Source: Ceratodon purpureus
Lineage: Eukaryota; Streptophyta; Bryopsida; Pseudoditrichales; Ditrichaceae
Direction: 5' to 3'
Length of the DNA stretch: 64,000 bases
Assembly: GCA_014871385.1 (NCBI GenBank)
Contig: CM026426.1
Span: 2,677,852 to 2,741,851 of the forward strand
Shown one piece after another: positions 1 through 64,000 of the stretch. The translations under genes and the position numbers were made by a program. How positions within the stretch are numbered: position 1 is the stretch's first letter; each line of letters starts with the position of its first letter. The notes below the pieces were generated by a model. The model had not been told where the DNA came from and searched no databases. It saw only the letters and a list, made by a program, of their open reading frames with translations.

Positions 1-460
1 CGACAAGCAGATTGTGAGGGTGGCAAGGAAGATAATTGGATCAGCGAAGGAGGACCAAGGGAAACGAAATTTCTTCTATCAGACTTTGAATGGATACTGG
101 GATGTGAAGCATAAGAAGTTCCAACATGGTACGCACCTAAAAGGCCTCATATGGAACAAGGAGGGGGAACTGGTTACAAACCTTGAAGGTCACGCCTCTC
201 TGATTGCTCGAGAGGCAGTCCAAATGTCTCTTTTGGAGTGGAAGTATCTTTTCAAAAATGAAGTTGTTGACTTTCTTCTGGAGGAACACTCTCCACAGAC
301 ATTGCGTACATTGGCAGAATTGAGGAACTCGCAAATTTTGCGTTCTCTCAGTGAAACCTATGGCCCATTTCGGCGGACACGGACGAGAGCCAGGCGCACC
401 TTGACGCTAGACGATGGAGCGGGACCAAGTGGCAGAGCGGAAGTAGATGCAGATGACTAG
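1..460 (+). CDS. 3' end of an unknown gene (partial at window edge)
   Basis: The frame starting at base 2 is open from the window edge to a TAG stop at 458-460, giving about 152 C-terminal residues; the gene starts outside the window. I do not recognise the family. The segment is mixed-charge and apparently soluble. It is followed by an Arg/Thr-rich stretch (around 370-410) and an acidic tail ending in two Asp. There is no signal peptide or membrane segment in the visible part. The 3' flank is AT-rich. The smooth amino-acid composition makes a real coding exon likely, but it could equally belong to a transposon-derived gene like its neighbours. Confidence 0.5.
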   Translation, partial: DKQIVRVARKIIGSAKEDQGKRNFFYQTLNGYWDVKHKKFQHGTHLKGLIWNKEGELVTNLEGHASLIAREAVQMSLLEWKYLFKNEVVDFLLEEHSPQTLRTLAELRNSQILRSLSETYGPFRRTRTRARRTLTLDDGAGPSGRAEVDADD

Positions 461-975
461 TAATAGTTACAACTTAGTACTAAGTGACTAGTTTTCGTAT
501 ACTACAGTTTTTGTAATGTTTTGGTTTGAAATGGTGATGATTTGCTTTTACTTTCATAAATGTAGACAACATTGCAAAGTCCATGTATTTCGGCTCACGA
601 GTATCTCATTTTTCCTATGCTGAATTTACACAGTTGTCATTGCGCTTAGCCCCAATATATTATTCTGATGGAAATGTTAGGTTTTTTTGCATTGTCGAAA
701 ATTTACTATATCTACAAAACGGACTACATCCCAGACCCGCTTGCGCCCCCCACCCGCTCGTGCCCCCCTGAACCCGCTCGCGCCCCCCCTGTACCTGCTT
801 TCGCCTCCACCTACACACGTTGGCCCCCCTTTTGCATATGTGGAATTCCCCGTCAGCGTTCGTTGTCAATGTCATCAATATGTTTCCCCTATAGGTAAGT
901 TGTAAAAAAAAAAAACTAACCCAGTAATTTTCCTCCTCCCTTCAATGTCCAATTATCACCCCGAACCGACCGGTC
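461..975. other. intergenic, no gene seen
   Basis: AT-rich 3' flank followed by a C-rich stretch (about 730-830) with repeated CCCGCTCGCGCCCCCC-like words. Short ORFs here lack protein-like composition. Confidence 0.5.
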
Positions 976-1072
976 CTTCCGTCCGTCCGTCCATCCGTCC
1001 GTTCGTCCGTCCGTCCGTCCGTTCGTCCGTCCGTCCGTTCGTTCGTCCGTCCGTCCGTCCGTCCGTCCGTCC
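976..1072. repeat. (GTCC)n microsatellite
   Basis: About 97 bp of near-perfect GTCC tetranucleotide repeat, with occasional CATCC or GTTC interruptions. Simple tandem repeat with no coding potential. Confidence 0.95.
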
Positions 1073-2396
1073 ATGTCCGGAAATTTTGCCCATGTCCGTC
1101 GGATAAGACAACCCTGGATAGGATCTTGAATTTTCTTTGAAAGAATCCTTAAAAAAAGAAATAAGACAAAGATTTTATGTATATAGTAGCATCTATTAAA
1201 TCAACATCAGGTGTTGAGTATTAAAAGGGTACTCTATAACCATACCTAGCAAATAGCACAAAGTGTCTAAGTCTCTAAAAAAGGAATAAGTGAATTAATA
1301 ATCCACTTTGCCTCTTTGAGTATAACACGTACTCTAAAAGGGTCAAACAACTTTGGAATAGTGAAATATATGTGGTGAGTCAAATATCTTGTAGTGGCCC
1401 TTTTAGTCTTACTACATCATATTTATAACAAATCCTCCATGCATATGTTTCTTTGAAGAAACAGAAAACTCTAAGATTTAAAGTACTTCAGTAAACCACC
1501 TTGCAAAACTCGTACAAATGCTTATATTTGGCCCATTGATACCGTTTTCCAATAGCTTTAGTTGCCATCTCCTTGAAATTAGGACAGCTGCATGCCTGCA
1601 ACTACGAAATTGTCAAGTAGTATTGATGTACCTTTGGGGGCGTGCCGGAATCCAATGAGAAGATGCATCCTAAGGCAAGGGCAGGAAGCATGCACAAGTT
1701 GTGCACTGTGCCTTTCACTGATAGAGCTGAAGCACAATTATTGGTGTGCTTTGTTGACGGAGAGTTCTTGCTGCACTGAATCAGCTTCCCTGAACGCTAG
1801 TTGGGAAACTCATCTAGATATGCAGGAGTAGTGTAGCTTGATAAGTTCACAAGCAATGGGTGGTTCTAAAAAAGTCTTGTAGGTGTCATCTCCATCCGTT
1901 AAGGCCGTCTAAATCTTGCGTTTTCTAAAGGGAGGATCTCTTTGCAGGTTAAGTGGGTCCTTAACTTGACCGGCCATACCTTTGGAACGCTCAGCACTGA
2001 GAGAACCACTTCCTTTTGTGCCCTTAACGCATCTCTCAATATTGTCGTTGCAAAAGAAGAAGTCTATGGCGTCGGTCTTATTCTTCCGATAGTTCTTGAT
2101 GAGGCCGGAGTATGTAGGTGCAGCGGTGCTCTTCCCGTCGTCAAGGTTTACTACTTACATAGACCGATCATTAGTTCGTCTGTACATCACGTCCGTTTGA
2201 TGAACCAATTGACAAGGGACGTTGACGGGTGGACTATGTGTAAGGGTAAAATAAGTTTACCTTGTGCTGCCGTTTGCGCGAGCCTTGCCACGTTTGAATT
2301 GTATTCCAAAATTGTGGCAAACAATCACTTACAAAAGATATTTCCATCATATGATGAACATGGAATATCACATTTCTACCAATACACATTGTAATT
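1073..2396. other. intergenic, no supported gene
   Basis: AT-rich DNA with a few short ORFs on both strands, the longest 150 codons at 1942-2394. None shows a recognisable motif or splice context. It lies just downstream of the kinase-like pseudogene on the minus strand. Confidence 0.4.
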
Positions 2397-3525
2397 CTAA
2401 ATCTCGTTGCGATAGCAACAATCTGGAATTTGGAAATTATAAGGAGGTCCTGTCATGTCGGAGACGGCTTTTGCCAAGGTATAGCGGGACTTGGGGTCTT
2501 CTGCTGTAAGCTCCTTCAACACCACTTCAAACCTAGACTTTCCCACACAGTCCTTGAAAAGATCCTTGTCATCCTCGTTATTCCAAATAGAATTTGCTAT
2601 CTTCCCAACCGAGAAGGCATTAGTTGCTTGCGAATATAAATGTCTCCTCTGCATACTTTGCAGTGATGTCTCCGGATAAGGCTTATTGTAAGTGTACCAC
2701 AACTCCGGAGCCACAAATCAAACACAATGGTAATGGCAAGCTTTCAAATCCTGTTGATTTAGGAATCCATAATTTGAAGGTGTCGACTCCTTCACTCGAC
2801 TTGCGAGGCCCTAATCACATACTCCTATGAAAACTTGCTTCACTTTATCCTCTGAGAAGAGAAGCAAGTCATTTCCTAGTAAAATATCGTTATGCATCAA
2901 ATTTCCTGTATGGATACGTTCCATAAGACAAATCAATGCCCAAGCTAACTTTGCCCTATTGGAGCAAAAGGCATGAATATGTTGAAATAGTCCAATAGGT
3001 TGAGTGACAGGAGGTTTGTAAATATTACTATTTTCAACAGCCTCTGATACTAGACTTTTCTCCTTCTCATTTAATTTTTGGATACAATCTCCGTTTCACC
3101 AAAGTGTGTAACTTCCATGGTATCATCATGGCAGGCCCAAAATTTAATAACACCGGGATGTCAAATTCTACAAACCATTGCTTCAATCAAACACTCGTGT
3201 CGCTTTTGGGTCTCCTATACGGCTTTTGACTATTTCCCTTTAAAGCAAATGGTCTCGGGTACGTCGTCCATCCCAACTATGCATACATTTTGTGCTTTAC
3301 AATATCCGCCTTCCGCATAGATTGACAGTAAAAGCACCTTCGTTCCACTTGGAACAACTTGAATTGCTTTTCACATGTGCTTCTCCATCGTAGTCTTGAG
3401 TGGGGGAATGTTAGCATGTGAGCGGAGAGCAGAGAGCAGAGAATGGAGAGCAAAGATTTGACATTTAGCCAAATTTTCAAAGTAATACATTTAGCAAAGT
3501 ATATATTTAGCACGAACTTATACAT
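2397..3525 (-). pseudogene. protein-kinase-like pseudogene
   Basis: Translating the minus strand from about 3525 down to 2397 gives ordered pieces of a eukaryotic protein kinase fold, spread over several frames. They are: an N-lobe-like part (about 3420-3080); a catalytic-loop-like HNDI..GNDLLL (about 2880); a DFG-equivalent written CD-stop-GLA, where related proteins would have CDWGLA (about 2800); an APE-like VAPEL (about 2712); and a helical C-lobe ending at a TAA at 2397-2399. Stops and frame changes interrupt it throughout, and the D(W)G tryptophan is a TAG, as expected from TGG to TAG. The catalytic HxD aspartate is retained (HND), but with the frame broken an active kinase is unlikely. 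I infer a dead copy of a repeated plant kinase-like family; the kinase assignment is firmer than any subfamily. Confidence 0.6.
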
Positions 3526-4032
3526 TTAGCAAAGTAAACCTATAACCGTGGAAAAAAACTAAAAAAAGGCATGATTTTGTTACTTTTTTTAGTAAAGGAG
3601 TGTATTTCCGTAGAATTCAGGGTTATGTCTGGTAATTTTTTTTTTACGTTTGATTTTTGACGTACAAATTAGGGCTGATTTCATGATGACGTCATGCATA
3701 CAATCCTTTAGATTTGGTCCCTTATTGGATCTAGATACGAGTATTCGAGCATGATGTTTTTAGATCAGAACAGTAAATATTGAATAGATAATATAGATAA
3801 CCATAGGAAAAAAAAAAACAACAAAAGCTAAAGTTAATGGTTTGAAAACTCCGTGGAATATATCAAAGTTTGTGTACAAAAATCGAGCTGCAGAAACCAA
3901 GATGTATACCATGTGAGAGTGCTTGTTTTGGCCAAAGAATTCTCAGTCTTTAGATAAGACCATTCCTAGCTTAAGTGTCAAGCAACGATGTATATAAACA
4001 TTAGCAGACGTCCTTGAAGTTGTATTAGCTCA
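3526..4032. other. AT-rich intergenic, possible promoter of next ORF
   Basis: AT-rich, with A and T runs (about 3640 and 3810) and a TATATAAA sequence at about 3991, some 40 bp before the ATG at 4033. No coding potential seen. Confidence 0.35.
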
Positions 4033-4596
4033 ATGATTTCTGTAGAACTAAAGCTTGTACTTGCTAGGGAGTTGTTTGAGGGTATGGGCAATTCATTTGA
4101 GGTCGTTGCCTGCGAAACGATTTTACAGGATTTGCTTAAGCGGATGGCGGATGGGCCTAACCCCTGGGATCATATAGATAGTAGTGCAACGCAGGGTTGG
4201 ACTCCTCCGATTGTTATCACGTTTGAAGACGTCGAGAACGCTCGTGCTGTGTCGAAGAGTTGGAAGCGTGAGATTGACAGCATTCCTGAATACGCATGCC
4301 TTCGGCTAGCGGGGTGGGATTACTTTTCGTACGAGGGTCGCCATTGGAGTCCGAAGGACGAATACGAAGTTAATCGGTTCAACATCAATTGTAGTGTTTT
4401 AAGGAGTTCTTGGAAACTTGCAACTCCAATTTACAACGAGAGGTTAGAGACAGCGTCCCTTGGAGAACTTAGTTGCATTGAGTTAGATCAGTTGAGGACA
4501 TTGCTATGGGCCAATGGGAATGAGGTCTTGGATGTGCTAGAAGGAGAGAAAATTTCTCCAAGAGATGGTATCTGGATCTCTCCCAAGAATAGGTAA
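4033..4596 (+). CDS. intact 187-aa ORF of unknown function
   Basis: Single uninterrupted frame from ATG 4033 to TAG 4594-4596, preceded by a TATA-like sequence. No family is recognised with confidence. Residues about 60-95 contain a stretch with the flavour of the end of an F-box (VSKSWKREI followed by CLRLAGWDY), but the canonical LPxxL start is not visible, so this is only a resemblance. It is acidic, with many Trp and Tyr, and has no membrane segment or signal peptide. It lies tail to tail with the methyltransferase pseudogene. It could be a host gene or a single-exon fragment of a transposon gene; nothing in the flanks decides. Confidence 0.5.
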   Translation: MISVELKLVLARELFEGMGNSFEVVACETILQDLLKRMADGPNPWDHIDSSATQGWTPPIVITFEDVENARAVSKSWKREIDSIPEYACLRLAGWDYFSYEGRHWSPKDEYEVNRFNINCSVLRSSWKLATPIYNERLETASLGELSCIELDQLRTLLWANGNEVLDVLEGEKISPRDGIWISPKNR

Positions 4597-5254
4597 CATG
4601 GCTATGGAAATGTGAGATTTTGAATGATTAAGAAAGTAATTACAGCATCATATATATTTTGAGCATTTCAGTTGTAACATTTCATTGTTCATGTTACATT
4701 TTGAGCATTACAGTTGTGACATTTCATCCTTTATATACACAGATACGAATTGGAAATGAGAATCATAACTACTTTAGGGTGTTTGCAGTAGAGTAGACGA
4801 AGGATTATGCAATCAATTCCAATTAAATCAAATCAAATCAGATGAAAACAATGATAGACCGAAGCCTCCTTCAAACTCACAACATGCTACAATCACTACT
4901 TCCACTCTCAGAGGTTGATGACTCTGAATCTCCTTCTATAGCCTATGCATCGACGAATACAAGGGCCCTGGGATCAAAAGTAGTTGGCCGACTAGGAACA
5001 TATGTAAGGGCTCCAGATTGGAGCGCTTGTGCTAAGCCCTCTGTATAATCCGGAAGTATGTAAGGCTGAATCGGACTAGAATGAAGACGCCACGATGGAA
5101 TGGACACGAGTCTTGGCCTACGTGGCGGTGTTGCCGCCACTACTCTGCAAGAGAAAATCGATAGTGGTAAGAATAAGTGGGTGAAGATGGAATCAGTACA
5201 GAAGCAAAGAGAACTAGCCCTGAAGTAAGAAAATGTAAAGTATAACTTACAGTA

Positions 5255-6499
5255 CTTATCTTGTCTTTCTCTCTTTGGAGGTGCTTCTTCAACTGTTGCC
5301 GGTCTAGGATGTTTTGGAGGGCCCATGGCGGATGGCGTAGCCATATACGGTTTGAGAAGGGCGTTGAATATAGCTTCGTCCTCCTCACAAGCTATAATAT
5401 GACGACCAATACTCTGGCAAGCCTTGAGAGAGGCACCTGAAAACACGTAGCACAGAAAAGTAGTGAGTCCCTGTGGAGAAAATCAGAGGATTGGAATTGC
5501 CGAAAACAGTTAATGAAAGATTACCTGTTCCAGCCTTCCTCTCAAAGACTATGTCTCCGGGGTTGGACATCTCTTCAATTATGCCATGCATCATCTCAGG
5601 GGCTTTCTCCCTTGGCCCTCTCCACGGTACCTCCCCATTCATTTCCTAAGAATCCACATCGGTGAAGTTGAGAATGACATCACTCTCGGTTATGAGGAGG
5701 TTGTTGTATACGACATCGGATTTCTTCGTTTGAAAAGTGAACTTGGATGGGGGATGGCCACCACGAACGAAGACGCGCACCCAAAACCGAAGAGACTGCG
5801 GGATACCACAATATGTGAGTATAAATAATAAGAAAGTTTAGCAGAATGCAAAGACAAGGAATGATTATGATGTACATACCAAGGAGCCGGGGATCGTAGG
5901 GTGAGCCAAGCCTAGTGCATTGAATCCCCACCAGTCTCCGTGCTGCACATTTGTTCCACCAGCCTAGATTGTCATAGATTTGGTACACCACTTGCATTGG
6001 CCACAAACCTGCCCGAGCTGCCCTGAATTGAATTTTGATCTTTAAACACGATTTATTTCTTAATTACGGGCCCGATGAAAGTGAAATTTGGTCTTGTTTG
6101 AAAGATATGACAATTTCCCATGTTGTGCCAAAGTTACAGCCACATCCGGTAAAATTTGACTCATAGGGAGCCTGACCGGACCCTAAATCATACCAAAACT
6201 GTTGAGTTGATGCTTTAGGGGTTAACCTTAGCCTTTGCAGAAATATGCGCAGCCAGGTCTTGATCGTTGTTGTGGATTATGCAAAGTGCACCATCGTACC
6301 GCAAGTAATGTCTTGCAAATTCGAAGATGTTCCACACATAATCCTTATCACGAGAGTTTCAAGGTGGAATGACGTAGGGGGGATCGGGCATCGAAGGGAC
6401 CGAAAGATTCTCAAGGATGTCGGCAATGATAAAATCGAATCCCAAGTGATTCTGCTCTTTGCATCGTTCAGAAACTTGGTTTTGGCGGCCTGCTCCAAA
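5255..6499 (-). other. methyltransferase catalytic exons (motifs IV and I)
   Basis: Four consecutive exons carry the catalytic core. DPPY is encoded at 6374-6385, inside FDFIIAD...MPDPPYVIPP, and is followed by a helix and a strand (FEFARHYLRYDGALCIIH). An RGGHPPSKF segment and NGEVPWRGP..KAPEMMHGIIEE follow. Next comes NPGDIVFERKAGTG split by an intron (5525/5436), then ASLKACQSIGRHIIACEEDE. In beta-class enzymes this end holds the SAM-binding FxGxG loop and the E of the next strand. Here the usual D-P-F-A-G-T-G reads E-R-K-A-G-T-G, so part of the SAM loop is altered. The short C-terminal tail is Pro-rich. Similarity is by motif and spacing only. Confidence 0.7.
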
Positions 6500-8250
6500 C
6501 TAGAGGAAACAAGAAAGAACAAGTTAAACATTATAAGATTTACATCATTGTACATATCGAAGGGAAATCACTAAGCAACGGATCATACCTTTCGAACGAT
6601 GTCTAGAGCCTTGTTCCATTCGTGACCGCCACCCACGTCAGAGAGCTCCTTGTGTCGAAGCAAAACTGAATCCACAGAGGAGTTGATGACATAAACCTGT
6701 GTGGAATGAGGAGTTTCAGCGGAAGAAGTAGTCTGCGGAAACTGCTTGGTCTTTCTCTGCTCAAAGAGACTTTTGGTGATCTCGGAAGCACTGATCGAGG
6801 AAGGAGCCTGCAAAGAAGTTGGAGAAGGCTTCGTAACGACATTACCTGGAGAGGGCTCTAATGCCTTCTGCCCTGGCGCGGAAGATTCCGCACCAGTTTG
6901 CTGTGATGCCTGTGATTGAGAACGCAGTGTTTTAAGTCGCCGCCCTCTCCCTCTCTTCGGTGGAGGAGCAGATGATTGATCCTGCTGTCCTTCAAAATCT
7001 TGTGCACCATCCAACGAGTCTTCGACCACCACCTCCCCCCCATCGTGTAAAGTCTTGACGTCCACCTCCGAGTCAGTAGTGAAACCACGAGAACAATCAA
7101 GATACCAGCATCCAGCTTCCAAGTGAGGAGCTTTGTACCTTATCAACTCCTAGGGAGAATAGATACACTGGTCTGAGCTTTTCTGCGTCTATGCAGTGAA
7201 GTACTTGGGGAGCTGCTGAATGGTGATGGCCCCTTTCAATACAAGCTCTCGCTTGAAGTACCTAAGGGAAGACATTTAGAAGGTTAATAGCATAAAAATT
7301 AACTAGATCGAATTATAAAATGAAAATGCGATTAACTTAAGTAACCCGCTTGACAACATGGGCGGTTCCAGGGAATTTAGCGAAATTGGACTTCTTGTCG
7401 AAGGGCTTCTCAGCCTTCTTTCCAATGAACGTAGGGAAGGCCTTGTCCCACAACAGAATACGTGAACTCTCGACATAGTCGCCCGGCTATTGGACATCAG
7501 GAAATGCCCTCCAATTGATATCGAGGTTCTTCGCCTTGCATATGTCCTCAACTTCGTTGATGACGGCTTCCTCCAATTGTAATACAAAATTCAAATAAGT
7601 AGCATCGAGAAAGAATTTAGTAACATAAGAAAACATGTTGTAATTGGAATGGTATATTTCGAAACCATACTCCAGCCTAGAATGAAGCCCTGTTTAACCA
7701 TGGGTCAAATTCGGTATCCTTGAACTCTGGCGGTGGAAATCTATAAGCCAGTCGAGAACTCAGAGATGAGTTCCACCACCTTAGCCACCGAGCCTTATAT
7801 TTGGCCTCAACGGCCGTTGGAACAATCTTCTGGAGCTTATCAAGGGACATCTCAGGTTTAGAGCAGTCACTGTAATGCCGATTGATTTGCCATGAGTAGA
7901 GAAGTATTAGAAAATATGATTGGAAAATGTTGTAACAATTCCAATTAATAAACTCAAATTCAATGAAGGTCTTACCTCATTGAGGAATTCGTCTCCATTC
8001 CTGGGATTTGCAATTGCCAAGTACTTGGTGAAGTCCTTCTTAATGGACTCGACCATTCTATCCGATGCGTCATTCATGACATCCCAAACCGCAGTGCTGT
8101 CTGTTCATCCGAAGGTGTCTTCTCAAGGTAGGCCCTAGCTGCTTCATCCAAGGCCACTGCGATTTCCCGCTGGAAAAAGACAAACAAATTTTAGGAAATT
8201 CGTAAATGAACGAATTTTAACTTGCAAAGAGTGAAAGGAGATAAACTTAC

Positions 8251-9120
8251 TCGGTACGGAAATGCGATGAAAACTTTAGTTGACAAGGGAAACCATGACG
8301 GATTAGGTGGCTTGTTCTTCAAACATGCACCAAATTCTTCAGGAGTTAGTAGGTCTTTAAACTCCTCCAGCTTCATCATTCCGAATGAGCGAATTCGAAA
8401 CAACTTTGCTGGAAGATTACTCTTCACGTGGTCATTCTCAGTCGACCTGAATATCAAATAGGAAAGTAAGAAGGATTAATTATAATCGGAACAGACTTCA
8501 TTATGGATAACAAATATTCAATACTTAAAAACGTACCAGTTGGTGTCGTGCATGGCGTGAAGCAGGTTGCCCACATGGCCGCGGGGGTCTAGTACAATGC
8601 GATGCACAGAGATGTGCCATGATGGGTCCTCCGCGTGATGCTTGTTTATATGCCGGAGCCATGCGGAGAGGCTATGATTACCTTCCCAGACAAAAAACAT
8701 CATGTGCGAGAATTGCATCCACTCCTCGTCTCCACGGATCTTATCATCAAAACGATCACTAGCGGCCCTCCATAAAGGGCTCCAACTAGCCATGATCTCT
8801 GCAGTAACATTCTTTGTCTGCTCTTCATTGTTGTACATGGAGATATACATGACGCGGTGCCCATCTCTATAACCCTTAACAAACTCCTGCTCCAAATGCT
8901 GTACCCCCATTTCGCCCACTGGTCTAACCTTGGCCATTGGGATCATCCTGCACAGGGGCACCATCATTCGAGACTTTTGCGAAGGTTTGATCCTGAGGTT
9001 GTTGATGACGGCTATAGAGTCCACCTTGTGTTGTTTTTGATGCTGCAATTTCCCTTCTATAGCACTCTTCAAGTCAATCGGGCAAGATGGTTTTGCAAAC
9101 ACATCTTGTGTTTGCGTAAC
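8251..9120 (-). other. ParB-like domain exons
   Basis: Exons 9120-8537 and 8446-8251 join in phase: the split Trp codon TG|G restores NW before STENDHVK. The encoded segment runs from a SIAVINNLRI strand, through a basic MVPLCRMIPM..VRPVGEMGVQHLEQEF helix region, to FFVWEGNHSLSAW. The last matches the (D/E)GNHR-xx-A signature of ParB/sulfiredoxin-fold domains, with Ser where Arg is usual. In bacteria and phages, ParB-like domains are commonly fused to DNA methylases, which fits this gene's 3' half. The role here, DNA binding or a nucleotide-dependent switch, is inference. Confidence 0.55.
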
Positions 9121-9457
9121 CTGCGACAAGGTGTGCAAATTAATAGAAGAATCACAATTAAAGAAAGTCATGCAAAGAAGATAAGTATGTAATTAAAAAG
9201 AACAATATAAATTCATACTGATATCTCTCTTGTAACAACTCAATTATCATCTGTGCTTGAAGGAACTATCTACAAGATGCTCAACTATAGTACTCCTTAG
9301 ACTGTCTACACTTCCAGTGACGGCGCCTCCTCCAAAACCGTCTGGTTTGCTGAATCGGGCAAGGCAATATCGCAGGAAGAGCAAAGACCACATGGACTGG
9401 CCTTCTCACTCTAATAGGCGAGGAAGGAGAGGGTGGAGACATCGGCGGTGAATCTTG

Positions 9458-9541
9458 TAGAGGCGATGTGGGAAAATACGCCGGGGAAGTAGGCTTGTAG
9501 ACAGGGGAGGTGGGCATGTACACAGGAGAGGTAGGCATATA
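9458..9541 (-). other. four RNA polymerase II CTD-like heptads
   Basis: Eighty-four bases in exon 9697-9410 encode four consecutive heptads of the form Y-x-P-T-S-P-x ([28 protein letters not shown]). They are followed by further SP dipeptides. The RNA polymerase II CTD consensus is YSPTSPS, so only positions 2 and 7 differ. The four repeats use different synonymous codons, which suggests an old or selected array and not a fresh DNA-level duplication. Confidence 0.8.
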
Positions 9542-10089
9542 TTGCGGGGAGTGGACCTCAAAAGGTACACTATCTAAACCTACAGGGTTGGCTACATCAC
9601 AGGTACAATAAGGCTGATCAAAGGAATCCGAGAGTTCAGATAAGTTGATCACTGAGATGGGGGAAAGAGCGGACATCTCAGGAGCATCGGAACATACCTA
9701 TAGAAAAGGAAAGAATTAAAGATTAAAACTTACTTCAAATTATGAGAAGTACAGGAAGTAATAAGAAATAGCAAAGAAGCACAGATTGCCAAAGTTTCAA
9801 ACGATAAACCAAACAAGTACCTCGGTCTCTACTGGAGTTGAGGCTTGAAGTTGGCTCCCCATATTATCCTCAGAGGATTCCTAATTCATAACCAATGTAA
9901 TGAAAAACGATGAAGAAGCATAATTCAACCTAAAATAAAATGACTAAACTGAATTATAGTACATGACAACACATTCTAAAAACATAAGAAAAACGCGGAA
10001 GATATTTAACCAGCACAAGAAGGCAAACAACAAATTCAACAAATTTTCACAAATATTCAAAGTGAATTTAAAAAAATTGGGGCCATCAT

Positions 10090-10265
10090 TGGCCAATCAC
10101 TGAAGCATTGCCTCCGGCCATGGGGATTTGAACCCGAATGTATCAAGTCTGTGCATCAAGTTTGTGCATCCTCAGCCCATCCCTTGCCCTAAGCCTCCGC
10201 TCTCAAGCTTTATAACAAGCCCCCGGCCTACTGTCGTCAACGAAAGTAGGCTTGGGGCACACATT
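10090..10265 (-). repeat. SINE-like unit with tRNA-type B box
   Basis: On the minus strand, GGTTCAAATCCC (about 10120-10131) matches the RNA polymerase III B-box consensus GGTTCRANNCC and sits in a small T-arm-like hairpin. About 45 nt upstream is GGGCTGAGGATGC, a weak A-box candidate. The adjoining part (10145-10265) is a diverged copy of the palindromic unit repeated at 10830-11145. I infer a tRNA-derived short interspersed element. A tRNA gene is unlikely because no acceptor stem or anticodon arm is seen. Confidence 0.45.
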
Positions 10266-10559
10266 TAAACGAATGAAAGAAGAACAAGAAGAAAGAAGAG
10301 GAGTGAAAAAAAAATTTTAAAAAAAAATTAAAAGAGGAAAGAAGAAGGGTGTACAAAAAATAAAAAAATAAAAGAGGAAGAAGAAACAAGAGGAAAGAAG
10401 AAGGTTGTAAAAAATGAAAATGAAAATGAAAAATAAAAAAGGAATAAGAACAAGAAGAAAGAAGAAGTAAATAGTAAAAGGTCTTGAATAAAAAAGACAC
10501 CCAAGAGTTAAGATTTTTTTTAAAAAAAAAAAAAAAAAGAAAAAAGAGTCGGGACACCC

Positions 10560-10820
10560 ACTGGGAGAGAGGGAGAGGGAGAAGGACAGGGCGAGGAAGA
10601 GGGACACTGGAGAGGGAGAGGGAGAGGGACAGTGAGACGGAGTGACTACGAGGGAGAGGGAGAGGGACAGGGTGAGGGAGAGGGAGAGGGAGTGACCGCG
10701 AGGGAGAGGGAGAGGGAGAGGGAGAGGGAGAGGGACATGGAGTGACCGCGAGGGAGTGGGACATGGAGAGGGACAGGGAGTGACCGCGAGAGAGTGGGAG
10801 AGGGAGAGGGAAAGGGAGTG
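10560..10820. repeat. GGGAGA / GAGTGACCGCGAGG minisatellite
   Basis: Runs of GGGAGA hexamers are broken every 50-70 bp by GGAGTGACCGCGAGG-like words, making a two-level tandem repeat. The long ORFs on the opposite strand are low-complexity artefacts of it (Ser-Leu-Pro repeats). Confidence 0.9.
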
Positions 10821-10829
10821 ACATAATTT

Positions 10830-11145
10830 GCAATAAGTTTGAACATCCTCGGCCCACCCTTCAGGGTCAGCCTCTGCTCTCAAGCTTTACAACAAGCCTC
10901 AGGCCTACTGTCGTCACCGACAGTAGGCTTGAGGCACACATCTTTTAAAAAAATAAATCCATCAAGTTTGTGCATCCTCGGCCCATCCATTGTGGTGAGC
11001 CTCTGCTCGCAAGCTTTACAAGAAGCCCCCGGCCTACTGTCGTCGACGACAATAGGCTTGGGGCACATATCTTTTAAAAAAAAAATGCATCAAGTTTGTG
11101 CATCCTCGGCCCACCCATTTGGGTGAGCCTCTGCTCGCAAGCTAC
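10830..11145. repeat. tandem copies of a ~125-bp palindromic unit
   Basis: Two full units (10830-10955 and 10964-11082) and one partial (11087-11145) share CATCAAGTTTGTGCATCCTCGGCCCA, GCAAGCTTTACAA and a palindromic core GCCTACTGTCGTC..GAC(A)GTAGGC. Each full unit ends in an A-rich run (CTTTTAAAAAAA). The 10145-10265 copy is the same unit. The A-rich tails fit retroposed SINE copies that inserted in tandem. Confidence 0.7.
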
Positions 11146-12745
11146 CGAGGACAGCTGTTGAAGGTAGCGTTGGATTCGGAGATCCCACCCTCGTACTGAC
11201 AAGAGCAAGCGATTAAGCAAGCAGGTCACCTTGAGTGAGCTGCGGTAGTGAAAGAATCCCGAAGGCCGTCAATCCGCAAACAACACGCAAACCAGCAAAG
11301 ACTACAAACCCAACATACATTTCGAAACCAGCAAAGAACCTAATACTCAAGAAGAACCCATAACCCCACAAACTTCACAATCCCAAGAACCCCACGCGCA
11401 ATCTTCAACAAACCCAACTAACAAACACCCCGCATCCCCCAACTACCAACCCTTTTAAATACCTCGTCGTTGTCGTCAGAATCTCCATCCGGGTCTCGAC
11501 GACCAACCTGAATCTCCTCTCCTAAATCCTGCCCACCTCATGCAGATTCCTCGCGGTCGGTGGCTTCTCCAAACCCATTGAATCCCCCTGCCCCTTCTGC
11601 AAGGCCAAGATCCTGCACTCGCCTCTTGTCCCCGGCATTGCCTCGCCCCGCTCCGCCATCTGAGTCGCTCCCCGCCTCCATGATCGCAGCTCGAACCCTC
11701 CTCGCGCACCCACGCAATTCCTCACCCTCCTCTCCCACTACCCAAAACCTCTGAGAGCAAAAAAGACTCAAGTTGACTATTGCCAAGCATTCTATTGCAA
11801 GTTGTGAAAATCGCATCGGACCTATCCTGATGAATGTCTGTTCTACAAGCCGGTTCGAAGTGAATCCTGCATGCTCTGTTGACTTTTACTCTCGAAGCTA
11901 GAGATTGAGTTAAACATCCCATCAGAATTACCAGCAACTCTCTACTGCCAAGTAGACTCGTCACGGCCCACACCCATTACGGGTTTCACTTAAATATTTG
12001 ATGCCTTAAATTCGCTTGCTTTCCTCGATTACTTGAAACCAAATTTCCAAGCACCATTATGTACATGCTCACCACTCGATATGGCACGGGTGTCGTACAG
12101 ACATTTACAAGCACTCGACTACTTTCAGTCAACGTAGACTACTGTACACTATAATATCCCTCTACGTTCATTAGCTAGTTCAAGTGTTGAACTTATATCA
12201 CTGTATAATATAGTTCAGATTTTTCTAAAATAACTTGCTTAACATAACATGGCGTTGTTGCTCAACAATCTAAAACATTTGCTAAGACAGTAAAGTACAC
12301 TTACCAGTTCAGAGAGACAATCTTCGTCTGATTGTGAATGCATCTCCCTTGAGCGAGAATCCTTCTTCCTAAACGATGGCTGCGGGGACTCTACTCTTTG
12401 ACTACAATTAATTTCTAAATCTTCCATCTGCTCCTCAAGTAGCACCCGACTACAAGGTATCTCGTGTTCCTGATTCGCAACTCCACTGTCTTCCAAGATC
12501 TCTTCCTTTACCTCAACTATACTGTTTAGGATGAGTTTACGAATGCTACAAAACTTCAAGGCTATAGGCAGACCCGCTCCTCTCCTCTTCAGGGGTGCAC
12601 TTAAGTGATCAGCTTTTAAATCTACCTTCTTACGTGATGCTCTCCTCTTTCTCGCTCTCCTATTCGTAAAATCTGTCTTACATGGTTTTCTTCTCGGTTT
12701 AGGAGTGACATAAGTAGAGGGAGTAGACCCTCTACTATCCTTCAT

Positions 12746-13344
12746 GTGTCTAAGTAACCTAATGACCCTCCTCACAATAAAGGACACTTTAGAACTTAAG
12801 CTCTGCTTATATACTCATCATTCCTAACTACTGCTGAACAACTCCTCCTATCATAATAATATTGATCACTGACATGTACCTTTAAAATTGGTCACTGACA
12901 TTGTACAACTAAAGATAAATAAATTTTGAATTGAAGTTGATGTGCAAATAAATATTAATAAAATTGATCGATTCATCAATACAATCTCCACTAAAATAGA
13001 ATTGATGACAAAGGGACACCCATCACAGAGGGCCTGGCCAAAATTCAAGAAGGAATGGCGGCTAGACGCTAATCCTACACATGCTGTCTTCAACAAAAAA
13101 TCAAACCACGATCTAAAGTGCTACTGACAAGAGATAATATAAGTATACTTAAATTCTCATTACGGCGCCAGGATAACTAACTCTGTTACTTACAATCTAA
13201 CTAACTTCCGTTACTCGTGATTCAGATTCATTTCCTAAGATGCAACTACAATTGTATATAATCATTGTACTCGACCTCTTCAGTCTCTCATTCTTGTGCA
13301 CCTTTGCTCGATTAGTGTCATATCTCCGCACTCTACATTTGACT
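12746..13344. other. intergenic between two divergent pseudogenes
   Basis: AT-rich DNA between the 5' ends of the methyltransferase gene (minus) and the MULE-like gene (plus). It could hold both promoters; no clear TATA pair or coding exon is seen. Confidence 0.35.
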
Positions 13345-14057
13345 ATGGCGGACGCAGCTCCTCAGGAATTCCAAGGCACTGTCGTCCTGTACGCTCATGG
13401 CTTTGGAATTCCTCTCTCTAATCATACCACTACCGATGGTATGGCTAGCATGTCCTCCCAGCACCTAAGTATGAGATTCACTTTTAGAGAGGATACAATC
13501 AGGGTCGAGGAGGAGATTTTTGACGAGATAACAACTGAGGTCACTCACACTCTAGGTCAGTTGTCCGAGAGGGGTGAAGATGGAATTCTCTAGTGGCACC
13601 TGTATCCTGGTACGAATAGAGTTTATGGACTTACAGAGTCGCAGATGGAGACGTCTACAGAGATTCTTAATCCCCGTCGCTCCTCTACTTGCACTGTTCA
13701 AACTCCGCTTCCTCGTGACATGAAGGTGAAGGTAGAGTCTGGCCTGGATACTCCTCTTCAAACTCCGATCATCTCTATCTCTTCAGATGAGGAAACTAGT
13801 CCTGCTATGTCGTCCCCTCCTGTCACGCAGGACGCTCCAGAGTGTAGGCCCGCAGTCCGACCTCCAGTAAAGTCTCCTAGTCCCTCTCAAATTTCAAATA
13901 ATAGTACTATCAGTATTGTCGATTCACTTCACAAGCTTGCCGAGAGACCTGGTAGTAAGAACGTTCTGAAAAAAATAAATTACTCAAAACTCCGACACGA
14001 GAGAGTATGGTACTTGCCTGCCGTATTTGATGGACCAGTTCTCTTCGAGTTGCCCCA

Positions 14058-14097
<40 letters not shown>

Positions 14098-15740
14098 CAC
14101 TAGGAGCATCACAGTTGCAAGCAAAGTCCATGCAAGGAATGGACAAACGATACGACGGCCACGTCTGGACCAAGACCATCACCACAAACATCACCAACGA
14201 CTTGGGGTTGTCTTTTCGGTCCTCCAGGTGCGTCGGATGGCTGCGCTGCAACAACAAAGACTGCCCATTTCTAGAACGCCGGCCACGGATTCGTGACGTG
14301 AACGAGACAGCGTTCGACGGCTGCACACTCCAAGCCTTCACTGTCAACCTGCCACCACCAAAAGATTCCATTGTTGTATGCAAGGTATGCAAAGAACCCC
14401 CTGTCGGCATTGCTACCTGTGGGGCCCGAATTTTTTATGTGTCTGGTACAGTCAATCAAAACAGGGTGTGTATCCATCTTGGAACTCACGATCACGCTGT
14501 TAAGGTTGGGGAATACAGAGATTCAAAGGATGAGATTAATAGTTTGATCTCAGAACAGGTCGAAAACACACCTCGAGCAACAAAGAGCTCTGTGGTGCTG
14601 GAGGCAAGCAAGGTTCTAATCGGGAATTATTTGCCAGAGCCGGAGGATGCACCCCCCAAGAAACTCACTATGGAGGAGCTTATTCCAGTCCTTGACAGGT
14701 GCAAGGGCATGGCATCTCCGAACATTCGCAACAAGGTAATGTCATTCCGTCAGTTGAGGAATTATGGCGGTTTGGTGCCATAACGAAGCTGCGTGGAATC
14801 AGTCTATGGGCATATGTCCTAGAGAACAAGTTCCAAAGGAAAGATTTGGACAAAGTGTTCCTGTTCAAGATGTCAGAAGTGGGTCCCGGAAGTCGTGTCG
14901 ACCTCGTGTCCAGGATGCAGCCCGGCGGTGATCTCCAGAACGCCTAGGTGATGTTTGACCACGTGAAGCGGGTTCGCGATTGGACCACGTTGGCATGCCA
15001 CGTGTACGACTCCACGTACTGCCGGGTCATGACGATTGCTACCTGTGACATGATGTTCAAGGATCGCGACGCCCAGATCCTGTTTTGGAGAAACGTAAAT
15101 CCTGTCATGGAGAGGAATGGCGTTGCAGCGCCAAACTTCAAGGGCTTCATGGCGGACAGCGCACAGGCCAACTGGAATGCAGTACGGATAGTGTACGGGA
15201 CAGGGAACAAGGAGGACCGTATGGAGGATCGGGAGAGGACCTACCTATACCATTGGACGCAGTCAATGGTCAATAACACTGAGAGGAATATCCATAAAGA
15301 ACTGTGGGAGCAACACAAGAAATTGTGCCAGCAATACCGGCCAGCCAAAACAATGGAGGAAGCGGATACACTGTACCTCGCAATTAAAGGTTGGTGGGTT
15401 TCTGCTGGAGCTATCTCAGAGAAGGCCCTAGCTAGATAGAAGCTCTGGCTTTGTTTTAGGCACTTCTGATTCGCCAGTGGGGCGGCTTCATGACTGGAGT
15501 ACGTTTTTTTTTCCTTACTTATTCCCTCCTATTTCTACTTTGCAGTTACCTCCACCGCACTAAATGCTGAACCACATCTAACCACTACAGCCCTTGGATG
15601 TACAGAAATTTACCGAGGAAGAACTTGCAGAAATGCCTACGTGTAACCTTGCTGAAACCGTTCACAGCAAATGGCTTCAGTCCTTTGGTAACAAGTGGGG
15701 CGACCTCTACGTGGCTACAGTTGATGACTATGTTCTTCAT
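13345..15740 (+). pseudogene. MULE-like transposase pseudogene with GCM/WRKY-like finger
   Basis: The first exon opens at ATG 13345, with TAG 13591-13593 in frame (ILxWHLYPG) and a Ser/Pro-rich middle. A 38-base C run breaks the frame at 14059-14096. Beyond it, in a new frame, is GHVWTKTITTNITNDLGLSF, then a Cys-rich finger-like block (CVGWLRCNNKDCPF, later CKVCKEPP and HLGTHDH) resembling GCM/WRKY/FLYWCH zinc fingers. After a frameshift near 14770 comes a transposase-like part: MTIATCDMMF..., FKGFMADSAQANWNAVRIV and a YHW segment, in MULE-type D..D..C/H order. TAG 14945-14947 replaces a likely Trp, and more stops follow after 15436. A last exon resumes at about 15590 (LDVQKFTEEELAEM) and ends abruptly near 15740. 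I infer a dead copy of a repeated family; the superfamily assignment is tentative. Confidence 0.5.
14059..14096. repeat. poly-C homopolymer, 38 bases
   Basis: Uninterrupted C run inside the MULE-like coding region, between FELP and LGASQLQ segments. It would encode polyproline, and its length sets the frame relation of the two halves. Length is unreliable in most sequencing chemistries. Confidence 0.9.
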
Positions 15741-16531
15741 GTTGTTTTTAGTCTGGGTAGTGATGGAGTATTCTGAGACCAATACGTAGAATACCAGGGA
15801 GCGGAAAACATCGTCTTACGAGGCTGCGAGAAGGGAAAGGGTTCGGTTTAGATGACAAGGAGATAACTAACCGAGACACTGAGGCTCAAGTCTAGGGTGA
15901 TGGTTACGCTTCGCTACCCTAGGAAGTCAAGCGACTGCCGAGACGTATAAGCGTCTGGGTGGTGCCAAGGAGTGCTTGGGGCCCAAGACAGAAGACAGGA
16001 GGGAAAGACTAGCTAAACACCGTGCAGTAACGCCAAGAGAAAGAACACACAGCGAGTGAAGCAAGCATTCGATAGACAAAGCATAAGGCAAGACAAGGGA
16101 TGGCTGAAACAGAGAGTATAGGTTTATTGCGTATGAGTGATGGTGTGGAGTCTTAACAAGTATAGAGTCTAGAGGGCCGAGAGAGAGAAGATGATCCCTA
16201 GTAGAAAATGCCCTGATGTCCTTGGTAGTCTGAGCGTACTATTCTAAGAGACTAACTTGGAGGTCATGGAAAAACTAGAGATCCTGATTGCTGTGCGGCT
16301 TCTTATTCTTATACTCTCCAAACCATGCTATTCCTCGTTGTATTGTAAGTCTAACTCCCTGTTCGCTACGGTGCTGCTTGTTAACTTCCTGTTCGTCATA
16401 TGGCATCTTCACTCCTGATCTTGCTATGCTGTACTGGTTGTCCTTGCTTTCTTCGCCATGGAGCCCGTGCCTTTGGACGGGTAACATTTTGCCTCTTGTT
16501 GTAGAGTGCAAACGGTCCCTAGTTTGCTTGG
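15741..16531. other. unassigned; possible 3' end of gypsy family B
   Basis: No coding potential. A short hairpin CTAGGGT...ACCCTAG occurs at about 15893-15923. The position fits the 3' terminal part of the minus-strand family B element, but no matching sequence is seen at its other end, so an LTR is not claimed. Confidence 0.3.
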
Positions 16532-18720
16532 CTAATGCTTGGATCTGCGCCCTGCAGGTCTATGATCGGGGCAAGTTGCTTCACGGGGTACTTGGGCATG
16601 TCGTCTTGGAGCGTCTTGATTGCCGAAGATCATGGCTATGGCGGCCGCGACACCCCGATGCAGCAAGTTATGCGTGGTCCTGGATGTACGAGCATGTTGG
16701 TAAATGTCAAACACTGTTTTTCCCAAGAGTTTATTACACGCTGGGCACTGAACATTGTCTGCTTCAGGGTTAGAATATCTATTAGCCAAATCAGGGTGAG
16801 CAGCAAAGTAATCTTTGACTGTAGTGATGGCTACTTCCAAATTTTCCTCTGTGTTACTATCCTCACTACCCTCTCCCTCCATCTCATATTCCTCTTCCAA
16901 TTTTTGCAAGGCAATTTTATGGTCGCGGAAAGATCTGGGTTGAGCTGGTACCGGTGGAATGGATTGAATTGGAGCCTCATGGTCAGTTGGAGTCGGCAGC
17001 CTGGAGGAACTTGGAGCGGGTACTCACAAGGGCGATGCTTGAGGTGTGTCTTCAGTGTCGGTGGGGACATCGGGGATGTATACGTGGTCGGGCTCCTCGA
17101 AGCTAAATGTGGCATGGATCGCAGGGGCTTGGTGTATGGTGATGGCCGTGGAAGCAACCACGTTGGATGTGTTGTCTCGTTGTGGCTTCACGGTTTCCAT
17201 GGCTTCAAGGGACATGACATCCAGATCCATGTCCCAGGTCGGCTCTGACTGTTCGAGATCCAAAACCACCATAGCATTGTCAATGCAGGTATCAAGGAAA
17301 TCTTGAGCGGGTTCTGCTGATGCTGGTGGAGTCTCCCACAGCATGCGGTGGGCATGGGTGGCGATAAGTTTGGCAGCACTCTGCACCCAATTTGACTTGT
17401 TTACTTCGAAATTAATCCTGGCGTTTTCAGTCTTTATGCGTGCTTGCTGAAGACGGGCGAGCTCCTCGGTAGTCCTTCGTTCCATGGATGATGTTCCTGC
17501 ACCTTGGGTGGGGGTTCCACTGAGGGCTTTGTACTGGGCTAATGTTGTGGCGTTTTGCTGTTCCAAACGTAGGGCTCGCTCCTCTGCCAGCCTCTTAGTT
17601 TTCTCCATGGTGTCAACTTGTTCCCGGGAGGCTGTGAGTTCTAACTCCAGTGTAGCTACTTGGTTCCGAAAATTCTCAATGGTCTGCTGGGCTTCTGAGA
17701 GCTGTGATTTACCTTCCTCCCTGGCGTCCGTGATGGCTTGCTTAGCTCAAACCTCCGCAGCTTGGATAGCTTGTACAGCTCGTCGTTTGTGGCGCTCCTC
17801 TAACTTGGCCTGCTGTGTTGTCATTGCCAACTTCTCCTGTTCCATGGTGTGGACAAACTGAAGCAGTTGCTCGATGGAGGTAGCCATTGCTTTGCTCTGT
17901 TCTTGGAATGCCATAGCTTGAGGTGCCAGCTCGGCCTTGACCATAGTGCCCTGGGTGCTTGCAGGTTCGGAGGAGCGGGGGCGCTTGTTGGATGAGGGGG
18001 CGGCCGGATTCGTGGTGGCAGCCATGGCCATCTCGCGCTGCAAGTCTAAGAAGGTGCCCATCTGTGGTGCCTGGTGGTTTGTCCGATAGTATGATATATA
18101 CTTGGAAATGTAAGCTGTCAGAAACGGACCTATGGGACTAGAGTAAGTCGGGTCCCTACGGTATTGACGGAGCTAGACACGGAATTGATCATCAAGGATC
18201 AACCCCCAGTTGATCTTCTCCCCCTTGTCGGCAAGGAGCAGGAGACTTAGGTGGTCAGGCTGGATGCGATTACAATTATTCTTGAAAAAGATCTGGCTAA
18301 GTATTCCCCGCATTCGAGCAAACCATGGCTCTTGTAATGCACTTCCCAAAGCAAATACGTCATACCTGCCGTCTGGTTCAGGATGAACGCCTTTGATCGC
18401 CGTGGTGACATCGGGCTGGGGCACTCTCGTGTCCATTCGGTGATGCCGGTCCCATTCTAGTCGAAGAAGGCGTGGAGATATCGAAGAGAGTACTTGACCA
18501 GGATCCCCTCCACGACGCCCGCGGGAAATGGCTCCTCGTCACTGCGCCCCTTCATGGACTCAATAAGTTCGAGGCAGCACGGGACATCTACTTTGCCGTC
18601 CAAGCGTGTCCAGTATTGTATCAGGTGCGTCTTTGTTAGCCATGCTCCGTCTGTCTTCCGCTTCCATTCCCGCACCATTTTGGGAAGGTAGATAGGTCCC
18701 AAAGCAGTTTTGGTCTCCAT
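16532..18720 (-). pseudogene. family B accessory ORF (helical domain + coiled coil)
   Basis: Beginning at ATG 18720 (METKTALGPIYLPKM), the frame encodes a globular part with KINWGLILDDQF followed by a short basic YRRDP segment. A long Gln/Glu/Lys-rich coiled coil follows (18061-17024), then an acidic tail and a Cys-rich end (CPACNKLLG, about 16745). TAG or TGA stops at 18457, 18173 and 17747, and a frameshift near 18440, break it. Position after integrase and architecture match the LTR-encoded ORF of family A (helical domain with FTVDLGVMM, then coiled coil). I infer homology, possibly to the putative plant transposon protein domain found in Athila/Tat relatives. Function unknown. Confidence 0.55.
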
Positions 18721-19647
18721 GGCGTCTGCGGAAACTGAGTAGAGGCAGGGCACGTAGGGAGCGCGAAAGCCTGAAAGTTCGTGGCGTTGGTGCAGTAGGA
18801 AGAGAGGGAGAGAATGGGAGAGAGGGAAATGAAGAGGGGAGGGAAGAAGACGCACTAGAATTGGTGCGCAGGCTGCTAATGGGATGTTCATGGTGGGAGG
18901 GGATGGTATTGGACAGACTTGAACAAGGAAGATGCGTTTTGGCGGCCCATCCGCGAATGATGGCGGCGAGGGCCTATCAAATCGGGAGTGATCATGGTGA
19001 TTCAGCCTTCCCAGTCCATGGTGTGCTGGATGTTCATGAGAAGAAGCTTGCAGAGAGGGGTAGTGGCCAGAGCTGAGTGTGACTTGGTGGGAGTGGCCAT
19101 GGTGGTCGAGGGGATAGATGGGATGGCTAGGAATTTGTGGGCTTGGGATGGGAGAGGTGGTGATCATGGGTAGTCGAGGATGTCTAGAGATGTGATGTTT
19201 CTGAGACATACCAAAACGGTTTAAGTAGTTGGTAGTAGGAGTATTGAGGGATGTCCCTGGGCAGGCCATGGACTTGGGGTATATACCCGGGATGCAAAAT
19301 GTGCAATACGGCGTCTTGGGACGGGTATCAAGCAAGAAAGCGGGCGGCAGGGTATCTGACAGGGTAGCAGGGCCTGGTTCGCACCTAGGGCTGATATCCG
19401 AGGGTGTAGGTTCTGAATCACACCACTCCACTCGGATATGGTTGACATGGACATGTGGAGTTGCATTCTGGGTAGGAGCGTGGTCCTGACTAGTTGTGGT
19501 GTCCTCGGGTTGTTCCACCATGTCTTGTGCCTCGATGGCCAAGTTTGTGTGAAGTTCGCCCAAGCTTAACTGAGGCTGCAGATGAGGTTCCATGGTGTGG
19601 TAATGTTTAAGTTTATTGGTGTTTAAAATGGTTGCATGACTGTCGTA

Positions 19648-21360
19648 TTAGTCATTATTGACTAGCAGGGCAGTATTGTTTGGTAATACAAGTTGTACTC
19701 GGTATGGTCCATGCCACACGGTTTCAAATTTGGTCTTCTTCAATTTTGGATCGCGGGGACACCAGAGAATTGGATCGCCTGCTTGGAAAACCCGGATTGG
19801 CTGGGATGCCTGAAAGTGTTTAGCGCTGAGTGCCTGTTTGGTAGTGATATTTTTTATGGCTAATGCTCGGATTTCCTCAAGGTGATGTATGTCTTGGAGG
19901 AGGGCCGCGAGGACTTTGTGCAAGGAGTACTCTCGGGGATGCGTGGACCGGAATGTCGAGGCGATATACTCCGTAGGCAACAAGGGTTGAGTCCCATAGA
20001 CCATTTCGAACGGGCTAGGTTGCGTGGCAGTTTTTGTGGCGACCCTGTAGGCCTAGAGAGCAGCAGGGAGGCAGTCGTCCCAGTCAGCCTGGTTGGCATG
20101 AACGAATCTGCGAAGCATATTGAGAATAGTTTTGTTAGTAGATTCGGCCTGACCATTTCCTTGAGGGTAGTATACGATGCTAGTCCTATGTTTGATAATA
20201 TGTTTGTCTATGAGGTCTTCAATGACGGCATTTACGAAATGAGTGCCTTGGTCCGACACGATCTCCAAGGGACAACCAAATCGAGTAATGATATTGTTGT
20301 AGAAGAAAGTTGCCGTGACTACCGAAGTGTTGGTGCGCAAAGGTTTGGCTTCGACCCACTTTGTAGTATAATCTGTGGCGACCAAGATGTATTTGTATCC
20401 TTGGCGGGTTACTGGTCAAATTGGTCCCACGAAATCCAGTCCCCATCTCTGGAAGGGGCCTAAAGGTGGGGTGGATTTCAACGGCACTTTGCCTTGGTAT
20501 TGAAAGTTCGTAGTGGATATTTGGCATGCGTGGCAATTTTTGACGTAGGTGTTGACATCCTTGTGCATTGTCGGCCACCAATACTTGGCTGTCAAGATTT
20601 TCTTGATAGTAGTGTCAGGGCCTTGGTGACCACCTCCAGGGCCATTGTGGAGGTGAGCAATTATGGACTGTTGCTCTTTTTCTGGTATACAGAGTCGGAT
20701 TTTCCGATCGGGGCCTTCGCGATAGAGTTGTCCTTGAATGACAGTGTATGGTAGGGTAGTTCTGACAAAGCTGATTTTTCTTGAACTCGTGAGGTGTGGT
20801 GGGAGGATACTAGTAGTTAGATACTGTATGATATCAGTTGTCCAATCTTGGTCATCCTGGATGTCTATGGTGGCAGCCTTGATATACAATTCGTTGAACG
20901 AATCGTCAATTCCTGCCTCGGTGGTATTGGTGTCGCGAGACAGGTAGTCTGCAACTATGTGCCGTCTCCCAGGTATGTAAACCACCTCAAAATCATATTC
21001 TAATAATATCATAATCCTCCGAGCCACGCGGCCGGTGACCAGAGGTTGGTTAACCAAGTAGGATAAGCTATGATGGTCGACCATGAACTGAAATTTATTT
21101 CCCAATAAATAGTGACGAAATTTCTTCACTGCATAAATCATAGCTAAGGCTTCCCGTTCTGTAGTAGAATAATTTCTCTCAGCCTGGTTTAATAATCGAC
21201 TAGCATAAGCTACAGGTTGATCATGTTTTCCATTGATGTTCTGTGCCAGCATGACTTCCACGGCGATATTTGAAGCGTCCGTGTGAACATGGAATGGCTT
21301 GGTCCAGTCTGGGGCGATCAATATGGGCGCGTGGGTGTAGGCTGCCTTGATTTGGTCCAA
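19648..21360 (-). pseudogene. family B RNase H and integrase
   Basis: RNase H is recognisable by HTDASN and ends at ADYLSRD (about 20940). It is followed by the integrase zinc-binding H..H..C..C (HNGPGGGH ... CHAC) and the core with [16 protein letters not shown] and GQAESTN (D, D, E all retained). The C-terminal part has WHGPYRV and no chromodomain. TGA at 20416-20418 (GPI-stop-PV) and TAG at 20053-20055 (AAL-stop-AYR) interrupt the frame. Catalytic residues survive but the gene cannot make a full protein without repair. Confidence 0.8.
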
Positions 21361-21366
21361 GGCTGT

Positions 21367-22164
21367 CTAGGCTGCCGGGGTCCAGTCTCTAGGATACGTG
21401 TACTTAGAGTGATTGAGAGCCTTGATCGGTGCTGTAAGGTGTGCTAGTTTCTCAATATATGTACGATTGAATTGGGAGAGACCTAGCTAACGTTGGACAC
21501 CCTTTTGATCTTTGGGAGGTGTCATATCCATGATGTCCTTGATCTTGGCCGGGTCTGGGAGTTTGCCATACTTACATACTATGTAGCCTAAGATAACTTC
21601 GGCGAAGAATAAAAACATACATTTGTCTGCGTTGAGACTAACGCCGTTTGCTCTGCAGGCATCAAATATTTGTCTTAAGTGCGCGACATGGTCGGTCATC
21701 TGTCCGTAAACAGTGCCGTCGTCCAAATAAATTCTAAAGAAACGCTTCAAGTACGGACGAAATATTAGTTCCATGACTCTTTGGAAGGTCATGGGTGCAT
21801 TTTTGGCTCCAAAGGGCATGCGTTCAAACTGGTAAGGTCCCTACTCCGTGGAAAAAGCAGTTTTATTGTTGTCTTGCTCGGCCATGGCGACTTGGTAGTA
21901 TCCTGAAAAACAGTCTAGAAAGGAATACATCTCGTGCCCGGCTACTTCATCGATTATTTCTTCCATGTATGCTAGAGGGTAATGGTCCTTCTTGTTTGCT
22001 GCATTGAGTTTTCTGAAGTCTATACAGATACGGAGTGCTCCATTCTTTTTTGGAATGATTACCATGGGAGATAGCCAGGGTGCGGAATCTACAATGGAGA
22101 TAAACTTAGCTTTCAATATCTTATCTAATTCTTCCTTGACACGCGTGGCATAGTTTGGATTCAT
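21367..22164 (-). pseudogene. family B reverse transcriptase
   Basis: Contains the fingers/palm blocks VKEELDKILKAKFI, SPMVIIPKK, ICIDFRKLN and FLDCFSGYYQV, then MPFGAKNAPMTFQR and the active-site box IYLDDGTVY. The YLDD aspartates are intact. TAG stops at 21841-21843 (TE-stop-GPY), 21487-21489 (VQR-stop-LGL) and 21367-21369 all sit where related elements have Trp or another codon one transition away. The thumb/connection region leads into RNase H. Confidence 0.8.
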
Positions 22165-22244
22165 TCTGTAACGCCGCTGCTAGACTGGTGTGGCATTGGG
22201 TACAAGGTCGATTGTATGTTCTCCCAGGGTTCTTGGGATTCCTT

Positions 22245-23232
22245 TTAGGTCTTCGTGGTTCTAGCAAATATGTCATGGTATTCTCGGAATAGTTCTATGG
22301 CAGCTTGTTTGATGGCTACTGGAGCATCGGCATTTATTTTAATAAATTTAGGCTTGTCCGTGGTGCCAAGGTTTACTAGCTCTACTTTGTCCATGGATCC
22401 ATGGGTCCAGCCATTTACAACTTGGTTTTCTAAAGCACGGAAAGATGGTGTTGAGTAAACCGTGACTGATCCAGCTATCTCCAAGGAAAACTGTGGGGGT
22501 AAGTCTACTGTCTCTAGGGCCGTGACCAGGCTGGCCTAGTGGATCTTTGCCAAGGGAATGAGGTTGGGATTTGCATGGAGTACTAGGGCCTCTTGTTCTT
22601 GGGAAAGTCCTTGTACCCAATCTGTCCCTGCTTTATGTTGGATCTGAGTTGCTTCGGCCTTTGTGATGCAACTGTCTACAGGAATAATGACCGTTTTTCC
22701 ATGACGCTGTATGCGAATATGATTTCGCGACCAATCATGCACGGCGTTCATGTCTCGAAGCGAGGGTCTTCCGAGGATAATGGGAAAGTTACTACTGTTG
22801 GGCATGTCTATGATCACAAAAGTTGCTGGTGTGGACACTCCATGAGTCGTGATTGCCACGGTCGCTAGGATCCCCAGAGGTGTCACTGGGTCGTCATTTG
22901 CCATTCTCAATATAAACTTGGCTGTTTTTGGTTGGGGCACCCCAAAATGTCGTTGTAGGTGTTCACTCATGACATTCACACCGGAGCCCGTCGACCAAAA
23001 CATTAGTCAGTTCATGGTGGCCAAGCTGCAGATGGATCACCGTGGCATCAGGGTCCAAGGTAGTAGCATTGACTTCGATGAGAGTGGGATCGTTTCTAGC
23101 ATCAGGCAGTGTAGTCTGTTGTAGGTACTTCTGTAATTTTGGGCTTAATTTAAGCAACTTGGATAAAGTGATTAAGACATTGGTATCCTCTAATATATGT
23201 TGGATATCAGGATTGATTGTGTGAATTTCCAA
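22245..23232 (-). pseudogene. family B aspartic protease region
   Basis: The segment ELTNVLVDG ends in a frameshift at about 23000. In the neighbouring frame the chain continues GSGVNVMSEHL and runs through a protease fold to FPIILGRPSLRDM (about 22750), with the ILGRPW/S motif typical of gypsy proteases. Joined, the active site would read VDGGSGVN, the same as in family A. A linker to reverse transcriptase follows (22484-22245). Confidence 0.65.
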
Positions 23233-23271
23233 TCCTCTTTGTAAGTCTTTTTGGATATCATGGAGTCTGTC

Positions 23272-24330
23272 CTAGTGGTCTGTGGGAAACGGTTTTCTAT
23301 GCTCTACCACATGGTCAGTCATGGTGGCCTTGGAGCGCGTGGTGACTGCAGCCGCGCTGATAGTGGACACATTGGTCTCGGCATTATGAACCACGGTGAG
23401 CGTGACTCCTCCTCGGCAGTCAGGTACTGGTTGTTTTGGGTTTTCCATGGGGTTAGTGGCGGGCCGGTTTAGATCCATAGGTCTCGGATTATGGCCCCAT
23501 CTTTGCCTTAGTACGGGGCATTGTCCCCTGCGGTGGTTTGGAGATCCGCATTCCCAACATGTGTCATTCCTTTCTGGCTGGAAAGCGTCGACACTTACTT
23601 CTTCGGTGTACATGAAAGCGGTTGTTGGTCGTGGACGTCGGTTGTCTTCTGAACGGGAGTTTCCCTGAGCGAACCAGCATCGGCCACTATGGACTTTGCC
23701 ACAGGTACCACAAATTGTGGGGGCTGGACGACTTTCGGGCCATAGGGTGGGCAATGGCAACAATGGTGTCTGAGTTCGATTCATGGCCCCAAGTTCTCGA
23801 CTTATATCGTTAGCGGCAGCGAGTATCTCATTCAGGGTTTTAACTCCACGGATCACAATACCGTGTTGAATCCATGGCAATAAGCCCTTTTTGAACCATT
23901 CCCAGAAGTAGTCTTCCTCCGGTCTTTGGCTTAGCTTGTCCGCCAATTGCTTAAATCTATCGTAAAACTTATCTACGGGTTCGTTTCTATCTTGAGTAGT
24001 ACTACCCAAGGCCCAAAGTATCTCCGAACTGGTTTTCAATTTTCGGAATTTATGCAAAAAACTCCTCTCCATGTCGTCCCAGTTGGCGTGGGGGTGTTCT
24101 GTCTCGAAGTCAATGTACCAATTTATGTGATTTCCTTGGAGTGTGGTACCAAAGATATTCTGTAAGTCCAATGAACTAAGAATACCATTGGTACGTGCAA
24201 TGACTTTGAACCTACGAATATGCCAATCGGGATCTCCTGATTCATCAAATACAAGGTATGGTATCTTGGGAAACTTGGTGACACGGTCCTGGTCACCTCC
24301 GCACTGGGACGTCCTGGCGGTGTGGTTTTC
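23272..24330 (-). pseudogene. family B gag with CCHC knuckles
   Basis: The retrotransposon gag domain runs from KFPKIPYLVFDES through GDPDWHIRRFKV and LQGNHINWYIDFE to a capsid-like helical region. It is followed by two Cys/His motifs: CGTCGKVHSGRC (atypical) and CWECGSPNHRRGQC (canonical C-x2-C-x4-H-x4-C), for RNA binding. The frame is open from about 24330 to 23272. A TAG at about 24350 lies upstream, so the true start is not clear. Confidence 0.75.
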
Positions 24331-24365
24331 TCTAGGGAGAGTGCACTAGAGGAAAAGGGCAGCAA

Positions 24366-25598
24366 CTACACTAGAATGTACACCGAAAATTGGCTTATTT
24401 AAGGGTTGGTCACCATGGTGTTCACCTGATGATGTTCGGTGTAATTGGGCACCTTGTTTTCCATTCTGGGAGGATGTTCAGCACCAGGTCGGCCTGCGGA
24501 ATGGTCTGCCAGCGACCCCAAATTTGGAACTGCCAGGCCACGAGTGTCACGTTGAATCGCAGTGAATTCACAGATAAGTTACCTAGTGGTGGCCCCGGAA
24601 CATGGATGATCGAAGCCTACATCCGTCGACAGAACCGTCCATCGTTAGCAGTACTGTTTGAGACTTACCTTCCGAAGTTACCATTACCCAGATACGTCCC
24701 GCTTGATATCCTCCACGATTTATACCCGCTGGTATACGTGTCGCACAATGACCTCCGGGTATTGATAAATTGTACCCGGTTGCTCACAGAAATCCATACC
24801 CGCGCTTCGATTCCGGGATGAACACGTCCGGCCTGTTCATGTGGCCTTATATCCGAAATCGGATGCTTACGGATATAGATAACATGTGACGTGGGAGGGT
24901 ATCTTCTACAGGGTATAGAACTAGGTTTTTCGATTTAGGGATTCCACGCTCGGTTGGAGAAATTAGGGATTTTGATAGTACAATTCAATTCTAGGGATTT
25001 CGTGACGAGACTGAGAATTTAGGGATATGATGACTGGATTTAGAATTTAGGGTACTGGAAAGTGAATTTGAATATTCAAAAATCACGACGGGGTTGAAAT
25101 GAGTTAGGGTTCTGTTGCTATTTTAGGCATCACCTGTTCATGCGCATTCTATACAGGGGTTCACGGTGTCTCTTTGGGGTTCAGTAATTAGCAAGAGCGG
25201 TGTGCGAATTTAGTTTCCGTTTCTATAATTGGGGGCGCAAATAAACACTAACGACCGACGATACGTCTGCGGAGCACGCATCCTGTTTACCGCCAGGTTA
25301 TGTCGCATGCGTACAGTGGACTGCAGATACGTTCGCCGTTAATTGGGTATGCTTTGCAAAAGCGGGAGCACAGACTCTGTGTAATATTAGAAGATGATCA
25401 GAACGGCACGAACGCGGACTGTGTTGCATTACAGTGGAATTGTGTGGTTTACATTTCGGCGTGACATTGTGCCTCCTTTTGAAAGCTGAAGGAGGTAACC
25501 CTCTTTGACCCCACTGCACTCCCTTCTCTGTGTTAAACTTCCATACAAATATGTGCTTGTATTCAGCATAGATTTCGTGTCCGTCTACTTGAACTACC
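24366..25598. other. family B leader/upstream region and junction to the CACTA element
   Basis: On the minus strand, GGGTATAAATCG at about 24723 offers a TATA box upstream of family B gag. A plus-strand ORF (24390-24821) has acceptable composition but no known motif. CACTAACGACCGACG at 25246 has the CACTA pentamer expected at an En/Spm terminus, but its inverted partner is not found. From 25261 the sequence is GC-richer with short direct repeats (ACAGTGGA twice), as in CACTA subterminal DNA. Confidence 0.3.
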
Positions 25599-28524
25599 CT
25601 AAGTGGCTTTCGATGGTTGTGTAGGCTTATTTTTTTTCCACAGCAGTTTCGTGAGCCACTTCACATAAATGCTTGAACCTGATGCTTTGACAATTGCGTG
25701 ATCTAAGATGGTAAACGGCTGACGATTCTCAATGAAGATCAAGGGCACATCCGGGATGATGATTTTATGTACTTGTACCATTTGTTCACCCTCCCGACAA
25801 AGCGATCCAAATCTTCCTGAAGGTGACTTCCAAGAGCCGCCCGTTCTGCCTTCCGCTACTATTGTGTTGCCATAATCGGGGTGGAGGATAAAGCACAAGC
25901 AGTTCGCAGCAACCGGGTCACTAGACTCGCGAGGTTGCAGCGTTAGGGCGAACTTCTGCCGAGGTCCTCTTGCATCGCAGGAAGGGTCAGAGGTTGTCCG
26001 AGTGCCTCTGGTTGTAACGCAGTCCGGTGCAGCGATATGGATGTCCAAAGAGGGGGGGGCGCGCGGCTGTACTCGGCCTCGTTCTTCGAAACGACCTGTA
26101 CCTCTTTCGACAGGATGCGGGGATACATCATCTGAAGGCGTCCCGGCGGATACTGACATATCGGTTGAAACAGCTCCCCCAATCGGCATCCTGTTCGTAA
26201 AATTCTGCAACATGGTGTTCGGAGTTACGAGTATCGTGTCCCCTGATGCAACGGAGGGTGATAGCGGTGGAGCTGCGCAGGCAATTACTGGTCTCTCGTT
26301 GGGAGTGTTCCGAATTGGGGTGCAATGGGCACCGGGCGTGTCTCCTACTGCTGTCATGGGATGGCGCTCCTCTGCCCTTTGATATGCATGTGAGGAAGCA
26401 GCTGGTTCACCTTCATGTAGGACTGCTGAGTCCAGCGGTGGATCACGGTTAGAAAGAGAGTCGACGTGCGATGCTATGTAGTGAATATGTGGCACCGTCG
26501 GCGTCGCATTCGGGTTTATCAGTCTGAGCAGTAATTCCTTTACCTCCCTCAGTTGGTCCTTGCTTGTCAACAAGTCCGATGCCATACGCTCTACAGTGCT
26601 CTCCAGAGCGTGAATTCGAGTCGATTCCCGTATTACGTATTGAGGTGTCGCAGGCCGCTATGTACAGTACAAATATTGATTACTTGTTTTTAAACTCTGA
26701 TTGAATCTTCGAAATAATGCAGGGACAAATGCGGAATACATTTAGGTGGATGAGGAAAAAATACCTGAGGGAAATAAGGCGTGCTGTCTTCGTAGCGAGC
26801 ACCCCCCGTCGACCCTCCTATGGATGCACATGTCGTTACAGGATAGAAACCCGCAGTAGGTGTACTCTGCTGGAATTCGGTACTTCGAGAAGTGGTGGAG
26901 TCGCTTTGAAAACTTGATATGCCATGCATGCCAGAGGGATGTTCCAATGGAGCATTCGCAGGGAATACCTGCAATAGGGCAGGTCTGTTTATTACGGATC
27001 ATTTACACATTAGCGGATGCATTCAGAATAAAAGTTAACATTCGATGATGTAATTGAGGGTAGTTGGGCAAACGAAGTACCTGATATGGAGAGTCCGGGA
27101 AATTTGCTTGTTCTCCTGAACCATCTTCTCTGCGCACTGTCTGTTTCTTCCCTTTCCTCATTTCAGTCATTTGAATAGATTCATCTTTTCCCTCTGCACT
27201 CAACCAGTATTTGCGCCATTCGATGAAAGCCTCCTCTGGACACCGGTGGTGTCTCGAACCACCGTTATCAATGAAGAACTTTTTCCAACACTTCCTATCA
27301 TTTTTTAATGTATTCTTTAAAAACTTGCCTAGATAATTGATGTCGAGGGGTCTAGAGTATGTGAACTGCTGCTCTAACTTTTCTGCAATGTTTTGAACTT
27401 GGGACATCCAGTACTCATTCTTCCCCTTATAGCATCTAACTTTGAAGTTCAGGGTTTGACGGGCAGTCAAGCGCGCGGCTCTATGCCAGGGACTTTTGAG
27501 ACCAAGCACTTTACCTGATTCACAGACAGGTATCTGGATTGATGGATCACGGTTTTCGGCATGCGCCGCCGCCATCTCCTTCACATACGGTCGTTGGAAG
27601 TCCCTGTTGGCGGTCCGTTTCCTGTTCGTTTCTTGCCTTTGCTCCACTGCGGGAAACCCGGCAGGTGCTTGCCATTCCGGACCTCGTCCCTCCTGAGCTC
27701 TCGTCGGTGGAGGGCGGTTGCTTGGCCCAGACATTGTCGAGGCTACTCTCTGCTGCTGTGCGACATCGCGCGAGTGGTTCGAAGATGTTGCCCTGGGATC
27801 TTTGCTCCATGATCTAGAGCCTTGGAAGGATCGAACATGCGTTGAATAAAGTGGATGCTGGCCTGGGCCGGGAGAAGGAGAACTGTAAATAGCATTCGAG
27901 CGACTGGACTGGCGGTTGTTATCGACAGAAGGACCAAGACGCTGGAAGAAATGGACTCCACACACAACAGAGAGTGAGTTCTCAAGCTACTTCCCGGTCT
28001 GTGTATGAGCTGGAAAAATCTAAATTTCTAAAACGCATGTTTCACACCTCTGCGAACTAATGTTTCTTAATATGTGAAACTACGATAACCTCAACATGCT
28101 ATTTGCTTTTTAGTTTCCAAGACTGGTGTGGTTCAGCATTGAAACAAAATTTTCACATTAAGTCGCAGATAGAACAAGATATGTGAGTAAAAATTATACA
28201 ATGCAACGGAGTATGGCCTCAGGAGCTTACCTCTCCTTGACTTGGTTCATCCACCAGACGACCTTCAACCATCGGGCGCTGCGACATTCTAGCAGGAAAG
28301 GCCATTTTCCCTACAAGCTTCGACTGTGGGGCAAAACGTCGACTTCGGCGACTCCGAACAACAGAGGAAGAGTACTCCGGGCTGAGGCACTCAGTCTTCG
28401 ATGCGGCAGAGCTGGACGACGCTGAGCTGAAGCAATTCCAGAAGTCGACATCGGAGCAGGTAGGCGATTCTAAGATATTAGCTCGATCCATTAGGGTTGG
28501 AGAATGACGGCGATATAGATTCAT
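25599..28524 (-). CDS. CACTA element accessory (TNPA-like) protein, four exons
   Basis: Four phase-0 exons with good GT-AG borders: 28524-28231 (ATG at 28524, or 28491), 27941-27081, 26968-26765, 26657-25599, all open, about 806 aa. Exon 1 is Ser-rich. Exon 2 has an Arg/Pro/Gln-rich part, then a basic helical domain (KFLKNTLKNDRKCWKKFF ... CPEEAFIEWRKYW) like the En/Spm plant transposase domain of second-ORF proteins. Exon 4 starts with a short coiled coil and ends with a beta-rich domain (ANCLCFILHP..GNTIVAEG ... VQVHKIIIPD) like the TNP1/En/Spm C-terminal domain. It is divergently arranged with tnp2. Such proteins bind subterminal repeats and assist transposition. No stops or shifts, so it looks functional. 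Confidence 0.7.
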
Positions 28525-28937
28525 GACAATCTTACCTATGAATTGTAAATAGAATCTGTAAAGTTAGACGAAGAGGTTAGATCCACATAAAGACTGTCCA
28601 CTACTAAATCGGTGACTGGTAGAAATCTCCTTCATCAGATGGTCTGCAACAAGTGTGTGCTACTCGGAAGATGGCATAGCTGCGCCACTACGCAAGAGGT
28701 CACAGGTATAGGCATATCCGCACGTCTACTCTGCATGGTCCATGATGCGAGTAGATCCATTCAGGTAGAGAGCACGTTCTTTTAGGGGCGGCGCTCACGG
28801 GAACAAAGGAACTCCAGGCCGGTTTGGGAACGTCGGTTGTTCGAGTGAGGTTGACGATGTGAATCTTCATTTCGGGGAATGACGCAATCACTCGAAGCAC
28901 TTGTATTCAGAGTCGATAGAGGAGAGCGTGTGTTGAG

Positions 28938-29557
28938 ATGGAGGATTGGAGTCCGGAAACTTTTGTGAGGTACGGTTTTTTTCCCGTGTTGACAGTTATG
29001 GGAATGTGGTCAGCATTTGGAATTTTGGGGACTGGGAGGTCGCCTTGGAGGATATAGAGTCCACTGAGGGATCCGGGAGTGAGGGGGCGATTACCCAACC
29101 AGTACTTGCGTCTGAGATGAAGTCACTTAGCTTAGTTGAACCGTGCTCTGTCCGTGAGGGTTCGAGTGGATATGTTTCGGAATTTCCGTATCAACATGTA
29201 AACATCGCTGATGAGTACACCGATATCGGAGATAAGATTCAAACAAAGAAGGCCGCAACAAAAGCTGTGGGGACCCCTAACGACATTTGTCCCCCACTGG
29301 AACGGACAGCCTCGGATTATGCAGAGTCTGACGGCATCCCTCCTTTACTAGAGCCGGAAGGGACTCCTGCTCTGGGTGCTTCTTCTTCGGATCCGCTTGA
29401 CCTAGATTTGGGCAGATTAGCTCTTTTTTTCGTTGCTGTCTGGTGTGTGGTTTCACAGGAGGAGGGTTTTCCGCTTACCGAGAGTGGGCGGGACCTCCTT
29501 ACTCATATTCTGTCCCATAGTTTATCAGAGGCTCGACATTACAAACTTGAGCAGTAG
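28938..29557 (+). CDS. possible small acidic protein between the CACTA genes
   Basis: An open frame runs from about 28946 to TAG 29555-29557, in the divergent gap between the two CACTA genes. It has no ATG at its 5' end in this frame. The first in-frame ATG is at 29119, giving 146 aa rich in Glu, Ser, Pro and Asp with a hydrophobic LALFFVAVWCVV patch. ATG 28938 opens a different, short frame. It could be a small gene carried by the CACTA element, a 5' exon, or chance. No domain recognised. Confidence 0.3.
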
Positions 29558-29934
29558 AGTGCGTCTCCCTATAGCTTAGTCATGATCGGATAATGTTCTA
29601 TGGGAGGATGTGAAACTCTGCCCCCGACTCTTCAATGTCTTAGAATTTTAACAGCCAGTATATGTTGGCACTTTTGTCTCTTACTTATAAATAAATATTG
29701 CGATCCTTTTCATGCTCAACTGCGTTGTACTTGTGGAATCCTCTGCATGTAATTTGACTGGGTTGTAATTCAGCGATGCATCCAGTATGCACACATTGTT
29801 TGGTTTTCGTATCCTCATCTAATATCTGACTGCATGTTCAGGGAATTCCACTTCCAATTCATGCTGTCTTCGATGAGGTATCAGCTTCACTCATTTAATG
29901 ATTGAATACGTTGTATCGTGAGGTTAAGGTAACA

Positions 29935-31566
29935 ATGGATCACGAAGACCGTCTGCCATTGCGGGACATCAGGCGTCAGCGAAACAGAGATGTGAAACTG
30001 GATGCGAGAGAGGAACTGCTTGCACTTCGGGCTGGAGCAGAAAAAAGGATTTGTCCATGCAACATATGCTGCGGAGAGAATAGGAGTCTCAGGTACAGGG
30101 GTGTGGTACGAGATCATCTCAGGAAATATGGCCGTCATCCATATCTCAGAGGTTCGACTCAGGTATGGTACTCTGCATACGGAATCGTGGTTGATCCTTC
30201 GGAATGTAGAGTGCATTTACCAAATGTGCTACTCATTTAATATGTAGCATTGAATTTAAACGATATATGCTGCCATGTAATATCGGATGTGTGTTGCAGG
30301 GATTCGACATAGACGAATCCGATGTCGAATGGGACAACGACATTCGGGAAGAGTTTGGTAGTAGAGGAGGTGGGCAGCGGAGGAATGCACGCCAGTTAGA
30401 CGTTGGACTGGATCTGGAAGGATTAGTGCAGCATACATTCCACATCTATGATGGAATAGCTGCTGGTATTGGAAATGCGGATGATCGGGTCGGTGGAGAA
30501 TCCGTTTACGATGCGGAAAGGAGGGGAGAGGAGATCGGTGAAGCTGTCGACGGCCCTGGAATACATCCCACAGAGGAGCCGGGCAACGAGGGTGATAGAC
30601 CGGAAGCTCAAGTACCTGAAGCAGATGAGGATATGACGGATGACGACTTACCTGCAATGCAGAACATGCCTCCATCCCGAGAGCAACTGCTAGAAGACAG
30701 TGCCAAAACTCCTTTGTTTGAGGGGTCGGGTCTCACTCAATTAGGTGGGACTCTACTTCTTCTTAACTGTCTTCGAACACATGGGGCATCCAACATCCTA
30801 GTAAATGAGATTTTTGCTATCCTTCATAAGAGTATGCTGCCAACGCTGAATTCTCTTCCACCAAACGAATACCAAGCGTCGAAAGTCTTGAAGCAGCTTG
30901 GACTAGGCTATGAAACAATTCACTCCTGTCCGGGTCCTCGGACTTGTGTCTTATTCAGAGGCGACGAATATAAGGAGCTGACTCGGTGCCCTGTCTGCAA
31001 CGCAGAGCGGTTCAAGCGTGTAGGAAAATCTCTTGTTCCTATGAAGGTACTAAGACACTTCCCCTTAATACCTAGATTGCAGCGCATGTACAGTACACCC
31101 TTGCAGGCCTCGTACATGACTTGGCATCAAAGGCACGCAAGTGAAGACGGTATCATGAGAGGAGCAGTAGATTCGCATCAATGGAAATTTGTGAATTGGA
31201 AATCCCACAGCGAGTTCGCGTTCGAGCCTCGCAATCTTCGGCTCGGATTGGCAACCGATGGTGTCAACCCAATTTCAGTTAAGCGTTCTACCTGGAGCAC
31301 TTGGCCCGTATTGATAATGAATTACAACTTGCCACCGTGGATGACAACGAAGAAGCACTTTGTGATGTTAAGTCTGATTATTCCGGGGAAGAAGTCTGTA
31401 ACAGCAGAGAATTTTGATACCTATCTGCAGCCCTTGTTGGAAGAGTTGAAACTTTTATGGCATACAGGGGTGCAGACAGACGATGCAGCCATATATCAGG
31501 GAAGTCCACGATTCAACATGAAGGCTATTTTGTTATGGACCATGCATGATTTTCCAGCATACGGAA
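29935..31566 (+). pseudogene. tnp2: CACTA transposase (tnp2), 5' part before the insertion
   Basis: Exon 1, 29935-30162 (ATG 29935; phase-0 donor CAG|GTATGG), encodes a transposase-associated domain with CPCNICCGEN and a following His/Arg helix. Exon 2 starts at 30300 after TTGCAG and has an acidic region. The Transposase_21/tnp2 domain follows: CPVCNAERF, LRLGLATDGVNP (first catalytic-type Asp), NYNLPPWMTTKKHFVM and LLWTMHDFPAYG. The frame is open up to 31566, where the gypsy array begins. It resumes in phase at 53830 once one CGGAA copy is discounted. No stop or shift is seen before the break, so the insertion appears to be the only disabling event. Confidence 0.85.
31562..31566. repeat. 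left target-site duplication CGGAA
   Basis: CGGAA immediately before the TG of LTR1, matching CGGAA at 53825-53829 immediately after LTR3. Five bp is the usual duplication length for plant gypsy integrases. Confidence 0.95.
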
Positions 31567-32621
31567 TGTAGCACGACGTGGTATCAGTATTCCTCCGGAA
31601 GGCACTTAATTGACACTAAATACCCTCCAAAGTAAACCACTCCGTGTTCGTTCCCACGAAGACCTATAGTTTTCTTCCTTTTAGATTTTAACGGAAATCA
31701 CCACCCGTGTCCGACCGTACACCGTCTTACAGACGGTTGGACAACTCCGGTAGTTTTTGCCTCGTTCCTATTTTCCGGCTTTTTAGACTAGTGGCCGGTT
31801 CCCACTGATCCGTCTATCCTTTCAAGTGGCTGGATTTTCCACCGTCCTGTGACTTAAAGTGGCTGGACACCCCACTGTTCCTATCTACCACCCGAGAAGT
31901 GGAGTAATAATCCTTCCGTACTGCTATGGACCGGTCCGGATAACTACTCAGTACCGGTTACGGATACGGAAATCATACTACAATGACATCACCTTACGGC
32001 TGCACGGTATCCTACCATACTATCTTCCTTCCGTATTGGTTCGCAGTAGGGCATCCGGCTTTTATCCCATCTACAGGAAGCGACCGGTCCGTTTCCGGAT
32101 CCCGGTGTACACACGGCCCTCCGTGTCCTTGAGACTACCAGCCCTGCTGCAATACGTCTCTCCTCCCCTACGGGCTCCTTCCGGGACTGGAAACCGTCAA
32201 CACTCGACGCTTGACACCTCCCCAGTCTCTCCGGGCGCTCTCCCGACCTTCCTACTGTTCAACACTCCTCCGGAACACTACTGAAGACAATAGAACCGCA
32301 AACCATACGGCAACGGACCCGTCAGCAGCCGGTTGACACAACAAATCAAAAGTATATTCTCAATTGCAACAACAAAACGGCGTACAAAAACAAGGCCCTG
32401 GCCTTGGAAAAACGTCTAACTTAAATACTAAAACCTATCGGTTCCTACAACGACCAAGTGGCCCCCGAGATCCAGAAATTCCGGATCTTGGATCCGGGAA
32501 TCCCGGACCGGTGGCCGCCTTCTATTCCTAGTTACTGCCGCTATCTATCCGGATTGGCAGCCGGGTGCACTGGAGCCCCATCGTTAGTCGCTGCCATTTT
32601 ATCCGGTCCTTATCCTAAACC

Positions 32622-34487
32622 CTACTCCTTGTGCTTATCGAGCCGGGGACTGTGCCGGGTTCCGTCCAACCGTTCCTTCTTCTGTGGCCGCTTCAGTTTC
32701 TTCAACGAGGGGCCTTCTTCCGGAGCCTCAGATGCTGACGGTTCGCTGGACTTCCGGGATCGGTCTACTTGAACTGCCGGGGATGGAGATCGTGCCGCCA
32801 CCGGAACCGCGCTGAGATCCACCTGGAGCGTTTCCGGAGATCCCTGTACCGGCATAAAATCTACCGGTGGTGGTCTCTGGTCCGGTCCCAAAGGAATGTT
32901 TCCGGGGTTAACAGTCTCGACTCCATCCAAGTTGGGTAGAGTGTGCAGACTGCTCAAGGTATCCGGAATAGGATCCTCCAGCGGGTGTCCTACCTCCTGT
33001 TGGGCTGGCCGGATGGCCGACCGTATCGGAGAGGCTGGAGGTGGCACCGGTGCCGGTTCCCTGATTGGGGACGGTGGTCTGGGATCCTCTTGATTTGCCG
33101 GTGGCCCTGATGACGGACCGGCCTCTGCGTAACCGAGGACTTCCACCAGGTTCTTCATCTGCATCCAAGTGTCCTTCATCACCTGCGTCCGGTCGTGCAT
33201 GAACTTTATAATATTCTTCATAGTCGGATCCGGTTGACGGGTCAGGAAGGCCTGATAAACGGCGCACTGATTGGCCACATCTACCGGAAGAGCTAAAGTG
33301 GCCTTGATCTCGGCGACCGACCGGATGGCCTCGACTGACCGGTCACGGGCGTCATTGAAATCTTTCCGGGCATCACGCACTTCCTCCTCGAGCTTCCGAT
33401 TCGTCTCCCGATACTTCGCTAGCCGGTCCATGTGCTTGTCCTGGAGACTGGCCAAATCCCGGTGCTTGCGAAGAATACTCAGGCAATCCTCCACCCGGTC
33501 CGAACCCGTAAGGATCATTACTTCCCTAGCCAACCGGCCCTCCACCTGCCTAGTCGACTGTAAGAACCGGGCATACGTCGTCGCCTGTTCCGATAGGTTA
33601 ACTAAGTCCTGATACGGATCTCCGGTGTGCTCCGGTGGTCCGGTGGGTTGTTGGATCTCCGTGTTTAGGGTTCGCTTGGCCGGTATGGGAGTCCGAGGTG
33701 ATCCGGATGGCTGTCCCTTTTCCGGGCTGGGACGGGGTCTCTTAGCCGGCGTGGGGGAGACCTCGATAACATCATCATCGTCGTCCTGGTCGGACACTTC
33801 TTCCGGCTCAGCGAACTGCTGATAGCTTAAGAGCTCATCGTACTCCCGGACCTCCTCAGTACTCAACAGCCCCTTAGTACGGTAGAGGTGAATGAGGAAA
33901 GACGGAAGGCAGGTGGCCTGCTTCTTGGTCTTCCGGAGATTGGCCACCTGCCGGTCGATTATCGTCTTCATCATGACACCCAAGTCCACCGTGAATTCAC
34001 CGATCATGGCCCCAATGAAAACGGACGCCCACTTAATGGTGATCCGTTTGGGCTTTTCCGGATGGAAAATAGGGTTCATAAACCCTACGACTCTCCGGGC
34101 CTCCGGATCCGCAATGTCATCCAGCTCCCATCCTTCTCTCGGGTCTCCGGCCCCCTTGAGATACCGGTGTACGAAGTCCCGGGTCTCCGGTGTCGAGACC
34201 TCGCCGGAGTTCTTGAAACCATACGTCTCCCTCCAGAGTTGTGCCGTCCACTTATCCGGCTCTCCCCGGATGGTTCCTCGATTCTCGGGATTCTTGACGA
34301 GGATCTCCTGGGCCGGAAGGGCAAGCTTCCAACCCCATGCCTTGTCCAGTAGGACCTCACATCTCATAGACTCTAAGGCGGTCCGGAGGAGCTCCTTCTC
34401 CTTCTCGCCGGCCGGTATCAACGGCATTACCCGTTGTACCCTGAACGACTGTCCTTCCGCCGCCGGTTCCTTCCCTTTCCTACCCAT
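32622..34487 (-). CDS. LTR-encoded 621-aa protein, copy 1
   Basis: ATG 34487 to stop 32622, entirely inside the LTR and in the sense direction of the element. Its start lies about 200 nt downstream of a TATAAAAGG box, so the LTR is a complete transcription unit. Domains: a basic N-terminus; a helical globular domain (residues about 20-215) with ITIKWASVFIGAMIGEFTVD and LPSFLIHLYRTKGLL, resembling the putative plant transposon protein domain of Athila/Tat relatives; an acidic DDDDD patch (about 235) and Pro-rich linker; a coiled coil (about 340-400, KYRETNRKLEEEVRDARKDF); a long Pro/Ser-rich tail; and a basic C-terminus with KKLKRPQKKERL, a likely nuclear signal. No enzyme motif. On genomic RNA it would be the first ORF, before gag. 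Function unknown. Confidence 0.75.
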   Translation of the reverse strand: MGRKGKEPAAEGQSFRVQRVMPLIPAGEKEKELLRTALESMRCEVLLDKAWGWKLALPAQEILVKNPENRGTIRGEPDKWTAQLWRETYGFKNSGEVSTPETRDFVHRYLKGAGDPREGWELDDIADPEARRVVGFMNPIFHPEKPKRITIKWASVFIGAMIGEFTVDLGVMMKTIIDRQVANLRKTKKQATCLPSFLIHLYRTKGLLSTEEVREYDELLSYQQFAEPEEVSDQDDDDDVIEVSPTPAKRPRPSPEKGQPSGSPRTPIPAKRTLNTEIQQPTGPPEHTGDPYQDLVNLSEQATTYARFLQSTRQVEGRLAREVMILTGSDRVEDCLSILRKHRDLASLQDKHMDRLAKYRETNRKLEEEVRDARKDFNDARDRSVEAIRSVAEIKATLALPVDVANQCAVYQAFLTRQPDPTMKNIIKFMHDRTQVMKDTWMQMKNLVEVLGYAEAGPSSGPPANQEDPRPPSPIREPAPVPPPASPIRSAIRPAQQEVGHPLEDPIPDTLSSLHTLPNLDGVETVNPGNIPLGPDQRPPPVDFMPVQGSPETLQVDLSAVPVAARSPSPAVQVDRSRKSSEPSASEAPEEGPSLKKLKRPQKKERLDGTRHSPRLDKHKE

Positions 34488-34687
34488 TCTGCTAAGTCCT
34501 CCTCTCCGTCACTCCGGTAACACCTGCACGCACGATCCTCACCACAATCTCTCGCCTAACGGAAACACTTCCGTCTCACCGTCTCTCTCCTACCGTCTAA
34601 CACTAACTGCGCCCTCCGCCTTAGAGCGCAAGGACCCGTCGTGCCACAAAATGACAAAGAGAAAGGAGGAGCATGGCGGTTCTTCCT

Positions 34688-34696
34688 CCTTTTATA
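34688..34696 (-). promoter_or_regulatory. TATA box in LTR1 U3
   Basis: TATAAAAGG on the minus strand, within GGCAGGTATAAAAGGAGG, about 200 nt before the LTR ORF start. Transcription would be expected to begin near 34660. Confidence 0.8.
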
Positions 34697-35029
34697 CCTG
34701 CCCTCGCGCCCACCCGTTCGTAGCTCATCATGACGGACGGTCGTAGCCCCTCATCATTGGACGGTCGCGACCGGCGGCGTTTTAATGGTTGCAGCCATTA
34801 TCCCCGTGTGCGTTGTACCTTTTGGTGGTTATCCTTAAGTCTGCCGGGTCAGGGCTCTGTCATATGGACTGTACCCGTCTCTCCTCCACCGCAGACGACC
34901 GGATCTCACCCGGCTGGCCTTCCGGTCACTTATTTATTCAGCCGACCGGCTTAACCGGTTGTTTTACTTATAGGCTTAGTACTTCCGTATTTCTAACATA
35001 AAATTTTTAATTTTTTTATCATTTTCCTA

Positions 35030-35075
35030 CCGGAATTAGTATTCCGGTGTGTCAACCGTGGAAATCACTTTCCAC
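35030..35075. repeat. two hairpins at the LTR terminus
   Basis: Two perfect 7-bp inverted repeats with 4-base loops lie side by side: CCGGAAT-TAGT-ATTCCGG (35030-35047) and GTGGAAA-TCAC-TTTCCAC (35058-35075). The second abuts the terminal nucleotide of the LTR. The same pair is in LTR2 and LTR3. Confidence 0.85.
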
Positions 35076-35079
35076 ATTA

Positions 35080-35089
35080 CCCCTTTTTC
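35080..35089 (-). other. polypurine tract, unit 1
   Basis: GAAAAAGGGG on the minus strand, three bases (TAA) before the LTR start. It primes plus-strand synthesis in LTR elements and overlaps the integrase stop codon. Confidence 0.8.
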
Positions 35090-36293
35090 ACCCGTGAGCG
35101 TCCTCGCGAACGTCATCCGGTCTGTACAGTTTGACCTGGGATCCATTCACCCTAGTATCCATTGGATATCCTTCTAGATCTGAAAGTTGTAATGACCCAT
35201 TGGAATAAATCTTATCAACCCGGAACGGTCCCATCCAGCGAGTATGTAACTTACCCGGAAAATTCTTGTACCGGCTGTCATAGACTAGAACCAATCCTCC
35301 TTCTTCGATTCCTTTATCCGTTGTGATTCGCTTGTCATACACTTCCTTCCTTTTTGCTTGGACCTCCTTTGTCCGTTCCAATGCCTCCATCCGGTCTTCC
35401 TCCATCCGGTCGATGACCTGTAGACGGTCGTCGAGTGCATCCGTTTTATCTCCGTGGTTGGCTGCGAGTACCCTCAACGTCTCTACTTCCGTCTCGATGG
35501 ACTGAAGTACCTCCTGTCCGTATACCAGATAATACGGAGTCCGTCCGGTTGTACTCTTGTGCGCCGTGTTGTACGCATAGACCGCCGATGTCAGTTTCCG
35601 GTCCCAGTCCGTCTTATGTGAGGTCACCACCTTGGTCAGAATCTTACAGATTATTCCGTTGGCACGTTCCGTCAATCCGTTCGCCTTAGGATTGTACGGT
35701 GTGGTCTTCCGGTGTTTGACCTCGTACTGGTTGGTCAGACCGGCCACCACTTCGTTCAGGAAATGTGTTCCCCGGTCGCTCACTATCTCCAACGGATGGC
35801 CAAATCGCATCATTATCCTTTCGAATATGAACCGGGCGGATGTCTCGGCATCATTCTTCCGGGTGGCTCTGGCTTCTACCCACTTCGTGGCGTAGTCCGT
35901 CGCCAAAATGATGTACCGGTGCCTCTGAGTGCCTAACGGTTGAATTGGCCCAATAAAATCCACTCCCCATTTTTCAAACGGTGCTAGTGGAACAATGGGA
36001 GTTAACGGCCAGTGATGTCGTACGGCCGGAGCTCCTATCCGTTGGCAGGGATCGCATTCTTTTATAAATTGATGAACATCCCGGTGAAGGTGTGGCCACC
36101 AGTATCCGGCCTCGCGGATCTTCTGTACGGTGATGACGGATGCATAGTGTCCTCCGGCCGGTCCATCGTGCAGAGCCCGGATGACCTTCCGGCGATAGAT
36201 GGGTTCTAGGCAGCGTCGAAGTTTTTCATCCGCCCCTAGCTTGAAAAGCAATTCCCCGACCAGAAAGTACGGTGCCACCCGGTGCTGAAACAC
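35088..36293 (-). CDS. family A integrase frame, unit 1
   Basis: Zinc-binding HHCC domain (HDGPAGGH ... CDPCQRIG), catalytic core with ATDYATKW, VSDRGTHF and NGLTERANG (D, D, E present), then a GPF-type C-terminal part (WMGPFRV ... YSNGSLQL) with no chromodomain. The frame is open upstream to about 36560 and overlaps the end of the RNase H frame. There is no ATG at its head, so it must be reached by a -1 shift from the pol frame or be disabled. It ends with TGA 35088-35090 in the polypurine tract. Confidence 0.85.
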   Translation of the reverse strand: MFQHRVAPYFLVGELLFKLGADEKLRRCLEPIYRRKVIRALHDGPAGGHYASVITVQKIREAGYWWPHLHRDVHQFIKECDPCQRIGAPAVRHHWPLTPIVPLAPFEKWGVDFIGPIQPLGTQRHRYIILATDYATKWVEARATRKNDAETSARFIFERIMMRFGHPLEIVSDRGTHFLNEVVAGLTNQYEVKHRKTTPYNPKANGLTERANGIICKILTKVVTSHKTDWDRKLTSAVYAYNTAHKSTTGRTPYYLVYGQEVLQSIETEVETLRVLAANHGDKTDALDDRLQVIDRMEEDRMEALERTKEVQAKRKEVYDKRITTDKGIEEGGLVLVYDSRYKNFPGKLHTRWMGPFRVDKIYSNGSLQLSDLEGYPMDTRVNGSQVKLYRPDDVREDAHG

Positions 36294-36415
36294 ACTTTTC
36301 TCCTCCCTACTCAGGCCTTCCGGATACCTCTGAGTCTGGAGATAGTTCTTAATCCGCTGAAGATCCTGGTCCTCCCCTTCGTCCTCCTGAATTCGGTAGA
36401 CGGAAGACGTCCCTC

Positions 36416-39271
36416 CTACGACCGGAAGGTCGCGGGGGTCCGGTATATCCTGTATACTGGTACCAACCGGGTATTCTTCCGGAAATTCATCCGGAAACTC
36501 TGAAGATATCTCCTCCTTGCTCTCTTTCCCCGTTGCCGCGACAAGTAATCCGCATTGAGGTTAGACTTCCCGGATTTGACAATAACTTCGTAGTTGAACT
36601 CCTGAAGAAGTAATATCCACCGGGCCAACCTTCCGGACAGATCCGGTTTGTTGACTAGATACTTCAGCGAGTCATGATCCGTATGGAAGATGACTTTGTA
36701 CCCCAATAGGTAATGGCGAAACTTCTTGCACGCATAAATGACGGCTAGAGCCACCCGTTCGGTTGTCGTGTAATTCTTCTCGGCCGGATTCATCTGCCGG
36801 CTGGCATAATAGATGGGTCGTTCCCGGCCCTCGTCATCCAATTGCCATAGGATAGCTCCCACACACCAACCGGATGCATCCAAAGTGACATGAAAAGATT
36901 TCGACCAGTCCGGTGGTGCTAGTATAGGGGCTGTGACCAACCGTCTCTTCAGTTCTTCAAAAGCCTGTTGACGGATTTCCGTCCAGAGGTACTCTTCTTC
37001 CTTCTTGAGCAGCTTCGTTAGTGGCATTGCCAACCGGGCATAATTCTCAATGAACCTCCGGTAGTATCCCACACACCCCAGAAATCCTCTGAGTTCCCGG
37101 AGGTTGGTGGGAGCAAGAAGGGCCAACATGACTATCACTTTTGCTACATCCACTGCTATTCCCTTCCGGCTGACTATGTGTCCGAGCAATAGTCCGGCTA
37201 ACATACCAAAAAAACACTTGCCCGGATGGAGCTTGAGTTTAGTCTCCCGGCATCGCTGGAACGTTTTCCGGAGATAGTCCAGATGTTCCATCCACCGGCT
37301 GAACACCGCAAAGTCGTCAATGAAAACTTCCAGGAAGTGTTTTAAGAAATCCTGAAAGATGTCCATCATCAACCGTTGAAACGTTCCGGGAGCATTGCAC
37401 AATCCGAAAGGCATCCGGTTGAAAGCGTAGGTACCCCAATCGGTGGTAAAAGTAGTTTTCAGTTGGTCCTCCTTCCGGATGGACACCTGATTGTATCCGG
37501 AAAACCCATCTAGAAAACTGAAGCATTCCTGACCGGCCACGTGATCGAGCACCATGTCGATGAAGGGTAAAGGGAAATGATCCTTCTTCGTGGCTGCATT
37601 CAGCTTCCGGAAGTCCTGACATACCCGGATTTTGACTTTACCATCCGGACCCGTTTTCTTTGGTACTACCACAATCGGTGACACCCACTCGGAGTTATTC
37701 ACTGGATAAATAAAACCGGCTTCCAGCAGTTTATCTAGTTCCTCCTTCACCATCATGGAGTACTTTGGGTTGAGCCGGTACTGCCTTTGGCGAACCGGAA
37801 CCGCTCCCTCCATTAGGTCGATGTGGTGTTCGCCCAATTCCGGCGGTATACCCACCAGATCCGATGGGAGCCAGGCGAAGACGTCATCATATTCCGTAAG
37901 CAGTTCCAAATACTGTGCCCGCTCCCGGTCCGTCAGCCCTTTTCCCAAATAGAAAGTCCTACCGGCTTCCGTCTTCACTGCTTCGTAATCTTCCGGTGCT
38001 ACCACATTCTTGACCGGTTCGCTAGCATCCGTTCCTACGGACCCCGGAAGGGCTGACCAGGGTAAGTCACTGGTCCTTGACCCGGATATTCTTGTTTTGA
38101 TTATCCCATCTGCGAACTGTCCTCTAATCCATTCGGAGGTCAATGGAACGCTTGCTTCTCCTAAGGCCCTGTCATCTTCCTTCCTGCCTTCCGGCGGTCG
38201 GTTCGGTACTTCGGTTCCATCCGGCTTCTGTTCAGGTACCGGGTTACGGAATCCCAGATCTTCTTCTGATACCTCCCGGAATTCTTGAACATGATACGAT
38301 TGCAGGGAATCCGAGTTTTCTGACCCTGTCCAATCGGAAGTGTAACCATCCGTCTCACTTGTTTCCCCCAGATGGGGCTCCGGTTTCCACGATAGCAAAA
38401 CAGCCGGATCCCCGAAAGTAAAAGCCTTCTTCGCCCAATTTACCTTGACTCCGGCTAGATATAGCCACGGCCGTCCGAGTAACAGTGGAAACGGATTTCC
38501 TTCCTCCACCCGGATAACCAAATAGTTGAGCGGGTAAGTGAGTCCGGAAATCTTTGTCGGTTCTGCCGACAGTTTTCCCACTGGTACTACTCGAGACTGG
38601 TCTGCCATCCGTAGGGTCTGATTGGTAGGCTCAAAGGCAGTGTACCCTAAATCGTTGGCCGTACTCTCCAGTAGTAGATTTACTCCGGATCCTCCATCTA
38701 CCGGTACCTTCTGGATAATACATCCGTCGATCTCCACAGCTATTTCCGGAGCCCCGAAATCCTCCATCTCGGCAAAATTAACTGCGACGGAAGGCAGCTT
38801 AATCTTCCGTTTCCGGGTCCGGATTAAGCCGGACTTAACCTGCTTCTGATAATTTGGATTATCATGTAACAGTTGTCCTATGGTGACATTGGCCGGCTGG
38901 GCTTGAATATCCTGGAGGATGTCGTACCTGTCGGCTTTCGCCCGGACCTCCGGTTGGATTATTTCCGGAATCTCGCTGAATGTCACCTTCCGGCCCTCCT
39001 GTACTTGAGGTAACCCAGCAATTACCTCCGGTCCAATGTCCGGCATGGTTGGTGGGGTCTTGACCCCTTTTTCAACCGGGACCGTCTCCGGGGGCACCTC
39101 CTTCTCTGATTCCCCGGAAGTCTCTGAAGATTCCGGTCGGCTACTCTCTTTCCTCTGTGACCTGGTCCGAACACCAGACTTCCTCTTCTTCTTTTCTGAA
39201 TCCTGTCCCCGGGTGGAACTACGCGAACTGACCTGATGGATACCCACGCCGGTCTCTCCTCGTGGTTCCAC
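36416..39271 (-). CDS. family A protease - reverse transcriptase - RNase H, unit 1
   Basis: A 951-codon frame. The N-terminal 80 residues are Ser/Glu-rich. The protease follows, with VPVDGGSGVNLL (DGG in place of the usual D-S/T-G) and LLLGRPWLYLAG. Reverse transcriptase has KIRVCQDFRKLN, FSFLDGFSGYNQV, MPFGLCNAPGTFQR and FIDDFAVFS. RNase H has TLDASGWCVGAIL, a YASRQ segment and terminal ADYLSRQ. The frame lies directly after the gag TGA (39281-39283) in the same phase and has no ATG for its first 75 or so codons, so expression by readthrough is implied. It ends in about 37 residues without similarity after ADYLSRQ, past a -1 shift candidate. Confidence 0.9.
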   Translation of the reverse strand: MEPRGETGVGIHQVSSRSSTRGQDSEKKKRKSGVRTRSQRKESSRPESSETSGESEKEVPPETVPVEKGVKTPPTMPDIGPEVIAGLPQVQEGRKVTFSEIPEIIQPEVRAKADRYDILQDIQAQPANVTIGQLLHDNPNYQKQVKSGLIRTRKRKIKLPSVAVNFAEMEDFGAPEIAVEIDGCIIQKVPVDGGSGVNLLLESTANDLGYTAFEPTNQTLRMADQSRVVPVGKLSAEPTKISGLTYPLNYLVIRVEEGNPFPLLLGRPWLYLAGVKVNWAKKAFTFGDPAVLLSWKPEPHLGETSETDGYTSDWTGSENSDSLQSYHVQEFREVSEEDLGFRNPVPEQKPDGTEVPNRPPEGRKEDDRALGEASVPLTSEWIRGQFADGIIKTRISGSRTSDLPWSALPGSVGTDASEPVKNVVAPEDYEAVKTEAGRTFYLGKGLTDRERAQYLELLTEYDDVFAWLPSDLVGIPPELGEHHIDLMEGAVPVRQRQYRLNPKYSMMVKEELDKLLEAGFIYPVNNSEWVSPIVVVPKKTGPDGKVKIRVCQDFRKLNAATKKDHFPLPFIDMVLDHVAGQECFSFLDGFSGYNQVSIRKEDQLKTTFTTDWGTYAFNRMPFGLCNAPGTFQRLMMDIFQDFLKHFLEVFIDDFAVFSRWMEHLDYLRKTFQRCRETKLKLHPGKCFFGMLAGLLLGHIVSRKGIAVDVAKVIVMLALLAPTNLRELRGFLGCVGYYRRFIENYARLAMPLTKLLKKEEEYLWTEIRQQAFEELKRRLVTAPILAPPDWSKSFHVTLDASGWCVGAILWQLDDEGRERPIYYASRQMNPAEKNYTTTERVALAVIYACKKFRHYLLGYKVIFHTDHDSLKYLVNKPDLSGRLARWILLLQEFNYEVIVKSGKSNLNADYLSRQRGKRARRRYLQSFRMNFRKNTRLVPVYRIYRTPATFRS
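36524..36530 (-). promoter_or_regulatory. candidate -1 frameshift heptamer GGGAAAG, unit 1
   Basis: In the pol frame the minus strand reads cgG GGA AAG, which fits X-XXY-YYZ. A -1 slip continues GAG AGC AAG GAG straight into the integrase frame. It lies two codons after ADYLSRQ. Z = G is a weak heptamer in eukaryotes. Confidence 0.4.
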
Positions 39272-39283
39272 CGGTAACCGTCA
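39209..39283 (-). promoter_or_regulatory. gag/pol UGA-CGG stop with downstream stem-loop, unit 1
   Basis: Gag ends AGT TGA CGG (TGA at 39281-39283) and pol continues in the same frame. Six bases after the stop-adjacent codon context begins a stem. Arm 39274-39261 pairs with arm 39223-39209 through CCGG, TGGAAC and ACG: 13 pairs with one bulge, one mismatch and a 37-base loop. UGA-CGG plus a 3' stem is the class II readthrough arrangement known from several plant RNA viruses. Confidence 0.6.
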
Positions 39284-40846
39284 ACTTGGCGGATTCTCTA
39301 CCCCGTCTTTGTGACCGTAGTCGAGCCCGGTACGCTCCCGTGGAGGTTCTTCCACTTGCTTATAGATAGCCCTAGGTCTAACCGGTTGTTGGCATTGGGG
39401 TGACTTATGGCCGTACTGACCACAGTTTTGACACGGGAGTTCCAACGGTGCGCCTTGACCTCCTCGGTGTGGACAATTGTTAGCATAATGACCGGCTTCT
39501 CCACAAATATAACAGCATCCAAACTGCCGTTCCACTGAGACGGGTGGTCGTGCCGGCGGGGCCGGATGTCCACCGGATGGATAGCCCATTCCGGGTCGAG
39601 GTCTGATAACCGGCTGTATCATCCGTCCACGGCCATAGGCAGGGTTTACCTGGTAAACCGGTAGCATCTCCACTTCCTCCTCTTCATAAGCAGGTTCCGC
39701 AAAGAATACTGACCCCTCTTCATCCACAAACTGCACTCTCTTGGGCGCTCCGTGTGGGCATTCCCGGTTGTAATGTCCCGGCTTTCCGCAGTTGGTGCAC
39801 CACACGTTGTTCCGGACGGTGGGCAGCGCCTTCCGTGCTTTCTTCTCTTCCGCCATCTGGACTTTAAGTTCTTCAATGCTGTTCACCAGATCTTTGATCA
39901 TCCGTTTCTCCGATGGGTATTCCTCCTTTACTCGGACTATCGTCCGTTCTTTGTCTTTCCGGTAGCCCTTGCTACCTGACGCCTTCCGTCGTGAGCGATC
40001 CTCTTCACTGCTGCTGCTTCCGGTTTCCGAGCTATCTTCGGAGCTGGATCCACTGGATTCTGAACTAGAATCCCGGTTCCTCCGGACCTTTCGGAGACGT
40101 CTAGAGGTCTTCCCTGCCTTACGGTACTGCCGTATGGACTGCTTGGAGTTTTCATAGTTCTGGGCGGCCTCCATGGCCTCCGGTAAAGTCTGTGGCCGGG
40201 TCTGCCTTACTTGGAACCCCATCCGGTCGGGTAACCCAGCGACGTACCATTCTACCTGGATACTATTTGCAATTCCGGGACTTAGTTTATGAATTAAACT
40301 CCTAACCCTCTATCCGTACCGCCGGACCGACTCTTCCGGCTCCATCCGGATTTTACTAAGTTTTCCCAATGTGCGGGCTTCTCCTCCTACCTCCCGGAAG
40401 GCCCTCCGGAAGGCATCGGATAGCAAACCCCAACTTCTTCGCACGTTGTCCGGTTCCTCTTGGTACCACTGGAGTGCCTCCTTCTTGAGTAATCCCTGGA
40501 ACAACCGTAACTTGATTGCTTCGTCCTCTTGGTTGGCAGCAGCCGTGGCGTTGAACTCGCTTAGCCATTCGTCCACGTCCTCCCGGCCATCGCCCCTGAA
40601 CTTCCGATACTTCAGTCTGGAGAACGTCCGGGCCATAGGAAGACCCGCTACCGGTCCTCCGGCCACCGGCCCGGGTGGTACTGTCCCACCCTGACCTCCG
40701 GATCCGGAAGTCCCAGCTATCTCTTGATCTGTGTCTTCAATAAATTCTGATCTAGTAGTGACGAATGGTCTGGCTTCCGTCTCCTGATCACCCTTCTTCT
40801 TTCTACTAGACCTCCGTACTCCTTCCGGCTTAGAATTCGGATTCAT
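39281..40846 (-). CDS. family A gag, interrupted by one UAG, unit 1
   Basis: ATG 40846 opens a 178-codon frame with a basic start, a Gly/Pro linker and the retrotransposon gag core (FRGDGREDVDEWLSEF ... ALQWYQEE), ending SVRRYG-TAG (40310-40312). In the same phase the sequence continues RVRSLIHKL and on through MGFQ (40222) to a Ser-rich acidic region. Three CCHC knuckles follow: CTNCGKPGHYNREC, CYICGEAGHYANNC and CQNCGQYGHKSPQC. The final stop is TGA 39281. Related gags have a sense codon, likely Gln, at the UAG, so a CAG to TAG change is probable. The leader between primer site and ATG is only about 65 nt. Confidence 0.85.
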
Positions 40847-40911
40847 GCGTTTTCTACAACCTGACTTAGGTTAGTGACAACCGTAGAAATCCGGAGGAAG
40901 AAAATCATATA

Positions 40912-40931
40912 GATCCCCGGCAGCGGCGCCA
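40912..40931 (-). other. primer-binding site, tRNA-Asp, unit 1
   Basis: Plus-strand GATCCCCGGCAGCGGCGCCA matches the 3' end of plant tRNA-Asp(GUC) at 19 of 20 positions, from general knowledge of that tRNA. It lies 9 bases inside the LTR2 boundary. tRNA-Asp priming is known for Athila-type elements. Confidence 0.85.
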
Positions 40932-41995
40932 AAAATCACATGTAGCACGACGTGGTATCAGTATTCCTCCGGAAGGCACTTAATTGACACTAAATACCCT
41001 CCAAAGTAAACCACTCCGTGTTCGTTCCCACGAAGACCTATAGTTTTCTTCCTTTTAGATTTTAACGGAAATCACCACCCGTGTCCGACCGTACACCGTC
41101 TTACAGACGGTTGGACAACTCCGGTAGTTTTTGCCTCGTTCCTATTTTCCGGCTTTTTAGACTAGTGGCCGGTTCCCACTGATCCGTCTATCCTTTCAAG
41201 TGGCTGGATTTTCCACCGTCCTGTGACTTAAAGTGGCTGGACACCCCACTGTTCCTATCTACCACCCGAGAAGTGGAGTAATAATCCTTCCGTACTGCTA
41301 TGGACCGGTCCGGATAACTACTCAGTACCGGTTACGGATACGGAAATCATACTACAATGACATCACCTTACGGCTGCACGGTATCCTACCATACTATCTT
41401 CCTTCCGTATTGGTTCGCAGTAGGGCATCCGGCTTTTATCCCATCTACAGGAAGCGACCGGTCCGTTTCCGGATCCCGGTGTACACACGGCCCTCCGTGT
41501 CCTTGAGACTACCAGCCCTGCTGCAATACGTCTCTCCTCCCCTACGGGCTCCTTCCGGGACTGGAAACCGTCAACACTCGACGCTTGACACCTCCCCAGT
41601 CTCTCCGGGCGCTCTCCCGACCTTCCTACTGTTCAACACTCCTCCGGAACACTACTGAAGACAATAGTACCACAAACCATACGGCAACGGACCCGTCAGC
41701 AGCCGGTTGACACAACAAATCAAAAGTATATTCTCAATTGCAACAACAAAACGGCGTACAAAAACAAGGCCCTGGCCTTGGAAAAACGTCTAACTTAAAT
41801 ACTAAAACCTATCGGTTCCTACAACGACCAAGTGGCCCCCGAGATCCAGAAATTCCGGATCTTGGATCCGGGAATCCCGGACCGGTGGCCGCCTTCTATT
41901 CCTAGTTACTGCCGCTATCTATCCGGATTGGCAGCCGGGTGCACTGGAGCCCCATCGTTAGTCGCTGCCATTTTATCCGGTCCTTATCCTAAACC

Positions 41996-43861
41996 CTACT
42001 CCTTGTGCTTATCGAGCCGGGGACTGTGCCGGGTTCCGTCCAACCGTTCCTTCTTCTGTGGCCGCTTCAGTTTCTTCAACGAGGGGCCTTCTTCCGGAGC
42101 CTCAGATGCTGACGGTTCGCTGGACTTCCGGGATCGGTCTACTTGAACTGCCGGGGATGGAGATCGTGCCGCCACCGGAACTGCGCTGAGATCCACCTGG
42201 AGCGTTTCCGGAGATCCCTGTACCGGCATAAAATCTACCGGTGGTGGTCTCTGGTCCGGTCCCAAAGGAATGTTTCCGGGGTTAACAGTCTCGACTCCAT
42301 CCAAGTTGGGTAGAGTGTGCAGACTGCTCAAGGTATCCGGAATAGGATCCTCCAGCGGGTGTCCTACCTCCTGTTGGGCTGGCCGGATGGCCGACCGTAT
42401 CGGAGAGGCTGGAGGTGGCACCGGTGCCGGTTCCCTGATTGGGGACGGTGGTCTGGGATCCTCTTGATTTGCCGGTGGCCCTGATGACGGACCGGCCTCT
42501 GCGTAACCGAGGACTTCCACCAGGTTCTTCATCTGCATCCAAGTGTCCTTCATCACCTGCGTCCGGTCGTGCATGAACTTTATAATATTCTTCATAGTCG
42601 GATCCGGTTGACGGGTCAGGAAGGCCTGATAAACGGCGCACTGATTGGCCACATCTACCGGAAGAGCTAAAGTGGCCTTGATCTCGGCGACCGACCGGAT
42701 GGCCTCGACTGACCGGTCACGGGCGTCATTGAAATCTTTCCGGGCATCACGCACTTCCTCCTCGAGCTTCCGATTCGTCTCCCGATACTTCGCTAGCCGG
42801 TCCATGTGCTTGTCCTGGAGACTGGCCAAATCCCGGTGCTTGCGAAGAATACTCAGGCAATCCTCCACCCGGTCCGAACCCGTAAGGATCATTACTTCCC
42901 TAGCCAACCGGCCCTCCACCTGCCTAGTCGACTGTAAGAACCGGGCATACGTCGTCGCCTGTTCCGATAGGTTAACTAAGTCCTGATACGGATCTCCGGT
43001 GTGCTCCGGTGGTCCGGTGGGTTGTTGGATCTCCGTGTTTAGGGTTCGCTTGGCCGGTATGGGAGTCCGAGGTGATCCGGATGGCTGTCCCTTTTCCGGG
43101 CTGGGACGGGGTCTCTTAGCCGGCGTGGGGGAGACCTCGATAACATCATCATCGTCGTCCTGGTCGGACACTTCTTCCGGCTCAGCGAACTGCTGATAGC
43201 TTAAGAGCTCATCGTACTCCCGGACCTCCTCAGTACTCAACAGCCCCTTAGTACGGTAGAGGTGAATGAGGAAAGACGGAAGGCAGGTGGCCTGCTTCTT
43301 GGTCTTCCGGAGATTGGCCACCTGCCGGTCGATTATCGTCTTCATCATGACACCCAAGTCCACCGTGAATTCACCGATCATGGCCCCAATGAAAACGGAC
43401 GCCCACTTAATGGTGATCCGTTTGGGCTTTTCCGGATGGAAAATAGGGTTCATAAACCCTACGACTCTCCGGGCCTCCGGATCCGCAATGTCATCCAGCT
43501 CCCATCCTTCTCTCGGGTCTCCGGCCCCCTTGAGATACCGGTGTACGAAGTCCCGGGTCTCCGGTGTTGAGACCTCGCCGGAGTTCTTGAAACCATACGT
43601 CTCCCTCCAGAGTTGTGCCGTCCACTTATCCGGCTCTCCCCGGATGGTTCCTCGATTCTCGGGATTCTTGACGAGGATCTCCTGGGCCGGAAGGGCAAGC
43701 TTCCAACCCCATGCCTTGTCCAGTAGGACCTCACATCTCATAGACTCTAAGGCGGTCCGGAGGAGCTCCTTCTCCTTCTCGCCGGCCGGTATCAACGGCA
43801 TTACCCGTTGTACCCTGAACGACTGTCCTTCCGCCGCCGGTTCCTTCCCTTTCCTACCCAT
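41996..43861 (-). CDS. LTR-encoded 621-aa protein, copy 2
   Basis: Same length and protein sequence as copy 1 as far as compared by eye; the nucleotide differences at 42182 and 43568 appear silent. Here the ORF precedes the gag of unit 1 on a transcript started in this LTR. Confidence 0.75.
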   Translation of the reverse strand: MGRKGKEPAAEGQSFRVQRVMPLIPAGEKEKELLRTALESMRCEVLLDKAWGWKLALPAQEILVKNPENRGTIRGEPDKWTAQLWRETYGFKNSGEVSTPETRDFVHRYLKGAGDPREGWELDDIADPEARRVVGFMNPIFHPEKPKRITIKWASVFIGAMIGEFTVDLGVMMKTIIDRQVANLRKTKKQATCLPSFLIHLYRTKGLLSTEEVREYDELLSYQQFAEPEEVSDQDDDDDVIEVSPTPAKRPRPSPEKGQPSGSPRTPIPAKRTLNTEIQQPTGPPEHTGDPYQDLVNLSEQATTYARFLQSTRQVEGRLAREVMILTGSDRVEDCLSILRKHRDLASLQDKHMDRLAKYRETNRKLEEEVRDARKDFNDARDRSVEAIRSVAEIKATLALPVDVANQCAVYQAFLTRQPDPTMKNIIKFMHDRTQVMKDTWMQMKNLVEVLGYAEAGPSSGPPANQEDPRPPSPIREPAPVPPPASPIRSAIRPAQQEVGHPLEDPIPDTLSSLHTLPNLDGVETVNPGNIPLGPDQRPPPVDFMPVQGSPETLQVDLSAVPVAARSPSPAVQVDRSRKSSEPSASEAPEEGPSLKKLKRPQKKERLDGTRHSPRLDKHKE

Positions 43862-44061
43862 TCTGCTAAGTCCTCCTCTCCGTCACTCCGGTAACACCTG
43901 CACGCACGATCCTCACCACAATCTCTCGCCTAACGGAAACACTTCCGTCTCACCGTCTCTCTCCTACCGTCTAACACTAACTGCGCCCTCCGCCTTAGAG
44001 CGCAAGGACCCGTCGTGCCACAAAATGACAAAGAGAAAGGAGGAGCATGGCGGTTCTTCCT

Positions 44062-44070
44062 CCTTTTATA
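44062..44070 (-). promoter_or_regulatory. TATA box in LTR2 U3
   Basis: TATAAAAGG, identical in sequence and position to that of LTR1. It would drive unit 1. Confidence 0.8.
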
Positions 44071-44453
44071 CCTGCCCTCGCGCCCACCCGTTCGTAGCTC
44101 ATCATGACGGACGGTCGTAGCCCCTCATCATTGGACGGTCGCGACCGGCGGCGTTTTAATGGTTGCAGCCATTATCCCCGTGTGCGTTGTACCTTTTGGT
44201 GGTTATCCTTAAGTCTGCCGGGTCAGGGCTCTGTCATATGGACTGTACCCGTCTCTCCTCCACCGCAGACGACCGGATCTCACCCGGCTGGCCTTCCGGT
44301 CACTTATTTATTCAGCCGACCGGCTTAACCGGTTGTTTTACTTATAGGCTTAGTACTTCCGTATTTCTAACATAAAATTTTTAATTTTTTTATCATTTTC
44401 CTACCGGAATTAGTATTCCGGTGTGTCAACCGTGGAAATCACTTTCCACATTA

Positions 44454-44463
44454 CCCCTTTTTC
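44454..44463 (-). other. polypurine tract, unit 2
   Basis: GAAAAAGGGG on the minus strand, next to the LTR2 boundary. Confidence 0.8.
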
Positions 44464-45667
44464 ACCCGTGAGCGTCCTCGCGAACGTCATCCGGTCTGTA
44501 CAGTTTGACCTGGGATCCATTCACCCTAGTATCCATTGGATATCCTTCTAGATCTGAAAGTTGTAATGACCCATTGGAATAAATCTTATCAACCCGGAAC
44601 GGTCCCATCCAGCGAGTATGTAACTTACCCGGAAAATTCTTGTACCGGCTGTCATAGACTAGAACCAATCCTCCTTCTTCGATTCCTTTATCCGTTGTGA
44701 TTCGCTTGTCATACACTTCCTTCCTTTTTGCTTGGACCTCCTTTGTCCGTTCCAATGCCTCCATCCGGTCTTCCTCCATCCGGTCGATGACCTGTAGACG
44801 GTCGTCGAGTGCATCCGTTTTATCTCCGTGGTTGGCTGCGAGTACCCTCAACGTCTCTACTTCCGTCTCGATGGACTGAAGTACCTCCTGTCCGTATACC
44901 AGATAATACGGAGTCCGTCCGGTTGTACTCTTGTGCGCCGTGTTGTACGCATAGACCGCCGATGTCAGTTTCCGGTCCCAGTCCGTCTTATGTGAGGTCA
45001 CCACCTTGGTCAGAATCTTACAGATTATTCCGTTGGCACGTTCCGTCAATCCGTTCGCCTTAGGATTGTACGGTGTGGTCTTCCGGTGTTTGACCTCGTA
45101 CTGGTTGGTCAGACCGGCCACCACTTCGTTCAGGAAATGTGTTCCCCGGTCGCTTACTATCTCCAACGGATGGCCAAATCGCATCATTATCCTTTCGAAT
45201 ATGAACCGGGCGGATGTCTCGGCATCATTCTTCCGGGTGGCTCTGGCTTCTACCCACTTCGTGGCGTAGTCCGTCGCCAAAATGATGTACCGGTGCCTCT
45301 GAGTGCCTAACGGTTGAATTGGCCCAATAAAATCCACTCCCCATTTTTCAAACGGTGCTAGTGGAACAATGGGAGTTAACGGCCAGTGATGTCGTACGGC
45401 CGGAGCTCCTATCCGTTGGCAGGGATCGCATTCTTTTATAAATTGATGAACATCCCGGTGAAGGTGTGGCCACCAGTATCCGGCCTCGCGGATCTTCTGT
45501 ACGGTGATGACGGATGCATAGTGTCCTCCGGCCGGTCCATCGTGCAGAGCCCGGATGACCTTCCGGCGATAGATGGGTTCTAGGCAGCGTCGAAGTTTTT
45601 CATCCGCCCCTAGCTTGAAAAGCAATTCCCCGACCAGAAAGTACGGTGCCACCCGGTGCTGAAACAC
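44462..45667 (-). CDS. family A integrase frame, unit 2
   Basis: Protein identical to that of unit 1 as far as compared; the one base difference seen (45155, C to T) is silent. HHCC and D,D,E residues are retained, and the frame is again entered only by a -1 step. Confidence 0.85.
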   Translation of the reverse strand: MFQHRVAPYFLVGELLFKLGADEKLRRCLEPIYRRKVIRALHDGPAGGHYASVITVQKIREAGYWWPHLHRDVHQFIKECDPCQRIGAPAVRHHWPLTPIVPLAPFEKWGVDFIGPIQPLGTQRHRYIILATDYATKWVEARATRKNDAETSARFIFERIMMRFGHPLEIVSDRGTHFLNEVVAGLTNQYEVKHRKTTPYNPKANGLTERANGIICKILTKVVTSHKTDWDRKLTSAVYAYNTAHKSTTGRTPYYLVYGQEVLQSIETEVETLRVLAANHGDKTDALDDRLQVIDRMEEDRMEALERTKEVQAKRKEVYDKRITTDKGIEEGGLVLVYDSRYKNFPGKLHTRWMGPFRVDKIYSNGSLQLSDLEGYPMDTRVNGSQVKLYRPDDVREDAHG

Positions 45668-45789
45668 ACTTTTCTCCTCCCTACTCAGGCCTTCCGGATA
45701 CCTCTGAGTCTGGAGATAGTTCTTAATCCGCTGAAGATCCTGGTCCTCCCCTTCGTCCTCCTGAATTCGGTAGACGGAAGACGTCCCTC

Positions 45790-48645
45790 CTACGACCGGA
45801 AGGTCGCGGGGGTCCGGTATATCCTGTATACTGGTACCAACCGGGTATTCTTCCGGAAATTCATCCGGAAACTCTGAAGATATCTCCTCCTTGCTCTCTT
45901 TCCCCGTTGCCGCGACAAGTAATCCGCATTGAGGTTAGACTTCCCGGATTTGACAATAACTTCGTAGTTGAACTCCTGAAGAAGTAATATCCACCGGGCC
46001 AACCTTCCGGACAGATCCGGTTTGTTGACTAGATACTTCAGCGAGTCATGATCCGTATGGAAGATGACTTTGTACCCCAATAGGTAATGGCGAAACTTCT
46101 TGCACGCATAAATGACGGCTAGAGCCACCCGTTCGATTGTCGTGTAATTCTTCTCGGCCGGATTCATCTGCCGGCTGGCATAATAGATGGGTCGTTCCCG
46201 GCCCTCGTCATCCAATTGCCATAGGATAGCTCCCACACACCAACCGGATGCATCCAAAGTGACATGAAAAGATTTCGACCAGTCCGGTGGTGCTAGTATA
46301 GGGGCTGTGACCAACCGTCTCTTCAGTTCTTCAAAAGCCTGTTGACGGATTTCCGTCCAGAGGTACTCTTCTTCCTTCTTGAGCAGCTTCGTTAGTGGCA
46401 TTGCCAACCGGGCATAATTCTCAATGAACCTCCGGTAGTATCCCACACACCCCAGAAATCCTCTGAGTTCCCGGAGGTTGGTGGGAGCAAGAAGGGCCAA
46501 CATGACTATCACTTTTGCTACATCCACTGCTATTCCCTTCCGGCTGACTATGTGTCCGAGCAATAGTCCGGCTAACATACCAAAAAAACACTTGCCCGGA
46601 TGGAGCTTGAGTTTAGTCTCCCGGCATCGCTGGAACGTTTTCCGGAGATAGTCCAGATGTTCCATCCACCGGCTGAACACCGCAAAGTCGTCAATGAAAA
46701 CTTCCAGGAAGTGTTTTAAGAAATCCTGAAAGATGTCCATCATCAACCGTTGAAACGTTCCGGGAGCATTGCACAATCCGAAAGGCATCCGGTTGAAAGC
46801 GTAGGTACCCCAATCGGTGGTAAAAGTAGTTTTCAGTTGGTCCTCCTTCCGGATGGACACCTGATTGTATCCGGAAAACCCATCTAGAAAACTGAAGCAT
46901 TCCTGACCGGCCACGTGATCGAGCACCATGTCGATGAAGGGTAAAGGGAAATGATCCTTCTTCGTGGCTGCATTCAGCTTCCGGAAGTCCTGACATACCC
47001 GGATTTTGACTTTACCATCCGGACCCGTTTTCTTTGGTACTACCACAATCGGTGACACCCACTCGGAGTTATTCACTGGATAAATAAAACCGGCTTCCAG
47101 CAGTTTATCTAGTTCCTCCTTCACCATCATGGAGTACTTTGGGTTGAGCCGGTACTGCCTTTGGCGAACCGGAACCGCTCCCTCCATTAGGTCGATGTGG
47201 TGTTCGCCCAATTCCGGCGGTATACCCACCAGATCCGATGGGAGCCAGGCGAAGACGTCATCATATTCCGTAAGCAGTTCCAAATACTGTGCCCGCTCCC
47301 GGTCCGTCAGCCCTTTTCCCAAATAGAAAGTCCTACCGGCTTCCGTCTTCACTGCTTCGTAATCTTCCGGTGCTACCACATTCTTGACCGGTTCGCTAGC
47401 ATCCGTTCCTACGGACCCCGGAAGGGCTGACCAGGGTAAGTCACTGGTCCTTGACCCGGATATTCTTGTTTTGATTATCCCATCTGCGAACTGTCCTCTA
47501 ATCCATTCGGAGGTCAATGGAACGCTTGCTTCTCCTAAGGCCCTGTCATCTTCCTTCCTGCCTTCCGGTGGTCGGTTCGGTACTTCGGTTCCATCCGGCT
47601 TCTGTTCAGGTACCGGGTTACGGAATCCCAGATCTTCTTCTGATACCTCCCGGAATTCTTGAACATGATACGATTGCAGGGAATCCGAGTTTTCTGACCC
47701 TGTCCAATCGGAAGTGTAACCATCCGTCTCACTTGTTTCCCCCAGATGGAGCTCCGGTTTCCACGATAGCAAAACAGCCGGATCCCCGAAAGTAAAAGCC
47801 TTCTTCGCCCAATTTACCTTGACTCCGGCTAGATATAGCCACGGCCGTCCGAGTAACAGTGGAAACGGATTTCCTTCCTCCACCCGGATAACCAAATAGT
47901 TGAGCGGGTAAGTGAGTCCGGAAATCTTTGTCGGTTCTGCCGACAGTTTTCCCACTGGTACTACTCGAGACTGGTCTGCCATCCGTAGGGTCTGATTGGT
48001 AGGCTCAAAGGCAGTGTACCCTAAATCGTTGGCCGTACTCTCCAGTAGTAGATTTACTCCGGATCCTCCATCTACCGGTACCTTCTGGATAATACATCCG
48101 TCGATCTCCACAGCTATTTCCGGAGCCCCGAAATCCTCCATCTCGGCAAAATTAACTGCGACGGAAGGCAGCTTAATCTTCCGTTTCCGGGTCCGGATTA
48201 AGCCGGACTTAACCTGCTTCTGATAATTTGGATTATCATGTAACAGTTGTCCTATGGTGACATTGGCCGGCTGGGCTTGAATATCCTGGAGGATGTCGTA
48301 CCTGTCGGCTTTCGCCCGGACCTCCGGTTGGATTATTTCCGGAATCTCGCTGAATGTCACCTTCCGGCCCTCCTGTACTTGAGGTAACCCAGCAATTACC
48401 TCCGGTCCAATGTCCGGCATGGTTGGTGGGGTCTTGACCCCTTTTTCAACCGGGACCGTCTCCGGGGGCACCTCCTTCTCTGATTCCCCGGAAGTCTCTG
48501 AAGATTCCGGTCGGCTACTCTCTTTCCTCTGTGACCTGGTCCGAACACCAGACTTCCTCTTCTTCTTTTCTGAATCCTGTCTCCGGGTGGAACTACGCGA
48601 ACTGACCTGATGGATACCCACGCCGGTCTCTCCTCGTGGTTCCAC
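45790..48645 (-). CDS. family A protease - reverse transcriptase - RNase H, unit 2
   Basis: 951 codons, differing from unit 1 at four noted bases: 46136 (Thr to Ile in RNase H, TTTERV to TTIERV), 47569, 47750 (Pro to Leu after the protease) and 48582 (Gly to Arg near the start). All are C:G to T:A type. Active-site boxes FIDD, LDASG and DGGSG are unchanged. Confidence 0.9.
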   Translation of the reverse strand: MEPRGETGVGIHQVSSRSSTRRQDSEKKKRKSGVRTRSQRKESSRPESSETSGESEKEVPPETVPVEKGVKTPPTMPDIGPEVIAGLPQVQEGRKVTFSEIPEIIQPEVRAKADRYDILQDIQAQPANVTIGQLLHDNPNYQKQVKSGLIRTRKRKIKLPSVAVNFAEMEDFGAPEIAVEIDGCIIQKVPVDGGSGVNLLLESTANDLGYTAFEPTNQTLRMADQSRVVPVGKLSAEPTKISGLTYPLNYLVIRVEEGNPFPLLLGRPWLYLAGVKVNWAKKAFTFGDPAVLLSWKPELHLGETSETDGYTSDWTGSENSDSLQSYHVQEFREVSEEDLGFRNPVPEQKPDGTEVPNRPPEGRKEDDRALGEASVPLTSEWIRGQFADGIIKTRISGSRTSDLPWSALPGSVGTDASEPVKNVVAPEDYEAVKTEAGRTFYLGKGLTDRERAQYLELLTEYDDVFAWLPSDLVGIPPELGEHHIDLMEGAVPVRQRQYRLNPKYSMMVKEELDKLLEAGFIYPVNNSEWVSPIVVVPKKTGPDGKVKIRVCQDFRKLNAATKKDHFPLPFIDMVLDHVAGQECFSFLDGFSGYNQVSIRKEDQLKTTFTTDWGTYAFNRMPFGLCNAPGTFQRLMMDIFQDFLKHFLEVFIDDFAVFSRWMEHLDYLRKTFQRCRETKLKLHPGKCFFGMLAGLLLGHIVSRKGIAVDVAKVIVMLALLAPTNLRELRGFLGCVGYYRRFIENYARLAMPLTKLLKKEEEYLWTEIRQQAFEELKRRLVTAPILAPPDWSKSFHVTLDASGWCVGAILWQLDDEGRERPIYYASRQMNPAEKNYTTIERVALAVIYACKKFRHYLLGYKVIFHTDHDSLKYLVNKPDLSGRLARWILLLQEFNYEVIVKSGKSNLNADYLSRQRGKRARRRYLQSFRMNFRKNTRLVPVYRIYRTPATFRS
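45898..45904 (-). promoter_or_regulatory. candidate -1 frameshift heptamer, unit 2
   Basis: Same GGGAAAG in the same phase as in unit 1. Because the units arose by duplication this is not independent support. Confidence 0.4.
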
Positions 48646-48657
48646 CGGTAACCGTCA
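48583..48657 (-). promoter_or_regulatory. gag/pol UGA-CGG stop with stem-loop, unit 2
   Basis: TGA at 48655-48657; arms at 48648-48635 and 48597-48583. The unit-specific base 48582 falls just outside the stem, which is unchanged. Confidence 0.6.
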
Positions 48658-50220
48658 ACTTGGCGGATTCTCTACCCCGTCTTTGTGACCGTAGTCGAGC
48701 CCGGTACGCTCCCGTGGAGGTTCTTCCACTTGCTTATAGATAGCCCTAGGTCTAACCGGTTGTTGGCATTGGGGTGACTTATGGCCGTACTGACCACAGT
48801 TTTGACACGGGAGTTCCAACGGTGCGCCTTGACCTCCTCGGTGTGGACAATTGTTAGCATAATGACCGGCTTCTCCACAAATATAACAGCATCCAAACTG
48901 CCGTTCCACTGAGACGGGTGGTCGTGCCGGCGGGGCCGGATGTCCACCGGATGGATAGCCCATTCCGGGTCGAGGTCTGATAACCGGCTGTATCATCCGT
49001 CCACGGCCATAGGCAGGGTTTACCTGGTAAACCGGTAGCATCTCCACTTCCTCCTCTTCATAAGCAGGTTCCGCAAAGAATACTGACCCCTCTTCATCCA
49101 CAAACTGCACTCTCTTGGGCGCTCCGTGTGGGCATTCCCGGTTGTAATGTCCCGGCTTTCCGCAGTTGGTGCACCACACGTTGTTCCGGACGGTGGGCAG
49201 CGCCTTCCGTGCTTTCTTCTCTTCCGCCATCTGGACTTTAAGTTCTTCAATGCTGTTCACCAGATCTTTGATCATCCGTTTCTCCGATGGGTATTCCTCC
49301 TTTACTCGGACTATCGTCCGTTCTTTGTCTTTCCGGTAGCCCTTGCTACCTGACGCCTTCCGTCGTGAGCGATCCTCTTCACTGCTGCTGCTTCCGGTTT
49401 CCGAGCTATCTTCGGAGCTGGATCCACTGGATTCTGAACTAGAATCCCGGTTCCTCCGGACCTTTCGGAGACGTCTAGAGGTCTTCCCTGCCTTACGGTA
49501 CTGCCGTATGGACTGCTTGGAGTTTTCATAGTTCTGGGCGGCCTCCATGGCCTCCGGTAAAGTCTGTGGCCGGGTCTGCCTTACTTGGAACCCCATCCGG
49601 TCGGGTAACCCAGCGACGTACCATTCTACCTGGATACTATTTGCAATTCCGGGACTTAGTTTATGAATTAAACTCCTAACCCTCTATCCGTACCGCCGGA
49701 CCGACTCTTCCGGCTCCATCCGGATTTTACTAAGTTTTCCCAATGTGCGGGCTTCTCCTCCTACCTCCCGGAAGGCCCTCCGGAAGGCATCGGATAGCAA
49801 ACCCCAACTTCTTCGCACGTTGTCCGGTTCCTCTTGGTACCACTGGAGTGCCTCCTTCTTGAGTAATCCCTGGAACAACCGTAACTTGATTGCTTCGTCC
49901 TCTTGGTTGGCAGCAGCCGTGGCGTTGAACTCGCTTAGCCATTCGTCCACGTCCTCCCGGCCATCGCCCCTGAACTTCCGATACTTCAGTCTGGAGAACG
50001 TCCGGGCCATAGGAAGACCCGCTACCGGTCCTCCGGCCACCGGCCCGGGTGGTACTGTCCCACCCTGACCTCCGGATCCGGAAGTCCCAGCTATCTCTTG
50101 ATCTGTGTCTTCAATAAATTCTGATCTAGTAGTGACGAATGGTCTGGCTTCCGTCTCCTGATCACCCTTCTTCTTTCTACTAGACCTCCGTACTCCTTCC
50201 GGCTTAGAATTCGGATTCAT
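48655..50220 (-). CDS. family A gag, interrupted by one UAG, unit 2
   Basis: Same structure as in unit 1: ATG 50220, TAG at 49684-49686, continuation from 49596, three CCHC knuckles, terminal TGA 48655. No differences from unit 1 were noticed. Confidence 0.85.
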
Positions 50221-50285
50221 GCGTTTTCTACAACCTGACTTAGGTTAGTGACAACCGTAGAAATCCGGAGGAAGAAAATCATATA

Positions 50286-50305
50286 GATCCCCGGCAGCGG
50301 CGCCA
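50286..50305 (-). other. primer-binding site, tRNA-Asp, unit 2
   Basis: Identical 20-base site, 9 bases inside LTR3. Confidence 0.85.
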
Positions 50306-51369
50306 AAAATCACATGTAGCACGACGTGGTATCAGTATTCCTCCGGAAGGCACTTAATTGACACTAAATACCCTCCAAAGTAAACCACTCCGTGTTCGTT
50401 CCCACGAAGACCTATAGTTTTCTTCCTTTTAGATTTTAACGGAAATCACCACCCGTGTCCGACCGTACACCGTCTTACAGACGGTTGGACAACTCCGGTA
50501 GTTTTTGCCTCGTTCCTATTTTCCGGCTTTTTAGACTAGTGGCCGGTTCCCACTGATCCGTCTATCCTTTCAAGTGGCTGGATTTTCCACCGTCCTGTGA
50601 CTTAAAGTGGCTGGACACCCCACTGTTCCTATCTACCACCCGAGAAGTGGAGTAATAATCCTTCCGTACTGCTATGGACCGGTCCGGATAACTACTCAGT
50701 ACCGGTTACGGATACGGAAATCATACTACAATGACATCACCTTACGGCTGCACGGTATCCTACCATACTATCTTCCTTCCGTATTGGTTCGCAGTAGGGC
50801 ATCCGGCTTTTATCCCATCTACAGGAAGCGACCGGTCCGTTTCCGGATCCCGGTGTACACACGGCCCTCCGTGTCCTTGAGACTACCAGCCCTGCTGCAA
50901 TACGTCTCTCCTCCCCTACGGGCTCCTTCCGGGACTGGAAACCGTCAACACTCGACGCTTGACACCTCCCCAGTCTCTCCGGGCGCTCTCCCGACCTTCC
51001 TACTGTTCAACACTCCTCCGGAACACTACTGAAGACAATAGTACCACAAACCATACGGCAACGGACCCGTCAGCAGCCGGTTGACACAACAAATCAAAAG
51101 TATATTCTCAATTGCAACAACAAAACGGCGTACAAAAACAAGGCCCTGGCCTTGGAAAAACGTCTAACTTAAATACTAAAACCTATCGGTTCCTACAACG
51201 ACCAAGTGGCCCCCGAGATCCAGAAATTCCGGATCTTGGATCCGGGAATCCCGGACCGGTGGCCGCCTTCTATTCCTAGTTACTGCCGCTATCTATCCGG
51301 ATTGGCAGCCGGGTGCACTGGAGCCCCATCGTTAGTCGCTGCCATTTTATCCGGTCCTTATCCTAAACC

Positions 51370-53235
51370 CTACTCCTTGTGCTTATCGAGCCGGGGACTG
51401 TGCCGGGTTCCGTCCAACCGTTCCTTCTTCTGTGGCCGCTTCAGTTTCTTCAACGAGGGGCCTTCTTCCGGAGCCTCAGATGCTGACGGTTCGCTGGACT
51501 TCCGGGATCGGTCTACTTGAACTGCCGGGGATGGAGATCGTGCCGCCACCGGAACTGCGCTGAGATCCACCTGGAGCGTTTCCGGAGATCCCTGTACCGG
51601 CATAAAATCTACCGGTGGTGGTCTCTGGTCCGGTCCCAAAGGAATGTTTCCGGGGTTAACAGTCTCGACTCCATCCAAGTTGGGTAGAGTGTGCAGACTG
51701 CTCAAGGTATCCGGAATAGGATCCTCCAGCGGGTGTCCTACCTCCTGTTGGGCTGGCCGGATGGCCGACCGTATCGGAGAGGCTGGAGGTGGCACCGGTG
51801 CCGGTTCCCTGATTGGGGACGGTGGTCTGGGATCCTCTTGATTTGCCGGTGGCCCTGATGACGGACCGGCCTCTGCGTAACCGAGGACTTCCACCAGGTT
51901 CTTCATCTGCATCCAAGTGTCCTTCATCACCTGCGTCCGGTCGTGCATGAACTTTATAATATTCTTCATAGTCGGATCCAGTTGACGGGTCAGGAAGGCC
52001 TGATAAACGGCGCACTGATTGGCCACATCTACCGGAAGAGCTAAAGTGGCCTTGATCTCGGCGACCGACCGGATGGCCTCGACTGACCGGTCACGGGCGT
52101 CATTGAAATCTTTCCGGGCATCACGCACTTCCTCCTCGAGCTTCCGATTCGTCTCCCGATACTTCGCTAGCCGGTCCATGTGCTTGTCCTGGAGACTGGC
52201 CAAATCCCGGTGCTTGCGAAGAATACTCAGGCAATCCTCCACCCGGTCCGAACCCGTAAGGATCATTACTTCCCTAGCCAACCGGCCCTCCACCTGCCTA
52301 GTCGACTGTAAGAACCGGGCATACGTCGTCGCCTGTTCCGATAGGTTAACTAAGTCCTGATACGGATCTCCGGTGTGCTCCGGTGGTCCGGTGGGTTGTT
52401 GGATCTCCGTGTTTAGGGTTCGCTTGGCCGGTATGGGAGTCCGAGGTGATCCGGATGGCTGTCCCTTTTCCGGGCTGGGACGGGGTCTCTTAGCCGGCGT
52501 GGGGGAGACCTCGATAACATCATCATCGTCGTCCTGGTCGGACACTTCTTCCGGCTCAGCGAACTGCTGATAGCTTAAGAGCTCATCGTACTCCCGGACC
52601 TCCTCAGTACTCAACAGCCCCTTAGTACGGTAGAGGTGAATGAGGAAAGACGGAAGGCAGGTGGCCTGCTTCTTGGTCTTCCGGAGATTGGCCACCTGCC
52701 GGTCGATTATCGTCTTCATCATGACACCCAAGTCCACCGTGAATTCACCGATCATGGCCCCAATGAAAACGGACGCCCACTTAATGGTGATCCGTTTGGG
52801 CTTTTCCGGATGGAAAATAGGGTTCATAAACCCTACGACTCTCCGGGCCTCCGGATCCGCAATGTCATCCAGCTCCCATCCTTCTCTCGGGTCTCCGGCC
52901 CCCTTGAGATACCGGTGTACGAAGTCCCGGGTCTCCGATGTTGAGACCTCGCCGGAGTTCTTGAAACCATACGTCTCCCTCCAGAGTTGTGCCGTCCACT
53001 TATCCGGCTCTCCCCGGATGGTTCCTCGATTCTCGGGATTCTTGACGAGGATCTCCTGGGCCGGAAGGGCAAGCTTCCAACCCCATGCCTTGTCCAGTAG
53101 GACCTCACATCTCATAGACTCTAAGGCGGTCCGGAGGAGCTCCTTCTCCTTCTCGCCGGCCGGTATCAACGGCATTACCCGTTGTACCCTGAACGACTGT
53201 CCTTCCGCCGCCGGTTCCTTCCCTTTCCTACCCAT
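51370..53235 (-). CDS. LTR-encoded 621-aa protein, copy 3
   Basis: Full-length, with two amino-acid changes against the other copies (Pro to Ser in the N-terminal domain, Pro to Leu before the coiled coil's end). Its transcript would precede the gag of unit 2. Confidence 0.75.
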   Translation of the reverse strand: MGRKGKEPAAEGQSFRVQRVMPLIPAGEKEKELLRTALESMRCEVLLDKAWGWKLALPAQEILVKNPENRGTIRGEPDKWTAQLWRETYGFKNSGEVSTSETRDFVHRYLKGAGDPREGWELDDIADPEARRVVGFMNPIFHPEKPKRITIKWASVFIGAMIGEFTVDLGVMMKTIIDRQVANLRKTKKQATCLPSFLIHLYRTKGLLSTEEVREYDELLSYQQFAEPEEVSDQDDDDDVIEVSPTPAKRPRPSPEKGQPSGSPRTPIPAKRTLNTEIQQPTGPPEHTGDPYQDLVNLSEQATTYARFLQSTRQVEGRLAREVMILTGSDRVEDCLSILRKHRDLASLQDKHMDRLAKYRETNRKLEEEVRDARKDFNDARDRSVEAIRSVAEIKATLALPVDVANQCAVYQAFLTRQLDPTMKNIIKFMHDRTQVMKDTWMQMKNLVEVLGYAEAGPSSGPPANQEDPRPPSPIREPAPVPPPASPIRSAIRPAQQEVGHPLEDPIPDTLSSLHTLPNLDGVETVNPGNIPLGPDQRPPPVDFMPVQGSPETLQVDLSAVPVAARSPSPAVQVDRSRKSSEPSASEAPEEGPSLKKLKRPQKKERLDGTRHSPRLDKHKE

Positions 53236-53435
53236 TCTGCTAAGTCCTCCTCTCCGTCACTCCGGTAACACCTGCACGCACGATCCTCACCACAATCTCT
53301 CGCCTAACGGAAACACTTCCGTCTCACCGTCTCTCTCCTACCGTCTAACCCTAACTGCGCCCTCCGCCTTAGAGCGCAAGGACCCGTCGTGCCACAAAAT
53401 GACAAAGAGAAAGGAGGAGCATGGCGGTTCTTCCT

Positions 53436-53444
53436 CCTTTTATA
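53436..53444 (-). promoter_or_regulatory. TATA box in LTR3 U3
   Basis: TATAAAAGG. This is the copy expected to start the full genomic RNA of unit 2. Confidence 0.8.
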
Positions 53445-53824
53445 CCTGCCCTCGCGCCCACCCGTTCGTAGCTCATCATGACGGACGGTCGTAGCCCCTC
53501 ATCATTGGACGGTCGCGACCGGCGGCGTTTTAATGGTTGCAGCCATTATCCCCGTGTGCGTTGTACCTTTTGGTGGTTATCCTTAAGTCTGCCGGGTCAG
53601 GGCTCTGTCATATGGACTGTACCCGTCTCTCCTCCACCGCAGACGACCGGATCTCACCCGGCTGGCCTTCCGGTCACTTATTTATTCAGCCGACCGGCTT
53701 AACCGGTTGTTTTACTTATAGGCTTAGTACTTCCGTATTTCTAACATAAAATTTTTAATTTTTTTATCATTTTCCTACCGGAATTAGTATTCCGGTGTGT
53801 CAACCGTGGAAATCACTTTCCACA

Positions 53825-53829
53825 CGGAA
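53825..53829. repeat. right target-site duplication CGGAA
   Basis: Second copy of the 5-bp duplication, directly after the CA-3' end of LTR3. Confidence 0.95.
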
Positions 53830-56800
53830 TTGTAGCAGGCTGCGTGACTAAGGGTTACAGAGGTTGTCCTGTTTGTGGAGAAAACACAGTTTCTAGGAGA
53901 AGTCTCGTACTTCACAAAAATGTGTACGATAATCACCACCGAAGGTTTCTTCCCTGTGGTCACCCATGGAGATCAGCGTGCGCAGAATTTGATTGGATTG
54001 CTGAGGACAGGCCTGCTCCGATGAAGATCACTGCTGCTGAGATTATTCGTGCAGGTGAACTACGTCATTCCTGGGTGCAGCTCGGGGCCACACCAGCAAA
54101 TACCAATCCTGCACGCCGATTTGGCATCAAGAGAGTCTCCTCATTGTTCGAATTGCCTTACTGGCAGGTACCATGTCAATACCCTTCAACCCTGTCTACG
54201 CTTGTTCTGATTACACGGCTGAATCCCATTAGAGCGTCCCATCTGATTAAATTTCTCTATCAACGACAGCCGAATATTCCTCTGTTTTAAGAATATGAAT
54301 TCCGTTTGTACCTTGCATACTATGCTGTGCGAGTCACACTGTGCAAATGTGACTCGCGATTATGTACAAGGTGAATTCTCCCTGTTCGCATCGCTTTTGC
54401 GTTCGCGGGATCCTGTTGAACTCGTTGTTCACATTGAGTAATTGCGAGAGTGGCGTGATGCTCTTAGCTGAACATGAGCAGACACATAGAAGTCATCCAT
54501 AAATTAATCAGTCTTTTTGTTGTTCAGTCTCTGCATGTTAGGTGTGTTTAATTTTTTTCGGTGATGCCCCTGAGCCATTCTATCAAAGTTTAAATGATAC
54601 ACTGTCTTGTATTTTTCTGATTCGAGCACCTGTACAGGGTATTGTTTAGTGTCCGCAATAGCATGTTATCGAAGGTATACGCATTCGGAAATTCTGGTTA
54701 TGAATTCCAGTCTTGATTATCAGAACTCCCGATTGGGTTCACATCCGCTAAGTCAATGTGGACTTCCTATGTGGTAGTTAACGGACGTATTCTATTGGCT
54801 CTAGGTCTGAAACTCTGTAGCAAAGGTCTTACGTAACGTGATTTTAAATCACTGCATGTCAGCGGTAGAAATGTCAGATTCTGGGATCTTGAAAAGCATT
54901 ACCGTCATTGTTATCAACGTGGAAGGGAGAGGGAAAATGGTGTGCTCATTCAAAATTCAGCTTTTTCTCAACGTAACGCATAAGTTATCCACATTGACCC
55001 CGAACCGACCAATTGTTAAACTGAGATGTCATTTCGCTGATTCAGTTCACGACTGATTTAGAGAAAATAAGAACTCATGCTGGAACATGTGTTTCTCTGT
55101 GGAATTCCTCGTGTCTCACTAATTCTGTCCATCATTCCATATGGTGTAAGATGTTCGATTTTTTCAGCGTGAACTATGGACGTAGTATACTTATTATTCC
55201 GATGTCTCTGCCTTCACAGTTTCTAGGAGAGCATTATCGATTGTGCATGTCCGACTGCGTGACTAATTTTGTACGGTGCTTTCATTTTTTCACTTGTTCC
55301 AGAACTGTAGCGTGTGTCTTCTATGAAGCTAATGAACACACACCGGTCAGTAAATTATGTACTACTCTGGGCCGCCATAGGATACTGGGGTTTATGGAAT
55401 TATTTCTTGCTATACTCTGTTGAGCAACTGAGGACTTGCGGATGTTTGGACCCTTTGCCTGACATTTCTTTGGATTTCTTCTCAGGAACTACCAATACGT
55501 AATACGCTCGATGTTATGCACATCGAGCGTAACGTCTCGGACAATATTATGAAGCACCTTTTTGGAGATAAGGACACGCCGGCCAGTCGCTTGGACATGG
55601 CGGAAGTTGGCAGAATGGGGAACTTACACATGAGACCGAGTCTTTCAAGAACGTATATCAAACCTAAAGCTCCTTATGTATTTTCAGAGACTGAGAAGAA
55701 CAGCTTCATTTCATTGGTCACGGGCACCAAGGTTCCCACTGGGTACAGCAGCACCTTAACCAAGCACGTCGGGGAGAGAAGATTGAATGGCCTGAAGAGT
55801 CACGACCACCACATCCTCCTTCAACAAATTCTCCCTTCAGCTGTGCGGAATTCTCTCTCTCGGGGAGTTCGTGATACCATTATCAAGCTTGGTAATCTTT
55901 TTCAACGAATCTGTTCCAAAGTTGTGAAGATCTCTGACATTCAACCACTTCGCATTCTAGCGGCAGAGGTACTTTGCCTACTGGAATTGAATTTCCCCCC
56001 TGGGTTTTTCGATATTATGACGCATTTGGTTATCCACCTAGTTGATGAGCTGGAAATATGTGGCCCCGTACACGCACGGTGGTGTTACTCAGTGGAACGG
56101 TATTTGGGAGTGCTTACGAGATACGTAAGGGACAAATCTAAACCGGAGGCCGGGATGGCCTCCGGATATATGATTGACGAATCATTAGGATTTTGTACAG
56201 AATACTTCGCTTTATACGAGCATACGAAGTCCAGGGTATGGGACGCCGAGGAAGAACTTAGGGACTCAGGGGAATGTTTACTTGGAAAACCGCACCCGGT
56301 GAGATTGACTGATAGGGAAGTCGATCTCATACATGACTACGTCATCAAGCATAGTTGTCACACCGAGGAATTGTTCGAGTAAGTCCACAGTTCACCGCCT
56401 TCCTCATGCTAATTTAATTTCCAGCCTCTGCAGTTTGTATGGGCGTATTTGCTAATTACCACATGTGGATTTGCTTTCATTCATGCACCAGGGAATGGAC
56501 AGAGAAGCGTCGCTTGCATAAGCAGCAGAGATCCGATTTTTCTAGAACTCACTCCAGAGGTTCACGTTCGCAAATTATTTACCCCCCACATCTCCGGGAG
56601 CAGTTTCCAAAGTTCGACCAGTGGTTAAATTCTCACGTGCGCATGCTAAAAGAGGAAGCCTTTCCAGTGTCCAGGGAATTGCAGTCGCTGCATTGCCCTC
56701 CCTCTCATCATGCGTGGACATTCACGTCAATGTGGGCTTACGGAGCCCATTATACGTGCAGCACTGAGGATACACCCACAACAGTGGCATATGATTGTGG

Positions 56801-57362
56801 TATTGCAGCAATACCTCCAACACCTACCTGCACTGAGATAGATGTAGGGATACTAAGGAGGATCATACTGGTTACATATATGGGATTGAACTGCGTGGTA
56901 ATGGAAGGATCCTGGATTAAAACAGTAGACCAAGGTCGAAGGGTAGTGAAGAAGGACCCGCAAGGATTCTGGATAGTTCATTTCGCATCAAGGGAGGTCC
57001 GAGAAAAAGACAACCCATACGTCTTTCCTGGTACAGTCTCCCAAGTATTCTTCATGGACGACAGCGTTGACCCGGCATGGAAAGTTGTATTAAGGCATGA
57101 TCCTAGGAGTAAGCGAATTGAAGGTGATCGTGACGTCTTCATATTTGGAGCTGCCGGTTCGTTGAGACCGACATTGAGTTCTCGTTCTGCTGGAGTTTCT
57201 TCCTCTGCAGTTGGAAGGGGTGAGGGTGTAGATGCTGCGGGTGAGGAATTGATCGCTGATCAAGTGAACGCAATCCTCTACGGGGCGGAACACGCGGATG
57301 ATGAACGACACTATGATGATACACAATATGAAGATGAGTTCGAGATTCTATATGTAGAGTGA
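53830..57362 (+). pseudogene. tnp2: CACTA transposase (tnp2), 3' part after the insertion
   Basis: The frame left at 31566 continues at 53830. It encodes a finger-like GCPVCGENT, RRFLPCGHPWR and FGIKRVSSLFELPYWQ up to donor CAG|GTACCA (54167/54168). The next exon, 55486-56378, starts ELPIRNTLDVMHIERNV (the D-x-M-H motif of tnp2). It continues into a DUF4218-like domain: GLKSHDHHILLQQILP, FPPGFFDIMTHLVIHL, GPVHARWCYSVERYLG. The last exon (about 56430-57362) carries a DUF4216-like domain (YMGLNCVVMEGSWI ... DNPYVFPGTVSQVFF) and an acidic tail. All three exons are open. The phase at the 56379-56430 junction could not be settled by eye. Intact gene about 1,200 aa; it catalyses cut-and-paste transposition in the nucleus. 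Confidence 0.8.
54168..55485 (+). other. intron of tnp2
   Basis: 1,318 bp from GTACCA to TTCTCAG, phase 0 on both sides, AT-rich, with only chance ORFs. No nested element recognised. Confidence 0.65.
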
Positions 57363-59135
57363 CTAATACGAAGTGGACTGTATAGACCGTTGTCGAAGCT
57401 ACCAGCCTCCGAACTCTGTAAGACTATACAATTTTTTTTTTTAGTCATCCATTTTATGTTACCATGACTTTATAGCTTCAGTGGTGTCCTCTGTTCGCAG
57501 GCTTGTTAACGGTATACAATCTGTACAGTTTTTGCGTGATGTACTTATTCCATATTTTCGATTGTTTTTAATTAGATTCTTTTTACCGGGAAGTGGAGTA
57601 GATGCTCAACACTTGTTGTATTGATTGTGATCATTTTTTATACACATTGTTCTAGGAAGAAATTGGTGGAATGGTAATCGGTTTTCTGGAGATCCGCTGC
57701 AGTCCAGAGAGAGTCGATTTGCGAGACGCCGGGATCATTATGCGCTGGTTCGCCTTCAATTTGGATAGCAAGCATCGACTGAGCTCAGATGGAATTAGAG
57801 ATTCCCGACGCCATTGTTCTCGTAGATGGACGGCTCTGAAATTTTTGCATCTTTCCAGTACACATACACGGTAAGCACACAGTGTTGGTGCTTTGTTTCA
57901 GAGCACCTTCTTCAGCTGTTTATCCCCGGTTTTCTACCTGGCCAGAACGAAGTCGGTGATTACAAGGGGAGGCCGAAAGTGCCGACTTCACAACTTGTTT
58001 GGTGAAGCAGTGTACTTACTGTAATCCAATGTCAGTCGCCGTGCCTTCATGGTAGTCAGGGGTATGAGTGTCTGGTTTGTGGATACAAGCACGACCTATT
58101 ACATGCATACAGTTGGTTAACAGTATGTGATTAATCTTACAAATGGAATGCATTTGTTAAGAGGATAAAAGTAGTTGGGAAAATGTTGCCACGAATTGCC
58201 TGCGTATCAGCTTCACTCCGACGAACGGTACAGTTACCCGATCACGTAAACAGTTTAATGGATGCACCATGTGCATGTAAGTGCATTACGTCTCTTAGTA
58301 TAGAGAATGCCATCTTTTGTTTACATATGTCCATTTTGTTTGTATATATGTACAATTATACTAGTAATTGTGCTCGGTCATAGTGGTTTACAGTGAATAG
58401 GAACACCGTGGACGTAGGCGTTGAATTGAAAGGGTAACAGAGGGTGATTGCATTTCTTAGTTTTTTTTGCAGTTTGTTAACAAATTACTCTATTTGAATT
58501 CCACATTACAGCAATGCAATGTAAGCAGTGACTTCGATTTTTGAAGTGTTCATGGACAGGTTCATTGTTGAAGAGGTCCTCTGATGCTGTGAAGCTGAGG
58601 TGACCACCCCCATTACGGTGAGTCCAACTCATTTCCAATCAACTCTGCATGGTACTGAAGATTTTATGCACACTGTGAGATCAGTAGTGCATGATGAGTT
58701 CACACATACCTAGGCTGTTACCTCCCTAGTAGCCCACTTGTGCTATTTAGTATGCACAATACTGAAGTGACTACTGAACTCATTGGAAATGAAATCATAG
58801 ATAAAATCAGATTGATGGTGCGTTCTACATCATGATCCTAGACCTCTCATTGATGACCTGGATACGATCTGATACTGCTTATTGATGGCTAGGGGTCTGA
58901 GACGCGACCCCTCAGAAATTGTATTTCCCTTCCGAATTGAGCATGATTACACTGGTTTCCTGGCCTTATCTCCTCCAAACCCCTCGCCATTTCCCACTGT
59001 CACACTTAGGCTCTCGATACCTCGAAGTTTCCCTGCTTCTCTCTCCCTACTCTGGTACGCGCCGTGTTCTGCCTACTTTCGCCCTGGTAGTGGCAATTTG
59101 TTTTGACAATCCGATTTCTACACACACTGTGCAGA
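57363..59135. other. CACTA 3' region, no supported gene
   Basis: AT-rich, with T runs and scattered short ORFs (for example 57671-57874, 67 codons). No motif, and no TAGTG-type terminus that pairs with a left-end CACTA was found. Confidence 0.4.
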
Positions 59136-60739
59136 ATGCCGTCGGTGGGAGTAATTTGCGAGCCCGCCTCGTTGGAGTGGTTTATCGAGTATATGAAGCT
59201 CCGTGACAATGGCGTGGTCCCATCTGTAACCCCGTCCGAACTTCTACCAAGCCGCCGTGCGATGGCCCGGTTCTGGGGACCGAAAGCAGGCAACGGCTGG
59301 GCGTTCCACAACCATGGCGACGTTCTGTACGAGTACTACGCTCGATGTCTTTACAACCGTGTTTTGCAGAGTCCATGGCCCATATCAGGGATCATGCCAT
59401 TCCATTTTGCACGCGGCCTCATGGCTGAAGCCCTCGGTGTGGAGGTCGGGTGGGCCGAATTCGGATTTAAAATGTGTCACCCATATCAGTTCCGTACGGG
59501 AATTCCAAGAATTCTGCCGGACTTCTCTGAATTGGCCACTCCTCTACCGGATTTGGCTATGGTACTTCCACGTTTCAACCCGGAGGTACAAGCTTATTCC
59601 TATGCCATAGTTAGACACTATTAGAGTATCCATTTTTTCATTCCGTTTCTGGGTTCTAATTTCCAAAAGCTGCGTTGTCAACAACTTATGAATTACGTCC
59701 CTTTATACGTTCTGTTCAGCTATCTCGACAGTAACACCCGATGACTATGGCAGAGGCGATATCGTCGTCTCTTTGAACTTGTTGTTGTAATTTTTGTTTG
59801 TTTTAGTTTTCCCTATTTTCATGTCCGCATGTATCCAGCGTCACAATAAATTTTACCAAGTGTACCTTACTCTGTACTCGCGAATCAGGTTCACTCAGCA
59901 GTACTAATGCGGTGTGCATGTACTGCTTGCAGGAGCGTGGACCGCGAGGGGGCGCGGTTTACGACCCCGTGGAGCACTGCTCCCGTCCTTCGACTCGTCG
60001 CCACCGTCGCTCTCCAACCCCTCGACAGCGTCGCGCACGAACTCCTCGACAGCGTCGCGCTCCTACTCCAGATACTTCGTACGTTAATGAAGAGTCCGGT
60101 ACAGAGACCGACGACGTCGAAGACGAGGAAGACGCTCCTCAGAATCAAAGAACCCGAGCAAGTGCTAGAGTGAATCCCCCTCCTGACCATGTACGCACAG
60201 ATTCGAAATTGGATGGAAGAGCAATCCGCGGTCTTCGACAAGTGATGGCAGACGTTGTTCCAGTGGTGCAGAGAGAGAGAAATTCGCTAAAAGAGGAACT
60301 CCACAGTGCTTCACAGGATTTGCAGCAACGTCATGCAAAGGTTTTAACAGAGATTGACCGCGCTAAATACGCCAAACGGAAAATTCTGGAGAGGACCGAG
60401 GTGCTTAACAAGGCCGTCCTGGAGTACGATCGGGCATTCGCCGTCCTAACTGCGGCTGAAGGGGAAGTAACGAAGCAGAACTCCCGCGACCTTGATTCTC
60501 CCCAGACTTCGTTTGTCAAGATGTGTGAGACGCTTGTTAATTCATTGGCCGAGAACGTTAAAGTTGCTGAAGATCGACTAAGCAGCTGGGAATTCAAGGG
60601 GAAGCGGCAGGCAACGGTGGTCAGTCGAGTCCGAAACGAGTTCCGTGAAGCTGAGATGGCCGCCAACGACCAACGCACCAAGATTCATGAGGACCTCCAG
60701 GACCTGCAAGCTCTCAAAAATGTACTGGAAAACCTGTAG
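59136..60739 (+). CDS. intact two-exon gene, Arg-rich coiled-coil protein
   Basis: Exon 1 is 59136-59585 (150 codons; donor GAG|GTACAA) and exon 2 is 59933-60739 (acceptor TTGCAG). The phase-0 join gives 418 aa without stops. The N-terminal domain is compact and rich in Trp, His and Pro (RAMARFWGPKAGNGWAFHNH), of no family I know. Exon 2 opens with an Arg-rich, SR-like region of RTPRQRRAPTP-type repeats, then an acidic patch (TETDDVEDEEDA). A coiled coil fills residues about 245-418 (VQRERNSLKEELHSASQDLQ and on). It lies downstream of tnp2 on the same strand, so it may be cargo of the CACTA element or a host gene beyond its end. No evidence decides. Confidence 0.6.
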
Positions 60740-61544
60740 ACTGATTACTCGGATGGTGAGGATACAGTAATGCTCATTTGACATGTATATAGTTCGAGTG
60801 AATGCCGCAGGGTTCGAGCTTGAAGGACACATATCATGTTGCTCTGTACGTCGAAGTAGTGGAGCTTTTATAGGAAGACAATGCGAGTATAGACACAGAG
60901 CTTTAGAAGTCGGACATGGCAGAACTGTATCGTTTTGTTTTTTTCTTTGAGCGTTGCCTCGCAAAATTTGGACGACGAGCAAACTCCGTTTCTACAAAGT
61001 GCTTGCCACAGGATTTTTGAACTCTGAAGTGGCATGCTATTGACATTGTAGATCTTTTTTGGTGTTCTGTATTGACGTACTGTTGCCACTGAATTAGTGT
61101 AAACCTGCACACTTTGCATATACTAACATGGACAACTCTGAACTCTGCGGTAAAAACTGTCGACTTTACAGGAACTAAGTGAAAATGTCTTTGACTTTTG
61201 GAGATCTCGAATTATCTCCTCATCCTCTTATCATCCGCTGGGTTTCCTGGATGATATCGTCTCGCTTTTTACCAAAGGAACTCTGGTTTTCCCCGGTCCG
61301 AAATGGACGAAGTAACTTACTTTGGAAAAGTCAATCGCCAGAAACTTTCCTGACAAGTCTGAAATAAGCAACAGCGTCTGATTGGCGCTTGTAAAAAAGT
61401 CTACAGTCACACAGGTCTGGAGATACAGCATGGCAAAGACTTCAGCTACGTTACACCGAAATCCTCCTCCAACCAATAAGGTATCAGAGATTTAAATAGA
61501 TGAACACCAGACGGTTCTTCTGGTGTTCTCCCTCGGTGTAGTTA
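60740..61544. other. flank of LTR4; weak ORF on the minus strand
   Basis: Mostly AT-rich. A minus-strand frame at 61231-61476 (81 codons, FRCNVAEVFAMLYLQTCV) has plausible composition but no start context or homologue I recognise. AGTTA at 61540-61544 is the expected left target duplication of the next LTR. Confidence 0.3.
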
Positions 61545-64000
61545 TGTAGCACGACGTGGTATCCGTATTCCTCCGGAAGGCACTTAATTCACACTAAGTA
61601 CCCTCCAAAGTAAACCACTCCGTGTTCGTTCCCTCGAAGACCTATAGTTTTCTTTCTTTTAGACTTTAACGGAAATCACCACCAGTGTCCGACCGTACTC
61701 CGTCTTACAGACGGTTGGACAACTCCGGTAGTTTTTGCCTCGTTCCTATTTTCCGGCTTTTTAGACTAGTGGCCGGTTCCCACTGATCCGTCTATCCTTT
61801 CAAGTGGCTGGATTTTCCACCGTCCCGTGACTTAGAGTGGCTGGACACCCCACTGTTCCTATCTACCACCCGAGAAGTGGAGTAATAATCCTTCCGTACG
61901 GCTAGGGACCGATCCGGATAACTACTCAGTGCCGGTTACGGATACGGAAATCATACTACAATGACATCACCTTACGGCTGCACGGTATCCTACCATACTA
62001 TCTTCCTTCGGGATTGGTTCGCAGTAGGACATCCGGCTTTTATCCCATCTACAGGAAGCGACCGGTCCGTTTCCGGATCCCGGTGTACACACGGCTCTCC
62101 GTGTCCTTGAGACTACCAGCCCTGCTGCAATACGTCTCTCCTTCCCTACGGGCTCCTTCCGGGACTGGAAACCGTCAACACTCGACGCTTGACACCTCCC
62201 CAGTCTCTCCGGGCGCTCTCCTGACCTTCCTACTGTTCAACACTCCTCCAGAACACTACTGAAGACAATAGAACCACAAACCATACGGCAACGGACCCGT
62301 CAGCAGCCGGTTGACACAACAAATCCAAAAGTATATTCTCAATTGCAACAACAAAACGGCGTACAAAAAAAACAAGGCCCCGGCCTTGGAAAAACGTCTA
62401 ACTTAAATACTAAAACCTATCGGTTCCCAAAGCGACCAAGTGGTCCACCGAGATCCAGAAATTCCGGATCTTGGATCCGGGAATCCCGGACCGGTGGCCG
62501 CCTTCTATTCCTAGTTACTGCCGCTATCTATCCGGATTGGCAGCCGGGTGCACTGGAGCCCCATCGTTAGTCGCTGCCATTTTATCCGGTCCTTATCCTA
62601 AAAACTACTCCTTGTGCTTATCTAGCCGGGGACTGTGCCGGGTTCCGTCCAACCGTTCCTTCTTCTGTACCCGCTTCAGTTTCTTCAACGGGGGGTCTTC
62701 TTCCGGAGCCGCAGATGCTGACGGTTCGCTGGACTTCCGGGATCGGTCTACTTGAACTGCCGGGGATGGAGATCGTGCCGCCACCGGAACTGCGCTGAGA
62801 TCCACCTGGAGCGTTTCCGGAGATCCCTGTACCGGTATAAAATCTACCGGTGGTGTTCTCTGGTCCGGTCCCAAAGGAATGTTTCCGGGGTTAACAGTCT
62901 CGACTCCATCCAAGTTGGGTAGAGTGTGCAGACTGCTCAAGGTATCCGGAATAGGATCCTCCAGCGGGTGTCCTACCTCCTGTTGGGCTGGCCGGATGGC
63001 CGACCGTATCGGAGAGGCTGGAGGTGGTACCGGTGCCGGTTCCCTGGTTGGGGACGGTGGTCTGGGATCCTCTTGATTTGCCGGTGGCCCTGATGACGGA
63101 CCGGCCTCTGCGAAACCGAGGACTTCCACCAGGTTCTTCATCATCATCCATGTATCCCTCATCACCTGCGTCCGGTCGTGCATGAACTTTATAATATTCT
63201 TCATAGTCGGATCCGGTTGACGGGTCAGGAAGGCCTGGTAAACGGCGCACTGATTGGCCACATCTACCGGAAGAGCTAAAGTGGCCTTGATCTCGGCGAC
63301 CGACCGGATGGCCTCGACTGACCGGTCACGGGCGTCATTGAAATCCTTCCGGGCATCACGCACCTCCTCCTCGAGCTTCCGATTCGTCTCCCGGTACTTC
63401 GCTAGCCGGTCCATGTGCTTCTCCTGGAGACCGGCCAAGTCCCGGTGTTTGCGAAGAATATTCAGGCAATCCTCCAACCGGTCCGAACCCGTAAGGATCA
63501 TTACCTCCCTAGCCAACCGGCCCTCCGCCTTCCTAGTCGACTGTAAGAACCGGGCATACGTCGTCGCCTGCTCCGATAGGTTAACTAAGTCCTGATACGG
63601 ATCTCCGGTGTGCTCCGGTGGTCCGGTGGGCTGTTGGATCTCCGTGTTCAGGGTTCGCTTGGCCGGTACGGGAGTCCGAGGTGATCCGGATGGCTGTCCC
63701 TTTTCCGGGCTAGGACGGGGTCTCTTAGCCGGCGTGGGGGAGACCTCAATAACATCCTCATCGTCGTCCTGGTCGGACACTTCTTCCGGCTCAGCGAACT
63801 GCTGATAGCTTAAGAGCTCATCGTACTCCCGGACCTCCTCAGCACTCAACAGCCCCTTAGTACGGTAGAGGTGAATGAGGAAAGACGGAAGGCAGGTGGC
63901 CTCCTTCTTGGTCTTCCGGAGATTGGCCACCTGTCGGTCAACTATCGTCTTCATCATGACCCCCCAGTCCACCGTGAATTCACCGATCATGGCCCCAATG
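61545..64000 (-). repeat. LTR4 of family A, separate insertion, cut by the window edge
   Basis: Starts TGTAGCACGACG like LTR1, but the base before it is not family A internal sequence (no primer site), so this is the outer end of another insertion or a solo LTR. It differs from LTR1-3 by a few percent, including small indels (around 62325-62370), so it is an older or separate lineage. The remaining 1 kb would lie beyond base 64000. Confidence 0.9.
62605..64000 (-). CDS. LTR-encoded protein, copy 4 (N-terminus beyond window)
   Basis: Open from the window edge to the same stop position as the other copies, about 464 codons visible. Around 20 substitutions against copy 1 (for example FTVDLGV to FTVDWGV, KKQAT to KKEAT, LASLQDKH to LAGLQEKH) and no stop or shift. 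The coiled coil and the basic C-terminus are conserved. An open frame in a copy this diverged argues that the ORF is maintained in active lineages. Confidence 0.75.
   Translation of the reverse strand, partial: IGAMIGEFTVDWGVMMKTIVDRQVANLRKTKKEATCLPSFLIHLYRTKGLLSAEEVREYDELLSYQQFAEPEEVSDQDDDEDVIEVSPTPAKRPRPSPEKGQPSGSPRTPVPAKRTLNTEIQQPTGPPEHTGDPYQDLVNLSEQATTYARFLQSTRKAEGRLAREVMILTGSDRLEDCLNILRKHRDLAGLQEKHMDRLAKYRETNRKLEEEVRDARKDFNDARDRSVEAIRSVAEIKATLALPVDVANQCAVYQAFLTRQPDPTMKNIIKFMHDRTQVMRDTWMMMKNLVEVLGFAEAGPSSGPPANQEDPRPPSPTREPAPVPPPASPIRSAIRPAQQEVGHPLEDPIPDTLSSLHTLPNLDGVETVNPGNIPLGPDQRTPPVDFIPVQGSPETLQVDLSAVPVAARSPSPAVQVDRSRKSSEPSASAAPEEDPPLKKLKRVQKKERLDGTRHSPRLDKHKE

What the first reader, a model, noticed from the sequence alone, without database searches (positions are those of the whole stretch)
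31567..35076. A gypsy LTR that is itself a complete protein-coding gene
Seen: each 3,510-bp LTR holds TATAAAAGG, about 170 nt of presumed leader, and an uninterrupted 621-codon ORF in the element's sense, while gag-pol lies outside. Consequences (inference): every solo LTR stays a gene; the ORF is the first cistron on genomic RNA and would have to be bypassed to make gag; the R-U5 part would exceed 3 kb, so minus strong-stop DNA would be unusually long. LTR-coded proteins are known (the MMTV superantigen) but are rare in plant gypsy elements.
Basis: partly seen in the sequence, partly recalled or inferred. Interest (0 to 1): 0.87.

Follow-up and report, generated by a model that had tools for sequence, protein, structure and literature searches.

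The report
Jumping gene with protein-coding ends
In what looks like a moss genome, a family of copy-and-paste mobile elements carries a complete protein gene inside each of its repeated ends, so even lone leftover ends can still hold an intact gene; this arrangement was not found described in plants in the papers searched.

Summary
On the minus strand, three 3,510-bp LTRs (31567-35076, 40941-44450, 50315-53824) alternate with two 5,864-bp internals: a shared-LTR tandem flanked by TTCCG, with PPT and PBS in place. Each LTR holds TATAAAAGG and an open 621-codon ORF.

The wider genome shows the same structure: of 60 fetched LTRs (four touching the window), 56 have exact terminal heptamers, three differ by one base there and one is truncated. 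Of nine LTRs with no adjoining internal and exact 5-bp flanks, seven keep the ORF open. The protein is under purifying selection (dN/dS 0.35 between elements, frame-specific) and has relatives down to 29% identity.

ORF-less LTRs also exist: one unit read from a ~2-kb tandem shares LTR end and PBS but lacks ORF and gag-pol, so the ORF is probably trans-acting.

Best reading: the LTR is a transcription unit (TATA, leader, ORF, T-rich terminator) encoding an accessory protein. Transcript ends, splicing and function are inferred. The window's gag-pol copies are interrupted.

Nine paper searches, five aimed at this, listed no plant LTR-encoded gene. New variant; interest 0.7.

The parts
31567..35076 (-). 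LTR 1 (3' LTR of the array), 3,510 bp, TGTGG...CTACA
40941..44450 (-). LTR 2 (shared middle LTR)
   Evidence: 4 differences from LTR 1, 3 from LTR 3
50315..53824 (-). LTR 3 (5' LTR of the array)
31562..31566 (-). target-site duplication TTCCG (3' side)
53825..53829 (-). target-site duplication TTCCG (5' side)
34688..34696 (-). TATAAAAGG in LTR 1 (LTR position 381); present at LTR 380-382 in 59 of 59 aligned LTRs
32622..34487 (-). ORF621 in LTR 1, 621 codons
41996..43861 (-). ORF621 in LTR 2
51370..53235 (-). ORF621 in LTR 3
32317..32405 (-). candidate terminator/poly(A) region after the ORF: palindrome AAGGCC-GGCCTT followed by a T-rich stretch (LTR ~2672-2760); partly alignable in the ORF-less relative; function inferred
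35077..40940 (-). internal region 1, 5,864 bp
44451..50314 (-). internal region 2, 5,864 bp (5 differences from internal 1)
50286..50305 (-). primer-binding site TGGCGCCGCTGCCGGGGATC, 9 nt after the LTR end (resembles the complement of plant tRNA-Asp, recalled)
35080..35088 (-). polypurine tract AAAAAGGGG just before LTR 1
49687..50220 (-). gag, first part, up to an in-frame TAG at 49684-49686
48655..49596 (-). gag, zinc-knuckle part (313 aa from its first ATG), ending at a TGA
45790..48645 (-). protease(presumed)-RT-RNase H, 951 aa
44462..45667 (-). integrase, 401 aa, in a different frame from RT-RNase H; no chromodomain match
61545..64000 (-). 3' LTR of a second, neighbouring element (95% subfamily), cut by the window end; ORF621 open and continuing beyond the window (L068)

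Best explanation
A Ty3/gypsy retrotransposon family in a plant-like (probably moss) genome has its extra gene not between the LTRs but inside them. Shown: the LTR borders, the ORF in both LTRs of full copies and in solo LTRs, purifying selection on the protein between elements, distant relatives of similar length, and an ORF-less short relative with the same LTR end and PBS. Inferred: each LTR is a self-contained transcription unit in which the TATA box at LTR 381 starts a transcript whose first ATG is the ORF's and a T-rich region after the ORF (LTR ~2,670-2,760) ends it, so that the whole ORF lies in R. Transcripts that stop in the first LTR they meet (5', 3' or solo) would be mRNA for the protein; transcripts that read through would be genomic RNA, from which gag-pol needs splicing or another bypass. 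The protein (69.7 kDa, coiled coil, basic nuclear-signal-like stretches, disordered tail) most likely acts in trans as a nuclear accessory factor of the element's cycle (transcription, silencing escape or RNA export).
For: Borders, PBS, PPT and TSD. Of the 20 further 5'/3' LTR pairs called within 20 kb, 17 have exact 5-bp TSDs, one a 6-bp TSD, one a single mismatch and one none. Nine solo LTRs with exact 5-bp flanks, seven with an open ORF. Selection: 213 synonymous and 194 nonsynonymous differences in 18 disjoint pairs, dN/dS 0.285, or 0.35 with kappa 3.26, P 6e-25; leaving out two doubtful pairs gives 194 and 173, 0.346, P 2e-23. The sense frame alone carries the signal (0.353); the antisense frame sharing its third positions gives 0.437, and the other frames and flanking LTR parts give 0.66-1.94. 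Post-insertion 5'/3' pairs: 13 syn, 25 nonsyn, 0.75 corrected, not different from neutral. Relatives: 80% (621 aa), 40-44% (612 aa), 29% (679 aa), colinear. TATAAAAGG in 59 of 59 LTRs; the only 60-bp windows of at least 60% AT in LTR 2 are at the LTR start and just after the ORF. ORF-less relative, one unit read.
Against: No RNA evidence of any kind. No homology or usable fold for the protein, so its function is a guess from composition. The poly(A) site could lie elsewhere, which would put the ORF in U5 rather than R. Copies analysed were the best-scoring ones, which biases towards intact ORFs and low dN. The contrast between-element versus within-element is only P 0.04. The census of LTRs with and without the ORF is incomplete (33 of 100 listed junctions unresolved).
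Confidence: 0.55

Rival explanations
1. The LTR-encoded protein is a structural or particle-associated factor (an extra Gag-like or RNA-binding component) made from genomic RNA, not a nuclear regulator. The gene sits in the LTR because that makes it the first cistron.
For: The first ATG after the presumed start is the ORF's. A long coiled coil and a conserved N-terminal domain would suit a structural role. The short relative lacks both gag-pol and the ORF.
Against: A basic nuclear-signal-like C-terminal stretch (judged by eye) is kept in the 40-44% relative. No similarity to gag or capsid families.
Confidence: 0.25
2. The poly(A) site lies close after the TATA box, so R is short and the ORF lies in U5. 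There is no separate LTR mRNA; the ORF is only a first cistron or an intron-like leader of genomic RNA.
For: Nothing excludes a diffuse plant poly(A) signal in the leader; an AATAAA lies at LTR ~139, upstream of TATA, and no conserved one follows the ORF.
Against: The only AT-rich island after TATA is downstream of the ORF, and that region is still alignable (75% over 85 bp) in the ORF-less relative.
Confidence: 0.2
3. The ORF is kept for the host: a captured or domesticated host gene spread by LTRs.
For: Intact ORFs in solo LTRs.
Against: All 60 fetched loci are LTRs of this family; post-insertion differences look neutral (0.75); no single-copy host relative stood out in three protein searches of the genome, but each listed only the best 71-72 of 2,146-2,885 candidates.
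Confidence: 0.05
4. The long ORF is an accident of composition or of DNA-level constraint.
For: Non-coding LTR parts also diverge slowly (0.014 against 0.027 at synonymous sites). An antisense ORF of 284 codons also exists.
Against: Frame-specific dN/dS and third-position excess 99/77/231; full-length relatives at 29-44% identity.
Confidence: 0.02
5. The repeat is not an LTR; ORF621 belongs to the internal region of a tandem array.
For: The window does hold a three-repeat tandem.
Against: Solo copies with TSDs and the same two borders; PBS and PPT at the borders; two-LTR elements elsewhere.
Confidence: 0.01

Closest known systems
Plant LTR-retrotransposons with additional ORFs (aORF/eORF: Athila, Ogre, Grande, RIRE2, Retand, SIRE) - PMC7264820 and PMC6317226 (passages of each seen)
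   Same: A sense-strand ORF of more than 250 codons beyond gag-pol, carried by many copies, without known domain
   Different: Those described in the passages lie in the internal region, mostly between pol and the 3' LTR; here the ORF is wholly inside both LTRs, so it is duplicated in each element and kept in solo LTRs. The 2019 survey passages seen do not say whether LTRs were excluded from its ORF scan
MMTV superantigen (sag) and, partly, lentiviral nef (recalled, nothing looked up)
   Same: Protein coded in an LTR of a reverse-transcribing element
   Different: Those ORFs lie in U3, upstream of the LTR start site; here the ORF lies downstream of the TATA box (R or R-U5), so the LTR that holds it could express it itself
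Tandem shared-LTR arrays of plant LTR retrotransposons - PMC11899658 (abstract and discussion read)
   Same: LTR-internal-LTR-internal-LTR flanked by one TSD, as in the window
   Different: No difference seen in the array form itself
Phygy, the non-chromovirus gypsy clade of Physcomitrella (PMC6317226, passages)
   Same: Moss-type host (here recalled), no chromodomain, internal region largely filled by the polyprotein
   Different: TSDs here show no NCGN preference; RT phylogeny not tested; no LTR gene mentioned for Phygy in the passages seen

Membership tests
Ty3/gypsy LTR retrotransposon | RT-RNase H upstream of integrase | tested here: met
   RVT_1 and RT_RNaseH in the 951-aa ORF, rve in the downstream 401-aa ORF
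Ty3/gypsy LTR retrotransposon | TG...CA LTRs, PBS, PPT, 4-6 bp TSD | tested here: met
Chromovirus clade | Chromodomain at the integrase C terminus | tested here: not met
   no chromodomain match at E<=1 in the 401-aa integrase ORF
Tat/Ogre clade | Additional (archaeal-type) RNase H domain | tested here: inconclusive
   only RT_RNaseH and RT_RNaseH_2 on one overlapping stretch; frames are broken between RT and INT
Phygy clade | NCGN insertion-site preference | tested here: not met
   TSDs, counted by eye: 2 of 28 hold NCGN
Phygy clade | Place in the RT/INT tree | not tested
   no reference set of plant RT sequences at hand
Plant additional-ORF (eORF) elements | Extra ORF of at least 250 codons besides gag-pol | tested here: met
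   621 codons
Plant additional-ORF (eORF) elements | ORF in the internal region | tested here: not met
   the ORF lies within the LTR (LTR 590-2455 in the window)
LTR-encoded protein genes (MMTV sag type) | ORF inside LTR | tested here: met
LTR-encoded protein genes (MMTV sag type) | ORF in U3 | tested here: inconclusive
   the ORF lies after TATAAAAGG in 59 of 59 LTRs, which speaks against U3, but the start site itself was not mapped

The most novel reading that the evidence does not exclude
The LTR is a complete gene whose coding sequence lies wholly in R, so genomic RNA carries the gene at both ends, minus strong-stop DNA (~3.1 kb) is a DNA copy of the gene, and a solo LTR is an expressible gene that keeps supplying a trans-acting factor after gag-pol has decayed, supporting ORF-less non-autonomous relatives with the same LTR end and PBS. 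5'-LTR termination versus read-through would be the switch between accessory mRNA and genome.
Probability: 0.4. Interest if true: 0.85.

Novelty: new variant of a known kind. Interest (0 to 1): 0.7.

Why it matters
Placing a selected gene in the LTR changes the usual rules: each insertion carries two copies, recombination to a solo LTR can leave an intact gene, and the first strand-transfer intermediate must copy the gene. It gives a natural system to ask how an element picks between ending transcription in its first LTR and reading through, how gag is reached behind a 621-codon first ORF, and whether solo LTRs can act in trans. It also suggests that ORF scans restricted to internal regions would miss such genes. 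The protein family has no Pfam match above cut-off.

Tried and rejected
Structure: two AlphaFold jobs (whole protein with 3 sequences, N-terminal 235 aa with 4) gave mean pLDDT 40 and 47, so no fold search was made. A likeness that I recalled to Pfam plant-transposon/Athila-ORF1 families was tested by hmmscan on the whole protein, parts and relatives and was not found; PHROGs and PDB sequence searches gave only chance-level hits. Two scans of viral contigs and one of bacterial and archaeal species genomes confirmed no relative. A candidate 3' splice site just before gag (CACTAAC...CAG) was seen, but its branch-to-AG distance is short and it varies between copies; kept only as an idea. Rfam and tRNA scans of the window were empty. 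Searches with the integrase and with the PPT-LTR junction did not complete, so an element census from those sides is missing. Whether other copies share the gag stop was not tested.

The unbiased test of LTRs with and without the ORF is incomplete. Of the 100 listed PBS junctions (115 counted), 55 have ORF621 at the standard distance and one more (C6:106247429) an ORF621 match that ends early; by hand, one (C6:10941664) has it about 1 kb further off and ten lie in ~2-kb tandems (one unit read, ORF-less); 33 remain unresolved, among them C3:547731, with an ORF start only 1,390 bp before the LTR end.

Full report
What is there. The window lies in a held assembly G000 of 362.5 Mb in 151 contigs, at C6:2677852-2741851; C6 is 110.5 Mb. 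Size and one giant contig fit the moss Ceratodon purpureus and its sex chromosome; that name is recalled, not shown. On the minus strand three 3,510-bp repeats alternate with two 5,864-bp internals. The LTRs differ by 3-7 bases and the internals by 5. Outer ends are flanked by TTCCG, inner ends by AAAAAGGGGTAA (PPT) and TGTGATTTTTGGCGCCGCTGCCGGGGATC (PBS). This is a shared-LTR tandem, a form described as common in plants (PMC11899658, abstract and discussion read). The middle LTR has no private change; at 475, 887 and 1845 it matches LTR 1 and at 883, 2269, 2779 and 2783 it matches LTR 3, as expected of an exchange between the 3' and 5' LTR with one later change (inference).

The LTR gene. Each window LTR has TATAAAAGG at position 381, then an ORF of 621 codons at 590-2455. 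One search scored 71 of 2,560 first-look candidates and listed all 71 as full-length matches. I fetched 60 of these 71 with flanks (L009-L068; L009-L011 are the window's three LTRs and L068 is partly in the window). 59 align over the whole LTR (3,505-3,516 bp): 56 with exact terminal heptamers, three with one changed base; L027 is truncated and was dropped from later counts. TATAAAAGG is present in 59 of 59 and the ORF is unbroken in 50 of 59. By flanks, 24 are 5' LTRs, 25 are 3' LTRs, one is the shared middle LTR and 10 have no internal within 400 bp on either side. Nine of these ten have identical 5-bp flanks; seven of the nine keep the ORF open. One of the nine (L051) shares its upstream flank with a neighbouring 5' LTR and is an odd case. 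Three protein searches list 166 distinct loci of the ORF, and an ORF-start pattern has 291 matches with at most two mismatches, control 0. In one search, 43 of 71 hits are free of stops.

Selection. In 18 disjoint pairs (36 of 37 representatives) there are 213 synonymous and 194 nonsynonymous differences: dN/dS 0.285, or 0.35 after weighting by the transition bias of the non-coding LTR (kappa 3.26), P 6e-25 against neutrality. Two of these pairs are doubtful: L017-L044 have matching CAACT flanks 37 kb apart and may be one element, and L030 duplicates the element of L036/L029. Without both: 194 and 173, 0.346, P 2e-23. Control frames: sense ORF frame 0.353; the antisense frame that shares third positions 0.437; the other four frames 1.31-1.94; leader and post-ORF parts 0.66-1.55. 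Within 22 5'/3' pairs (post-insertion change; two of them are the window's array) counts are 13 and 25, corrected 0.75, not different from neutral (P 0.37); between versus within P 0.04. The second subfamily in the window (L068) gives 19 and 24, dN/dS 0.39 over the part inside the window. So the ORF looks selected while elements replicate and largely free of selection once inserted, as expected for a gene of a selfish element. Bias: top-scoring copies were used, which favours intact ORFs and low dN.

Relatives. Three searches of the 5.8-billion set (the first two scored only the best 7,999 candidates) found four proteins: P0001 80% (621 aa), P0002 98% over 53% of the query (371 aa, differs after residue ~327), P0003 40-44% (612 aa) and P0004 29% (679 aa), the last seen only with a regional query. 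P0003 and P0004 are colinear over the whole length: N-terminal domain with the core GFMNPIFHPEKPKR...WAS, coiled coil, LPVDV motif, disordered tail with basic residues. The contigs of P0001, P0003 and P0004 (2.2-2.4 kb) are too short to tell whether they lie in LTRs. No Pfam, PHROG or PDB sequence match beyond weak, sub-threshold hits; AlphaFold models were unusable.

LTRs without the ORF. The LTR-end plus PBS pattern has 115 places (control 0; 100 listed). Of the 100, 36 match ORF hits, 13 more an exact ORF start 2,923-2,927 bp before the LTR end, and 7 more an ORF hit, of which one ends early. By hand, one more has an ORF hit about 1 kb further away, and ten lie in arrays with 2,052-2,077-bp spacing. 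One unit of these (L069) has an LTR of about 1,660 bp with the same LTR end and PBS, 88% identity in the last 130 bp, weaker alignment to the rest of the post-ORF part, a TATAA near 415, no sense ATG ORF longer than 37 codons, and a ~410-bp internal without gag-pol. Thus the ORF seems not to be needed in cis and behaves like gag-pol. 33 of the 100 remain unresolved.

How it may work. In LTR 2 the only 60-bp windows with at least 60% AT are near the LTR start and at 2701, after the ORF. That island is preceded by a palindrome (AAGGCC.GGGCCTT form in 54 of 59) and T-runs; its counterpart is alignable (75% over 85 bp) in L069. The simplest reading is a gene-like unit: start ~410, first ATG at 590, end ~2,700, so that the ORF lies in R. 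Transcripts ending in the first LTR would be mRNA; read-through would be genome. Reaching gag would need splicing or another bypass. None of this was measured. Composition (NLS-like KKLKRxQKK and KRPRP by eye, coiled coil, pI 6.3, 69.7 kDa) suggests a nuclear accessory protein; a particle protein is the main rival.

State of gag-pol. In both internals (5 differences apart; stop positions listed for internal 2, ORFs for both) the gag-pol frame has an in-frame TAG (internal 629) and a TGA followed by CGG (1658) between gag and pol, and integrase lies in another frame. I only describe this; whether other copies share it was not tested.

Literature. Nine searches were run; aimed at extra or LTR-borne ORFs, at the host group. 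None listed a plant element with a gene inside its LTR, by titles, abstract starts and the passages read; wording in other papers may differ. The review of additional ORFs (PMC7264820, passages) places them in the internal region, mostly between pol and the 3' LTR. The systematic survey (PMC6317226, passages) sorts extra ORFs of at least 250 codons by side of the polyprotein; the passages seen do not exclude LTRs, so some eORF-5'F entries could be LTR-borne. Passages of PMC9289625, PMC6431247 and PMC7466625 were also seen. MMTV sag is a recalled precedent that lies in U3.

Verdict. Observation confirmed; interpretation partly supported; new variant of the known extra-ORF LTR retrotransposons.

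Noticed in passing
G000 C10:6499865-6506070 (L069 = C10:6501880-6504030); also C2:9804338/9806415, C4:12060127/12062179, C6:29012540/29014594: Tandem arrays with 2,052-2,077-bp period sharing LTR end and PBS with the window's element; the one unit read has a ~1,660-bp LTR without the ORF and a ~410-bp internal without gag-pol.
   Followed up: partly
window 31567-53824: Shared-LTR tandem of three LTRs and two internals under one TSD; the middle LTR looks like an exchange product of the outer two.
   Followed up: yes
window 48655-50220 and 44462-48645 (and the same in 35077-40940): gag has an in-frame TAG, gag and pol are separated by TGA-CGG (a possible read-through context, recalled), and integrase is in another frame, while the LTR ORFs are open.
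   Followed up: partly
window 30267-31571 and 55516-56382: The array sits inside a CACTA-type transposon: Transposase_21 (tnp2) on one side, DUF4218 on the other, same strand.
   Followed up: partly
window 20416-24171: Remains of another gypsy element on the minus strand (gag with Retrotrans_gag; RNase H/integrase-like ORF, by eye).
   Followed up: no
window 10154-11070: GGAGAG-rich minisatellite-like block and 111-bp repeats.
   Followed up: no
window 33892-34746, 43266-44120, 52640-53494 (+): 284-codon ORF antisense to ORF621; one antisense frame shares third positions with ORF621 and shows a mirrored low ratio (0.437).
   Followed up: partly
LTR family (18 pairs): Non-coding LTR parts diverge about half as fast as synonymous sites of the ORF (0.014 against 0.027): constraint on the non-coding LTR or different mutation rates.
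   Followed up: no
G000 C3:547731: A PBS junction with the ORF start only 1,390 bp before the LTR end: probably an LTR with an internal deletion.
   Followed up: no
G000 C2:12525754 and C2:12562692 (L017, L044): 5' and 3' LTRs with matching CAACT flanks 37 kb apart: probably one element with large nested insertions.
   Followed up: partly
G000: 65 of 166 listed ORF621 loci lie on C6, which holds 30% of the assembly; the listings are not unbiased.
   Followed up: no
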